Positions 1-64,000 of a DNA stretch of 64,000 bases are shown piece after piece (the stretch's first letter is position 1; every line of letters begins with the position of its first letter). The position numbers and the translations under genes are program-made. The notes under the pieces were generated by a model. It was given only the letters and a program-made list of their open reading frames with translations, was not told the origin of the DNA and ran no database searches. The DNA comes from Buxus sempervirens (Eukaryota > Streptophyta > Magnoliopsida > Buxales > Buxaceae), in the NCBI GenBank assembly GCA_947561395.2, contig OX387194.1, positions 31,878,036-31,942,035 of the forward strand. Direction: 5' to 3'.

Positions 1-2939
1 CCCATTGGCACCAAAACTGAAAACCTTGAGAATCAAACTCTATCAATCACAGGAAGAAAATATCTCCATTAAGCTCCTCAAATTCCTTCAAGGCCATCAT
101 TCTATTTATTAGTGAATGGGATATTTCTACCCTCACTTATCTCTCTAAGAAACACAACCATTCAATATGTTTGTTAATGAGTTATCTTCTCATCTTTTCA
201 TCGACAAGCATACAAAGAAGCCCACCAACAAAGGATGAAGAATTTTTTATTTCTCATTTCTTCGCTTTGCTCCACTTATGGGACCCCTGAAGTTCCTCCC
301 CCTTTGGGTCCAAAAAATAACAATAGCCACACTCCAACAATCACCATTTAAGCATCCTACCTCATAAAAATCACAAGGCCTATAGGGAAGCAAAGGTAGA
401 TTCAGAAAAACATTTAAGTCATTCACAAAGAAATGATGAATATTATGTGCAATGGCTGGATAAGGACCCCTACATTCTTTAAAGCTAATTTTCTGGCTTA
501 CTTCAATGGGAAGACCGTTTCCACAAGTTAGTAATTCCGTAAGCAAAGTTAAAGATCACTAAAATATCTTTAACTTGACTGATGATATTATAAATGAGAT
601 TGGAGAGAAATATGTTATCTATGTTACATAATATATCCAAAAGAGCAATGAACTAGCACAATTTAGCCAACTTAGTGAATTGAGCACGAATTTAACACGA
701 GATAAAGTTTTGATTTTGAGATTCACGTTTCACATGGCATTTTCCACAATTCTAAATAAATCCAACTTTTTGCATCCCCTCTCTCATTTTATTTCACTCT
801 ATTAAATCCACCCCATAGACTTTCATAGTTTCCAATTATTATATTTATGAATAATCCTTATGATTATAGACATTACGTTGACATAAAGGTATATAATATT
901 CAGCTTATAGTTCCTATTACTCTTGATATCAATGTATGTGTTAAAGCGCGAGAGCGAGAGAGAGAGATATGAACACTTTGGAGCCGCTCTAACCAATAGG
1001 ATTTTGACTTTTAGCACACTCACATCATAGCATGAAACAAACAAAAGAACTTAAATCCTTTAGGTATATCCAAGAAGAAAAAGGAACAAGTTTTATTACC
1101 TGTTATATATAAACAATACAACATGCGTCAATTATAAAAGTATCATACCAAACTTATGTGAATGCTTCCTTCTTCTTTATATATATACACTAATACTCTC
1201 ATTACTCACCCAAAAAAAAAAACTTATGTGCATGCTTAGTCACTCTCATTATTCACCAACTGGCACCATATGCAAATGCATAATGTTTGGCAACAAAATG
1301 CGCAACCATGTAATTCTGACACCATACCTTTTAATCTATCCTAAGTTGCACATATTTCACTGTAATAGATCCTCATCCTATTGGAGCTCGTTACTTGAAA
1401 AAAGAAATAAGAAAAGAAAGATCCTATTGGAGCAATGGCTTCCCAATAATGTGCACATCATGCAACCAATCCAACAAATAGCCCTAACCAGGGGAGTCAA
1501 TAGGTCCCCAACGTTCAGCCACTCCAAACAATGTTTGAACTTAGAAGTGGCAATTAGTGCTGGGTAGAATGAAAATGTTTAGAAGAATCCCTTTTCGCTT
1601 CGAACCCACCAATGCTTGTCATGGAATTCCACCAATATCTACATAGATACAATACAGTCCAGTGTTGCAAAAATATCTGATTCCAAACTATAAACCTCTG
1701 ATAAAGAAATTTCTCCACCCAATCTTAAATCCCTCTCCCATTAAATAATCATGGACAAAGGCATGTTTGTTGGAGACAATACACATGGCACACAAGTCCA
1801 GATATCTTAACTGTAGGAACTCCCCCTTCCAGAAAACCACAGAATTTAATATCCCCCAACTCTATCTATCATTGACTCATAGTATTAATCCCTAAAGGTA
1901 CTTCAGAACTTTTCACATCTAACATTTAACAATAGAAGCCAGAGGGGCCTAACATGCATTCCTATTTGTTTTTATCCCTTTATTGCTTAATATCTATTTC
2001 TTCTTCCATATAATTTCTTCAATTTTGTTTTCTAAGCACTGATGCTTTAGGAAATTTATACTATTGGCAGCACAAAGCTTTCCATCAATTCATTAGCAAC
2101 ATTGAATCCTGATCTATCCAATTCCATGTTTAATACTTATGGCATACATATGTTTAAAAGGTCAAAATTAACAAATTGAAAAGGCCAAAATTTAACAAAC
2201 CAACTGTAGGCCAAATCCTGATCCATGTGTTGAACCAAAAATCAAACTCCTCTTATCCGGCACACCATCTAGAATTTTCATCTTACACTTCACCCTCCAT
2301 TGACAACTCAGACATATATTAAGTCATTGGAACAAGGCCAAAAGTGTCCTACCTCACATTTTGAGTACTCTTCATCTAAACCATTGATCTTTTTAGCTGT
2401 TCACAAAAGAGTGGCAAGAGAAGTTGGAGTACAAGGAGACTCGCATCAACTTAGAACACTTTCCTGCTCCCCCATAATTTGATGTACAACATGACAAAAT
2501 ATTTTAATGTGTTTGGATTCAGCTTAACAGCTTAAATAGTGTCCCGGTAAACTACTGAAAAAGGAGCAGAATGATTGAGCGATTTCCTCTCAAATGGGAC
2601 TTAATGATAATCCCTCTATCGTGAAATGGATATGGTCTAGTTCTTTTCATCTCCAGATTGTGACACCACATCAAGGACAAGTAGAACAACTTTTGTTCAT
2701 GAACCGACATCAAAAAAATGTGATTTGCAGCTGAATTTACCACTCACTGTTGGTTCTTCCAACTAATCACGTGGTTATTCAAACTAATCACACGGTCATC
2801 ATTAAATTTGAGAGCAGATATATCATTTCAAATGAATATACAACTTTGAAGATGTGAACATGAGTCATTAGGCAAATGGCTGATATATCTAATGATCCAA
2901 CAAGTGACAAGAATTGAGAGGCAAAAAGGTAATGAAAAG
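1..2939. other. No recognisable gene; AT-rich non-coding DNA
   Basis: I see no conserved protein family, RNA gene or complete mobile element here. Several open stretches of 60-110 codons occur on both strands (for example minus strand 247-546), but none resembles a family I know and none has convincing splice sites. There is a short GA-rich tract near 948-968. The region lies downstream of the last NRPE1 exon found, so it could be another large NRPE1 intron or DNA beyond the gene. The sequence alone does not decide. Confidence 0.5.
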
Positions 2940-3141
2940 AATTGAGGCGACTGAGGCGAGAGGTGAGGTGACTGATCTACCGAAGGCGACTCACTTCTAC
3001 CGATGGCAAGCGCTTCTGCTGTCGGCGAAATGTGTGGAGTTTGCGAATGCGTAGAGAGAGGCGACCGCAAACGCGAGCATGATTGGCGAGTACTTCTACC
3101 ATTGCTGTCTTCCGTCGGTGGCTTGTGAGGGCGAGGCATCT

Positions 3142-6100
3142 ATGGCGACGGCGATAGTCGGTGGTGGCGAGGATGATATCGGGAGCAATGGCGAAGGGTG
3201 GACATTGGTTCGTGGAAGGAGGAGAGTTAAGGAAGGCGTTTTCAAAAAAGGTAAAGGGATTCACTCTGGGAGCCAGCTCTCTTTGCTGGACAATTTGACT
3301 GCTCTGCACAGAGATCTTATGAATGCGGGCTACTGAAAACGAGATATTCTTCCAGTGCTTAATCATCTGCAAGGAAATGGTATTGGAGGTTCTGGTGGTG
3401 CGAATGAGTTGGCAGATGAAGTAGAAGGTGGGAGTGAAGGCTCATCAAGGGAGGTTCAACTAAATGGTGTTGGGCGGAACAGTAGACGTTTCTCTCAAGC
3501 TATTGCGAAGGCTAAGTTGAGGCGTTCTTCCAGGGAATTCAGGATTCCCTCCAAACTTATTATGTTCGAAATTTCGAACATTTCAAATTGAGTTGCATTA
3601 AGGATTGTTGAGAGAAGTCGATGGTTTTCGGAGTCTCTAATATTGAGTGCAGACGCTATTGCCTGGTCGTGTGGAAAAGTTCAGAGGTTGCTTCTGGCTG
3701 AGAAGGTTGGGCCGTTGGATTCTTTCAAGGAGGGTAGCGTGACTCCAATCCTTGAGCTTCTCTTCAATCACCGCAGCAAATTTCTTCAATTGACGCTTCT
3801 TTCTCGGAGCAGAAGAAGTGCTTTGATCATTCTGTCGAAAGAGAATGAGTTGGTGAGGTGGGAATATGTTTTATGGGGTTATGGATTTTTTTTTTTTTTT
3901 ATAATTACTGATGTGTGTATATATATTAAGAAAGTGAAAGATAAGTACAAGTGTACATGTGTGTATGATTGCCCTCTTCCCACAAAGTACCTTAAGGATT
4001 CCTATACAACTGTAATACACATTTCCATGTACGAAGTTCCAAAAAAACCTCCCAAAAAATATGACCCCCAAATGTATATGGTGCTAGTCAACACATAAAC
4101 CATAGAACTCCTGCGTGACAAGACCAAAATATGAATATGATCTCGAAGCTCCCAGCTTGGCCAATCAATCTGCAATCCTATTACCCTCTCTACACGCATG
4201 GTTGAATGAGGCATTCAACTCACGTGCCATGGCTCTAACTCTGCTAATTAGGTGTGAAAGCCTCCATGATCCAAAAGAAATGCCGTCCATCCATCTCATG
4301 ATTATAATAGAATCACCCTCCACCACAAAATTCCTCAATCACATCTTCTGAGCTTCGGAGAGGGCAGCAAGAAGAGCCATCATCTCCGCACAAATGGAGT
4401 CACCAATGCCCACGAAAGCACAAAAGATGCTGGGTTATGGAATATTGAACAATCAAAACCACCTGGTGGTAGCAAAGTCATGCGTTGAGAAGGAATGGTT
4501 CAATTTCAATGGATCCAGATGCCTGTCGTGCGTGGGTGGAGCTCCTCCATTGATAATGGTGAAGCAAGAGGGAGGAGTAGGCGGAAAGCTGTGGAGGTTT
4601 CCTATTCTCTGTGTTTCTTCAAAGGAGGTTGTGAACTGGGAAAGAATTATGATTTCAGCTGGAAGGGCGGTGGGTCTGGTGATAAGGTTTATACCATTGT
4701 CTCAATTTGCTGCTATTTTATGCTTGAATGGTGAGAATGAGGTGAATGCGTTGTTGGAGGTGAAGATAAAAAAGGTAGCTAAACATTTGCTGAGTTTTTT
4801 GGAGTGGAGAGCAGGGTTGGTTTTTGGAGGGGATACGGGGAACAAAGGGGGAACATGGGTCATGGCGATGGGAATTCCTATTCATCTTTGGGCGAAGGCG
4901 TCTTTGGAGGCAATTGGGGAAGCTTGTGGAGGTTTGATGCAAGTCGGATCATTCTGTTCTTCTGGTAGGTTCATGGGTGGTTTCTCCATTAAGTTGAAGG
5001 AGGAACTTCATAGGAAAATCCCTCGGTCAATGGTTATGTGGGATGGGGCGTCGAAGTAAGAAATTAGCATTCATATTCTTGGCGAAGGTCAGTATTTATC
5101 TTGAAAAGCAGGTAAGGTGTCAGCTCCGAAGTTTTTGAACGCTGATTGCAGATCTAGGAGCTTCAGAGATGTAGTTGCAGAGAGAGTTGGGAGGAAGGAG
5201 ACGAATACGGAAGCTGAATTTGGTGGGGGACAGCCAAGTTTGAATTTCGGGGTAGCCAACACCCCCTAGCAGTATTCAGATTCAGAGAAGGGGAGGGTTT
5301 TGGGGCTTTGGAGTTGGGCCTTCTAATTCTGGGGTTGGAAAGTCTGGGCCTTCTTCGGTGGGCCTAAATGGTTTTTATACCAATCGGCGTGATAGCCAAA
5401 AGAGCATTGGGGAAAGAGGGGAAGTTGAACTGCAACCCTTCAGGTGCAGATGTATCAAAGAGGGAGAGTTATACAGCCCTCCTGGGGTCGATCTAAAAAA
5501 GAAATCGCCTGTAAGAGGCCATCAACAGAGTTCAGTGAAGGAAAGTGGCGATGGGGGTGAGTTAAAGATGGGAGAGATTCCATATGAAGTGGAGTCTTTT
5601 CGTTCGAAGGTGGGGTCTGATGTTTCTGGGGAGCATAAGGCAATTGAAAGGGAGAACGAGGCTTGGAAGGTGCAGATTGCTGAGTGGGTAAAAAAAAACA
5701 GTTTTTTCAAAGAAATCACTCTTCTGGCAATGCTGGTAAAGGTAAGAGGCATTCTTCTTCTACTTCCCCTTCTCCACTTTCTAACCATGGGAAAGGGAAG
5801 TTGACGCACAAGAATGAGGTTGCTGACACCAACGTTTTGGGGGAAAATACTACTGATGTGGAGTTTTGCAACGGTTCTAGGAGGCAAAAAGACTATGGTG
5901 CTGAAGTTGGAGAGCAGCCCCAGTTACGATGCTATTCCAAGCGCTACAAGATGAGAGATAACATGGCTGGTTCATCGGCTTGGGGGATGTTCAGTCGTTG
6001 GGAAGCAGAATCCAGTAGAGAGGCTGAGGTCAGAGGGGGTATTCCAAGGGAGGAAGTTCCACCTGTTTTGTATTTGCCTCATCTTGATGCACCTTCATCC

Positions 6101-6650
6101 CATTTTCAAGTGTTGTCACCTACAGCTTCCTTCCATTCCCATGATGACTATAAATCAGTAGATCAGTTGGACAAGGAAGGCACCGAGGCAGCAGTTGGTA
6201 AGGAGTGTGCTAAGGCTTGTGATGGAAGTGACAAGTCAAAGGGAATTTCCTTCCCCTATTCTTTCTCAGCCAATAGCTGGTGTTGGAGCCTTGTTGGAGT
6301 CGTATGGAAATCTAGGGGAGGAGATTCCTATTTGTGTAGATCGTCAAGACCAAGTCACCTGTGTTTCTCCCCATCTAAATCTGGACTTTTGAGAGAAGGC
6401 TTCTGATTGGGTTAGGGAAAATATTATGAATCTGAGTACTGCATTTGGGGTGTCCTATGAAGGTTATGAAGCTGAGGCAAAGGCTTTGTTTTCAGCAATT
6501 GAGTCAGACAAACTAAAGGAAAAAGGGCTGAAGAAGCAAACAGAGAAAGAGTTGGATAAAGTATCAGGGTCATTGATTGGAAGGGAAGTTCCTAATAGAA
6601 AACTATCGGCAGGAAGGAGCCATGCGAGGAAGGGGAAAGTAGTATTATGA
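3142..6650 (+). pseudogene. LINE ORF1 (gag-like, DUF4283-type) remnant
   Basis: This decayed ORF1 of the host LINE should encode the RNA-binding protein that packages LINE RNA. It opens with MATAIVGGGEDDIGSNGEGW, followed by a basic stretch (VRGRRRVKEG). It hits a stop near 3,335 and continues in shifting frames. The stretch at 4,430-5,060, rich in Trp and Gly (LWRFPILCVS, WVMAMGIPIHLW), resembles the DUF4283 region that precedes the zinc knuckle in plant LINE ORF1. The tail to 6,650 is hydrophilic and rich in Ser and Lys, as is common before ORF2. Removing the nested insertion and one copy of its duplication rejoins WGYG to ILNNQN in frame, so the frame at that point was intact when the insertion happened. 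Confidence 0.7.
3886..4431 (-). mobile_element. 5'-truncated LINE 3' end (RNase H region) nested in LINE ORF1
   Basis: This is a 546-bp insertion flanked by a 10-bp target duplication, GGGTTATGGA at 3,876-3,885 and 4,432-4,441. A poly-T run directly after the left duplication is the reverse complement of a LINE poly-A tail, so the inserted element points to the minus strand. Its minus-strand translation has RNase H (RVT_3) signatures typical of plant LINE C-termini: an EMMALLAALSEA-like helix, then a VVEGDS-type acidic motif near 4,310-4,330, then a segment ending RIADWLAKLGA. The 5' truncation and tail fit target-primed reverse transcription. Confidence 0.88.
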
Positions 6651-6963
6651 TTTGTAAAATCCTCTCATGGAATATTCGAGGCCTGAATGTCCATGACAAG
6701 AGGGCTGGAGTGAAGGTTAGCATTAGGTCCTGGGATCGAGATTTGTTAATTTTGCAAGAGTCAAGACTAAGTAAAGTGGATAGCAGTGTTATGGAGAGCA
6801 TTTGGGGCTATAAAGAGGTGGATTGGGTTTTTATCCCAGTGCAAGGAGCTTCGGGGGATATTATAATGGCTTGGAATAGTGCAAAATTTCAGAAAGCTCA
6901 GGTCTGGTTGGGGCAGTTTTCTGTTTCTGTGATGTTGAAAGAAGCATTGGGGTGTGATTTATT

Positions 6964-7583
6964 TTTTTATTTTTTTTTTATCGGTAATGAAAAATATATT
7001 AATAAAATCCAAAAACAGATACAGCCATGTACACCAAAGGTGTACAAATCCCCCATCCCAGACCTCTACAGGTCTTGGAACTTTTCACACCCTAGAACAT
7101 CATTAAGCCTCAAACCCTTACAAGACTCCACAGCCGATGCCCAATAAAGGGCTAAGCTTAGCGAATATTTAAAGAGAGCATTCGGAGACCTTTCTTTGTT
7201 CTCAAATATTCTGTCGTTACGTTCCTTCCATAATGACCACATGACGGCTCCCGGTGTCACTCTCCACAATACCTGAATGGGAGAGACCCCCTTAGTGGTC
7301 CTCCAACATAAAAGAAGCTTCCTCACATTTTCCAGCTGAGCCCAAGCTATTCCAAATTTAACAAAATAGGTATTCCAAAGTTCACTTGAGATCGAGCAAT
7401 GCACAAGGAGATGATTCACATTCTCCACACTAGATTTGCAAAGACAACACCTGCTAGGAAACTGCCACCCTCTCTTCATCAAATTCTCCATAGTTAGGAT
7501 CTTTTCCAAATGATCCTAACTATGGATCATTTGGAGTGTATGGCCCAAATGATCATTCAGCAAATGATCATTCAGACAACACC
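6964..7583 (-). mobile_element. LINE 3' fragment (zf-RVT) nested in LINE endonuclease, with filler DNA at its 5' junction
   Basis: This 620-bp insertion is flanked by an 11-bp target duplication, TGTGATTTATT at 6,953-6,963 and 7,584-7,594. The left side begins with poly-T, so the element is on the minus strand. Its minus-strand frame 7,509-7,066 encodes the zf-RVT domain: CCLCKSSVENVNHLLVHC, then WSLWKERNDRIFENK. The last 70-90 bp at the right are not LINE. They hold an inverted repeat and a copy of sequence from just downstream of the target. Removing the insertion and one duplication restores LKEALGCDL to LLLSGVYGPND in frame. Confidence 0.9.
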
Positions 7584-10575
7584 TGTGATTTATTACTTTT
7601 ATCAGGAGTGTATGGCCCAAATGATCATTCACCAAACTCTAAGTTGTGGGGTGAGTTGTTAGAGGCAAGGGGAGTGGGAGGCACTCTACGGTGTATTAGG
7701 GGAGATTTTAACGTGATCTGTTTCCCATCCAAAAGGCTTGGTGGAAGACAGAGCTCTCCGGCAATGATTCTGATTTCATTGACAATAATTTTCTGTTGGA
7801 TGTCCCTCTTAAAGGCTCAAAATTTACTTGGTCGAAAAATCAGCAAGCTTCATCCCTTTCAAAGTTGGATCGATTTCTAGTGTCTATGTAATGGGAGGAT
7901 AAATTTCCTAAGTTTTCAGCTGTAGCTTGACCTAGATCACTCTCCGATCATTCCCCAATTATGCTATCTTGAGAGAATGAGTTTCAAAAAGCTTGCCCTT
8001 TCAGATTTGAAAACATGTGGTTGGAAGAGGACTCTTTTGTGACTCTTATTGGGAGATGGTGGGAAGAGATGGATGTTCAAGGTACTCCATCTTTTATTTT
8101 TTCAACGAAATTAAGATCCTTAAAATTGAAGATCAAAGAATGGAATAGGGATGTCTTTGGGAGGATGGATAAGAAGGTAGAAGACATTATGGAAAGGTTA
8201 AAGGTGCTGAAGCAGATTGAAGAAGAAGGAAGACTGTCCTTTAAGGAATGGTTGGAAAAGGAAAGAGTGAAAAGAGACTATAAGAAGGCAGCTGCAGCCC
8301 TTGAAATTAGTTGGAGGCAAAAGTCCAGGGCCTTGTGGTTACAATTGGGTGACAAGAATTCTAGTTTCTCCCATAAAACAGCGCTAGCAAGGGGGAGTAG
8401 AAATCATATTGATCATTTAGAAGCTGAAAGCTGCTTCATTCTTGAGGAGAAGGAGATTAACGAGGCAGTTGATTTCTACAGCAATCTTTTTAAATAAAAG
8501 GAAAGAGTGAGACCTTTATTGGATGGGCTTGAGTTTGATTCTTTGTCTAATGACAATACAGAAATGTTGAAAGGTCAAGTCTCAGAAGAATAAATCTTGG
8601 AGACTATCAGTGGATTGGATGGTGATACAGCAAATGATCCAGATGTTTTTTCGATAGCTTTTTATAAAAAAATGTTGGTCTTGCATAGGAAAGGATTTCT
8701 TAAGGGCAGCCCAAGAATTTTTTGATTCAGGCCATTTCGAGAGAAGCCTAAATGCAACTTTTATATCTCATCCCGAAGAAGGAAAGAGCGGCAATGCTAA
8801 AGGATTATCGGCCTATTAGCCTAGTTAGTAGCTTCTATAAAATCATTGCCAAGTTGCTGTCCAACCGGCTTAAAAAGGTTGCCCCGTGTATTATATCTAC
8901 ATCCCAAAATGCGTTTGTGGGAGGAAGACAAATTCTTGATGGGGTGATGTTAGTAAGTGTTTGGACACTATTCAAAGGAATGGAGACGAGAAACTGATGC
9001 GCAAATTGGACCTTGAAAAGGCATATGATCATGAGAATTGGAACTTTTATCTCCTTCAAAGGATGGGTTTTGGTGACAAATGGTGCAAATGGATCCCTCA
9101 CTTGTATCTTCAGCTTCTTTCTCTATACTTGTGAATGGTATGGCAATGAGATTTTTCAGATCAACAAGAGAACTTAGGCAAGGTGATCCCTTATCACCTA
9201 CGCTGTTTATTATAGTCATGGAGGCATTCAGCAGGCTGGTGGACAGAGCAGTAGCGTTGGGCTTTCTAGAAGGTATCTCATTTGGTGGAGGCCGGCTGTC
9301 TATTTCCCATATTTTATTTGCTGATGATGTGGTATTATTTTGTAAAGCTCAACCCTTTCAAATTCTTGTGCTTAGAGCCTTGTTGACTTGTTTTGATGCT
9401 ATAGCTGGACTAAAGGTCAATTTGCACAAAAGTGAGATTTTTAATGCATGTGGTGGTGTGGAAGTGAGCTTTTGCAGTCATTTGGCATGCCAATTAGGTT
9501 CTCTTCCTACCACCTATCTTGAAATTCCAATAGGGGCTTCCTTCAAATCCAAATTCATTTGGGAGCTGGTTGTCACTAGAATGTAAAGGAAGCAAGTCAC
9601 TTGGAAGAGCAATTTTTTGTCTAAAGGAGGGAGGATGACCCTCATAAAGAGTTCTCTTTCAAAACTCCCGACTCACCTCCTCTCAATCATGCAAGCCCCA
9701 ATGTCAGTAGTGGAAAAACTTGAAAGGATGGAATGAAGATCGGAAGTATCACTTGGTTAGCTGAAAAGATGTTTGTACGGAGAAAGATAATGGAGGTTTG
9801 GGATTAAAAACCTTCGTATCTTCAATCATTCTTTTCTATTGAAACGGGCTTGGAGGTATGGGAATGAAGATACTAGTTTGTGGAGGAATCTGATTGCATT
9901 AAAATATGGCTATGAATCTAGAGGTTGGATTCCTTCCCCATTGAATGCCTATGTGGGATGCAGTCTTTGGAGGCCAATCAGCAAATTCGCTCGTTCTTTT
10001 CACAATAACTTATGATTTGTATTGGGAAAGGGGGATTGAATAAAATTTTGGGATTATATTTGGTGCGGTGATGAGCCCCTTAAGTCAAGATTCCCGGATA
10101 TCTATAATCTTTCAACAAGGCCTCAAGAATTCACATCGGAACTGCAACATCTTGATTCTGGTGGAGGGGGTTGGAACTTGAACCTTAGGCGGAATCTATA
10201 TGATTAGGAGTTGAAACCTTTAACTCAACTCTTGGATAGTATTAATGGGCATTATCCTTCTTCTAACCCGGATGTGATGAGATGGTCAGGAAGTAAGCAT
10301 GGAGATTAATCAGTGAGACACATTTACACACTATTGAATAAGGACAGCAATTTCAAGCCTTCTCATATGTTGTGGCAGCTAGGTATTCCATCAAAGATTG
10401 GGTTTTTCATGTGGACGGCAGCTTTGAGGAAAATCCTATCTCTTGATAATCTTATAAAGCGCGCGGTTGGCAGCTACCAAATATGTGTGTGATGTGCAAA
10501 TCAGAAACAGAATCTGTTAATCACTTATTACTTCATTGCAAGGTTTGGGAGGCCTTGGGTTCAACAACAAAGTGT

Positions 10576-10820
10576 TGAGCATGCATTGTGGGGGGGGGCA
10601 CATTTTGGCTATGATAGCCGCATGGGTGTCAGTTAGGCCTGAGTTTAGCAGTTTGGGCATTTCAGATATTGTTAGGGATTGGCATAGTTGTTGTCTCTCA
10701 TCTCTTCAGTAGTGTAGGATCTTTGGTGCTCCCATTTCTCATGGGTCCACTATCTTAGATTGTATTCTCTCTTTGCTCTATTTATGATATATTCTTCATT
10801 ACTCATCCAAAAAAATAAAA
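10576..10820 (+). mobile_element. Short 5'-truncated LINE 3' end with poly-A tail nested in the host LINE
   Basis: This 245-bp insertion has a 13-bp target duplication, AACAACAAAGTGT at 10,563-10,575 and 10,821-10,833. The interior matches the 3' end of local LINEs: a frame reading like WVSVRPEFSSLGISDIV (compare the minus-strand copy at 18,234-18,671, [17 protein letters not shown]), then 3' UTR and a CCAAAAAAATAAAA tail. A G9 run lies near the left junction. The interrupted host frame is the zf-RVT region. Confidence 0.88.
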
Positions 10821-11535
10821 AACAACAAAGTGTAGATCAGGTTCTTACATCATGGAATATATCTAAAGGTGCTTCTTGCATTGAGGTCCTTTGGAATTTG
10901 ACACGGCAGCTATCCTTTGGACCATTTGGAAGGAGAGAAACAGAAGAATATTCAAGGATAAATTCAGTTCCATAAGCGTGTTAATCCAAACATCACTCAG
11001 CTTACTCTTTTGGTGATCTTCAAGTGTAAATCAGTGTAGAGGACTTGAATTTCCGGAGTTTATCTTATGTGATAATTTCTTGGATATGTAGGGGTCAGTT
11101 TTTTTTTGGGATGTATGTACACCTTTCGTGTACCTGTTTTGATCTCTTGACTTAATTAATATATACCTACTTTATTACCTATCAAAAAATATATATAGAC
11201 ATTGTCATAGGCTTCAGGTGCCATGCATGAAAGTTCGTACTTGATTGTGCATATCCTTAATCTATAAATTTCATATGAAATATCTTTTTTTTTTCTACTT
11301 CTAGTTCTTGGTTAATGGTAAGTCAGTTGGTAACTCTGCCTGGTACTTCAGTTACTTTCTAATACTAAAAATACCTTCTGTTGATCCATTAGATTTTCTA
11401 ATGTGGAGCATCAACAATTCTGAAGCCACAATTACACCATAAGGATAAACACATGCTGTGAGGAAAAAAAACCACTTTACAGTCAAAAACACACACTGTA
11501 AAGCAATACGAAAAATCCAAAATGCAATAACAAAC

Positions 11536-11663
11536 CTGATAGACAAAATAATGCTCTTAAGAAAATAATCAAGCTGGTTTTTCTTCTTCCGGAATGAATT
11601 GATGGTATCTTGACACTGAAGAAGAACCTCATGCATACCTAGCTTAAGCATCTTCAACTGCAT
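11536..11663 (-). CDS. NRPE1: NRPE1 coding exon 11 (last exon recognised)
   Basis: Encodes residues 944-985 plus two bases: [42 protein letters not shown]. It corresponds to the segment after HLNK in the family (an EVLxxCQxTIxSFRKKK-like pattern). Acceptor AAACAG, donor TCAG|GTTTGT, phase 2. A family-typical next segment (SECCSF...) was not found. A weak candidate with poor similarity lies at 11,370-11,450. Confidence 0.85.
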
Positions 11664-14600
11664 CTGTTTCACACAAAATGTGGGAGTAGCTTTAACAGGT
11701 CACCATTCTAACAAGAAAAATATAGCAAGAACAAATGCTGCAAAGTTTTACAAACGTAAAAACGAATGCACAAACCTTGTCAAGATGGACATGGGCAACA
11801 AGACCAGAACCATGTTCCAAGCTCTCAGACAGGTTTCGCTGTTTTTTATATCTGCAATTAGTAACATAATTCATGTAAAAAACAAAAAAAAAAAAAAAGA
11901 CAAACAACAGAATAAAAAATAAAATTCTTGATTTCAAAAAATCTAAATCACGATGTTGTAGCACATTTTTTTTAGTGGACATTTCATGCAGGAGTACATA
12001 ACCTAAAAAAAATTTATGTACTTGAAACCCTTGATAGAAACATCAGACAATCAACAAGGACATATCTCTTAAATCCTAATCATTTCAAGAGAAGAAAAAG
12101 GCATAGAATTAAGTTGGATGGCAAGAATTGAGAAACAAGATATCCTCAAGTAATCAACTATTCAACTCCACTATTTGGGATAAGATATCCATATAAAAGG
12201 GCACATTGAGGAGGATACTGCATGTAATTTATATCTAAATGGCTAAAACGGAGAGAAGCTTCCAAAGTGCTATGCATTCACTGTCACCTGTTAAATCTAA
12301 AAAGAAGGATATTTGACCTACTATGATGTAAGGATTCGCACGGTAATAAAAAAAACATATGCACATAATGAGCATTTATAAGATGAGGATGTTCAGATGG
12401 ATGTGCAAAAAGACAGAGAGATAATTTAAGGAGTAAACATATATCAGACTGTCTATGTGATGCCCAAATAGGAGATAAGATCACAGAAAGTAGATTAAGA
12501 TGAGTGAAGACCCAAGGAGGTAGTTTTCAGGTTCTATGAGAGAGTACACACCAAAGGATACATTAGGATGACAAAAGGACCAAGAAGAACCTTGATAAAG
12601 TTGGTCCAAAAGGATTTCTTACAAAACCTGCCGAAGATATAATTTTTTATATATTCAGATTGAGGAACTGAGTTCCTGTAGCTGACCTCAACCTATTAGA
12701 ACAAGAATTTTATAGCTGATGGGTACTTTAAATGAAACAAAAAATCAATCTTTGCAAACTTTAGACTAATGTAACACATAATACACTTTTAGATTCTGAT
12801 TATCTTGAGATTATAAGATTCAAATTTTATGATTTACAACACAAGCACAGGCAATTAATTAACATGTAATAATTAGCGAGTTATAAACAATGATATTTAT
12901 TAAAATTGCACCAAAGAGTGCAAGAACCCAAAGTTTTGACCCCTTAGAAGAAGAAACCAATACAGTTCAACAGTGCAGATTTTCTGAGTATTACAGAATA
13001 GCTTTTCTGATTCTTCTGACCTTAGAACTAGGACAACTCTCATATGTTAGTAAGAATAAACTCCGCCCATTTGCAATTTTTCAAGGCCTTCATCACCTCA
13101 CAAGTTTTTAAGACAATTCTGAGATGATGATGCATGTGGCCCATTTGAGTATTCACTGCCGGCACATTGAACTCCAGGCTCAACAAAAAACTTGCTGACA
13201 TAGGAAAAATTATGTGTCTTTTTTAAGGTATAAATCATATGCTGGCCTTTGATCAACTTCTTTTTTCTACAAATTTTTTTTCTTTTAACTAAAATAGTTA
13301 AGAAAAGACAAGGAAAACAATATTATAATTTATATGTACAGAGTATGTAAGAAAACGAGCCTCTAGAGAACCAGCCATTAAAAATTAGTTACAAGTCTAT
13401 ATTCCACTCCTATCATCTACAAAATTAAAAAATCATACCTCCTCAAAATCAGTGTTATAGAATGCCCAATAAAAAAAATAGATAATGTTTCTTTGTATTA
13501 CGGATTACCCACTTTGCAGACTTAATAACCTTATATATTGTGCAATTCATTGTTTTCAAAATCAGTCGATACCAAGTAGTACCATCTGAGTTGACTTGGT
13601 ACCGGCTGTGACTGAGGTGAGATACCATGGTATCGCTAATATCAGCCAAAACCGCTCAGTCTTGGCCAATATCGGTCATTATCAACCAATAAGACTCAAT
13701 AGTGTTATCCCAACTCTGTTGAGCCATTTCTGATCTTGACCAAGTTAACCAGCCAATAATGCCAATGTCAGCTAAGTCAACTTGGTATCAGCCCTGGCCA
13801 AACCAAGGCAGATACCGAGTGTTAAAACCTTGCTGCAATTCCATCATTTCACAGTAAGCAGCAGATTGCAAATGGGCACACATCAACACATATGTATATA
13901 TACATATACATATCTGTAAATTTATGCGTGTGTATGTGTGTGTATGGATGTATGCATCTGTATATGTATATGGATTATGGACAACACATTATTTTCCTCC
14001 AGCCCCAACCTTTTTGTTTGATTGCACACAAGAAATATTGAAGTTCTCCAAGAAGCATACCACAGTCCTATAGCAATCACTCAATGAAAAATCAAATGTG
14101 CTATGGATTCCACAGCCTTCTAACACATTATAAACCTATTAGGTATGTAGCAATTCCTGTTCAATAAAAATAATCAAATGTGAGGATCTCATCAAAAGAA
14201 GTTGTCCTGAAGAAAAAGGACAACTTATAAGGAATGGGAGAGACCTCCAAATAAGCAAAACAGGACCAAATGAAGATTACTCTTGCTGAGATGACAGTAA
14301 AAAGATTTTACTGAAAACATTCTTTAGAGTCCCCTCCATCTCCCACTTGTATATATTGCAATAAGGATATGATGGATGCCATTGAATTCAATTTCAAACA
14401 AAGTTGGGTCATCAGAAATCAATAAAACTCTAGCCCCTATTAATCTAGGATCTCCCTAATCAAAGCCTCCCTTGTTGGTAGCCAAAGAATAACAGTCAGG
14501 AAATTGCTGCTTCAAAGGTATATTACCAAATCCATTATCCTCCCAGAATTTCATCTCAGGCTATCTCAAGGCAAGAAGAGGTCCTGCTCACAAATTCCTC

Positions 14601-17600
14601 CTTTATGTTCACTATGGCTTTTCACAAACCAACCATGTATGTTCCTTTATATGAAGCAGGTGTCCGCTATGAGGTTGGCAACACGAATCTTGTCTCTCCA
14701 TCCCGCTCTATCAAAAATCATATCTTCAGTTAATCAACGTTTTTGTAAGTCTTGTTTTATAGATTCCATCAATGTCTTTTTAGTTCTGCCTCTTACTCGC
14801 TTAGGCCCTTCAATATGCATACTCTCACACCTTCTTACAGGTGCATCTATTGGTCTCCGCTTCAAATGACCAAACCGCCTTAACAACCCTCCTCCATCTT
14901 ATCCCTAATGAATGTCATGCCTAACCACTTTTCAATATCTTCATTTCTTATTTTGTCTTTCTTAATTTTGCCACAAGTCCATCTTAATATCCTCATCTTG
15001 GTAATACTCAACTTCTAAACATGTTGGTTCTTTGCCGCCCAATATTCTATCCCATATAACATAGCTGATCTTATTGCTGTCTTATAAAACTTACCTTTTA
15101 ATTTAAGTGGAACACGTTTATCACACAAAACCCTAGAAGCACCCCTCCACTTAAGCCAACCAACTCTAATACTATGTTTAACGTCTTTATCAATTTCTCC
15201 GTCTTTTTGTACCATTGATCCAAGATATTTGAATTAATTACGTAATGGGATATCCTAATTGTCAATTCCAAGGTTTACTGTTTTGGTGCCGCTGAGCCTG
15301 CTGTCAAAAACACTAGAAAACTTAAAGGAACAATTTTTTTTGGATTTGGGAAATATAGCACAAATTGAGCGAAATTTTGCCCATTCCGCTCGGCACATTG
15401 CTGCATTTCGACCGTGCCACTTGAAATTTCGCTCAATTTGTAAAAGAACAAAATAACCCCATGTAACGCATTGTTAGGGTGTCTTAGAGCGAAATTTCAA
15501 CGGCATGCTGTGGAAAACACCAGTCAATTTTAACAATTTCATTAGTTATAATGTTATTTGTCTTAAAAGGGCATTTCACATATTCAGTTTTTGCACAACT
15601 TATTTTAAAACCCTTTGATTGTAAGGTATCTCTCCACAATTCTACCTTAATATTTACTTCTTCTCTACTATGGCCCACTAGTACTACATTGTCTGAAAAT
15701 AACATACACCAAGGCACCTCATCTTGAATAAGACTCGTCAACTCATCCACTAAGGAGAAAATATAAAGGCTGATATATGACCCTTGATGCAAACCTATCT
15801 TAACCGGAAAATCAGTTGTCACACCGCCAACAGTTTTCACTTTAATTAAGGTTCCCTCATACATATCTTTCATTACATCAATACCTTTCTAAATCAATGA
15901 AAACCATATGCAAATCTTTTTTTCTTTTCTCTAGACTATCCTATTAACTATCTCCATAAAAATATAGCTTCCTTAATGGATCTTCCAGGCAAAAATCCAA
16001 ACTGCTTTTCTGTCACTCTAGTTATTAGCCTCAATCTATGTTCAGTCACTCTTTTCCATAATTTCATAGTGTGACTCATAGGTTTAATGACACGGTAATT
16101 TGCACACTTCTGTATGTCTTCCTTATTCTTATATATCGGTATTGCTGTGGTATTTTCTCTCTATTTTCTGTTTTTGTTCCACCGTCTCATGAACCTATTG
16201 TATTTGTGCTTCTTCCTTTTGATGTTTAATGAAATCCATTATCATCTATTTAATAAAAAAACAAATCATAGAGAAAGGAAAAATCCCAAATTACTAAACA
16301 TGTAGAAAACCTAATAATGTCATAACTGAATATACAAATCATATGGAAAGGAATAATCCCACTCATTAAACATGTAGAAAGCCTAATAGTACTTTCAGAT
16401 CTGAATATACAAATCAAGGATGGAAATTTCGCATTTTGCTGAGGGAGATCTAGCAAAATCAGGGAATATTTCCCCATTTCCCCTCAGGGAAATATGTGTT
16501 TTTCAATTTTTCTTGTATTTTTTTTATTTAATATATTCATAATAAGTGCATACATGGAGAATATGAGGAAATCTAGGGAAATATGGGAAAGCTTGGAGAA
16601 ATTTCGCCAGATTGTTACGAAATTTCGCCGACATTTCTCGAAATTTGGCCAGGATTAGGAAAACGTAAGGAAAGTCGGGAAATTTCGTTTTCCCCAGACA
16701 TTTCGTGTCATTGACCTTGCGATATCAAAATTTCGGTGAAATTTCACCAAAATTTCTTGAAATGTCAAACGCTAATACAGATCATAGGGAAAGGAATAAT
16801 CCCAATTACCTCTTATTAGGGAATGCAATCAACAAACAACTCTTGCTGAAACCAATGAATCAATGACCTAGGCAGACCCCATGATCAAATCAGCCTTTCT
16901 TCTCTTTTTAATTCTGAAACGAAGTAGATCTCCTCTTGATCATGTTTTCTTCTTCTTCTTTCTATTCACATTTTCCCAAAACCATGAAAAGAAAATCCAA
17001 CACCTCACACGTTATGGGGTTTGAGAGTTATTTAAATTCCTAATCTACCTTACAAAATAAAAATTACCCAAACAAGCTATTTTAATTATACACAATTAAA
17101 TCACTACCCCGGCATCTGGTGTATGTGCAAACAGAGGTATTGATGCATCCTCGCCAATCAGGTCCCTGCAAAACATAGACCGCAAACTTTTCAACCCCTT
17201 AACCTCCTGGTCAGAGTCTTTGGTTTGACCCAAGTCCTTACATAAATCCTATTTTAACTGTTAGAAGAGTATTAGATTTATGTAATTCTGTTATTAGAAT
17301 AATATATGATTTTTATTTGAACGGGTTGGGTTGTTATGTAGCTGCCATTGTAGTGTAGTTACCATATTTGTTTTTTAGTTATTTGTAATTTCTATATATC
17401 TTGACATAGAACAGTGAAGGGAATAAACAGATTATAGATTTATTTCTCTAAATTCTTTCAGTATTTTAACATGGTATCAAAGCCAGGCATGGCATCTTTT
17501 CAGTACCCTCAACGGATCAACAGTATTCCAGCAACCTTCACCAGACTCTAATCGCTATCATCAGTCATCAGAATCGACAACCCCTTTCCATAACCATGAA

Positions 17601-20600
17601 TCATTTCTGAATTTTAGTTCTGAAATCAACTTAACTTTCAAATCTTGCTCTCTCAATCTCACTTGGTCCATAGTTTTGTTTTTCTTTTTTTCCCCCCTTC
17701 CAATTCTCAATTTTACTTGTCCAGAATCACTCAAATCTATCTCTGTCTCAGCATCTCTCTTTTTTTTCCTAATGACCATTGTAGAAAATCAAAGGAGAGA
17801 GTATACATATTTATGGTAGACATACTGGACCAAACCCACGTCAAACACCAACTCAAGAAACTATGGATCATCACCACACTCTGAATACGCTGAACTAGTA
17901 ACAATAAGTCCGTGAAGACAAAAATATTCCTAATACACCAACATTCTCCCCTAAGTAGCAACTCTACCCACTCTCCTGATTGAGAGCAACACATAAATCG
18001 TCTCTAGAAGTCCCAAGCTGATCTGCAACTGAATTCACCCCTCTAGGCACATTACTGAACGAGGAATTCAAATCACATGTGAATGATCTTGCTCTCTTTA
18101 TGAGATGGAACAATCTCCACAAGCCAATGTCCTCCCTGTGCATCCATACGATAATAGTAGCTGAATCCCCTTCCATAAGTATCTAAACGACACCCAAACA
18201 CCTAGCCTCCAAGAGCTAAGAGAGCTAAAAGCTTCACTCGAATGGCATCCCCAAGCACCACAAGTCCACTAAAGATAGTAAAACCGCATCCATGTGATCC
18301 CTAAATGCTCCTCCAATACCTGAGGGTCCTGCATGGCCTAAGGAACCTCCATCAAAATTAACCTTCATAGTCCCTTCTAGCAGTGCATTCCCACTTAGTT
18401 TCCCTCCTTGCTGATGAAGGGATGAGAGGCAACACAACAACAACTCCCTCACCACCTCTGAGCTACTAATGCCCCAAAACTCAGGCCGGATGGATAACCA
18501 TGATGCAACGGAAGCCATAATATTCTCAAGCACTTGCATCCAAGACAAACATGTATCTTCTAATATTCTTCGATTCCTTTCCAACAATATGTGCCAAACT
18601 GCAGCATGGAATAACATCCCATATATAATGTTACCCCTCCTCCCTACGCAAACCACCGCCAAAAGTATCAATCATAATAGTAGAAACATCGATCATCTGT
18701 AGTATTCACATCTAAATACACCTGGCAAAGAAACACTAGTTGAATATATGATCAATCTCTCTCGTGCCTCCATACATAAAAAAACAAACATGAGGAGATT
18801 TGGATAACCTCTTCCATCTTCTCTGAATAAGTCAGCTGTGTTGATCAACACGGCTGTTTCAGCATCTCTGTTTCCAAACAGATTTCTCTGCAATCTCTGT
18901 TTCGGGATGGTTGCTGTCTCATTTTGCGTGTGTTTGTTTTTTTCCCACTGTAGAAGGCATAAACAAAGGTTTTAATGATTCCATTGGGCCAGGCAGACAA
19001 CCTATAGGAACTAGTCCAGTGACTTCTTTGGCCATTTTTCGGATTTATTTTCAATATATTCGGCAAATTACCCCTTAGTTACTGCGATCATTATCGGCAA
19101 GACTTCCAAACCTGATCTTATTTCTGCCTTTAACTCCTTTATGACATCCATAAGTTCAGCGGTAAAAATTATCCCTATTTGTCTCGCTCAGTTAATATCT
19201 TTTTGTGTGGCAAAGGGCTATTTGATCACCTTCTGTGTAACAACCCCAAGTCTTCATTCAAGGACAATACCTCAACTCTTTGGGATGAGGAGGATCATCA
19301 AATCATGTCATTGATGTTGTCTAGAATTGAATCAACCATTGGCTACACATTACTATACCTACACCACTAGAGCCATTACAGAGTGCTTACAAGACACCTA
19401 TTTGGGATCAGCAAATATCACTCGATTGTTCAATTTTTACAAGAAATAATTCAGTCTCGATCAAGGCAATCAAAGTTCAACTGAATACAATAATCAGGTC
19501 ATGGCAATACTAGAAGAACAGAAAATGTATCACTACTGATCTTAAACAAACAGAGAAACAACATCAGGATATGAAGTTATGCGCTTCCTTTCCGGGTTGA
19601 AACAAGAATATGAACCTGTTTGTCAAATCCTATTTAGTTCTAGGTTTCCCTCTCTTCAAGAAATTTATTCTCGCCTTCATCATACCACTCTCACTAAAAG
19701 AGAACCTGGTTCAACTTATCACTGCCTTTGTTGTCTCTCGAGGCAGTTATAGTAGTGCACACAAGGGTTGTGCTAAACGTAATGATTTTAGTATTCCTGT
19801 TCATCAACATTCCTGTGGTGGTGGTTGGTTTACTAGCCATGAATCTAAAAAGCTACACCTTGTGGTAAGAAGAATCACCATGTTGATTATTGCTGGGATT
19901 TTTCAAGCCAAACCATCCGAATCCACTCATCAAGCATTCTATCATGATGATACATCTGGCTCCTCCACTCTTCCTCTCAGTGTTCCAGAGACTTGACCTT
20001 ATTTCCATTCCACTAGATGAGTATGCTCAGCTTCTCGCATGCCACAATTGTATCTACACAAGTTCCACAGCTACTTTTTCCTAATCAGGTATTGAATCCC
20101 ACTATTTGTTATCCACTGCTTTGAACCTATGGATCGCCGACTATGGTGCGAATGAGCATAAGACAGGTGAATTTGCTTCTCTCACTGATTATTGCCCTAT
20201 TAAATCTGCCAAGAGCGTTACCCTTGCTAATGATTCTCAGATCCTTAACATATCCCTAGCCCACCCTTTAATTTTCTGTCCAGCAGGAAAATCACCAAAC
20301 AGCTTCAATGTTGTGTTAGTTTTTACCCATCCTTTTGTATCTTCTAAGATCTCAAGAAAAAGCAGATGATTGGTATGGGGAATGAAGTTGGTGGTCTTTA
20401 CTAACTGGATTTCACACCTATCTCAGTTCCCCAGACTCCTCCAATACCCTTTTTCAGTGGCATTGCTGTCTTGGTCATCCTTCTCTCTCTACTCTTCAAC
20501 ATCAAATTAGGAGTTTTCATCAATTGTCTTAATTGTCATGTGAAGCATGTCAGTTTAGCAAACACCGTCGTGTTTCTTCCTTCTCGCATTGTTAGTCAAG

Positions 20601-23600
20601 TGTCCACCCACTTTGAATTAATCCGTTCAAATTTCCAGGGTCCTTTCATCATTGCATCTAATAATTTTCATTATTTAGTTTCCCTTGCTGATGACTACTA
20701 TCGCATGGCATTGTTGTCTCTTATGGAAAAAAAACTTTTTGAATTACTGCATATCTTTCAAATTTTTTGCAAGGAAAAAAAACGCAATTTAATCACAAAA
20801 TTAATATCTTACTCTCAGACAATGCTAAAGAGTATGCTTAATCATAAAATTATTACAGCCTTCTGATCCATCTCCGGCTTCTAATCTTTCTACATAACAT
20901 ATTTCTGTTCGGTAAGGTGCTCAGTCTTGTGAAACAAAACACCCTATTGGTAATTTTGTCTCTACCAATCATTACCTTCTTTGTATTATACATATTATTC
21001 AGTTTTTCGTCTACACTCTAATGCTAGGCATATCATACTTGTGGTTTACCTGGATGATATTGTGATCACTGGATATGACTCTGAAGGCATTACCAAGTTG
21101 AAACAGTTTCTACAGGAATGCTTCCATACCAAAGATCTGGGAAAGCTAAGGTATTTCTCGGGGATTGAAAGGTCTCAAATGGGCATTAATCTAACCAGAG
21201 AAAGTACGTACTTGACAAGTTGACATATTGAAGAAGCAGGACTACTTAGTGCTAAAGTTACTGACTCTCCTATGGATCTTAGTTAGAAACTATTGGGAGA
21301 TGAGGGAGGCATATTTCAAGATCCTGTCAGATATTGTTGACCAGTTGGGAAATTAAACCATCTCATTCTTATGAGACTAGATATCTCATATGCAGTGAGT
21401 GCAGTCAGCCATTCTTAGAAGCTCCTAGACTCCCACATCAGGATGCTGATACCCACATATTTCAGTATTTAAAGAGAGCTTCAGGTCACAGTATATTATA
21501 TAGAAAGCATGGTTATCTAAGAGAATAAGTCTTCACATATGAAGACTTGCAGGGTCACCCTTAGATAGACAATCCAATATACGATATTGCACACTCTTGG
21601 GAGGAAATTTGTCTCCTGGAAGATTAAGAAACAGATGAAGGTTTCAAGGTCAAGTGTAGAGGCATTGCTCACACAGGTATTGAGCTGACATGGCTTCAAC
21701 ATTTTCTTCAGGAGATTGACTCAACAGCTCCTAATAATTTTTTTTTTCTTTTTGGTAAGTACCAGCTCCTAATACTATATCACTGTATTGCAATAATCGG
21801 GCAGCCCAACATATTGCCTCCAATCCAGTATTCCATGAAGGGATGAAGCACATTGAAGTGGATTGCTATTTTTGTACGAGACAAAAACTCCTTGGCGATA
21901 TATCTGACCATTTATGAGATCTGAAGATCAGCTTGCAGAAATATTATAATAGCCTTATGCAGAAATCGATTAGAGTATTTGTTCCAACTAGAGTGCAAGA
22001 AGAATATTAAACTGATATAATTCTGTTATTAGTATTGACAGAATATATGATTCTATTATTAGAAAATTGACAGAATATTGGATTGGGTTGTTGCGTAGCT
22101 GTCACTACGGTATAATTACATATTTGTGTCTTCCTTATTTTGCAATTCCTCTATATATTCACATGCAATGGTGAAGAGAAATACACAGATTTTCTACTTA
22201 TCTCTCTAAGTTATGTCTCTATTTTAACGTAAACAAATTACCGACTAGATACACTGATTAAGCAATATGAAAACAAAAACAAAAAAGCAGAGCTCATGTC
22301 TTGACAAATTTAGCAAAAGTTTTGTGCTAGTTGACAACCTGTCAAGAGCCCCATCCATTACTAGGCTTAGGACCAGCAAGACGGAAAGGACAGAGCTCAA
22401 AAATATCATAACAGATAGGTTAATAGTTTCCAGAAAATTACACAGATCTGAATAATGCTTACTCAATCATGAAATCAACTGCAATGTCTTTCAAATGGAC
22501 TTTTTTCAAATGACTTTGAACTAAATATGCTGCATTTTCTTTGCAATACTTTTTCCCACAAAAGCATTCATTCAAAAATAAAATAACCCGTCTGTCAACA
22601 GGTTCATTCTTGAAATTAAGTCTGCAAAGAAGTATTTCCTGAAAAGGACAAGAAGGAAAAGGAAAAATTATATTAAAAAAAGAGCTCTCAGAGAATATAT
22701 TTGTACATCATGAGAAGATAGGCATAGGGAAAAAAATAAAAAGAAGTAAAACAGACATAATATATTAACCATTCTACAAAGAAGCACCTTCATCAGCTCC
22801 CATGAAGAATTGCTACTTGGAGAAGAATCAAGAACCGCTTTGTATGCAGGATTTGAAATTGCTGTCGCAGCTAAAATCCCAACAGGCTCACCGGCAGGAT
22901 AGACACCCTGGGGATCAGATCCAGCACCTCCCCCGTAATTAAACTGGACAACAGAATTGCTACAGACATTTCTCACAGTTCCATCATAGCAGATAACAGC
23001 ATCCCGAAGAATGGCCATCAGGTTCTTAAACAGAGTTCCAGGTCCAGTTAGTCCTCTTGATGAACGCACAATCACTTCTCTAGTAGAAATAGAATGGACC
23101 AATTCCTCGTAAGGGTTCAAACCTTGAAAGAAACAACTCTTGATCAACCCCAATGCCTCAGAAGGCAAATCAACTCCACAAATAGAGTATTTGCTCTGGA
23201 ACATCCAAGTCATTTCCTCAACCAAGGTCCTCGAGTACAATTTACCCCTATCTGAAAGTTGCAGACCCAGGAAGCCAACTTGCTGGACCACCTTGCTGAT
23301 GGATGAATCACTTTTTGAATCGATTAAATCTCCCAATGAAGATGCCTTCAAAATAAAATTCACAACTGGCATTTTCACAAGTCTCAGGTGATTCTCCACT
23401 TGCAACTCAACTAATTCACTGTATGCAGATCTCAAATGATGAAACAAGGGAGAAATGTTTTGGACATGCATACGAAGATTTTGTAGGACTGAACTGACAA
23501 TGAAAAAATCTTCCAAGCTAACAGTGAAACCTTCTGAAAACATGTTTTCCATCAACAGAGGCTGTAAACAATTGAAGAACTTAAGCGCCTCTTTGGAACC

Positions 23601-26600
23601 ATCCTTAAAGAAAATAGAACTAATAATGTCATTAAACAAGGGCTGCACTGCACCTCTATTAAAATCAACTTTCAACATCTCGCTTTGACAGATCAAGTGT
23701 CTTTCCCCACAACAATCAAATTGAGCAGGTAAAGCAATCCCCAATATCTGTAATGTAGTCCATCGGGGGCCATATTGAGCATTCCACAAGGCAGGTTGTG
23801 GTAGGGAAGTTGAAACAAACATTGCTAACTGCTGGGCAGCTGCCCGGTTCAAGAAATAGACCCTAAACATAGTCTTTAGTGACAACAAAGAATCATTTGC
23901 AAACTGCAAGTTCAGATCACCACTGTGAGAGCTAAGTAATTGTTTCTCCACTGAAAACAGCTCCAATGCCTCTGCTTTAGCTGCAAGAGACTGGGGATAG
24001 AACAAATGAATACAATCACCATCAAAATCGGCACCAAGAGGCCCACAGATGAGAGGGTTTATTTTAACAACATTATCATTGTGTATATAGACTGATAATG
24101 CTTGGATTGAATGCTTGTGAGTACTTGGTGGTCTGTTAAGGAAAATGATATCCCCATCCATAATTCGCCGATGCACCACTTGACCAGGTCTTAAGAATGT
24201 ATGCCCCTTTGAACCTTCCTTCAATGAATATGTTGATAACCCAACCTTGTAGGTTAGGCAGAACTTGTTATCCACTAGCTCTTGTAAACTCTCCATGTTG
24301 TGCATGTTAACTTTCTCTTCAAATGTAATCCTTTGTGCAATTTCAAATGGTAGACCAACTTCATTAACTCCTTTATACGCATCACCAGTAATTGCACAGC
24401 GAGAAGAAAACCCTGAACCCTTACTGATAAAGAGTGTTTTCATCTTTTCAAGCCATGTTTTCTTTGAAGAATCACTAGTCTCCTTATTGACACCATATCT
24501 CAAGTTGATATCCCGAAATGCCTGTAGTGTAAAAATAAAAAATATAAAAAGAGGCAAAAAGAACAATATGACAAATTAAAATTTAATCCAATATATCTCA
24601 AAAAGTTGTTTACAAGATCATAAGATCATGATGGAAGAATGAGTCGACAAATAGAAACTACCGTTTCCATCAACAATCAGTCAGTTAAACTATATATCCT
24701 ATGCTGTACAGCCAGAGGAGTTTTTTCTGCAAAATTAGTGGTCATCTAATCTTATAGAACTGCCAATGGATTATCTGCAATGCTTCACACAGCTGAGACT
24801 TAGGATGCCATGTCTTATCACAATATCTGGGATGGCACAGATGTGAGACACATATCTTATGTGATTGGAGATGGCTGCCATCTCACTACTATGAATCTAC
24901 AATGGAAATGCCATGAGTGAGTTACTTCATGATGTACCACATTGCTGCTAAGTGCCACCACGAACCCAATAATTGAGTATAGAAGAAGAAATCAAGGCTT
25001 CCTGAAGAAATTAATTCCTCTTCTAGAATTATATGGATGGCGAAACCCTCTTCCCACGTAAAACAAGTGACATAAAATATACCTTTGTAGAGCCCCTGAC
25101 ATGAAGATATTGTGCAACGGCTGATTGCAAGTCATTGGCTTCAACTTCATGAGATTCAAAATTTGGAGAACCAGATCTTGAATTCTTGATGCTTTCAACT
25201 TGCTTAAGAACTTTTTTAAGCATAGAAATGGAAAGATCCTGGGGACCATAATGAAAATTTCGATTCATTTCAAAAAAATAACTATCACAATAGATTCAAG
25301 CCAAGCAATGAGTAAGAACTTACAGAAGACATCATAGTAATTCCATCAGAAATATCTGGCACAGCCAAACAATTAGGAGGAACCGGTAGATACTGCAAAA
25401 CAAATCCACAATCTGGAAAATATCCTTTCCCAGCAAGCTTTTTTTTGGTCTCGGCAGGAATCCGTTTCAGAATTTGTAAAGCCTGAAATTGTTTGAAAAG
25501 ATAGGTATCACAAAATAGGGAATATGGGGGCCATCAAATATAGATATGAGAGATTTAAAAATAAAAGCAAAATAGATTATAGGATAATTTCAAATGTAAA
25601 AGAATCTTATACACCATCCAGATCCAAAGAACAGAAAGCAAAAAAATAAGATGCACACTTAACGCAATCTCCAAAATATACTAGAGCTTGATGCCATCAT
25701 GCTCTTTGAAAGGAAGAGTTACAAACCTTCTAGTACTGACATGGTAATTGAATTCAAAGCCAACACACTGACACAAAGGGCTATCCAGCTAACTGAACTA
25801 GCCTACATAAGTTACTTAAAAGAGATTAGAAACGGAAACAAAACCATTTGATTCCTCTGAGAGCTCACAGAACCAATCACAACGCACAAGTTGTTTCACT
25901 GCATTGAACTATAAAAATATAACAAAAATTTAAATTATGAACTAAGAAATAAGAAGTGAAGGAGAGAGCGAGAGAGAGGTGAATTGCCATTCATTTTAGA
26001 CTGCCCTGTCTCTTGATTTTTTTTTTATATGAATAGAGATGACAATGAACTACAAAATCCAAATAAATAAAAACATAAAAAGAACAATGCTCATGTCATC
26101 CCCCCCAAGTTGAATCTGGTTGAAGCACAAATGGCTATGACTCCCAACCTACATAAAATTTCTTCTAATTGAGCTCTGTTAATTGACATAATCAAACGGC
26201 TCAGAACATATCGCAACTATGAGTACACATGCCTTCAGATAACAGATCTCTGATAGATTAAATCACTAGGATCAAAGGAAACAACGCAACCCTGTCCACA
26301 TGCTCAGCTACTTTTTTGCATTTTCTTGGTGAATATGAATGAAAAGGAAAAGGAGGATATACAATAGCTTTATATGGAGTAATAACCAGATTTGCAGGCC
26401 ATATTCAATGGATACACCATCATTAAAAATGTTGAAAGGATAAGATAATAAGCTGTGTTTGGATCAAGATATGGATATCATAGCCCCAGGTCTTATGTTT
26501 AGCATTGTTTCACCATGTAATTATTTTGTAAATTTCTAGATGATAACATTTTTCCTTCATATTTATAAATACTCCTTAGAATGAGTTGATTTAAGTTGTT

Positions 26601-29600
26601 AAATAAGAAACATGCAACACAATTGCATATATGCCTGAAGATCTAAAACTGAAGCTAAAATTTTGAACAGAGACTTACGAATTTCAGTTTAAAAAAACTA
26701 AAAAAAAAAGGCGATGGACAGAATTAGCCAAAAATACACACTTTAACCGGTAAATGGATTAAAATGATACAGGTTCTAAATCGAATGGACCACGAATTAC
26801 CATACCTCATAAGGAAGCAGGGTGCGGCAAAGGTTCTCACCATAGCAAAAACCGTATCTTTCTAGGAATTTCCAAGATCCATTCCATGGCTTTGACTTGG
26901 AAGGTACTTGCAATTCCAAGGAATAAGCACCATCTGTTGTTTTAACTTCCTTAATAGAAATTGGTGGAACATCCTACACAGGAACAAAAGGCAGAACTCA
27001 ATGGATAATAAAAACTTAAATATTTATTTATAGATATGTTTCCATCAGTATCTAATCCCACGTATGCAAAAGTAATAATTATGCAAAAATTATTCCAATT
27101 TCTTAGAAACTACAGAGACACTTGAATATATCTTCCTTCAAAACTAAACTGCCACAACTGTGGTTTAGAAATTTGAAAGTTTGAAATTCATACAAAAGAT
27201 CTGTAAATGTAAACCAATCATGTTCAAGAATCATGGATGTTTGCATATGTCCAACAATCATGCTTCTTTTTTGTTCTCTTTCCATTAAATACAGTTTTCT
27301 ATTATTTTATTGATCATAACTACATCATTTTGCTGTGTTAAAATTTTACTGAATATAAGATCCCTTCCTTCAAACATCCTGTAAACTTATTTAAATCTCA
27401 TTGGCACTTCAATTATGAATCACAGCCTAACAAATGGGGAATCAAAATCCATATCAATGGTACAAAACTAAGAAAAATATCATGGATACACATCAAAGCA
27501 CTATCAGAAACAAGAGGAAACTTCAAAAAGTAGTTTTAGCTAGATATTGCAATAATATCATTAATGAAATGCAACAACAAGCACAATACCCATTCATCTG
27601 TACAATAATAACACATAAAAGTTTGTCAGCAGCGGGAAGGGGGCCCAAGCAAGCAATGATGGATTAACAAATTGAAATCAAAAAGTGCAAAGCTCTAAAC
27701 CACTTGGATTTTATCCAAAAAAATTTCTTTATCGACTGTACAATATCAACAATGATCAAGATCATCCTTACACTTGCATGAAAAATTCCCAAGTCTATGA
27801 TTGGTGGGCAATGCCCCACACAAATGGAAACGGATTTCAAACAATCTAGACACCTCCAATGTTAATATTGACTTCTCAATGTCATATGGGGAGTTTATAT
27901 CATTCAGGGCCGCTCACTAGTGTAGCGAGACTGCTATATTCCACCTTCCAAAAATTATATAGGATGACATTAGATGAAGAAATTTTAGCCGAGGACTACT
28001 TGACCAGAACAGAAACATTTTTCCAAACCCCGCACTTTGAAGGCCAAATTTTCAAAGTGAAAAGATCAATTAACAAGATTTTAACACTTCATATGCAATG
28101 CCAGTTAACCCAAATATTTTTGATAAATAGGTGTGGGAAGAGGATTCTTAACAAAGATTTATGGGGAAGTCTTTTTAAACGAAATTGACAGGAATATCAG
28201 ATTACTTATTTCTGGAAGAGTCATTTTGAAATTCAGGATTCCCACTAAAGTGGCTTTCCACCAACCACCTAGAAGCAGAATCAGTGAACTCTGCCAGATA
28301 CACTCTTAGTGTTTCTATGTTGCAGATACTAATAGAACATGTCAGATGGGGCCAGATCTGACAAAAAGTCCCCAAGCCAGAATGATATTTTGGGAAGTGG
28401 AGGAATGTGGGAAATTTAAACACGGGTAGTGTCTTGCATGTGCGGTTTGCACGAGTGACACTTGAAAACTAAAAGCAAAAGAGTCTTGTTGAAATCTTGC
28501 TCGTCTTGAAGGAGCATGGTGGGAAGTCCTAGGTTGGATATGGGAGCATGGTGGGAAATTCTAGGTTGGATATGGATGAAATTCCTTAGTATTTGAGGAG
28601 ATGTATAGATTTTCCTGTGACCCATGAGTTCTAGGAAGAAAAATGGGGTATTGCTCCCTTGTCTTTACATGATCTGGAGTTTTAAATCGTTCAAGGGCAC
28701 ACGCATTGAAGGTAGAACATATTTTTTTCTTTTTTCATTTTCAAGGCTCCAACCTAGAGAAAATCGATTTTCATATATATGATGTAGCAACACCCAATCC
28801 ATCAATGGGTGTCACTACTCTGATTTTCAGAAAAAAAAAATCAATTTTTCATCGAAAAACATTAAAATTTTGTAAAAAATATAATAACTAATTTACAAAT
28901 TAAAAGGAATATAGTAAAGTAGTATGAATTTAACAGAATAATTTATTTAATTATAATTTAAATTAAAAACTAATTTAAATATAACAAGAAATTAAATGAA
29001 ATAATAACATTTTAAAATTTGGAATTTTAAAAATAAAATTAATTTAAATAACAGAATATAATATTTAAATAAATTAATTTAAATATAATAAGAAATAATT
29101 CTCGAGGAACAAGATGAGAAGTGGAGGAATGTGGGAAATAAGATATAATAAGACAAACACCCGTATGGAACAAGATGAATCCTTGAAAATTCTCCTGTTT
29201 CTCTCCTTCCATAGTGTCCAAAAAATAGCAGCCGATGTCAAGTTCCAAAGAACCTCATGCTGAGAAACTCCCTTGCCTATACTCTACTTGTTCATGTGCA
29301 TTATACCCATGAGAGTGTGAGGTGTGTGGGTTAGCACACTTGTTCATGTTGCATTATAGGGTTATCACCCTACAGTCACCAACAACATTATGATTCAATA
29401 AGGTATCAGGTTCCAATCCCAAATGCCAACATCATCCTAATATATATTTGTGTTTTGTTTTTGAGGGATGCTACACATTTGGTGTACATCACTCATTTGT
29501 ACTTTTGTTTTCTATTTTATCCAAATGAATCTCTGAATTTACCTACAAAAAAAAAAGCCACCAACATCCTAATACATATCTGGTTTATACCGTTGTGAGG

Positions 29601-32600
29601 GTTTCTACAACACCCAAGACCCAGTTGTACGTCATGGATTATTTGTAAAGACCTGGACTTGAAATATTAGTCAAGAAAATGTAGAAATGAATGTTATTTT
29701 GTTTTAGAGCCAGATTGTCATAGGGATGCTATAGGCATCTGCGAGTGTATTCCCTTTTCCAAAAATAGTGGCTCAACATAGAGCTCTAATCAGTTGAAAA
29801 CCCGTAGAACTGCAATGCACACGTATAATACTGTAGAGGGGGTTCTTATTACTGACGGGAATGTGGGCTGGCCGGAGGCATCTAAGAAAACTTCACGACA
29901 CCAAACCAGCTATAAGGAAAGGTAAGGAATGGCATTATAGTTATGCCAATGTTTACAATTTTGCAATATTTCACTCATACATCAGCAAAATATCATTTTC
30001 TCCAGGGTAATGACACAAAATGACTGAGGAAATCAAGATTTCCCTGCATTTTCGGCATGTCACGAAATTTCGACAAAATGTCATGAAATGCGTCACTTAA
30101 ATTTCGCACATGGCCTAAAGTCACATGTGAAATTAAGTTGAAATGGCCCTTAAAAGGGCCATTTTCTCCTCATTTCTTGGCATTCTTGCTTCAAAACTTC
30201 TTAGATTTGAGGATTTGGCAAAATCTTCTCTTCTCATTTCTTTTGTATTTGACTATGTGTTAACTTGATTAGTTTTATTTCTTTTCTTCTTTTTTTTTTG
30301 ATAATTAATAAGAGATTCCATTAAAAATAGCAGAAAAAAGATAGTAACAAAAGCATACAATAGTCCATGAGACAATGGACCAGAGAAAACAAAGACAAAC
30401 CTACAAAAACCCTATTCCTATACAACCATGCACATGCCTTGTTGTCTTACTTGAAGGCAAGAGCCCTCCAATGAAGTGAGACTTCAGCTGCCGCCATTCC
30501 TTGGCTCACCTTCCGTATACTAACCCAAGAAGAGGCTAAGACAATTACCTCCTCAAACACTACTTGGGGAGAAACATAGATATCCTCAAAAATCCTCTTG
30601 TTCCTAGCCTTCCACACATACCACAATATGGAAAAGCAGACTGCCTTATACATTTCCCGCCCAAACTTAGTGAGAGAAGGAAAACGCCACTGGTGGGCTA
30701 ACTAGCAAATGTCACCTGGTACTACCCAACTCACTCCTGCCAGTATAAGAAACAACCTCCATGCATGAGAAGCAAACTCGCAATGGATGAATAGATGATC
30801 AACCGACTCCCCATCCTTTAGGCATAAAGAACACACCTGAGGTGAGAGAGCTATAAACTTCCTTCTTCTCTGAAGATTGTCAAGAGTATTAACCTTTTTT
30901 AAGAGCACCAACCATACAAAAGCTAACATCCTTGTGGGTGGGGGGAGGGGACAATGTTGAGTGGGGTTTGAGGACAGAAGGTGCCTGAAAAAGGATTTAG
31001 AGGTGAAAGAATGTGAATTATCCAAGGGCCAAAACTTCACATCTGGAACTGAAGGAACAATCACTACATCTTTTAGCAATTCAAACAATCTAAACCCAAC
31101 TTAGACCAAGATAAGACATCACACACAAAAGCATCCTTGTTTGAACAAATTTTGAATAATGGAAAGAAACCGCTAGACAAGAGTCACCCCACCACATATC
31201 CAACCAAAAACGAAGAGAATCCCCTTTTCGCAATCTGGTAGAGACAATAGGAAAGGAGGACAGCGCAATAGTCCAGATTGCCTTCCAGGGACTAAGAACA
31301 GAACACCACAGGGCATTATGACTCCCTTGTCCCATCCTGTGCAACCCAAACTTACTGATTATCACCGTTGTTAGAAACAGTGGATCATATTCTGAATCCA
31401 AGGGGGGAGGGCCTAAGAGGCCCTGTGGGCCGAGATTTTGGGGCTCTGATTGTAATATCATAGGCCTAGAGTTGCAGTACCATTATCTCTGCTTAAAACA
31501 ATATAATTATGCCACAGAAAATCAAGATAAACATGATTGCATTACCCTTGAAAGAGGTGGTGTTTTGTAATAGATAAAGACTGGGTGGTGGAAACTGTAG
31601 AAGCACTAGTGAAAGCTTTCTTAATTCAAGTCTACATATGACCAGGCTTTCTGGGGTTTTGATTGGAATACATGGCCCACATAATTCTCATAGTCACTGT
31701 TTATTTTGGGAACAATTATATAGAGTGAAGGATATATTTGCTTTCCTCGGCTGTATGGGTGGCGACTGCAATTCCACAAGCATTTCTTACAAGTGGTTGA
31801 TTAGAAGCAATAATTTCAAGGTGCTTATTAAGCAACATTCCCATGGAAGTTCCAATTAGCAATTTTCAGTGCTCCAATAGTCAAGATTCACAATTTTAGC
31901 CAATTGACCAAATGCATCATCAACATCCCATATATGGCTCGATAATCAAGAGTCACAATTTTAGTTAATTGACCAAATGTACCAAATAGTACTATAAAGA
32001 GTAAACGATGTAATAGGCCCACAATTCCATCCAAGTTTCAGATTATACCTTGACATTTGTAAAAGCAATTAAACCTTAAAAAAAAGGCCAGAATAAGATC
32101 TACATGGAATGAATGATAAAAAAAAGCTCAAATATGCATTAGAAGCAACATGGTAAAATACTAAACTCGATGATCATATATCCAGATCAGATCCTCACTA
32201 CCTCAACAGAACGTCTACCTATAAGGTATATTACTTTATAACTTTCAGGTATTACTATGCTCTAGTTATTATTACAGGTAAACTATACGCTCTTTCAATT
32301 GAGAAATGGCAAGAAACCAAATAAAAAAATAAAAATTTAATTGTAAATAAGATTCATATATGGATCACTACAAAGATTAAAATCACAACATGACTTATAT
32401 TAGACAACCAAACAAAAGCATGTCCATGAACAAACAAAACATATTTTTCTGGTAATATATGTTTTAGTGCTTACCCGACAATCTTGGCATGCATTTGATA
32501 GTCTTTCATATTCAGCATTCTCCTGATTAGAAATAGTAAAAAGAAAAAATTCAGAAAAGGAAATCAGTTATTTAAAAGAAAATGGGGGTAACTAAAAATT

Positions 32601-35600
32601 AAAGCAGGAAAACTATATAAAAATCGGGAGCAGGGAAATAGTAGAAAGAGTAATATAAAATGCAATGATTGGTTACAGGATAAAAAAGAATTCTAGATCA
32701 AGAAGGATAAAGGGGGCAAAAGATACTTTTTTTTTCTTCTTTCTACTTTTAGTCATGTGTATGCATGTGCATGTGTCCCATTTCATAATCTTTATATTTA
32801 CAAGATTCTCTTCTCCCAATCAAACACCATTAGCATTCAATGCCACTGAGATAACACTCAAATTGGCAATTATGAGCTGCCCTTAGTCAAAATTGGAGCC
32901 ATTTCAAATCAGGATCCTGACAGATTAGCCCAATGCCAGTCATTATTCTGATGAAATTTCAAAATACCAAGCCAGAAGAAGCATAAATACAAACTCAAAA
33001 ACTTGTCAGCTGCATAAAAAAATTATTAAAAGAAAACCCTCAAACCACTTTAAGTTCCATCAGTTGCACTGGCAGAGTATTCAGAAATCATAATTAGACA
33101 TTACCTTGCACTTCTTTGGGATAGGAAGGGCGCTCAGATTTAAAAATACAAAGTACAAGTGAAAGGATACTCAAAGGCATTAGTTCTTCGCCAAAAGATA
33201 GGTACTTGAACTCCAAGAATATCCATACCCTTTCCCATACATTCAAAACTTCCTCCCCCTCAACCTGCACCCCTTTATCTCCCTCAACATCCACCCCACT
33301 CCCATTGGCTAACACGACACCCCGCCGCCAAACCAACTCAACCTCATCTTTTGGCACAACATTTACAAGCCCATCCGAGTCTGAGCCCCACTGCCCAACC
33401 AACTCAGCCTTGCACTAAATTGAATCTGAAGCAGACCTATCAATATCACAGAGCTTCTTCTTCTTCTTCCCGCAGACACTGGGACCCCCCACCCAAGTCT
33501 GACCGTAAGCCCTCATCACCTCTGGCTGCTCTATTGACATCATTTGCTACATCTGAGTTTTCATCAGGCTTATTCACATGTAAATCCTTTTTTTAATACC
33601 TATACAACAGATTGTTGCTCCCCTGCTGCTCCCTTCTCTAGGACCTTTATTTGGGAGCCCACCATCAAGCCGAAAATTAAAGCCTTTGCCTGGACTGCTC
33701 TATTACATAGAATCAACACTGCAGATTTCCTTCAAGGCAGAGGAAATCACCAGCCCTCTATTATAATATTTGTTTTCTTTGTAGACAGAAGAGTGGGTTT
33801 TTAGGAAATCCAAGCATCATTGGTGTGGGTGGTATTTTTTAGGGACACCAATGGGGAGATCATTTTAGCCTATGCTGGGCTCATGAGGAATAGGGATTCT
33901 ATTAAAGCTGAACGGTTGGCTTGTGTTACAGGCTTGGAAATTGCATTGAGGGAAGATTTCCATGATTTGATAGTAGAAGAGGATAGTGCTATAACCATTC
34001 CTCGGATGAGTTCAGGGGAGACTGGGTCTTGGAGGCATCAACACTTTTCGCAAAGCAAAATCTATTGCACTTAACTTGAACACCTTGTTCCTGAAAGTCC
34101 CTAGATCTGCCAATCTAACAGCAGATTTTCTGGCTAAAGACGGCTACAAGAGAAGATTGATTTTGTTTATTGGGCCTTTGTTATCTTGTTGTTAGAGGGA
34201 GATTGACTCTTCTGTTTCCTGCTGGTACGGGGTTTCTGCCCTGCTAATTGTCATGTTACACTTATTTCAGGTATTCAATATATTTCAGCACTTATCAAAA
34301 AAGAAAAGGCTTTCATACACGTGCTCACATACCACTTTGTTTCTACATTAATATATATTACGATAATACACATTTTTGGCTTATCTTTTCATCTAAATAT
34401 TTTTGTTTTAAATATCGACCATTATATATGCTTCTCCAACAAATCAAAAATTTTTATAGAATTTTCAAATGTTTCTGTTACATGTTTGCTTTTGGACTGA
34501 CCAAATCGGTATGTCTATATGATATATTGAACCATGGTCATAACCTGGTATATACAAATATACAGGTAAATACTTTCACTGATCCCCAAAAAATTAAAAA
34601 AAAACCTCTGTAAATGCATCAAATAGATTCATAAGTGTGCATTTCATATGAATGCGAACAAATCAATGCAAGAATAATTGATTGAAAAGAAAAAGAAGAA
34701 GCCATATTTCTTTCAAGTTAAAGGATAAAACAGAAAAGATATTTATGAGAGCGTAAATGGGGTCAGTTTGTAAAGGCATTTCACCAGTTCTCAGATATAT
34801 ACATGAATTATCCTTAAAGGGTGCTTAAAAAATGTTGAAACATGGCATTAAAAAATTTATGGATAAACGACAGAAGAGTGATAAAATAAATAAATAAAGA
34901 TTTGCAGGAAGCCATCCTGAATCAACATCCTAAAGAAACTAACAGCATGCAACTCCACCAAAACAGAATAACTTTAAATTTCAAGTCCAAGCATTAGCAC
35001 CAAAAAGGATGACTAATACAGAAAACAATAATTGTCATCAACAGAAAGCAACTGCATACATGCATATGTGTGCATGTGTGTGTGTGTGTGTGTGTATGTG
35101 TACGTGAATACATATGTACATACAAACATCATGTCATATTAGAAGATGCATTACCTTTCTTTTCTTCAATCTCAAGCATTTTAAGCACAGTAAGCTTAAA
35201 ATGCGCTTCAGTTCATTAACATGGCAAGGGTGATAAATTGGTATTGGTAATTCAATGTATCCAAAATGACCTGAACAAGAACAAGACTTCAATAAGTCAC
35301 CGACAAAAAAATTGTGTGCACATGCGTGTGTGTGTGTGTGTAAAATTTCTTTACCCTTCTATCCTTGGTATACTAAAATGAAAAATCAATCAACAATCAC
35401 ATGCCTTATCCCAATTAGTTGGAGTTGGCAACATGAATCATTGAACCTTATTCCAATTATTAATTCTTTATTCGATATCTTCCATTTAATTGCTTTTAAT
35501 TCTTCTTGAATATGTGCATAAAATCATCTTCAAAATCATTGAACAAGATTTGGCTGCTGGAGCCAGATCTGAGAAAACCAGAAATATCCAACCCCAAGAG

Positions 35601-38161
35601 CCGGATAAAGCATGACAGAAAAGGTGGCCGAGACTAGCCAGTTTGTAAAGGAAAGAAAGAGGCCCGGTTTAGTTGCAGAGTGCCGACTTTTATTCGGATG
35701 GATTTGGGTGTGTAGACTCCCCAGATTTATTTCAAATCACTTACCTAACCTTTGGGACCAAAGCAATAAGAGTCATTTTTTGGTGTCTACATATAAATCA
35801 ACTAGGTAGTGACGACTTTTAAATAACAAGATAATAATTATCATAAAAGCTCACATGGAAACCCAAACAAAAAAAAAAAACAATTGGTGGGATAAAGCCG
35901 GTTCCCCGAGTCCCACATTAACATTAGGATATAGATTATGGAACATTTTCATTCGTTTGATTAGCCATTCATTTCACATGACTCGTTTTAGCTACATCTA
36001 CTGTTGGTTTTTTCAACTATTGGCAACCAATGGAAAAATTAAAGCATTAATAAACTTAAATATAATGCTAATTTCCGTAAACCGTATTAAGTTAATTTTG
36101 AATGTAAACATCCACTTGAGAACCATTAAAAAAGCTCAAAGACCCAAACACTGGATGGTCCCAACCAATTTCAGTCTTCCTCTACTTCGCTACTGTTGTT
36201 GGCTGCCATATAACATTGAGGTGCTAGAGGCCAAATTTATCCAAAAACATGATTCATGACATTTCACCTCTTTACTGTAATGAGAGATCGTAAGTCGAAC
36301 ATAAATGAAGACCAATGTTTAGAAACTTAGACAGGGTTGGAAAATCAAAGATCTACCTGTCCAAGAAACTTGGTAACTTGGTCCTAGTTACTAGCCTTGC
36401 ATTAGTGAAATATATTAATATTTATGTGCATAGATCGAGTGGAAAAAATATAGTTATTTTATTTTTAATGAAATTAATTTGTATATTGGATATTTAAATA
36501 TTTAGGAGAACGTCTATATCTAAAATGCTTTATTTACTCACATTATATGTCAAAAATGTTTATAATGCATATGGTAGGCGCCCAAAATCATGCCCTAGTG
36601 CCTGTGTCATCATTACTGCATTTAATATAAATAAATATTATATAGTAAGAGAAATTGATTTTTTAAATTAAATACACCAATCATAATGTCTGGTGGATGG
36701 GTGCATAGAGCGAATTTTGTGCTCTAATACTCAAGTAATAGGATCTGTATTTGGAATAACTTTGTCACAAGACAAAAGGCTTGAGGCTTTAGAATGAAAG
36801 GTGCTATGTCCTCCACCCAGCACATGCGCCTGCCAGTACAAGGGGATAAGGGCATACAATGGGTAAACATTCCTTGTCTAAGCCTACTCCTATCCCCTTC
36901 AATTTGTGCACCAGAAAGGAGACAATGATGACGTAAATTGAAGAATAATTGGGAAAGGAACAAAATAGAACAGGTGAAAAATGGAAGAGAAAGGCAAAAG
37001 GTCAGAGAAAATGCAAACAAGAGGGGGGCACAGGAAGAAAAGTAATGGTTAATCAAACGTGTCTGAGCTCAAGCCAAGAGAACCTTTTTGAGCATTTTCA
37101 CAGACACTAAACCCAATGAAATTTGGAGGCTTTAAACCAAGACAGAGGGAAGGCCTCCTATCCATGTTTGGAGACAATGGATTCAAACTATGTTACACGG
37201 TGAAACTTACTTTTAGGCATATTGCTTTATATTTATCAGCATCCTCTGACTTAGCTAAGAGGTATAACAACCCCTTGAATCTAACGCTTCTCAAATTCTT
37301 CTTATGGAGGGAATTCCTGCAGATGGTCAATAATATAAGATAATTTCCCTGAAAAACAATCTTTTAATGCGCATTCACTCACTCTAAATGCATTGCGTCT
37401 TGGTTCCTTGAACTTACCTTCCCTGTTATGCACAACTGATGTTTATCACACTTTGAGATATTAGTGTATATCCTCAAGGTTAACTGAAAAATTTATGACC
37501 CTTCTCCTATTTTTCCCTCAACTCGCTACAGGTGCTGCCAAAGCAAAAAAATTCCCATGATATTGTCCCAGCCAATTTTCAAAATTAAGTAAAAATAAAT
37601 TTAAAACCATTTCCTGGGGTGAGCCCTTAGGCAGAAAAGATGCAACTTGTTCCTTCCCATATTCTCTACAACTTCTACACTAATCTTGTGTACTTTTATA
37701 TACCAATCTACTCTTGATAATAAATATGTAATATTTGCAGTTGATAGGATAAAGAGAAAAAAAAGAAGATAAAAGCATAGAAATATTACGCACCTTCACA
37801 CTTTCCAGGTTCAGCTGTACCACAGGATTCACATTTACCCGATTCCAAAGGTAAACCAAGGAAAGGATTTGTCAGCTGACTGGCATGACTAATAGGAAAG
37901 TCACTGACGGATGCTGTACACTAACAGAAGAAAAAAAAATTAATTATAGTGTTAATAGAATAGCAACAAAATATAGTATCAATAATGCCAGCATCTTCTC
38001 GCTTTAAGTTGTGACTAATTTTCCCATTACAACATGCCTTCCTCACTTTCCATTAGAAAATGGAGCAAAGAAATACAAGCAATAAAACTTACAATTTCCT
38101 CAGGAGATGCTAATCCAAACCGCATACCAATGATTTCGCCGTCTACAATGCATTCCTCCAT
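11536..38161 (-). CDS. NRPE1: DNA-directed RNA polymerase V largest subunit, 5' half (11 exons, partial)
   Basis: NRPE1 is the catalytic largest subunit of nuclear RNA polymerase V, which makes non-coding scaffold transcripts that recruit AGO4 and DRM2 in RNA-directed DNA methylation. Coding exons on the minus strand: 38093-38161, 37794-37920, 35155-35270, 32475-32522, 26806-26973, 25324-25482, 25083-25238, 22788-24521, 22463-22638, 11776-11851, 11536-11663. Together they give 985 codons plus 2 nt with no stop. N-terminal zinc ligands are Cys53, Cys56, Cys64 and His67, then Cys94/Cys97 and Cys116/Cys119. The metal-A motif DFDGD is at residues 446-450 (24,015-24,029), followed by [10 protein letters not shown], which is Pol V-like rather than NRPD1-like. 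A bridge-helix-like [16 protein letters not shown] lies near the end of exon 8. The start ATG gives [12 protein letters not shown], as in the family. The DeCL and GW/WG C-terminal half (roughly 900 more residues in the family) was not found. Confidence 0.95.
11776..11851 (-). CDS. NRPE1: NRPE1 coding exon 10
   Basis: Completes Glu918 and encodes residues 919-943, [20 protein letters not shown] then VHLDK. Phase 2 to phase 0 fits exactly, and the EYKKQ...GLV(A/G)H(V/I)HL(D/N)K pattern matches the family. Identifying it shows that intron 9 is 10,611 bp long. Donor AAG|GTTTGT. Confidence 0.88.
11852..13548. other. NRPE1 intron 9, downstream part without recognised features
   Basis: AT-rich intron sequence between exon 10 and the first MITE, with a poly-A tract near 11,885-11,898 and no protein similarity on either strand. 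The open stretch at 12,890-13,111 (plus strand) is not a known family. Confidence 0.5.
13549..13833. mobile_element. hAT-type MITE with 8-bp target duplication
   Basis: A 285-bp element is bounded by an exact 8-bp duplication, TGCAATTC at 13,541-13,548 and 13,834-13,841. The ends are imperfect inverted repeats of the widespread plant type: the right end read inward is GCAAGGTTTTAACACTCGG, and the left end has ATTGTTTTCAAAATCAGTCG. No coding capacity. Size, TSD length and ends fit a hAT MITE in NRPE1 intron 9. Confidence 0.75.
13880..13975. repeat. TATATG / TGTATG-type simple repeat
   Basis: Low-complexity tract of alternating ATGTATAT and TGTGTATG units. Probably an unstable microsatellite within intron 9. 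Confidence 0.8.
14600..16150 (-). pseudogene. RTE-type non-LTR retrotransposon reverse transcriptase fragment
   Basis: Decayed RTE-clade pol on the minus strand. In order of transcription: [19 protein letters not shown] near 16,110-16,050, FGFLPGRS near 16,000, and [15 protein letters not shown] near 15,815-15,770 (GLHQGS is the RTE form of the RT motif). Then [20 protein letters not shown] (FSDN replaces the catalytic FADD), KTEYVKCPF, the interrupted segment, [40 protein letters not shown] and [20 protein letters not shown], ending near 14,600. Stops and the altered catalytic motif show it is dead. A 254-bp insertion splits it. Confidence 0.88.
15269..15522. mobile_element. Small MITE-like insertion in the RTE fragment
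   Basis: A 254-bp block interrupts the RTE protein between VKID and the following ...DIPLRN segment. It is flanked by near-identical octamers GTCAATTC (15,261-15,268) and GTCAATTT (15,523-15,530). It contains a perfect 17-bp inverted repeat, CAAATTGAGCGAAATTT at 15,361-15,377 and its complement at 15,424-15,440. No coding. Terminal repeats are weak, so the superfamily is uncertain (hAT favoured by TSD length). Confidence 0.5.
16416..16775. mobile_element. MITE-like AAATTTCG-rich element
   Basis: A 360-bp block dominated by GAAATTTCGCC-type motifs in both orientations, flanked by TACAAATC (16,408-16,415) and TACAGATC (16,776-16,783), 7 of 8 identical. Similar AAATTTCG-rich DNA occurs at 30,000-30,110. 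No coding. The inverted ends are poor, so this may be an old or rearranged element. Confidence 0.45.
17259..17471 (+). repeat. copia 5' LTR
   Basis: Starts TGTTAGAAGAGTATTAG and ends TATTTTAACA, followed directly by the PBS. Contains TATATATCTTGAC-like promoter sequence near 17,393. The block GTTGGGTTGTTATGTAGCTG matches the 3' LTR with one change. Confidence 0.85.
17472..17484 (+). other. copia primer-binding site
   Basis: TGGTATCAAAGCC resembles the initiator-Met tRNA complement used by copia elements (usual TGGTATCAGAGC), with one substitution. Confidence 0.8.
17759..18858 (-). mobile_element. LINE fragment (zf-RVT and RNase H) nested in the copia element
   Basis: A 1,100-bp insertion with an 11-bp target duplication, TCAGCATCTCT at 17,748-17,758 and 18,859-18,869. 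Poly-T at the left marks a minus-strand LINE tail. Minus-strand frames encode [19 protein letters not shown] (zf-RVT end), then [19 protein letters not shown] (RNase H start, with the DG catalytic region), and [20 protein letters not shown] (EGDS acidic motif) near 18,170. Frames are broken, so it is a pseudogene. Confidence 0.88.
19370..21530 (+). pseudogene. copia gag-pol remnants
   Basis: In plus-strand order with frameshifts: gag ([22 protein letters not shown] at 19,583-19,640, then [20 protein letters not shown]); protease ([19 protein letters not shown] near 20,127, where the active-site DSG has become DYG); GAG-pre-integrase near 20,455 (LGHPS-like); integrase core near 20,600-20,720 ([27 protein letters not shown], with the acidic DD pair); and reverse transcriptase [20 protein letters not shown] with the YLDD motif at 21,045-21,065. 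The RNase H end is near 21,450 ([16 protein letters not shown]). Many stops, so not functional. Confidence 0.85.
21737..21762 (-). mobile_element. 26-bp LINE tail insertion
   Basis: A tiny insertion flanked by a 12-bp exact duplication, CAGCTCCTAATA at 21,725-21,736 and 21,763-21,774. The inserted 26 bp read, on the minus strand, as GTACTTACCAAAAAG plus a poly-A tail, which is the terminal signature of the local LINEs. It is an extreme 5' truncation. Confidence 0.8.
21994..22229 (+). repeat. copia 3' LTR
   Basis: Starts TGCAAGAAGAATATTAAAC and shares ATATAATTCTGTTATTAG, GGGTTGTTGCGTAGCTG and CTATATATTC...CAGATTTTCTACTTATCTC blocks with the 5' LTR. Ends TATTTTAAC with the terminal CA lost. 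Confidence 0.82.
22463..22638 (-). CDS. NRPE1: NRPE1 coding exon 9
   Basis: Encodes residues 860-917 plus two bases of Glu918: [20 protein letters not shown], then [20 protein letters not shown]. This is the Pol V-type continuation of ELMK. Donor GA|GTAAGC is phase 2 and joins an exon 10.6 kb away. Confidence 0.94.
22788..24521 (-). CDS. NRPE1: NRPE1 coding exon 8 (catalytic core)
   Basis: This 1,734-bp exon encodes 578 residues (282-859), starting [10 protein letters not shown]. It holds the [20 protein letters not shown] segment, [11 protein letters not shown] and the catalytic metal-A loop [20 protein letters not shown]. It runs through [19 protein letters not shown] to the [20 protein letters not shown] bridge-helix-like region. 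Every residue I would expect at the metal-binding loop is present. The exon ends ELMK|GTGCTT, phase 0. Confidence 0.97.
25083..25238 (-). CDS. NRPE1: NRPE1 coding exon 7
   Basis: Encodes residues 230-281: [20 protein letters not shown], then [20 protein letters not shown] and [12 protein letters not shown]. Acceptor CCCCAG, donor AAAG|GTATAT, phase 0. Intron 6 is only 85 bp. Confidence 0.95.
25324..25482 (-). CDS. NRPE1: NRPE1 coding exon 6
   Basis: Encodes residues 177-229: [20 protein letters not shown], then [20 protein letters not shown] and [13 protein letters not shown]. The YLPVPPNCL motif is the conserved polymerase motif that follows the clamp core. Donor TCT|GTAAGT, phase 0. Confidence 0.95.
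25483..26805. other. NRPE1 intron 5, no recognised feature
   Basis: AT-rich intron with a GA tract near 25,962-25,978. No protein similarity or clear repeat boundary seen. Confidence 0.5.
26806..26973 (-). CDS. NRPE1: NRPE1 coding exon 5
   Basis: Encodes residues 121-176: [20 protein letters not shown], later [15 protein letters not shown]. Fits the Pol IV/V-specific segment after the N-terminal zinc sites. Acceptor GTAG, donor GAG|GTATGG, phase 0. Confidence 0.93.
26974..29109. other. NRPE1 intron 4, upstream-coordinate part
   Basis: Mostly unrecognised intron sequence. A 32-bp tandem duplication is seen at 28,511-28,575 (units starting GGAGCATGGTGGGAA). From about 28,860 to 29,100 the sequence is extremely AT-rich (TAATTTAAAT-type). 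No gene is supported. Confidence 0.5.
29110..29290 (-). mobile_element. Short LINE zf-RVT fragment
   Basis: The minus strand reads [20 protein letters not shown] then RRIFKD, a typical C-terminal segment of plant L1 ORF2, closely resembling the frameshifted plus-strand copy at 10,880-10,960. No tail or target duplication found. Confidence 0.75.
29448..29560 (+). mobile_element. LINE 3' tail with target duplication
   Basis: About 113 bp ending TTACCTACAAAAAAAAAA, with the gtgtacatc / ttgtac element of local LINE 3' ends. Flanked by similar CCAACATC..CTAATATATA (from 29,426) and CCAACATCCTAATACATAT (29,561-29,578), an imperfect duplication. A 5'-truncated insertion in intron 4. Confidence 0.65.
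29561..30284. other. NRPE1 intron 4 middle part, with an AAATTTCG-rich repeat
   Basis: No gene. From about 30,000 to 30,115 the sequence is rich in GAAATTTCG and ATGTCATGAAAT motifs, like the MITE-like block at 16,416-16,775, suggesting another copy of the same family without clear ends. Confidence 0.4.
30285..31460 (-). mobile_element. 5'-truncated LINE (zf-RVT C-terminus) in NRPE1 intron 4
   Basis: Poly-T at about 30,286-30,299 marks the tail, so the element is on the minus strand, the same as NRPE1. Frames: [20 protein letters not shown] near 31,240-31,180; [24 protein letters not shown] near 30,920; [18 protein letters not shown] at about 30,840-30,790 (zinc ligands of zf-RVT); and [20 protein letters not shown] near 30,620. 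Stops present. The right boundary is approximate. Confidence 0.85.
31560..31870 (+). mobile_element. LINE endonuclease fragment
   Basis: The plus strand reads [20 protein letters not shown] and then [18 protein letters not shown], a degraded version of the xYGPN...FWxEL...GGDFN stretch of LINE endonucleases. About 300 bp, no clear ends. Confidence 0.65.
31871..32474. other. NRPE1 intron 4, remaining part before exon 4
   Basis: AT-rich intron with a repeated ACCAAATG(C/T)A / TTTTAG(C/T)(C/T)AATTGACC segment near 31,893-31,985 (local duplication of about 60 bp). No coding signal. Confidence 0.45.
32475..32522 (-). CDS. NRPE1: NRPE1 coding exon 4 (48-bp microexon-like)
   Basis: Encodes residues 105-120, [16 protein letters not shown], which supplies the CxxC partner of the zinc pair. 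Acceptor ATTAG or CAG just before GAGAAT, donor CGG|GTAAGC, phase 0 on both sides. It is an isolated short exon between introns of 2.6 and 5.5 kb, so automated gene models could miss it. Confidence 0.85.
32523..33100. other. NRPE1 intron 3, part without recognised features
   Basis: AT-rich intron sequence with a poly-T stretch near 32,728-32,737. Nothing recognised. Confidence 0.45.
33101..34300 (+). mobile_element. 5'-truncated LINE (zf-RVT, RNase H) in NRPE1 intron 3
   Basis: Plus-strand remnants in LINE order: [20 protein letters not shown] then [12 protein letters not shown] near 33,640-33,740 (zf-RVT), [18 protein letters not shown] near 33,830, and [20 protein letters not shown] then VEEDSA near 33,920-33,990 (RNase H). 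The tail TATTTCAGCACTTATCAAAAAAG ends near 34,300. It lies antisense to NRPE1. The 5' boundary is approximate. Confidence 0.82.
34301..35154. other. NRPE1 intron 3, remaining part
   Basis: AT-rich intron with a GT microsatellite at about 35,066-35,102. No gene. Confidence 0.5.
35155..35270 (-). CDS. NRPE1: NRPE1 coding exon 3
   Basis: Encodes residues 66-104: [20 protein letters not shown], then [19 protein letters not shown]. This is highly conserved in largest subunits (clamp core and second CxxC). Acceptor TTCAG, donor AAAG|GTAATG, phase 0. Intron 2 upstream is 2.5 kb. Confidence 0.94.
35396..35515 (-). repeat. RTE / Au-SINE-like 3' tail fragment
   Basis: CATGCCTTATCCCAATTAG followed by GGAGTTGGCAACATGAATCA is the reverse complement of the widespread plant RTE/SINE 3' end (GATTCATGTxGCCxACxCCAxxTxxTTGGGATAAGGC). 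The short fragment lies in intron 2 of NRPE1. A GTGTGTGTG microsatellite precedes it near 35,322-35,341. Confidence 0.5.
35516..37793. other. NRPE1 intron 2, no recognised feature
   Basis: About 2.3 kb of AT-rich intron. Open stretches of 60-134 codons occur on both strands (35,855-36,259 plus; 36,724-37,056 minus) but show no family similarity and no codon structure I trust. Confidence 0.45.
37794..37920 (-). CDS. NRPE1: NRPE1 coding exon 2 (first zinc site)
   Basis: Encodes residues 24-65 and the first base of Gly66. It contains [20 protein letters not shown] and then SCG, whose cysteines with a later CEGH motif form the N-terminal zinc clamp. Donor is GAAG|GTGCGT, phase 1, continued in frame by exon 3. 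Intron 1 is only 172 bp. Confidence 0.94.
38093..38161 (-). CDS. NRPE1: NRPE1 coding exon 1
   Basis: Encodes residues 1-23, [20 protein letters not shown] followed by EEI. The preceding acceptor at 38,182-38,183 leaves about 20 nt of 5' UTR before the ATG. Donor is ATT|GTAAGT, phase 0. The DGEI(I/V)G start is characteristic of the family. Confidence 0.92.
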
Positions 38162-38871
38162 TTCTTCTATCCAAATTAATCCTAAAATGGGATAGAAGAA
38201 CAATTGTTAGCGCACAACAGATCATAATATTTCCGATATCTTCACCAATATTAAAACAAAAAAAGTGTCCATCTCCTTCTAGATGTCAAGAGATGAGATT
38301 GAAAGTTAAGAAAGCACTTTATCTATGGTAAAACAGTCATTTTTTGGTACTCCCATTAGATAATGCAGGTTCTAAACGCCCTTATTTTCCGCTAGAACCA
38401 CATGTTAACAAATATGAAGTGCGTAATGCGTTTAGAACCCACAGGACAATCTAGCAGAATACAGGCATCATCCACGCATGCCACTGTCTGGTAAATCTTC
38501 CTGAGGAACAAAAGCTTTAGGCAAGTCCATGCCTTACTTTTAACTCAAAATTGCATGTAAAGCCAACCATGTCGCCGTTTAAGGATTACCAAACTAAAAA
38601 TTTCGAGTCTCAATCTAAGACGAGCAGACCATCTACATGATGAGGGTCATTATTAACCTGAAATACATCAAACACTCACCAAACCAAAATGGGGGTGATT
38701 TTAAAAACAGAAAAAATAAAAAAGGAACAAATTACTTGACAATGTAGAATACCGCAAGAAGCTCAAATGTGCTATAAAACATCAAATTTCTGTACAATGC
38801 AGGCGGATAGAGAGAAACGGGAGCGAAGAAAGAGAGAGAGAGAGAGGGTTGCAAGAGTATGATAGCGATAC

Positions 38872-39090
38872 CTCAAACAATCGACTAGTTTGGCTCTGAA
38901 GAAAAATTTCAGGAGACGAGAAGAGGGGAAAGGAGAAATTACTTGCAAATTGTACGGGGAAAGCGACTGGGAACAGAAAACGGATGAGTGAGAAAATATA
39001 GAGAGGAAAGCGGGGCTTGTGTCGGAAGGGACGAGACGAGTGGCTTCTCCTCTCCGCTTCCACTTCCCTCCCTCTTCTTCTTATTCTCTA
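38872..39090 (-). promoter_or_regulatory. NRPE1 5' UTR exon and core promoter region
   Basis: A non-coding first exon ends at 38,872 with donor TTTGAG|GTATCG and joins the acceptor before coding exon 1 (intron of 690 bp, 38,182-38,871). A pyrimidine-rich, GA/CT-repeat-rich 5' UTR (AG tract near 38,831-38,847) is common in plant genes. The transcription start is not resolvable. I place it near 39,060-39,110 from composition. Confidence 0.55.
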
Positions 39091-39109
39091 GTCTCCGCCA
39101 TTTAGACCT

Positions 39110-39689
39110 TTTTGCTATACTAGCCTACTAGACCAAGACAATTCCACCAGGGACTTGGGAGGCTTTCGAGGTTTACCATCCTTCCCTCCCTCTCCCTCGA
39201 CGGTAATGATGGCAATAGGGGATTTTTCACTCTTGTGTGTGCAGTTAAGAGCCGTAAGGGTGGGTCCACCACTAGAGTTCACCCTCTTGGAGTCCTCTCA
39301 TCATGTGGATGTCATGTGATAATGACTTTTTTTTTTTTTTTTTTTTTTTAATCCATTGAGAAATATCCCTTGCTAGCGGCAAGCACGTGTTGAAATGGAA
39401 ATGTTTTTGAGACTTGCCAAAACACCGCATGTTATATTATATATAGATTAAGAGTGCCAAGAAAATAATTTTCCATTTATTAAAAATTAAAAATAATTAT
39501 CTATTTTTAAAGATATCTTAGTAATCTCTAGATAATCTTTTCACATAATCCCAATATAGGGGATTAATATAAAGAGAATTTTGAAGGAAAATAAGAGGAA
39601 GACCTAAAAAAAATATAGATAAAATCTATAAAACAAGACTTACAAAAACATAGATTACATAATAATGTGATTTTTGATAGAGCTGGATG
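39110..39689. other. Intergenic / NRPE1 upstream region
   Basis: Upstream of NRPE1. Contains a T-run of more than 20 at about 39,327-39,349 and AT-rich DNA. No gene recognised. Confidence 0.5.
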
Positions 39690-39795
39690 GAGAGAGAATA
39701 TTCGTTTTGCCGACCCCATTGTGGTGGGAACTAAAAGATTCATGTCGCCGACCGCATTGTGGTGGGAACTGGCTGATGATGATGATATATGAGAA
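39690..39795 (+). repeat. RTE 3' tail with 38-bp duplication and TGA microsatellite
   Basis: Two copies of GCCGACC(C/G)CATTGTGGTGGG at 39,709 and 39,747, followed by GGCTGATGATGATGATATAT, fit the 3' end of plant RTE elements (GCCGACCCCA...GTGGG and a short simple-repeat tail). Confidence 0.55.
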
Positions 39796-40604
39796 TTTAA
39801 TTTGTCACAAAAAAACTAATAGAATAGAGGGATGATCCTAGCGTATATGAATTTTATTTATAGTAGCAAACGAATAGGATGGAATTTTATTAGTGCAGGA
39901 AAATAATAGGATTTAGAATATATATAAAAGAACATAGATAGAAATAAAGATCAAATTAGTTTCAAACTAACTAATCATGTGGAGAGGTATTACAAGTGCC
40001 GTAACTAACTAATCAGGTAAGAAGTTTAGGAGGTAACCACAAAGCGTTGCCCTGGTGGTCATATAATAGTCTGAATTTTTATAAATATAATAACAAAACT
40101 AATTCTGGAATATTGGGATGATTAGTACATATTTGGGAGAATTAATATATAATTCAAAATTTAGATATTTAAATAATAAATAATTAGTGATTAGGAATAA
40201 TTATAAATTAAGAATAATTTCAAGATTATTTGGAAGAACAAAATTAAATCTGCAAATTTGGAGAGCTAAAAAATAAATCCAAAGGCATATTATGGTCAAC
40301 AATAAATCTGGAAATTTTGGAAGAGATCCAATAGTCGAATATGAGTTAAAAAAAAAAGGGAGGGTAAATTAGAGACTTCCTAAATTCTTATTGGTTTAGA
40401 ATAAAGTGTATGGTGGAGTGACACCACATTAGATCATGAGTGTTTCATATGAATGAATTATTGGGAGTGCTTACGAGGAGTTAGTTTCCTTGAAGATTTA
40501 GTTTTCTATTTTGTGTTGGCCATGTGATATAGGGAGACAGAAATTGGGGAAACTAGATTTCCTAATTAGATTAAGATTCCTACTTGAACAAATATTAGGA
40601 GTTG
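39796..40604. other. AT-rich repetitive DNA without a gene
   Basis: No coding region. Sequence is dominated by AATAATAT and TTAATTATAAATT motifs. Probably old retrotransposon DNA. Confidence 0.4.
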
Positions 40605-41216
40605 TCAAGTAAAATCCCAAAATTTTTAAAATTTTTAATAATGATTTAAAATTTGTTTTTATAATTAATAATCTAATTATTGGTGGAGAATTTCAGGAAA
40701 AGAAGAATAAGGTTATTTTGGGAATTTTTAGGGATTAGATGGAGAGGAATTATCAATTGTGGTAAGTGATTATTGGTTAAGTTGATGACATGAGCATGCA
40801 TGAGATAACATGAAATAATAGAATTTAATTAATAAATTAATATTGGGTGTGTACATAGGTATTGGTGGAGTGGCATGGTAGCGGACCACAAAAGAGTTTA
40901 AAGAATGAAGTGGGCGGCAAAGAGGAAGACTATAAAGAGGGGCTTTTAGTTTCGGTTGGGATTGTTTGGAGCTAGAACCTTCTAGAGCATAGAAGAAGAA
41001 GAAGGTGTGGAGCAAGGATTCAGATCTTGGAGAAGAAAGAGAACTGGAAGGAGGATCTGAGAAGGAGAATTCTCAGATTTAGTTGATCGAGCTGGGAGAA
41101 ACAAGAGGAATAGAAGGATTTATTTCGGTCGATAGTTGATTGGAGGAGTTAGATTTGCTGAATTCAGTGAAGAATCGGAGAGATATAGTTTGAATCTTTG
41201 TAAATTCTGGTATGTG
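40605..41216 (+). repeat. Truncated LTR, same family as the solo LTR at 54,230-56,684
   Basis: From 40,605 (AAGTAAAATCCCAAAATTT) the sequence matches, in opposite orientation, the right end of the 54,230-56,684 LTR, sharing ATTATTGGTGGAGAATTTCA-like and TTATTTTGGGAATTTT blocks. A TATAAAG box at 40,931 has the same offset from the LTR start (about 325 versus 300 bp). It is cut at 41,216, where a different LTR begins. Confidence 0.65.
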
Positions 41217-41822
41217 TGTAACACCCCGAATCTAGATTTCATATCCAAACCCGAAGTGTTACTAATTGTGGGCCAAAGCAAAATTAAATTAAATGGCAAA
41301 GTAAATTTTTCCATTAATTAATAGAGTCGCGACTAAGAGTAACAATTAAAAATAATTAATATCCTTCATTCTTTTGTCATATTGCAATTCTACTGTACAC
41401 ACCTCATTTTTGCACCCGTCTAAAAAGCCAAAAAGCATAACCCTAAAAGATAAGTCGAAGCCTTAAGGAGCAGAAGGTAACTTTCTGCCCGAACCCTAAT
41501 TGATTGCCATACCCTATCCCAATGGATAGAGAATCCCAACACTGTTCCAACGCAATTAAATTTGCATGAATCGGAGTCCGGATGGAGAAGATATGAGCAA
41601 AACAAACCCAAGGGCAAAACAGCAATTAAGCATAGAAGGATCCGTTACTTGGAAAGTGTGCGGGCCCCACCTAATAAATGGCAAATTTAAGGGCTAAAGG
41701 CAGAAATAGGGAAAGAACAGAACAAAGGACATATCAGTCAAAGCTTAAAATATCTTAATTAAATTAATTAAGATAAATAAAAATATATATAAATCGGAGA
41801 AGCCTGATTCGTCCCGAGTGGG

Positions 41823-42113
41823 CGGCTGAGTCACCTCAGCCGTCGACTCAAGCCAAAAATTTGTGACCGTATATAATATACGGTCGATTTTTGTGGCCAC
41901 CGTTTGAGCGGCCAATCGCATGCGCAGTGGGACACTTTTTGTCCGTACTATATGTACGGACGCTTTTAACGCCCTAATCAACGCGCTACGCGCGTCAAAG
42001 TTTGTCACCTAATAAATGATGAAAAGACGTCACGCGTCCATATAATATATACAGACACGCCAAAACCGTATACATAATACGATTTTAACCAATCCATATA
42101 ATATGTGCGGATT
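41823..42113. repeat. Array of diverse palindromes upstream of the LTR TATA box
   Basis: Successive inverted repeats with different arms: CGGCTGAG/CTCAGCCG (41,823-41,842), GACCGTAT/ATACGGTC (41,865-41,885), GTCCGTAC/GTACGGAC (41,941-41,961), then imperfect ones near 42,034-42,060, 42,062-42,086 and AATCC/GGATT (42,091-42,113). Loops are TA-rich. The array stops 13 bp before the TATA box. Confidence 0.8.
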
Positions 42114-42126
42114 TCTATCTGTGTTC

Positions 42127-42134
42127 TATAAATA
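42127..42134 (+). promoter_or_regulatory. LTR TATA box
   Basis: TATAAATA directly after the palindrome array and followed by a CT-rich leader (TCTTTCTCCATCTTC...), as expected for U3/R of this LTR. Confidence 0.65.
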
Positions 42135-43402
42135 TAAAACTCAAACACAAAAGGTGGGTTGGTCGTTTTTTAACTAATCTTTCTCCATCTTCTTAGCATC
42201 TTCAACCTCCGAACCACCCTCTTCTCCCTCTCCAAGTCCCTAAACACCTTCAAGGCCATTTTTAATCATCTAAAAGCTCCACTCATTCTCTCCCTCTCAT
42301 CATCTCCACCAGAGGGAACTCCAGAGATCTCTTGGAAGGAAGGAAAAGGAGCTGCTCCACCGGTTGTGAAGGCTTCTCAAGGAGTTCAAATCTAGCACCT
42401 CCAAGAATTTTTCTCCATCAAGGTAAAGTTCCTTTCTTGTTTCATATAGCATATATGTTTCTAAATGAGTAAAGAGCACGTTTTTTAGCCTTTATATCCT
42501 TGGCTCCTCTTTTCTTGTTCTTCTCCTCTCTTATGTTTACTCATTCTCCATCGAGAAATGATCCATCATAAGGTAAGGGTATATAAGGGTGGCCGTGCAA
42601 AGGAGTGAGAGGTTCACGAAGTCTTTCCAGGCCTTTTAAGATCATGCGATCTTTACTTTGTCGTATTCTTTCTCCCCCCACATCTGGATCACTATATCCC
42701 ATTAATCCCCCCACTTCCTTTCTTTATTTAGCTTAATTCATTCCCTTGATGCAAGTGCAGTTTTCTTTGCATTGTGTGCTTTAACCCCATGAGTTTAGTA
42801 GGGAGTATACGCATGTCATTGAATCTGCATGCTTGTGTGTGAACGTTTTAGTTCCCTCATTAATATCATGGTTGCTTGCATGCTATTTGGACCTGCCTAG
42901 TTCTTGTCTCGTCTCAATCTCCCGCATGATCTGAATCGATGTGCACCCGCAGGCCATGCACACACACACTGCTGGTTTCAAGCATGTGTAGGATGCTGCA
43001 TTTAGTTCTCTGATATCATGTTTTTCTGCTGATTGTGTATCATGATTATGGTTTGGCCATGGATTTAAGCATGAGGCCTCTCGTGCCGTGTAACCTATTT
43101 CCTTGTCAAAAGGAATGAGGTTGATGCTACAACAGCGGTGGGGGATCTCACCCCCACCTTAAAAATCCTAAGCTTGCAAGTTTAGGTGAAGGGAGACAGG
43201 CCCCGAGCCTCAGCCCCCTTCTCCCTTGGTTTTAGGATAGGTTTAATTGCGTTTGAGCGCTTAAAATTGAATTCGAAAGCCTCCGTGGGTTGGTCGAATG
43301 ACCCCCACCTTGCACCAGACCCACAAAAGATGAAGGGGCCTTTGCTCCCCCTGAAAAATTAGTTTCTTGGGTTTCTCAAGTCCTGTCCGTATACACAGGG
43401 CA

Positions 43403-43443
43403 GATTGGCCCTATCCGTATATGTCATACGGACAAGGCCAATC
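43403..43443. repeat. Compound hairpin in the LTR
   Basis: Outer arms GATTGGCC/GGCCAATC enclose inner arms TCCGTAT/ATACGGA with a five-base loop ATGTC. Lies in the transcribed part of the LTR, like the hairpins at 60,501-60,605 in the related copy. Confidence 0.8.
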
Positions 43444-43961
43444 CGCACTTAGTTTACGGGCAGCACACAAAAGGCTCCAGATTCTAATTTTTGGGTTTAA
43501 TAATGATCAATCTAATCTAATTCAATTACCTTTAATCCAACATGGTCTCTGATTGGTCAGAGACCTTCTCTTGGGATTTGGGCCCACCTAAGGCCCAATG
43601 AGGTCTCCATGTGGGCCTTCCAACGGGGCCCACACCCGCCTTGCTCAACCTAGATCCATCCCGGAGGTGGATCCAAGCAACTTGGGCCTCCCATGGGCCC
43701 CTTCCAAGCCCAATGGACCCCCACTTAAAAGCTACTTAAAAGCTTAAACCAATCAATTCAATTGTTTTGCACTCTTAAATTACACTCTAACCAAATAAAC
43801 CAAATCCAAAAATAGGGTTATCCAACGTAACCCCCAAACGGGACTCAGGCTGTTTTTAGCCTCACTTGGCATCCTATGGGCCTTCTAACGGGGCTCGCCA
43901 CTCAAACTTAGATCACATGGCCTAAAAAGATGAAAATCAAAAGGGGACCTACACCAGGCAT

Positions 43962-44170
43962 TAGGGCTGCAACTCGGTCCGGGTAAAACCGAACCCGAAC
44001 CGACCCAAACCGACTTCGGGTCGGTTTGGTTCGGTTTTTTATATGCATGGTTCGGTTTTGGTTTCCAAATCCTAAAACCGAATTAAATCGGTTCGGTTTT
44101 GGGTTGTATAATCGGGTAAACCGAACCGAAAGTATATATTTCTTTAAACCGAACCGAACCAACCCGAAAA
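43962..44170. repeat. Left terminal and subterminal repeats of the hAT-type element
   Basis: Begins TAGGGCTGCAACTCGG. Rich in AACCGAACC and GGTTCGGTTT in both orientations, complementary to the right end at 47,855-48,065. Subterminal repeats of this kind are where hAT transposases bind. Confidence 0.85.
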
Positions 44171-44612
44171 TACATATTTTAATATAATTATATATATATA
44201 TCTAATTACCTATTACCTTTACCCTTAAAGTTTTACCATATTACAAAGTCACCCTCTCTTAAATTGAACGAATCCCTCTCTCAAACCCTAAATCCCTAAT
44301 TCTGTTTGCTGGTTTGCCTCCTCTCTCTCTCAGCCGAACAACAACCTTGGAAGAAGAAGATGAATCACCGAACAGCAAAAACGATCAGCCCTAGCTCGTG
44401 TTTGCCTCCTCTCTCCCTAATTGTGTCTGTTGCTGCAATCTGTCTCAGGCTCGCTTAAAGAAGTGCGTGCCGTTGAAGGCGAGAACATCAGGTATTGGCT
44501 TCGTCTTCGCCGACTAAGCTTATTCTTCTCGCTCTTGTTGTTCTTCTTTTCTTCTTCCTCCTCCTCGCAATAATAACTGCTCGTCGCGAAGAAATAGACA
44601 GAGAAAGGAGAG

Positions 44613-44642
44613 ATGGCTTGCCTGCACGATCACAGCTGCGAG
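44613..44642 (+). CDS. Captured first coding exon of a PITH-domain protein gene
   Basis: ATG GCT TGC ... GAG encodes [10 protein letters not shown], the conserved N-terminus of plant PITH-domain proteins (thioredoxin-like C-terminal domain family), ended by the donor GAG|GTTTTC. A leader rich in CT and ACCCTAAA-type motifs lies upstream (44,270-44,612). The element probably captured the gene's promoter and 5' UTR too, and so may supply transcription to the chimera. The PITH domain itself is absent. Confidence 0.8.
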
Positions 44643-47600
44643 GTTTTCTCTTTCATGTTTTCGTTTAGGTTTCTTGACTACTATATGCAACTGTTTCTCT
44701 TCGTAGGTTTCTTTTCGTAAATGTGTCTTTTGGTTTGCGTTTCTTTGGATTTTTAGGTTTTTCTTTTCGTTTATGCTAATGCAAGGTGACCGTTTGTAAA
44801 TCTTCGAGTCGCGTAGTTCTTTCGAGATGGAGTCGTTTGTGTAGTTGCAAAACTGCTACTGCTACTTCTGGTCTGTTTCCTTCTGTTTGATTTTGAAATG
44901 TATTTTTACAGTACTAGTTCTTCGACCTAGGGTTTCGTTTTTCAGATCTCTCCGTAATCGCATAGGAAATGTAGGACTTGTTCTATTAACTTTCATTAAC
45001 TTTCATTTTTCTGCCAAGTGTTAAGCTTTCTTTCTTTCTTTTTGTCTTTTTTCCTCCCTTTTCTTTCTTTTTGTCTTTTTTCTTTTCTTATGTAGTGCCT
45101 ACATAAGAAAAGAGATTTCTTCTTGGTCTTCTAGAATCTCTTTTTTAGTTGCGTATGGCTAGTAAGTTCTTAGACATTTCATGCCATCTGCTTCAATATT
45201 ATCATTTAAAAGTGAACTTTTCCATGAATTAAATGGTGTGTTTTCTTTTGTGGTTGAAGGTGAGGACAGAAACCAGCCCAGAGGATGTCGGAGGTATGCA
45301 TGCAGCTGCTGGAATCTTGACAGCTAGAGGTGGCATGACCTCTCACGCAGCTGTTGTAGCCCGTGGCTGGGGAAAATGTTGTGTTTCTGGCTGTTCTGAA
45401 ATCCGTGTCCATGATACTGAGAAGGTCAATCTTCTTCTTCTTCTTTTTTTTTCCAATTTTTTCTCATATTATGACCAGTGTATAAATATATAAGCAGAGT
45501 ATATGAATTTTTTTCTTGATAATATAGGTGCTTGTAATTGGAGACAAGGTAATCAAGGAGGGGGAGTGGCTTTCACTTAATGGGTCTACAGGAGAGGTGA
45601 TCATGGGGAAACATCCACTTTCACCTCCATCTCTAAGTGGTGACTTGGAAACCTTCATGTCATGGGCTGATGAAATAAGGCATCTGAAGGTACCATTATA
45701 CACTCTGGTGAGGGACAGGTTTATGATTATGCACTGGTGAAAACTCTTTAACTAATTTAGTATCATGATTTGCCAAGTAGGTTATGGCAAATGTTGACAC
45801 ACCAGAAGATGCACTAACTGCAAGAAATAATGGTGCACAAGGGATTGGACTTTGTAGGACAGAGCACATGGTATGTGAATCTAATTTTTTTTATTTTCAC
45901 TGTCTTCAGTCTTCTCAAGGTTCCACATTATATTTTTTAGAAACAGAACAGTACTAAATATGTAAGAGAGTGAAAGATGTGGTCTCACAAGTGTATGAAG
46001 TCTGGACTATAGGTAGTTAGGTACTATAATTTATAGTGAATTTCCACACTAATCTTCCAAGGTTTGATTCTTTACGTGTATTGCCTGTCTCAGTTCTTTG
46101 CTTCAGATGAGAGAATAAAGGCTGTTAGAAAGATGATAATGGCAGTCACACCTGAACAGAGAAAGGCAGCACTAGATATCCTCTTACCATATCAAAGATC
46201 TGATTTTGAGGGCATTTTTCGTGCTATGGATGGTAAAGTTTTCTTCTTTCTGCACTCACCAACACCCACCCCATATGTATACAATTTTATATGAATTCTA
46301 GTAACACAACTCAACAGTTCCTGTAATTGGAATAATCCTGACAGGAGGTCGCCTAAGCTTACGGTCCTTCACATTCTCTTGGATTACCAGAAAATTTATC
46401 TCATTGTATACTAAGGACTTCACAGAACAGAGCTTTTTATATGGCTGATTACTTGTACAAACTGCGAAAATATGCATCTAAACTTTCCATTTATGTGGTT
46501 CGTTTTCCAAAGCCACATGATTTGATGTGGAGAAGACCATCATTTATTGTGTTGGCAGAAAAAATTTAAGTTCAGTCTGAATGCAGCCACTTGAGCAAAT
46601 ATGCCAAAGGTTAAGTTTGTTGCCAGCCTTTCCCCCCAGGGTCCCTAATAGTAGGACCTACACTAGATTATGGTTCTTTACATGATATTGCTGTGGCATA
46701 TGAATTTCTTAAGATATCTTGCTCACTTCCATCGTTTTGTACTTCTAATATTTTTAGTTGAGTAAATGAAATATGAACCTATTTGGATTCAGGTCTTCCA
46801 GTAACAATTCGATTGTTGGACCCTCCACTCCATGAATTTCTTCCAGAAGGAGACCTTCAACAGATTGTCAGTGAGCTAACTGCTGAGACTGGGAGTACTG
46901 AAGATGAAGTACTTTCACGGATTGAGAAACTCTCAGAAGTAAATCCCATGCTTGGTTTTCGAGGCTACAGGTTAAACACCATATTTTGAGCATTTGAGTG
47001 CAGTTTCTCCATTTATTGCTCCAAATGTAGTTAGTAAGTAATGTTGTCTGTTCAATTGATAAATTACTTGCACCTCACAGCAGTAACAATAATAGTGCTC
47101 TAAGATTTAGTCACTGTAATTAAGCACCTCATATATCAACTCCTCATTCTTCATATATTAAATGAAACATAAAATCTGACAATTGGAGTTTGTTGGCAGT
47201 TAGACTTGTATCATATGAGGATGTAGGCTGGTTGTATATGGGTATTGGTCTTATGCGTGTGATTTTTATCTTTGTCTCTCCATTTATCTTTTGCTCTTGG
47301 TCCACTTTCTCATGGACTGACTGTATTAGATTTTTTTTTTACCTGCTTTTTAATGCATTTCATCATTAACTATCAGACTCCATTTATTTCTACTTTGGTG
47401 GACTTAGCAGAGTTCCCTCACATTTGTGAATTTTTAACTTCAAATAAAAATTTGTGTTACTAGGTGTGGCGCGAGCTTTGAGATTGAGATTGTGTCAGAC
47501 CAATTTGAAGGGAAAATATTGCTTGAGAGGCATAGGCTGGTAAATTCTGCATTGGTGGAGGAGATGAAGCACATCCATGCACTTTCAATAAAGAAAGCAC

Positions 47601-47659
47601 TGACCTCTGCACAGTGGAAACAGCAGCAAGAGTCCAACAATCTTCAATCTACTTCTTAG
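44613..47659 (+). CDS. Chimeric gene: PITH exon 1 + PPDK phosphohistidine region + BolA2 C-terminus (319 codons)
   Basis: Seven exons join into one open frame: 44613-44642, 45260-45424, 45528-45689, 45781-45870, 46094-46232, 46793-46970, 47464-47659. Residues 1-10 ([10 protein letters not shown]) are the start of plant PITH-domain proteins. Residues 11-254 are PPDK, with the phosphohistidine loop [20 protein letters not shown] and the start of the PEP/pyruvate barrel ending LGFRGYR. Residues 256-319 are BolA2-like ([17 protein letters not shown] to HALSIKKAL). All junctions are GT-AG with matching phases (0,0,0,0,1,2). No active PPDK is expected: the ATP-grasp half and most of the catalytic barrel are missing. 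Whether it is expressed is unknown. Confidence 0.85.
45260..46970 (+). pseudogene. Captured pyruvate phosphate dikinase (PPDK) fragment, five exons with introns
   Basis: Exons encode [20 protein letters not shown] and [10 protein letters not shown] (swivelling phosphohistidine domain with its active His), then [70 protein letters not shown] and [17 protein letters not shown] to LGFRGYR. Retained introns (103, 91, 223 and 560 bp) show capture at DNA level, not from mRNA. No stop or frameshift. Compared with a full PPDK of about 950 residues, both the N-terminal nucleotide-binding part and the C-terminal barrel are lost. Confidence 0.93.
47464..47659 (+). CDS. Captured last exon of a BolA2-type gene
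   Basis: Encodes [40 protein letters not shown] and [15 protein letters not shown], ending QSTS and a TAG stop. The ERHRxVNxAL and HALSIKKA motifs are BolA signatures, with the invariant His present. The exon begins in phase 2, which fits the PPDK exon before it. The N-terminal helix of BolA is missing. A 3' UTR follows to about 47,830. Confidence 0.93.
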
Positions 47660-47854
47660 TAATCCTGTTATAAGCTTTTGATGGGGCACAGCAGAGGCAC
47701 TCTTCTATTATGTACTAGTTAAGATTTATACACTGAATTGAACATGAAGTAAAAGGTTGAAGCCAACTGAAACATGTAATTTCTTCCTTTTTTATGTGAC
47801 ACTGGTAGATATTGTTTCATTGTTATTTAATTTTAATATTTTATAAATAAAAAA

Positions 47855-48065
47855 ACCGGAAACCCAACCCAAACCGAACCGAATTGCAAATTTCGGTTCG
47901 GTTTGGGTTGGGTTTCGGGTTTTATATAAAAAATCGGTTCGGTTTCGGTTTGGGTTGTTCGGTTCTGAGGTCGGTTCGGTTCGGTTCCGAACCGACCATC
48001 AATAACTTTGGTTTGGTCCTGGGTTGAGGCCAACCCGAACCAAACCGCACTGAGTTGCCGCCCTA
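47855..48065. repeat. Right terminal and subterminal repeats of the hAT-type element
   Basis: Ends GAGTTGCCGCCCTA before the duplication. Dense GGTTCGGTTT / AACCGAACC motifs mirror the left end. Confidence 0.85.
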
Positions 48066-48159
48066 CCAGGCATATGGTCCCCACCAAAGACCAAATCAAG
48101 TAAATATGTTGACTTAGGATGGGTGAGGTAAAAAATGAGTTGACTTGTTAAAGGCTAAC

Positions 48160-48345
48160 CAGGATAACCCGTGGGACCTGTCTTTTGATGGGGCGGACCA
48201 GGATGTCTACGAACTTCCCCGAACCGTAATCGGTCCCTTTCCAAGAATCTTAATGCGCAGACCACCTAGTAGACATCCTTTAGGCATCCAGGTGTCTGCC
48301 TGCACCGCATCAGGCAGTGACGACTCCTAATCCCCCTCTCCCTTC
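48160..48345 (+). repeat. Conserved 3' part of the LTR
   Basis: Shares GGGGCGGACCAGGATGTCTA, AGGTGTCTGCCTGCACC and CAGGCAGTGACGACTCC with 61,460-61,615 in the related solo LTR, showing they are the same family. The GTGACGACTCC / GTGGCGACTCC motif lies about 65-75 bp inside the LTR end, so it is not a primer-binding site here. Confidence 0.8.
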
Positions 48346-49990
48346 GCATCGCGTGTGCTACGGATCGACGTGAGCACATTTACATGTTGGTTTCATAATT
48401 GGGGAATAACTATCATTCTACCCTTTTCGCTATAATACCCCAAGCTTGCCGATTTCACCAAGAATACCTAAAAAATAGGGCAAACCGGAGTGAGCTATAA
48501 ATCTCAACAAGTAGCAATATGCATGCAGTAAAACAGTCTATGATTTTATAAATAAAATAATGAAGTATTTGATTAAACCAAGTCAATAATAAATCAATCA
48601 TAACAATCAACAAAACCACACCCATGACATCACAGAACTAATAGAATCGTAAACAGAGTTACTACAGACATGTGCCAATATGCCACCTAATCGATTTACA
48701 AGTAGGCCAGTCGATACCGGTCAAGCTACATTTATATATATCAATGCAATACGGAAGTATTCAACCGATACCAGAGTGAGTTGGCATGTACGGTCCAACC
48801 GATACCGGAGTGGATAACATAACAACCAACCAATCCAGGAGCAATACCATCCTCGTGATAATAGAATGCCTATGGCACAAAATAAGAACTCTAGAAAACA
48901 ATTCCATTTACTAGCTACTCTGTGGATCCACTAAGAGCTAAGCCTGCTAGACACAACTCACAAACAAAAACATTTAATAACTTAGTAATGAATCAATCAA
49001 TACTAAATAAAAGGCATACACCAAATCACATACGTGGAAACACATACATGTCAAGATCAAACCCCCATACGAGGAGACACCTGTGTGTCGAATCATGTAA
49101 CCACAATCATTACCAAAAACCCGTTTGAAATCCAATAGACATATAAAATAACAAAAATCAGGTTAAACAGAGTTCTAGGTCTTTAAAACAAGATAAGTAT
49201 GAAAACATGTCCAATTCCCTAATCAAAGGTTTAGAATATGATTAATCAATGTAGGCATCCTTAAATCATCCTTCTTTAATTACTAGACAAGTTATTAACT
49301 CCTTTTTATAAGGATTACTCCAATTCTATACCTTAGTCAAAGCTTATCTTATTAATCTCTTCAATAATGTCCAAATTTCCTCAATAATTCATTAAAACTT
49401 CATAACTTATTAACACTGTTATTTATTTTTCCTAGTGTAGATACCCCAAAATTACACGATTTTTGATAAATCTTGAAGGAGAGAAACATCTTGTTGAAAT
49501 TTTCAATTCTTAGCATTGGGTTTTAAATCCTTAACTCATTTGAATCCAAAACCACAAAGGAAAATGCCCAAATTCAATCTTTTACGTGAATTCAAACTTT
49601 TCCTATTGAATTTTGATCCAAAAAGATGAAATATTTTTTAAGACAAGATTTCAAGATAATTTTTCTCAATTATTAGGTTTTTAGCAATGTTATTGCATAA
49701 ATGAATTTTTTGAGCCTTTAAATCTTGACAAATACCTTAGCGTTAACATGTTGAATTTTTTTACTAGACCTGAAAAATCAGAATTTAGCCTTGAACTGGA
49801 AAGTTGAATTTTTATTCTTTTGGAATTTGGGTATGGAACTATTTTTAATGGATTCAATTGGGGGGGGGGGGGTGGGGGGTGTTTGCTTATTTACATGTAA
49901 TATCTTAAGTAAGTGGACATTAAAAAATAAGAGGATATTTACTTAAATGATATTACATCTAAATAAGTATTACCTATGCAGGTAAGGGTC

Positions 49991-52456
49991 ATGGTTATGC
50001 AAAAGCTGCTCAAACAGTTTTTTTGCCCTGAACCAAAAACTCAGTTCGGTCAAACTAAATTTCATGTGTAACCGAAATTCAATTTTGGTCATGAGTGTTA
50101 TATGTATAACCCAAATTGAATTTTGATTATGAAGAGTTTTATCTATGGCTGAAATTAAATTTTGGTCAGAAGTGTTATATACATGACCGAAATTATATTT
50201 TGGTTATAAAGGGTTCTGTGTGTAGCCGAACTGAGTTTTAGGATATAAATGGAAAATGCCAATTTGAAAATTCCCATGAGCTTTCTCTTATTTACCTTTA
50301 AACCTCTCTTTGGGAAGTCTGAATTCCCCAAATTGGCCTCCGAAATTGGCCAAATTCTCCCAATTCATGCCTTAGACTTGAATTGGAAGGATCTAGACAC
50401 ACTTTTGTGTCTACCCTTGGGACATCCTTGCCCTCACCCTTGCCTATAAATTGAGGGTCTCTCCTTAAGCAAATGGCTAAAGTTTTGAAGATTGAGAGCT
50501 CTTGAAGAAGGGAACCTCTGCCCAATTCTCCACTCAAGCCTCTCAAGCAACCAAGGTGAGCTCCTAGCCCTTCTCTCTCATTTCTATTTTCAATTCAAGC
50601 ACTCTCTCATCTTCTACCTTTCTGTAGATAAGGCCTTATATGTTTGTAACTCTAAACCATGCTTAAAGTACCTTAAGCATCCTATCTAGTTGTAAAACAT
50701 CAAGAGAGAGCTATGGGAAACAAGTATTGAAATGGATCATTTAGCCTTAGAACCATTTTGATGAGACAATTGATTGATTTGTTTAAATTCGTGTATGATT
50801 GCTATTTGTGTGTGATTTTGTTTCAAATATGGAGGAATTATATAGATCCATGCTTTTTGATAGCATTGGATCTGAATTCTCTCCTCAAATCTGTTTTCCT
50901 ACACACTTTAATGCACACATCCCCTTGATTTTGGCAAATTAGGCGTAGATCTTAGATCTACTATGCTGAATACAGTAGATTTGAGATTAGAGGCCTTAAA
51001 GCAATTTCTCAGGACTTTTTGAGTTGATTTTAGTTGGTTTTAATCTTCTAGAGAAAACCTCATGGTCTAATCTTTTTTATTTGAGCAAATTTCTATTAAT
51101 TTGGATAGATTTGGCTCTTACACTCCAAATAATGAGAAATCTGAGCCAAATCCATACCCTAAATATTTCTGGGTAATTTTCAACTCATTTGAAGTCTTTT
51201 CAAATCAGATCTCATGAATCAAACACACACACACACACTTGGTTTTGTCTTAGTTTTCACTCATTTTTACAAATCTGAACAGAACCTGTACCTTGTCTTG
51301 GATCATTCATAACTTCATCATATGGATGAATTTTTGAATAATTCCAGAGGCATGTTAAAGGTTAGGAAGTTTAGTTTAATCCTGTAAAATGTGCACAATT
51401 TATATGGAGTCGATTTTTCAAACCATTTGATTGAAATCGATGAGTCAGATCAGAGCAAATTGTTGAATTTGTTACTTTGATTGAGCACCAAAGGCTCATT
51501 TCGACTCTGATTTAAGTTATTTCAATTTCTAAGCCAAGTATATTTTCAAATCCAATTGGTTTCATAACTTTTCATTTTGATTTGTGCTCTGTGTGCTTGA
51601 TTGACTCTGTGCTGCTCAGTAGCAGATTACAGAGTCAATATGTGATCCTCTAAGCATGTTTGAGAAAGCACACAAACCACAAATGGATAAAGTTTTGAAT
51701 GAGGCCTATTCCATTCGAAAGATGATGCCTCATACTTCATTCACACCAATTTTTAAGGATTTATATAGAGCCAATCTCCACGAATAGGTTTTCAAAGTTT
51801 GCTCTTCACCAATTTTTCTGTTTTATATTAGTAAACTTTGAACAAGCACATCTCCTTCGTTTTTAATTGGATTGGAATGAAATTTTTATCAAATCTTGTA
51901 CTTCATATGACCTTTCAAATGGCTTTGGTTTCACTCAATTTGAGTTTGGATTGAATGATTTATGGTTGATTGAAATTTCCTAGCTCAAATAGTTTAACCT
52001 TGTATTGATACTTCCAAATTTGATTTGATTTGTTTTAGTTCAAGTTTTTTATTGATTTTTACCTTGATCATGAAGTCCTAGAAGTGATATATCCATAGAG
52101 AGAGTCCATGATCTATTGGACTACTCATATGGAGGAATCACACATGTATTTGTTTACTTTTACTTGCTTTTGAGTGATTTTTGTATGCAGGCATATATGT
52201 AGCGTGAATAAGCATATGGCAACCACTTTGTGTGGATGAGTAGGGGTGCCTAACACCTTCCCCTATTTGTAACCTAACCTCCTTATCCAATCTCTGGACT
52301 AAACCTTAAAGTAGAGCTACTTTAGTTCTATGGTTACTTTTTATGCTCATTTTGGTGTCCATTCACACCTTAAACTTGAATGGTGGCAACTAATTTGTTT
52401 TTATAAATCTATATGGTGTCTAGGAGGTCACATAGGTGATTTTCTAGGGTCCCACA
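49991..52456 (+). repeat. LTR of an Ogre/Tat-like Ty3/gypsy element (left end approximate)
   Basis: Ends GGGTCCCACA at 52,456, followed at once by a Tat-type primer-binding site. TATAAAT at 50,244 and TATAAA at 50,445 are promoter candidates. A palindrome-bearing array with a 38-39-bp period lies at 50,071-50,243. The long AT-rich R/U5 region (over 2 kb) has no coding. LTRs of this length are usual in the Tat lineage. I could not identify the left terminus. Confidence 0.65.
50071..50243. repeat. 38-39-bp-period palindromic array before a TATA box
   Basis: Five units start at about 50,071, 50,109, 50,148, 50,186 and 50,225. Each centres on an imperfect palindrome of the form ACCGAAATTCAATTTTGGT, with changes between copies. 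TATAAAT follows at 50,244. Confidence 0.75.
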
Positions 52457-52458
52457 AT

Positions 52459-52476
52459 TGGCGACTCCGCTGGGGA
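52459..52476 (+). other. Ogre/Tat-type primer-binding site
   Basis: TGGCGACTCCGCTGGGGA lies two bases after the LTR end CCACA. This sequence is the PBS type known from Ogre/Tat elements (tRNA-Arg primed, from general knowledge). It marks the start of an internal region, which continues only about 550 bp before other repeats appear. Confidence 0.75.
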
Positions 52477-53030
52477 GATTTTAGGGTTTGAGCCATGTTT
52501 TGAATTGTTTTACTATGCTATATCATGATTGCTTGCAATTTTGGTTTAATCATGTTAATCTGCATGCTAATGTGTTTCTGTGTTAAATTTAATAACTACT
52601 TGACATATGTTTGAGCATGCCTTTTGTTATGTTGAATGCTTAGAGTGCTTGTATTTGTTTCTTTATACATGATTTCCATAAGATACCTTGTTTAATTGTG
52701 GATTTATGTGTGGTTTCGAATGAGTGGTAAGGGTGGGACGTTGTGTTGAATGTTTCCTATCTTTTCAAATGCACTTAAGTACTTATAAACTACTTTTACA
52801 CAGCCACCTATTACCTATAGGAAGTTGAACCCAAATGTGTGTAGCTTGGCGCACCAAGGTCATTACTTCGGAAAGCGAAAGTGAAAGCATTCACCCTAGA
52901 TCTTGGGTTAATGATGTGTTGATATTGCGGATCTATTAATTCTGATCATGCACTAGGCTTGAGGTTTAGGTTGCCATTAAGCCAACCACACAATTGTGAA
53001 TGGTATAAGGGCATTTTGGGAAGAATTTGT
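52477..53030 (+). mobile_element. 5' untranslated internal region of the Ogre/Tat-like element, truncated
   Basis: Follows the PBS. It has no open frame of note and no gag. It ends around 53,030 where different LTR-like DNA starts, so the element has lost its coding part or was cut by other insertions. Confidence 0.5.
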
Positions 53031-54229
53031 TCGTTATAGTGAAATGTCATTAAAAATTAATTACTTTGATAAAGGTACACTAAAAGTTAAAACTCAAAAC
53101 TTTGCGGACTAAATTTTAATAATTTTCAAAAAGTGTCACTAAAAATTAATTTTCCCTTAAATATGGAGGTATTGAGAGAATTATTAATTATTTAAAGTGT
53201 TTAATATTTAGGTAATGAAGAGGAGGATTAATTTGGAGCTCTGGATAAAGATCCAATGGCTGGATTTAATTTTATAGAGGTAAGAGATATTTAAGTTATT
53301 TCCTTAAATTTAATTGGTTGTTTTTATAAGAAGTATTTAGATGTTATATCGATTATGTATTATGTTTTGAATGAAAACAACTCTTAGTTTTCTTTAATGA
53401 TCATGCCTAAATTTTATTCTTTATAATATGAGATTGATTCGGAATGTTTAGGAAAGCTTTTGATGATTAGAAAGGATTTGGGACAAGTTGTAAGTTTGGT
53501 TTTGAAGTTTAAGAATGTATTAAAACACCATGAATTGATTGAGTTTTGAGAACCTAGAAAATTTCTATTTTTTGTCTTCACTCCCATCTCAAGCGCTTGT
53601 CGAGTGTGGTGCTATTTTCTTCCTTGCGCTTGTGTTACGCCTAAGGTGCCATATCAAGCACCTGACTCTTGTTTTCAAAACCCGAGACCTGTTTTGAGCT
53701 CTAAACTCGCACGCTAGGTCCCTCACGAGTGCCACTTGTTTCATTTAAGCCTTTTTACCTTTGTGCTAACCCACCACTCGAGTGTAAGTCTCTCGCCATC
53801 GAGCACCCGAGCTCTAATTCAAGTGTGAGCTATCATTATCTTTGTTTTGCCTTGGCACCCAACCACTGCTCTACCCCAAGCTCAAGCACCAGAACCCAGT
53901 TTTTCATATTTGGAGTATTTTCAACCTAAAACCTATTTCAAAACTTTTTAATGTGTTTTATAGCTTGTACCAATTGTATTTAGACTGTTTTTAGCTTCTC
54001 AAAGCATTGGTTTATTTGGTAAAAGATTTTGATTTTGGAATAATAATAATTTTGAGTTTTTACTTGGTTTCGACATATGGTTTTCCTCTTATAAACTACT
54101 TGGATTTCAAGAGGTTTCTATATCGTTTGTATCATTGCTTTGGATATGTTGGCATTGAAAATATTTCTAGAAATTTTTATTTAAAATTGAAGATGGTTTT
54201 GGTATATTTGGCATTGGTTTAGGCCTATG

Positions 54230-56684
54230 TGTAATGCCTCGAATCCGTGTTGTTCATTAAAGATATAACACGTCTCACGGATTGTTGTGTATGGGCCCAA
54301 AATTTCTCATACCAACTCAATCCTAACATGGGTCACATACATCAGAGTGCGGAATTTAAAATTTTCCATTAAAGCGTAGGAATTATACTAAACTATGAGA
54401 ATTTATATCTCTAATCAATTCTGATACCAATTCAATCCCAAACAAAATACAAGTATCAATAGTTCAATTCCACAAGATAACCTACAATGTCTAAGGAAGG
54501 TAATAAACCTCCTCCCTATACAAATCCTCTAGCTTTACCCCAGTAGTCGTGTCCTCTCTTAGAGTATTTGAAAGCAAAACAAAACAAAACGTAATGAGAT
54601 ATGAATATCCTAGCAAGTAACATATGCATGCTAAAACATTTTACCACATTTCTAAAATCATGTCACGATACAAAATTACAATAAATAAGTCAAATACTAA
54701 TACAAAGGAATTCTGATAAACCAATACTATCTTGTTAATACCAATAATCAAGTAACAACACAAGTACTATAAAAAAAGTAACATCATGGCCAATGTCATG
54801 TAGTTCACTTTAATTAATTAATCAATATGCCGGAGTGACATCCACACCTCCATGTACGTAGTCCGGCCTACTTAGGGTTTCGGTACTCTGAAATGACCGC
54901 CTACTCAGGGTTTCGTCATTCAATGCCGACTTACTCCGGGTTTCGGCATTGACAACCCGGCCTACTCTAGGTTTCGGGTTGCTCTACACTGGTCGTGGCA
55001 AGACTCATGGTTATATAATTACATCTATAAAGTCAACACATTACATTACTAAGCTTAAGTTATGAATCCAAGGCAAGCTAGACTAAGTATGTAAAAATCA
55101 AAGCTATCAAGTAAGCCAACACGAAAACCAATGTACTCAAGTATATAAACATGGGTCAATCATGACCAAATCCACCCATCATGGAGGATCTCAAATACAC
55201 GCCTTCAAGGCAAATTCAATAACAAAGTAATATTTATATCAACTCATTCGTGAAATAGAGCAATTAACTCAAATCTGTCCAAAAGCATCAAGTTAGGCTA
55301 AATTTGCCCAAATCAATGGAAAGTCACAATTATGCAATTCCAGAAGTTAAAACATGTTTATAAGTAACCTATACAAGTGTAGAAATCATCCCATTCAGTT
55401 AAAAATCAAAATAAGAACACACTTTACTTAGAATTCCAAATCAAAACCACATTTAGTAGAACGTACCAAAATTTCACGATTTATTTGATACATTTAATCG
55501 GCCACTGGAAATCACCTCTAGAGACCTAAACACTAATTATACATGTCTTGAATTTGCCCAGAAATTAGGCTAGGTTGTTAAACCATCTTAATTTTCCAAA
55601 ACATCAAGTTCAGAGTTGGGCGCTCAACAGATCGCCCAAGCGATCTGGTTGAGCGACCCAATTAATACTCATTCTGTTTAGATCTAAACTTCCAACCTAC
55701 GTGTGCTTGAGAGGTCGCTTAAGCGATCTTTTCTAATCTTCAGAAATTAGACAAATAAAAGGGGCGCCTGACCTTGGCGCTTGAGTGCAGGGTCTAGCAG
55801 TCCTTGGAGAATTTAAGATAGCAGCTAATTTGTTTCTGTAATCTCAACTTGATCATCTCTGAACCAAAAATAATTGCTAAAAACACTTCGATTATAATCT
55901 AGATCATGTCCAAAACCTAATTCCATGCTTTTCTATTTAATTTAAAGAGATTAAACATACAATTTCCATAATTCACATCTACGGTAGCTTGAACCAATGC
56001 TATTTTGGTTAATCACAATCCAATTGAAAATAGGTGAATCTATGCTAGAAAATTGAAATAAGAGAGTACTACTTACCTTAGATTAGCTTAATCCAACTCC
56101 AAATTTATAGATCTGAATTGTTTCGAGAATTCTCCTTCTAATTCTTTGAATTCTCTTATGATCTGGAGGTTTCTCAATTTCTCCAATGCTCTAAGCAAAT
56201 CCAGCTCACTCTCTCTATTACAATCAATCACAAGGAACTCATCTCATCTTTTCGGTTCTCTTTTGACTTGATCAGGTTCTCCTCGGATCTGATCTCCTTC
56301 CTCCTTCTCCTTTTGTTCTCCAGAAGATTCCAACTCTAACCAACCAAGAAAAAATCCTTCAACTAACTTCCTTCTCCTTTTTATACCCCTTAGCTTTGCC
56401 ACCCAACTCATTTAAACACCAATGATTTGCTGATGGCCACTCTACAATACCAACCTACACTAACACTATAGTTAATCCATTTAATTAAATTAGGCTATTA
56501 TATTTATTCATGATATAATTAACATAACAACCACTTACCACAATTTAAAACTCCTTTCTTCCATAATATCAGAAAATTCCCAAAATAACCTTGCTCTTCA
56601 TTTTCCTGAAATATCCACCAATAATAATAATTATTATTACTAAATCAAATTCTAAATTATTAATAAAAAATTTGGGGTTTTAAA
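54230..56684 (-). repeat. Solo LTR with CTATG target duplication
   Basis: A 2,455-bp block starts TGTAATGCCTCGAATCCG and ends GGGGTTTTAAA, flanked by CTATG at 54,225-54,229 and 56,685-56,689. A minus-strand TATA box (GGGTATAAAAAGG, 56,379-56,388) and CT-rich leader show minus orientation. The right part matches the truncated copy at 40,605-41,216. It contains the striking hairpin array at 54,860-54,978. The inner terminus lacks the usual TG. Confidence 0.7.
54860..54978. repeat. Four hairpins with conserved loop and changing complementary arms
   Basis: Each unit has the spacer CCTACT(C/T)(A/C)GGGTTT or a close form, flanked by different complementary arms: AGTCCG/CGGTACT (imperfect), AATGAC/GTCATT, CAATGCCGA/TCGGCATTG and CAACCCG/CGGGTTG. 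Spacing is about 31-33 bp. Confidence 0.85.
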
Positions 56685-58880
56685 CTATGGTTAAAAGCAT
56701 TGGTTTGGAAATTTGAAGTTGGTTTTTGGTGTTGGTATGCTTAGCTTGGATGGATCCAAACTACAGCTAGATATTGAAAGTTAAGTTGGTCTTTATCTAG
56801 ATATTCTATAGTGGCCAATATGTGTTGCCACCTTGGGGTGAGGTCTTCCAATAAGGAATGACTACAGCAATCTATTGCAACCACGGGGGTGAGGTATATT
56901 GGTTATTTTTGGAATCAGTTTATTGGTTTCATGGTTGGATTGTACTTGCCAGCCTAATACTTTGTCAGGTTTAGATGCTCTGCTATTTTGCCATGAGGTG
57001 GCAATTTTTGCTATGAATTAATCTTATAAAGAGGCTTATATTTTCTTGAGTCCTATTTCACACTTTGGTATTGTTTCGAATTGGATATTGCTGGTTTTAA
57101 TTGTTGTATTTTACTTTGGTTTATTAGTTTGGTTATTTTATCTCTTAGGTACTTCAAAAGGAAAAATGTATGATTTTTGCATGCAAGTTGTTACTGTGAT
57201 TTTTATGTCATATTGTGTTCTCAAATGTTTTATTTTCAGATATTCCAAGTGAGAATCACCAAGACGGGTTAGAACCATATGGGAATTGTAAGGAACTTGA
57301 AGAGGATCAGCTAGGAGATAACATTTGCTTAATGCAAGATATTAAGTTGAAATTTAGCTTATTTTGATGTTCTAGAAGGTTAATTGGCAGTTTATTTAGA
57401 TGACTTTTATTATTATTGAGTAGATGAGAGTATGGGACTTAGATGTTACTCATTTTGATTTCAGTTTTACATTAGAGGTTGATTATTTTATTTGAGGATA
57501 TTTGGTTTAAAAATTGCTTCTGCACATTATGAATAAAGAAAAGCTTTAAATTTGAGCACTCTGATATTGTCTTAAAGTGATTTATTGCTACTTTGGGCTC
57601 ACAAAGGTTTCATACCTTGGGTTTGAGTCTACTAATAAGGGGTAAACCTGGATTCGGGGCATGATGGACCAAGAAGCTGGTTTTTTAAATTAGAAAATAC
57701 TTTGATCTCTTTCATGTCAAGAACATTCAAATCCACCACAATCTCCACATCTTTATCTATAGTTCATAATATACAAGACCTACAAATCTTGTTCATGCAC
57801 GCATTCCCTCTAGGCTCCAATGGGACCACCCTGTAAGCACCCAAATTTTGATCAAACCAAAAAATGCGCTAAAAATAGCAAAACCCTGAAACAGGTTTGA
57901 AGCCTAAGGAGCAAGAAATGTCTTTTTTGTTTGAGCTTGACTTGATCACCATAACCTATGCCAATGGGTAGGAAATCCTGATACGGTTCTAACGCAATTG
58001 AGTTTGGGTAAATCGGAGTCCGGATAAAGAAGTTATGGTCAAAACAATCTCAAGGGCAAAACTGTAATTAAATGCAGAAAACTGGCCATGTGGCAAATGT
58101 GTAAACCACGCTTACCAAGTGGCAAATTAAAGTGAGAAAAGATAGAATAAGGAAATGACAAAACACAAGAAAATATCTTGATTTCTCTCATTACTGAGAA
58201 ATCATGAATGGGATTTTTCTTATTAATGAGAGACCATGAATGAGATTGTAAGCACCTCATTTTTGTGCCCCCGGAAGTGCCGGAAATGCAAACTCCAGAC
58301 AGAAAAGTCAAACCCCGAGGGGACAAAAAGTTGAATTTTTGATTAAGTGATAATTGACCACCTTGCTTCATCTCATTGGATAGAGAATCCTGACACGGTT
58401 CCAACGCAATTGAGTTTGCTGGAATTGGAGTCTGGATGAAGGATCTATGAGCCGGTCAAACTTGAGGGAGAGCCGAAAGTTGACTTTCTGCTAAACCCGA
58501 ACCAGGTGCTTAACCCTATGCCAATGGATAGAGGGCTCCGATACGGTTCTAACGCAATTGAGTTTGCCCGAATCGGAGTCCGGATGAAGAAGATATGAGC
58601 AGTTGAAGTTCCCGAGCAGCAAAACCAGAAACTGCACACGTGGCAAAAGAACTGCACACGTGGCAGCAAACACAGCAAAATATCTCAAGGGGTAATCTTT
58701 AAATATCAAAAACTTGCCAAATATCTCAGGGACTAAACCAAAATTCGCAGGGGGCAATCTGCAGATATCCAAAAGTGTCAAATCGGTCGAATCAGTCAAA
58801 TCGGTCAAGTCGAGGGGCAAATCCGTAATTTTTTCGATTTGTATCTGATCAAATATATCGGATACACATGCTTTTATTCA

Positions 58881-59086
58881 TATCCGACATATAATGCCGG
58901 ATACAAGAGATTTTCCCGTGATATTCGCGCAGATTCGCTGACAGATACGCGCAGAAAATTAAATTTTGGAAATGATTGTGTTTGTATCCGATATAATATG
59001 CCGGATACAAAGGAAGTGCAGTGTATCCGACATAATATGCCAGATACAAAGGAAGTGTAGTGTATCCGACATTAAATGCCGGATAC
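58881..59086. repeat. 39-bp-period palindrome array upstream of the LTR TATA box
   Basis: Palindromes with arms GTATCCG/CGGATAC and TA-rich loops at 58,881-58,903, 58,984-59,008, 59,023-59,047 (one arm change, CAGATAC) and 59,062-59,086. The last three are spaced exactly 39 bp. The array ends 11 bp before TATAAAAA. Confidence 0.9.
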
Positions 59087-59097
59087 AAAAACATTTC

Positions 59098-59105
59098 TAT
59101 AAAAA
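59098..59105 (+). promoter_or_regulatory. LTR TATA box
   Basis: TATAAAAA follows the palindrome array. A CT-rich leader follows, as in the 42,127 copy. Confidence 0.65.
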
Positions 59106-59193
59106 GGCAACTGCGGCCCTATTTCGGGGGTTGGCTCTTCTTGGCTTGCTTCCACCTCTTTCCCCTCATTGTTCCAGGCACGAAAGCCCTTCC

Positions 59194-59194
<1 letters not shown>

Positions 59195-59224
<30 letters not shown>
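59195..59224. repeat. Poly-C tract (30 C)
   Basis: Thirty consecutive C residues in the transcribed part of the solo LTR. Creates spurious proline-rich and glycine-rich open frames. Length is likely unstable and prone to sequencing error. Confidence 0.9.
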
Positions 59225-60500
59225 ACCTTGCTCCCCAAACCCTAAACACTTCTCTTTTGCCTATTTTACCCCCACTTTCCTCTCTTCTACTTCTCCACTT
59301 TCCCCAAGCAAGGAGGAGGTTTGTTGCTGTTGGTGGCCAAAGGAAGAGCTCCAGCCACCTCATTTGCCTCAAGGAGGCTCAAATACACCTCTTTTGGGCT
59401 TGTGAACCCTAAGGTAATATTTCCTATAACATTTTGTTCAACATAAATCAAAATGGGCATGTTTCAAGCATGTTGACTGTTCTCTCTTCTTAGCATGTTG
59501 TTTCCTTCTATTTCTAGCATGAGTAGTGTTCTTTTCCCACCATTTCCTTCTCCATGTTGAATGTGGAAACTCCCATGGTAAGGGGAGTATGTGTATGCCT
59601 TCAAGGGAGGGGGAAGTCCCATTCACGTATTGCTCTAAGGATCCTTAGGGTGTTATTGTGCACCCTTTGACTCATCGAATGGGGGAGGCTCGTTTCCCCT
59701 TTGTTTGCTCTTATGTAACCCCCATGTAATCCCCTTTCTCTTCCTTTCTTTAGGTATTTCTAAGGCTACGGGAATAGGTCGCGTGGGTGCTGCTATGTGG
59801 AGGATTTTTTTGGATGATACATGCTAGTTTCCTTTAGCTGTATTTTGTATGATTATGCATGCTAGGTCACCTCCATGCATGCACGCATGCTATCTCATTG
59901 CTTGGTGAACTTGTTAGGGTTCTTTGGAACTATGTACATGCTACTTCTGTTATTATTTTCGGGTGACATATCATGATTTTCGCCCCACCCTTGCTACTGT
60001 TTTCGACCATACAAGATCACCCCACTTCGGTTTATGCATGGGCTATAGGTGTATGTTTGCACATTTGATTATTAGGAATGCCTTTAGGTGTTCCAAGTGT
60101 CCTATTATTTACATGGATTTTGCATGTCCACAGATCAGTTTTAGTCCTTAGACGCAATAAGCACATACAATGCACATCATGATGTGGAATATGCCCATGT
60201 GAAGCATGCTTTATGTGACTTCTTTTTTTTGCTTTCTTTGGTTGTTTGTCTCGATTGCTGTTCACCTTGGCCATAAGCAACCAGAACAGAGGTACATGAC
60301 CTCTGTTCCTGTGATGGATTTACCCAAAATAAAGAAAGATGAAGCCCCATTCATCTCCTATAGCTTGGTCTTGAAACCCCTTTGAGAGAAGCCAAGTTGA
60401 TTCCATTTGCACCACTGTGGGCCCACACAACCCCTAGAACATCCCAAGAAGTCCAGAAACCCAAGCCCCTTGGAAAAATCCGAAAAAACCATCTCTGTTT

Positions 60501-60605
60501 GCTGATCCGGCAACTCAGGTCGGATCAGCCTGTGTTTGTTTGTAGCCGACATCTAATGTCGGCTACACTGGTTCCTGTGTGTAGCCGGCATCTTAGGCCG
60601 GCTAC
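60501..60605. repeat. Three hairpins with related structure and different arms
   Basis: GCTGATCCG/CGGATCAGC (60,501-60,529), GTAGCCGACAT/ATGTCGGCTAC (60,542-60,566) and GTAGCCGGC/GCCGGCTAC (60,581-60,605). Arms are perfectly complementary although the units differ. Confidence 0.85.
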
Positions 60606-62763
60606 ATTGCCGAAATCTCATTTTCCCATTTTGCTTGGTTTTGTGCAATTTTCTTGCTCTTCCAATCGAACCGGATGAACCAGTAGGGTTTTCGGGTCGA
60701 CCGGAGACCTAAGATGGGCCATGGACCAACCCGGTCCAATTTGATACACAGTGGGCCTTCCAACGGGGCCCACCAAGCCCAACAAACTCATATCGTCTTA
60801 AATAAGCAAATAAAATCAATCCAGTGGGCCAGACCATGTAAGGCCCACCGAAGCCCAAATTGAAGCATGCTTGCTAGTCTAGGTCTGGTTTGGCCGTGAC
60901 TCGGGCTTGGGCCTATCGGGCCCATCTCCCTTCAAGGGAAGCCCACAAAACCAAAGGATAGGATCCAAAGCCCTAATCCACTATTGCCTTGGGCTTTCAA
61001 GCCCAAATCTAGGTAATGGGCCCCAAGCCCATTCCTAGCCCACTTTGGTACAAATAAATCAAGATAAATTAAAATCACCTGGTACCATTGCGTGGCCCAC
61101 CCAATGGGCCCGCAAGTCAATCCAGACTCACTTTTGCATGGAATTAAATTTAATCTCCAACTTGGAATTTAAATAAAATCAATTCACTTAAACCAAAGCC
61201 CAAAGGGGCCTCTCAGGTTAGTCCGAGGCCCACCAAGGGAGATGTGGGCTGGTTTTAGCCCACCAAGGAACCCGTGGGCCTTCCAACGGGGCCCACCCAA
61301 TCAGACTCACTTCGTTCAATAATAATAAGAAGATAAAATCAAGTAAAAGGACCCATACCACTTTGGCGGTCCTGCCAGACTTAACCGAATTGAATGCTGG
61401 AATAGAAATCGGGCGAGTGAGAGACCAAAGTTGATTCAAACCAGGGAAACCATGGGTCCCGTCATCCGACGGGGTGGACTGGGGTGTCTACGGACTTCCT
61501 CAGACCACAACCGAGAACTTACTTAGAATCTCAAGCCGCAGACCAAGCCTTAATAGAAAAACTTAGGCACCCAGGTGTCTGCCTGCACCCCATTAGGCAG
61601 TGGCGACTCCAAACAAACCCGAGGCACGCATCATTTTGCATGCGCCTCATCGTGCGACCGAAATCAGGTGCGCACAGAGATTTCCCTCAATAATGAGAGA
61701 TCATGGATAAGATTTTTTCTTATTAATGAGAGAACATGGAGGAGATTTCTCTCATTAATGAGAGATATTTCATTAATGAGAGATCATGATTGAGATTTCT
61801 CTCATTAATGAGAGCTCCCCTAACTTCACTGATAAATAGGACCCTCCTCTCCACCTCCCAAGACACACATAGGCCCCCTCTCCAAGGCCTCTCTTGTAAG
61901 GCCCCAGAACTGGGTCTGCCATATCACGACACCAACCCGTTCCTGAGACTTACTTATGAGCCCAAAAGAACCCAATAAACACAATTAACCTGGGCAATTA
62001 CAAAGTAATCATCAGAGTGTATAAGCTAAAGAGGCATGGAATAAAAATTTTCCATCCAACAAAAGATCACCTGTATTATAATCTCCAAAACATGATATCT
62101 GTGTATACAAAATACAACTGAGGCAACTAAATGCTTACAAGTTCTTTTCCAAATGTACAGACATATACAAATTATATTTCCCAAAAGTATAAGTCCAAAA
62201 AGAATATGAATATTTACATCCCATTTACAAAACTAAATACAAAAACATAAGGAGAACCCTACTATGGGTGGTAGTAGTAATCCTCGGGCCTATAATTTGG
62301 ATCTCCCTCAATATTTGCCCCAGTACGTGGCTCACCAAGAGGATTTGAAAACAAATCCGATAAAACAAAACACGCGTGAAACTTAAAGTCCCAGTAAGTA
62401 GCAAACATGCATGTATAGAAATAGTTTATACAGTTTTTAACATCATGATAATATTCACAATTATAAAATGTAAATCTCAAGTCAAAGCATCTCAATTGGA
62501 TGATACATGAAATTAGTTCAATAAGAGCAATCAAAGATTGCAAGCATGTCTTGGTAGGACTCATGGGATGGCGTGTCTCTAAATTAGATTAATGACCACT
62601 GTCCATTTGCCACTTACACGACTTACAAAGAGAAGCCAAGCTAGGGACATCTCAGCAAGCAAAGCACCCACGTATGGGCTGGCAAGTGACAACCAAACCA
62701 ACAAATCAAGGCCAAGTGGAATACCTCATCTACTACCGAACCAAACCAGATGAATCACAAGAA

Positions 62764-62853
62764 CATTCCACCGATACCCTATAGTGGGTGGTTGCCGTAG
62801 CACCTCTATACCCCAAGAGGGCTTCACTGATACCCCGCAGTGGAAAGCTATAT
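62764..62853. repeat. Hairpins with an ATACCC loop
   Basis: CCAC/GTGG around CGATACCCTATA, CCTC/GAGG around TATACCCCAA, and a GCTTCAC/GTGGAAAGC pair around TGATACCCCGCA. The loop core (AT)ACCC(C/T) is conserved while the arms differ. Arms are short, so support per unit is modest. Confidence 0.6.
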
Positions 62854-63003
62854 AGACAAGGAAATTAACGCTAACAAGCTAACATCAACACATTGATTAG
62901 ACTCACAGTGGATCCACACTAAGAATAATGTCCAATTAGACGACTCACAATTCAAACCAAACCATTCAAATCCGTGAGTAAAACCAGTGCTTAAACCAAG
63001 GCT

Positions 63004-63190
63004 AAGTGGAATTCTCCATTCACCGCCAAATCACATCACAAACTAATTGGAATTCCCCATCCACTATCAAATCAACCGAGGCCAAGTGGAATTCCCCATC
63101 CACCACCAAATCACATCACAAACTAAGTGGAATTCCCCATCCACTATCAAATCAACAGAGGCCAAGTGGAATTCCCCATTCACCACCAAT
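63004..63190. repeat. Tandem array with 39-41-bp period and palindromic core
   Basis: Five units begin AAGTGGAATTCCCCATCCAC or close variants at about 63,004, 63,045, 63,084, 63,125 and 63,164. The core is an inverted repeat, AGTGGA/TCCACT around ATTCCCCA. Alternating inter-unit sequence gives an 80-bp higher-order unit. Confidence 0.85.
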
Positions 63191-64000
63191 AAAACCATAG
63201 GCCAAAAGCCTTGTCAAATCATATAAGAGTTTTTCAAGCTCGCTTTCATAAATCCAAATTAATCAAAACGAGTACCATAAAATCCTCAAAATACATATAT
63301 TGGTGAGTGGGATAGCTTTAGGATTCCCATTAAAGACACCATACCAAAAATCAATGGATTCCGAGACAAAAAGTTTTGGACCTTGAAAATATTTTAAGTC
63401 TGGTTAAAAACGTTGACTTTTTGAGTATATGATTTTTCTAGACAAACCTACAAGGAGTTTCGGGCTCAAATTTGAATTGTAGTTTAATGGAGGGTAGAAA
63501 AATTTTCTGGAATTTTAAGGGCTTCTGAATCACTCATTTGGGTATCAAACTCAAAATGTGGTTTTTGGTGAAAATCGGGCAAAACTGGAAATTTAGGCAT
63601 GAACTGGAAAGTTGACTTTTTATTGGTTGGGAATTGGGTCTTGGGAGTATTTTTAGTGGTTCCAAATGGGAGGTAAAACCTTATTTACATGTAAAGACTT
63701 AAGTAAATCGAGACATAAATACACAGGACATTTACTTAAGTGTCTTTCATGTATTAAGGGTGCTGTGTAAGAGGCTTAGGTTGTTTGGGAAAGGGTTGGG
63801 GAAGAAAAGGATGAAGAACTGTCAAAAACAGGATCCATGATTAGCTTCTGGATTAATCGCCCAGGGGCGATTAGCCTTGACATTCGAGCGTTCACCCTAG
63901 TCCCTTATGGACTTTGAGGCGTTTTGTTTAGGGGGCTTAGGATGTTCGGGCGTTCAACCTATTACTCATAGATGTTCGTGTGTCCATCTTCATGATTAGT

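Follow-up and report, generated by a model that had tools for sequence, protein, structure and literature searches.

The element at positions 43962-48065 of the window, the 64,000-nucleotide stretch of Buxus sempervirens DNA analysed here, is 4,104 bp long, is flanked by an 8-bp duplication and is a non-autonomous Pack-hAT. This assignment, already proposed in the sequence-only reading, is supported by the target-site duplication (TSD) and the ends, by empty sites and a second copy that has transposed, and by relatives whose hAT transposase is intact. The element very probably derives from a lineage with intact-transposase copies, in which patches of host DNA were captured serially during break repair.

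Boundaries, ends and insertion site

The boundaries of the element were defined by the following features.

43954..43961, no strand: left TSD CCAGGCAT, single copy in five aligned empty-site paralogues
43962..43975, + strand: 5' terminal inverted repeat TAGGGCTGCAACTC, from the window sequence and the own-genome count of ends
43962..44446, + strand: hAT-family 5' terminal and subterminal region (element positions 1-485), common to relatives
47829..48065, + strand: hAT-family 3' terminal and subterminal region, from comparison with relatives and donors
48052..48065, - strand: 3' terminal inverted repeat TAGGGCGGCAACTC (minus-strand reading), from the window sequence and the own-genome count
48066..48073, no strand: right TSD CCAGGCAT, exact repeat of the left copy

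The exact duplication, the hAT-like ends and the subterminal repeats described earlier were all recovered. The two terminal inverted repeats agree at 13 of 14 positions, and GGTTCGG/CCGAACC motifs are concentrated at both ends of the element. When only the window was scanned, allowing up to three mismatches, the end pattern was not enriched (10 seen, 8.5 expected). Genome-wide searches, including the proposed search for elements with the same ends, were run on the window's own genome (677 Mb). The 14-bp end occurred there 627 times, versus 2 for the reversed control, and 19 of 25 sampled end-bearing places were elements with an 8-bp TSD at 0 or 1 mismatch. As had been stated, no transposase was detected in the element: Pfam found no transposase domain in its spliced frame, and the transposase region of the relative E15 was absent from the E15 matches to it. 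The element has the 8-bp TSD of a hAT and shares its short terminal inverted repeats with the hAT-transposase-encoding elements E15 and E14; as a Pack-hAT, it holds host coding DNA with a donor elsewhere, introns retained, and no transposase between its ends.

The element sits inside a dispersed repeat, and all 38 other matches listed span the site uninterrupted. In the five empty-site paralogues that were aligned the target sequence is single, exact in one (L068) and with one difference in the other four. The sequence-only reading had considered that the two CCAGGCAT copies might be chance matches with no empty site, or that the same arrangement might occur at a locus without the TSD and inverted ends. 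Empty sites were found among paralogous copies of the repeat within this genome, and the only other full arrangement among the matches listed was a copy of the element. This second full-length copy, elsewhere in the genome, has 98% identity to the window element, flanks CTTGTGACTG/CTTGTGAG and an imperfect TSD (7/8 with two extra bases). The presence of the finished chimera at two unrelated insertion sites shows past movement only; mobilisation by the transposase of relatives is putative.

Captured fragments and order of capture

Four host fragments and one filler-bearing junction were placed in the interior of the element.

44447..44643, + strand: host PITH fragment (upstream part followed by the first ten codons, ATG included); donor C11:41860359-41860555, identical at 196 of 197 aligned positions
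44639..45076, + strand: source X fragment, supplying the GT of intron 1; donor C1:2810316-2810769; 5-bp overlap CGAGG with PITH
45060..45113, + strand: X/PPDK junction with filler, a direct copy of 45031-45059 (29 bp, 90% identity) plus a 15-bp inverted pair, both the same in the second copy
45091..47377, + strand: host PPDK fragment, five exons with introns; donor C22:26923433-26925731
47383..47828, + strand: host BolA2 fragment (intron end, last exon and post-stop sequence); donor C4:16556298-16556742

Every piece could be traced to a donor locus, in agreement with the proposed capture at the DNA level from unlinked host genes, and the four donors lie on four contigs. The element matches the donors across the PPDK introns and at the end of the BolA2 intron, indicating that genomic DNA was captured; the coding sequence of the PITH and PPDK donors runs on past the captured part. 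The parental PITH, PPDK and BolA2 genes were located in the plant's own genome, but the reading of the element as pieces of three genes was rejected because the piece after PITH exon 1 matches C1:2810316 and not the PITH gene, which brings the sources to four. Similarly, exons plus introns had been claimed for all three genes; this holds for PPDK and, with an intron end and one exon, for BolA2, but PITH contributes only a 5' part with ten codons, and the next intron comes from X. Full-length X was found only at C1, in the window element and in the second copy, together with four short partial matches (all seven candidates were scored). Five open reading frames from the surroundings of the C1 donor had no Pfam match, and the list of frames from a further 5 kb gave nothing nameable. 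The top BolA2 match came from Telopea, followed by an unnamed protein and then Macadamia.

The capture junctions were located by alignment, as had been suggested. PITH and X meet in the CGAGG overlap, the X/PPDK filler holds a perfect 15-bp inverted pair (45081-45095/45099-45113), and the PPDK|BolA filler of E15, ACAGGAGGTCG, recurs 66 bp upstream. The filler and microhomology at the junctions support the earlier suggestion of template switching.

E15 and E14 have the same ends as the window element, and each carries an intact 680-aa hAT transposase frame with no stop between intact ends (TSDs CTCTCATC and GCAGCCAA). The E15 frame contains zf-BED, hAT-like_RNase-H and Dimer_Tnp_hAT domains. 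By intact frame, ends and TSD, both are putative autonomous hATs. E14 carries fragments of eight host loci; one of its pieces was read by eye as cyclin D, with no match in Pfam. E14 also forms a before/after pair with its sister element on C8: where E14 has 667 bp, the sister element and the BRX donor gene have the same 28 bp. Of the 667 bp, 641 match a single host locus, C8:13055900-13056542, at 99%.

One and the same BolA2|3' junction, with the BolA2 3' piece at the 3' end, was present in all 10 elements examined. The hAT|PITH junction is identical in the window element, E30, E15 and C19a, the PITH 5' piece being common to a subset of elements, and the PPDK piece is common to the window element and the two transposase-bearing relatives. 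Compared with the four donors, some relatives have BolA2 alone, one has PITH and BolA2, and E15 and E14 have PITH, PPDK and BolA2 without X. Because the BolA2 junction is common to all and the PITH and PPDK pieces to subsets, capture appears to have been serial; this order, anticipated in the sequence-only reading, is supported by the junctions shared among relatives. Two independent PPDK captures are conceivable because E15 and the window element retain different stretches (donor positions 1176-2810 and 1501-3799, respectively). No ancestor combining PITH and a transposase with the complete PPDK stretch was found, and in the 3'-end tree only three of nine forks were well supported. Stem divergence from the donor was 10/424 sites for X, 12/445 for BolA2 and 15/2276 for PPDK (X versus PPDK, Fisher P = 0.003). 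X was expected to be the youngest piece, yet it has diverged from its donor about as much as the old BolA2 piece, which counts against the preferred explanation.

Under repair-based capture, an internal double-strand break or excision gap of an element would be repaired by copying from an unlinked locus, adding a piece, and template switches during this repair would leave microhomology and filler. Excision of hATs may be the source of the breaks. In one such repair the C1 piece would have taken the place of the transposase region, giving rise to the window element.

Other origins can be weighed against the same data. Filler and microhomology would also result if a single repair episode with many template switches had joined all four pieces, but the stepwise relatives and the unequal stem divergence of BolA2 and PPDK make such an event very improbable. 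Fusion of neighbouring elements, in which Pack elements inserted close by, each with one piece, were mobilised by their outer ends with the DNA between them trapped, corresponds to the tandem-insertion model that Gisby and Catoni (2022, PMC8903248) report for Pack-TYPE elements of plants, hAT among them. It is disfavoured and has a small chance of being correct: within the element the end pattern with up to three mismatches matches the two termini only, no GGTTCGG/CCGAACC motif begins between 44155 and 47873, the E14/C8 sister pair shows an internal patch, and the donors are spread over four contigs. Were the structure a segmental rearrangement of host genes whose terminal repeats arose by chance, donors that are ordinary host loci would be accounted for. 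This non-transposon origin is refuted by the abundance of the ends (627 copies versus 2 control matches), the 19 of 25 sampled places that are TSD-flanked elements and the existence of empty sites, and its probability is negligible. Within the preferred repair-based explanation, a further proposal, itself rather unlikely, is that transposase-bearing copies serve as the capture platform. They would grow by patch repair into nested mosaics such as E14, with its eight loci, and shed derivatives like the window element, and the first-kept gene 5' and 3' pieces by the termini would act as promoter and terminator for the transposase or the chimera.

Predicted chimeric reading frame

The predicted chimeric frame comprises 319 codons in seven exons.

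44613..44642, + strand: exon 1, whose ten residues occur in 55 of the 120 proteins that the PITH search listed
45260..45424, + strand: exon 2 (PPDK)
45528..45689, + strand: exon 3 (PPDK)
45781..45870, + strand: exon 4 (PPDK)
46094..46232, + strand: exon 5 (PPDK)
46793..46970, + strand: exon 6 (PPDK)
47464..47659, + strand: exon 7 (BolA2) with stop codon, Pfam BolA

The spliced frame, which is open in both the window element and the second copy, has Pfam matches to PEP-utilizers, PEP-utilizers_C and BolA. Between these copies dN was 0.0081 and dS 0.0092, from only 8 exon changes (6 nonsynonymous, 2 synonymous), and at this low power there was no sign of purifying selection. No published twin of the chimera was found among the best 120 of 7993 scored proteins, the candidates being those of 0.55-1.75 times the query length that shared the most words with it.

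The frame is probably a neutral by-product, which would be open because the element is young and the intron phases fit by chance. A new gene that is expressed and maintained by selection, its start coming from PITH and its stop and 3' UTR from BolA2, would be in line with seven exons that have GT-AG introns and are in frame over both fusion junctions, with the open frame in both copies and with exons carrying none of the seven indel events between copies, a distribution that weak constraint would also give. However, dN/dS between the copies is near 0.9, and compared with both the donor and the second copy the window copy has a Cys-to-Tyr change in PPDK (TGC to TAC) and an Arg-to-Ile change in BolA2 (AGA to ATA). 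Given the 10 exon differences from the donors, and since 4% of single changes create a stop, a neutral frame would stay open about two-thirds of the time, so that the open frame is weak evidence. The top eight protein matches span 78% of the query, namely, the PPDK part. A selected gene is an unlikely reading.

Comparison with known capture systems

Pack-hATs are already known, and the capture of genes by hATs is better documented than the "much rarer" of the sequence-only reading, as seen in four reports (PMC2528002, PMC3260210, PMC8903248 and PMC8277862). In grapevine, Hatvine-6 elements (Benjak et al. 2008, PMC2528002) have a common transposase and terminal inverted repeats with variable interiors, like the window lineage, and as here the interiors show frequent matches to host DNA, both genic (exons and introns) and non-genic. 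Unlike here, the available text describes no multi-source chimeric frame, ordered captures or junction analysis. The maize Ds2 and Ds-l4 elements (Du et al. 2011, PMC3260210) are non-autonomous hATs with intron-bearing gene fragments from other chromosomes, as in this case. Such fragments were reported in 2 Ds2 and 9 Ds-l4 elements, with the capture mechanism called not known in 2011; in contrast to the window element, no in-frame multi-source chimera is described in the text available. The Pack-hATs that Gisby and Catoni (2022, PMC8903248) describe in maize and rice are likewise non-autonomous, with an 8-bp TSD, captured coding DNA and exon shuffling; tandem insertion is favoured there as the capture route. 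Because the pipeline, as described, treats every element that has a transposase match as autonomous, copies like E14 and E15 would fall outside its Pack-TYPE class.

Animal Pack-TIRs (PMC8277862), 208 of 370 of which are in hAT, show breakpoint microhomology and template switching, as here. Single-copy cases are mostly ascribed there to gap filling without transposition, whereas the window chimera is present at two insertion sites. A Pyrenophora hAT with a histone H3-like gene (PMC3538342) is likely autonomous and, as here, has an extra gene and a shorter derivative; it differs in being fungal and in carrying one histone-like gene, with no multi-locus mosaic in the published text available. 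Rice Pack-MULEs (Jiang et al. 2004) resemble the window element in the gene fragments between their ends, some reported as expressed in chimeric transcripts, but belong to the Mutator superfamily and not to hAT.

The capture history is unusually well resolved here. According to a 2026 review, an undiscovered capture mechanism might still exist (PMC13317346). Because donors, intermediate forms, junctions with filler and a before/after pair are all available for this lineage within one genome, capture by break repair becomes testable step by step. It also shows that many host fragments can reside in elements whose transposase frame is intact, a class that would be missed by screens that require the absence of transposase.

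Termini and insertion site of the element

The Pack-type hAT element occupies window positions 43962 to 48065 (4104 bp), with the target-site duplication CCAGGCAT on both sides (43954-43961 and 48066-48073). The two 14-bp ends form an inverted repeat in which 13 positions agree. The motif GGTTCGG/CCGAACC starts 15 times inside the element, always no later than 44154 on the left side or no earlier than 47874 on the right. The 8-bp duplication, hAT-like ends and subterminal repeats described in the sequence-only reading were thus all recovered. With up to three mismatches allowed, the end pattern was not enriched in the window alone (10 matches versus 8.5 expected), and the two exact matches there are the element's own termini. 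Across the whole own genome (676.5 Mb, 247 contigs; window at C21:31878036-31942035), the exact pattern was present in 295 + 332 copies versus 2 + 0 for the reversed control.

To look for empty sites, 200 bp of either flank were joined through a single duplication copy and searched against the same genome. Among the best 40 of 2758 candidates, two were the window's own flanks and were set aside; the 38 non-self matches, with identities of up to 88%, all crossed the joint. The eight bases were single-copy in all five fetched empty sites; L068 has them exactly, and four sites have them with a single mismatch. These results indicate that the element inserted within a dispersed repeat and that empty paralogous relatives of the insertion site are present in the same genome.

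Other features were also observed in the window. The first probably belongs to a host gene for the largest RNA polymerase subunit; the others, in which one RVT_1 match is below the cut-off, are probably LINE remnants.
22671-24575, minus strand: 635-aa open frame with matches to RNA polymerase Rpb1 domains 2 and 3, domain 5 sub-threshold
4352-5056 and 9077-9583, plus strand: DUF4283, RVT_1 and zf-RVT matches
7069-7515, 15487-15888 and 30705-31100, minus strand: DUF4283, RVT_1 and zf-RVT matches

Donor loci, chimeric frame and further copies

The element was searched against its own genome for donors (best 40 of 2260 candidates, counts being lower bounds).
Element 486-682: PITH, donor C11:41860359-41860555, 99%
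Element 678-1115: fourth source, donor C1:2810316-2810769, 93% with gaps
Element 1130-3416: PPDK, donor C22:26923433-26925731, 98%
Element 3422-3867: BolA2, donor C4:16556298-16556742, 96%; a more distant BolA2-like place lies at C8:16949020, 85%

Over aligned bases only, pieces and donors differ at 1 of 197 (PITH), 14 of 424 (C1), 21 of 2278 (PPDK) and 15 of 445 (BolA2) positions. The parental PITH, PPDK and BolA2 genes were located, but the description of a three-gene chimera was incomplete, since a fourth source, from C1, follows PITH. Open reading frames around the C1 donor were examined and gave no gene identity. This piece is full length only at the C1 donor, the window element and its second copy, E30 (all seven candidates scored); the other four matches are short and partial.

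The predicted 319-codon frame of the element has seven exons with GT-AG introns, beginning with a ten-residue PITH start, continuing with PPDK and ending with BolA2. Pfam gave PEP-utilizers, PEP-utilizers_C and BolA for it. The PPDK part aligns with plant PPDK chains of solved structure, starting near residue 428; the C22 donor has more PPDK exons on either side of the captured stretch, and the C4 donor holds BolA2 residues 30-91 within a single exon. At the C11 donor, PITH coding runs on in frame past the capture breakpoint, indicating that predicted exon 1 ends inside a truncated PITH exon 1 and not at a PITH splice site. The GT of intron 1 comes from the C1 piece, joined to PITH via a shared CGAGG. 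In a plant PITH search, the ten-residue start was found in 55 of the 120 proteins listed, at the very start in 53, and nearly all the remaining ones start with a near variant.

All four pieces recur in E30 (C21:18744882-18748996, 4115 bp), whose 319-codon frame is likewise open. Its flanks, CTTGTGACTG and CTTGTGAG, agree in 7 of 8 duplication bases, with two extra bases. Between the two copies there are 44 substitutions and 7 indel events; exons account for 8 of the substitutions and none of the indels. These 8 substitutions (6 nonsynonymous, 2 synonymous; dN 0.0081, dS 0.0092) would fit neutral drift, at the low power that so few changes allow. Compared with donor and E30, the window copy has tyrosine for a PPDK cysteine and isoleucine for a BolA2 arginine. 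A third, partial copy at C19:17175726 (within L032, C19:17174226-17178702) covers element 2628-4104 at 99% and breaks off at position 2628, where it is cut by DNA resembling the end of a retrotransposon.

Relatives and order of capture

Retrieval by the ends gave 28 loci, three of them repeats, and so 25 distinct places; in this sample, selected in part for exact, closely spaced ends, 19 were elements with both ends (up to three mismatches) and an 8-bp duplication, 14 exact and 5 with one mismatch. Recognisable host genes (Pfam or donor match) were present in seven: E14, E15 and the following five.
L010: topoisomerase I
L012: PPR, as a PPR-like frame on the minus strand at element 388-903, opposite in orientation to the 5' end
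L016: LRR
L021: PAP2, with a PAP2 phosphatase domain in an unbroken frame of 244 codons at 499-1230
L023: BolA2

In the other 12, no host gene was recognised by Pfam or donor match, and they may still hold host DNA. Separately, an 8-bp insertion beside CACGAT in the captured PITH exon 1 of L036 (C19a), L014 and L054 is present in neither the donor, the window element nor E30; it resembles the footprint left by hAT excision.

E15 (L015; 7253 bp, duplication GCAGCCAA) and E14 (L014; 7727 bp, duplication CTCTCATC) each have a 680-aa open frame, with zf-BED, hAT-like_RNase-H and Dimer_Tnp_hAT domains in E15. The genome has at least 69 matches to this transposase (best 65 of 1963 candidates); among those listed, only E14 and E15 are full length, stop-free and at least 99% identical, the other full-length stop-free matches reaching at most 79% identity. 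A second hAT transposase group in this genome comprises many open frames of about 660-690 aa at 42-44% identity. E15 carries 96 bp of PITH (100%), PPDK donor 1176-2810 and BolA2 donor 1588-1945. E14 carries pieces of eight host loci, with host-in-host nesting at L014 1254-1833 and 6464-7104.
PITH; 130 bp of PPDK; 157 bp of BolA2, 84%
C4:7124079-7124897 in two blocks, with a C4:9670776-9671356 piece nested between
BRX gene, C11:43092226-43093725, in three blocks
Nested in BRX: HECT piece, C4:2253121-2253493, and C8:13055900-13056542 piece

The BolA2/3'-end joint is identical in all ten elements compared (window element, E30, E15, E14, E23, C19a, C4b, C3c, C3d and C9e), and the hAT/PITH joint in the window element, E30, E15 and C19a. 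Exact duplications flank C4b, C3c, C3d, C9e and a sister of E14 on C8; that of C19a is shifted 4 bases on one side. In a comparison with the four donors only, the BolA2 piece is longest in E23, C3d and C9e (donor 1132-1945), which lack both PITH and PPDK; C4b and C3c have BolA2 alone, and C19a has PITH and BolA2. The common joints and nested contents thus point to capture in the order BolA2, PITH, PPDK. A tree built from the 3' part, with good support at 3 of its 9 forks, is broadly consistent with this.

The C1 piece occupies the position held by the transposase in E15, suggesting that it replaced the transposase region. However, at stem sites it differs from its donor more than the PPDK piece does (10 of 424 versus 15 of 2276; Fisher P = 0.003), so that it looks older by divergence though expected to be the last added, which counts against C1 as the latest capture. 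The excess could reflect a donor locus that evolves faster, a different allele or a carrier that has been lost.

Junctions and mechanism of capture

Filler at the C1/PPDK joint, unchanged in E30, contains a 29-bp direct repeat (90%) of sequence on the left. It also contains 15 bp that match the first bases of the PPDK piece perfectly in inverted orientation, across a 3-bp loop. The PPDK/BolA2 joint of the window element overlaps by at most a few bases, and that of E15 has 11 bp recurring 66 bp upstream within PPDK. The strongest evidence is a pair of sister elements. Where the C8 sister (C8:9812242-9818667, duplication GTCAAAAT) shares 28 bp with the BRX donor gene, E14 has 667 bp, of which 641 align to C8:13055900-13056542 at 99% identity, the remainder being short filler. 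Because the donor gene has the same 28 bp, the sister is the earlier state and E14 the later one.

The filler, the repeats and this before-and-after pair are the marks that break repair with template switching leaves. Serial or template-switching capture, proposed from the window alone, accords with the common joints across relatives and the templated filler. The breaks may have arisen from hAT excision, and abortive gap repair would then have copied host DNA in. Such repair after excision is known from Ac/Ds work.

In the largely open-access literature examined, no hAT element was found described that joins four unlinked sources into a chimera with an open frame, or that has an intact transposase together with eight host loci. 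Passages of published papers describe hAT elements with host gene pieces in grapevine (PMC2528002), maize (PMC3260210), maize and rice (PMC8903248), animals (PMC8277862) and a fungus (PMC3538342), and part of a 2026 review states that a mechanism for capture of unlinked genes might still be undiscovered (PMC13317346). Gene-carrying hAT elements are therefore already known; the history of this one is unusually well resolved.
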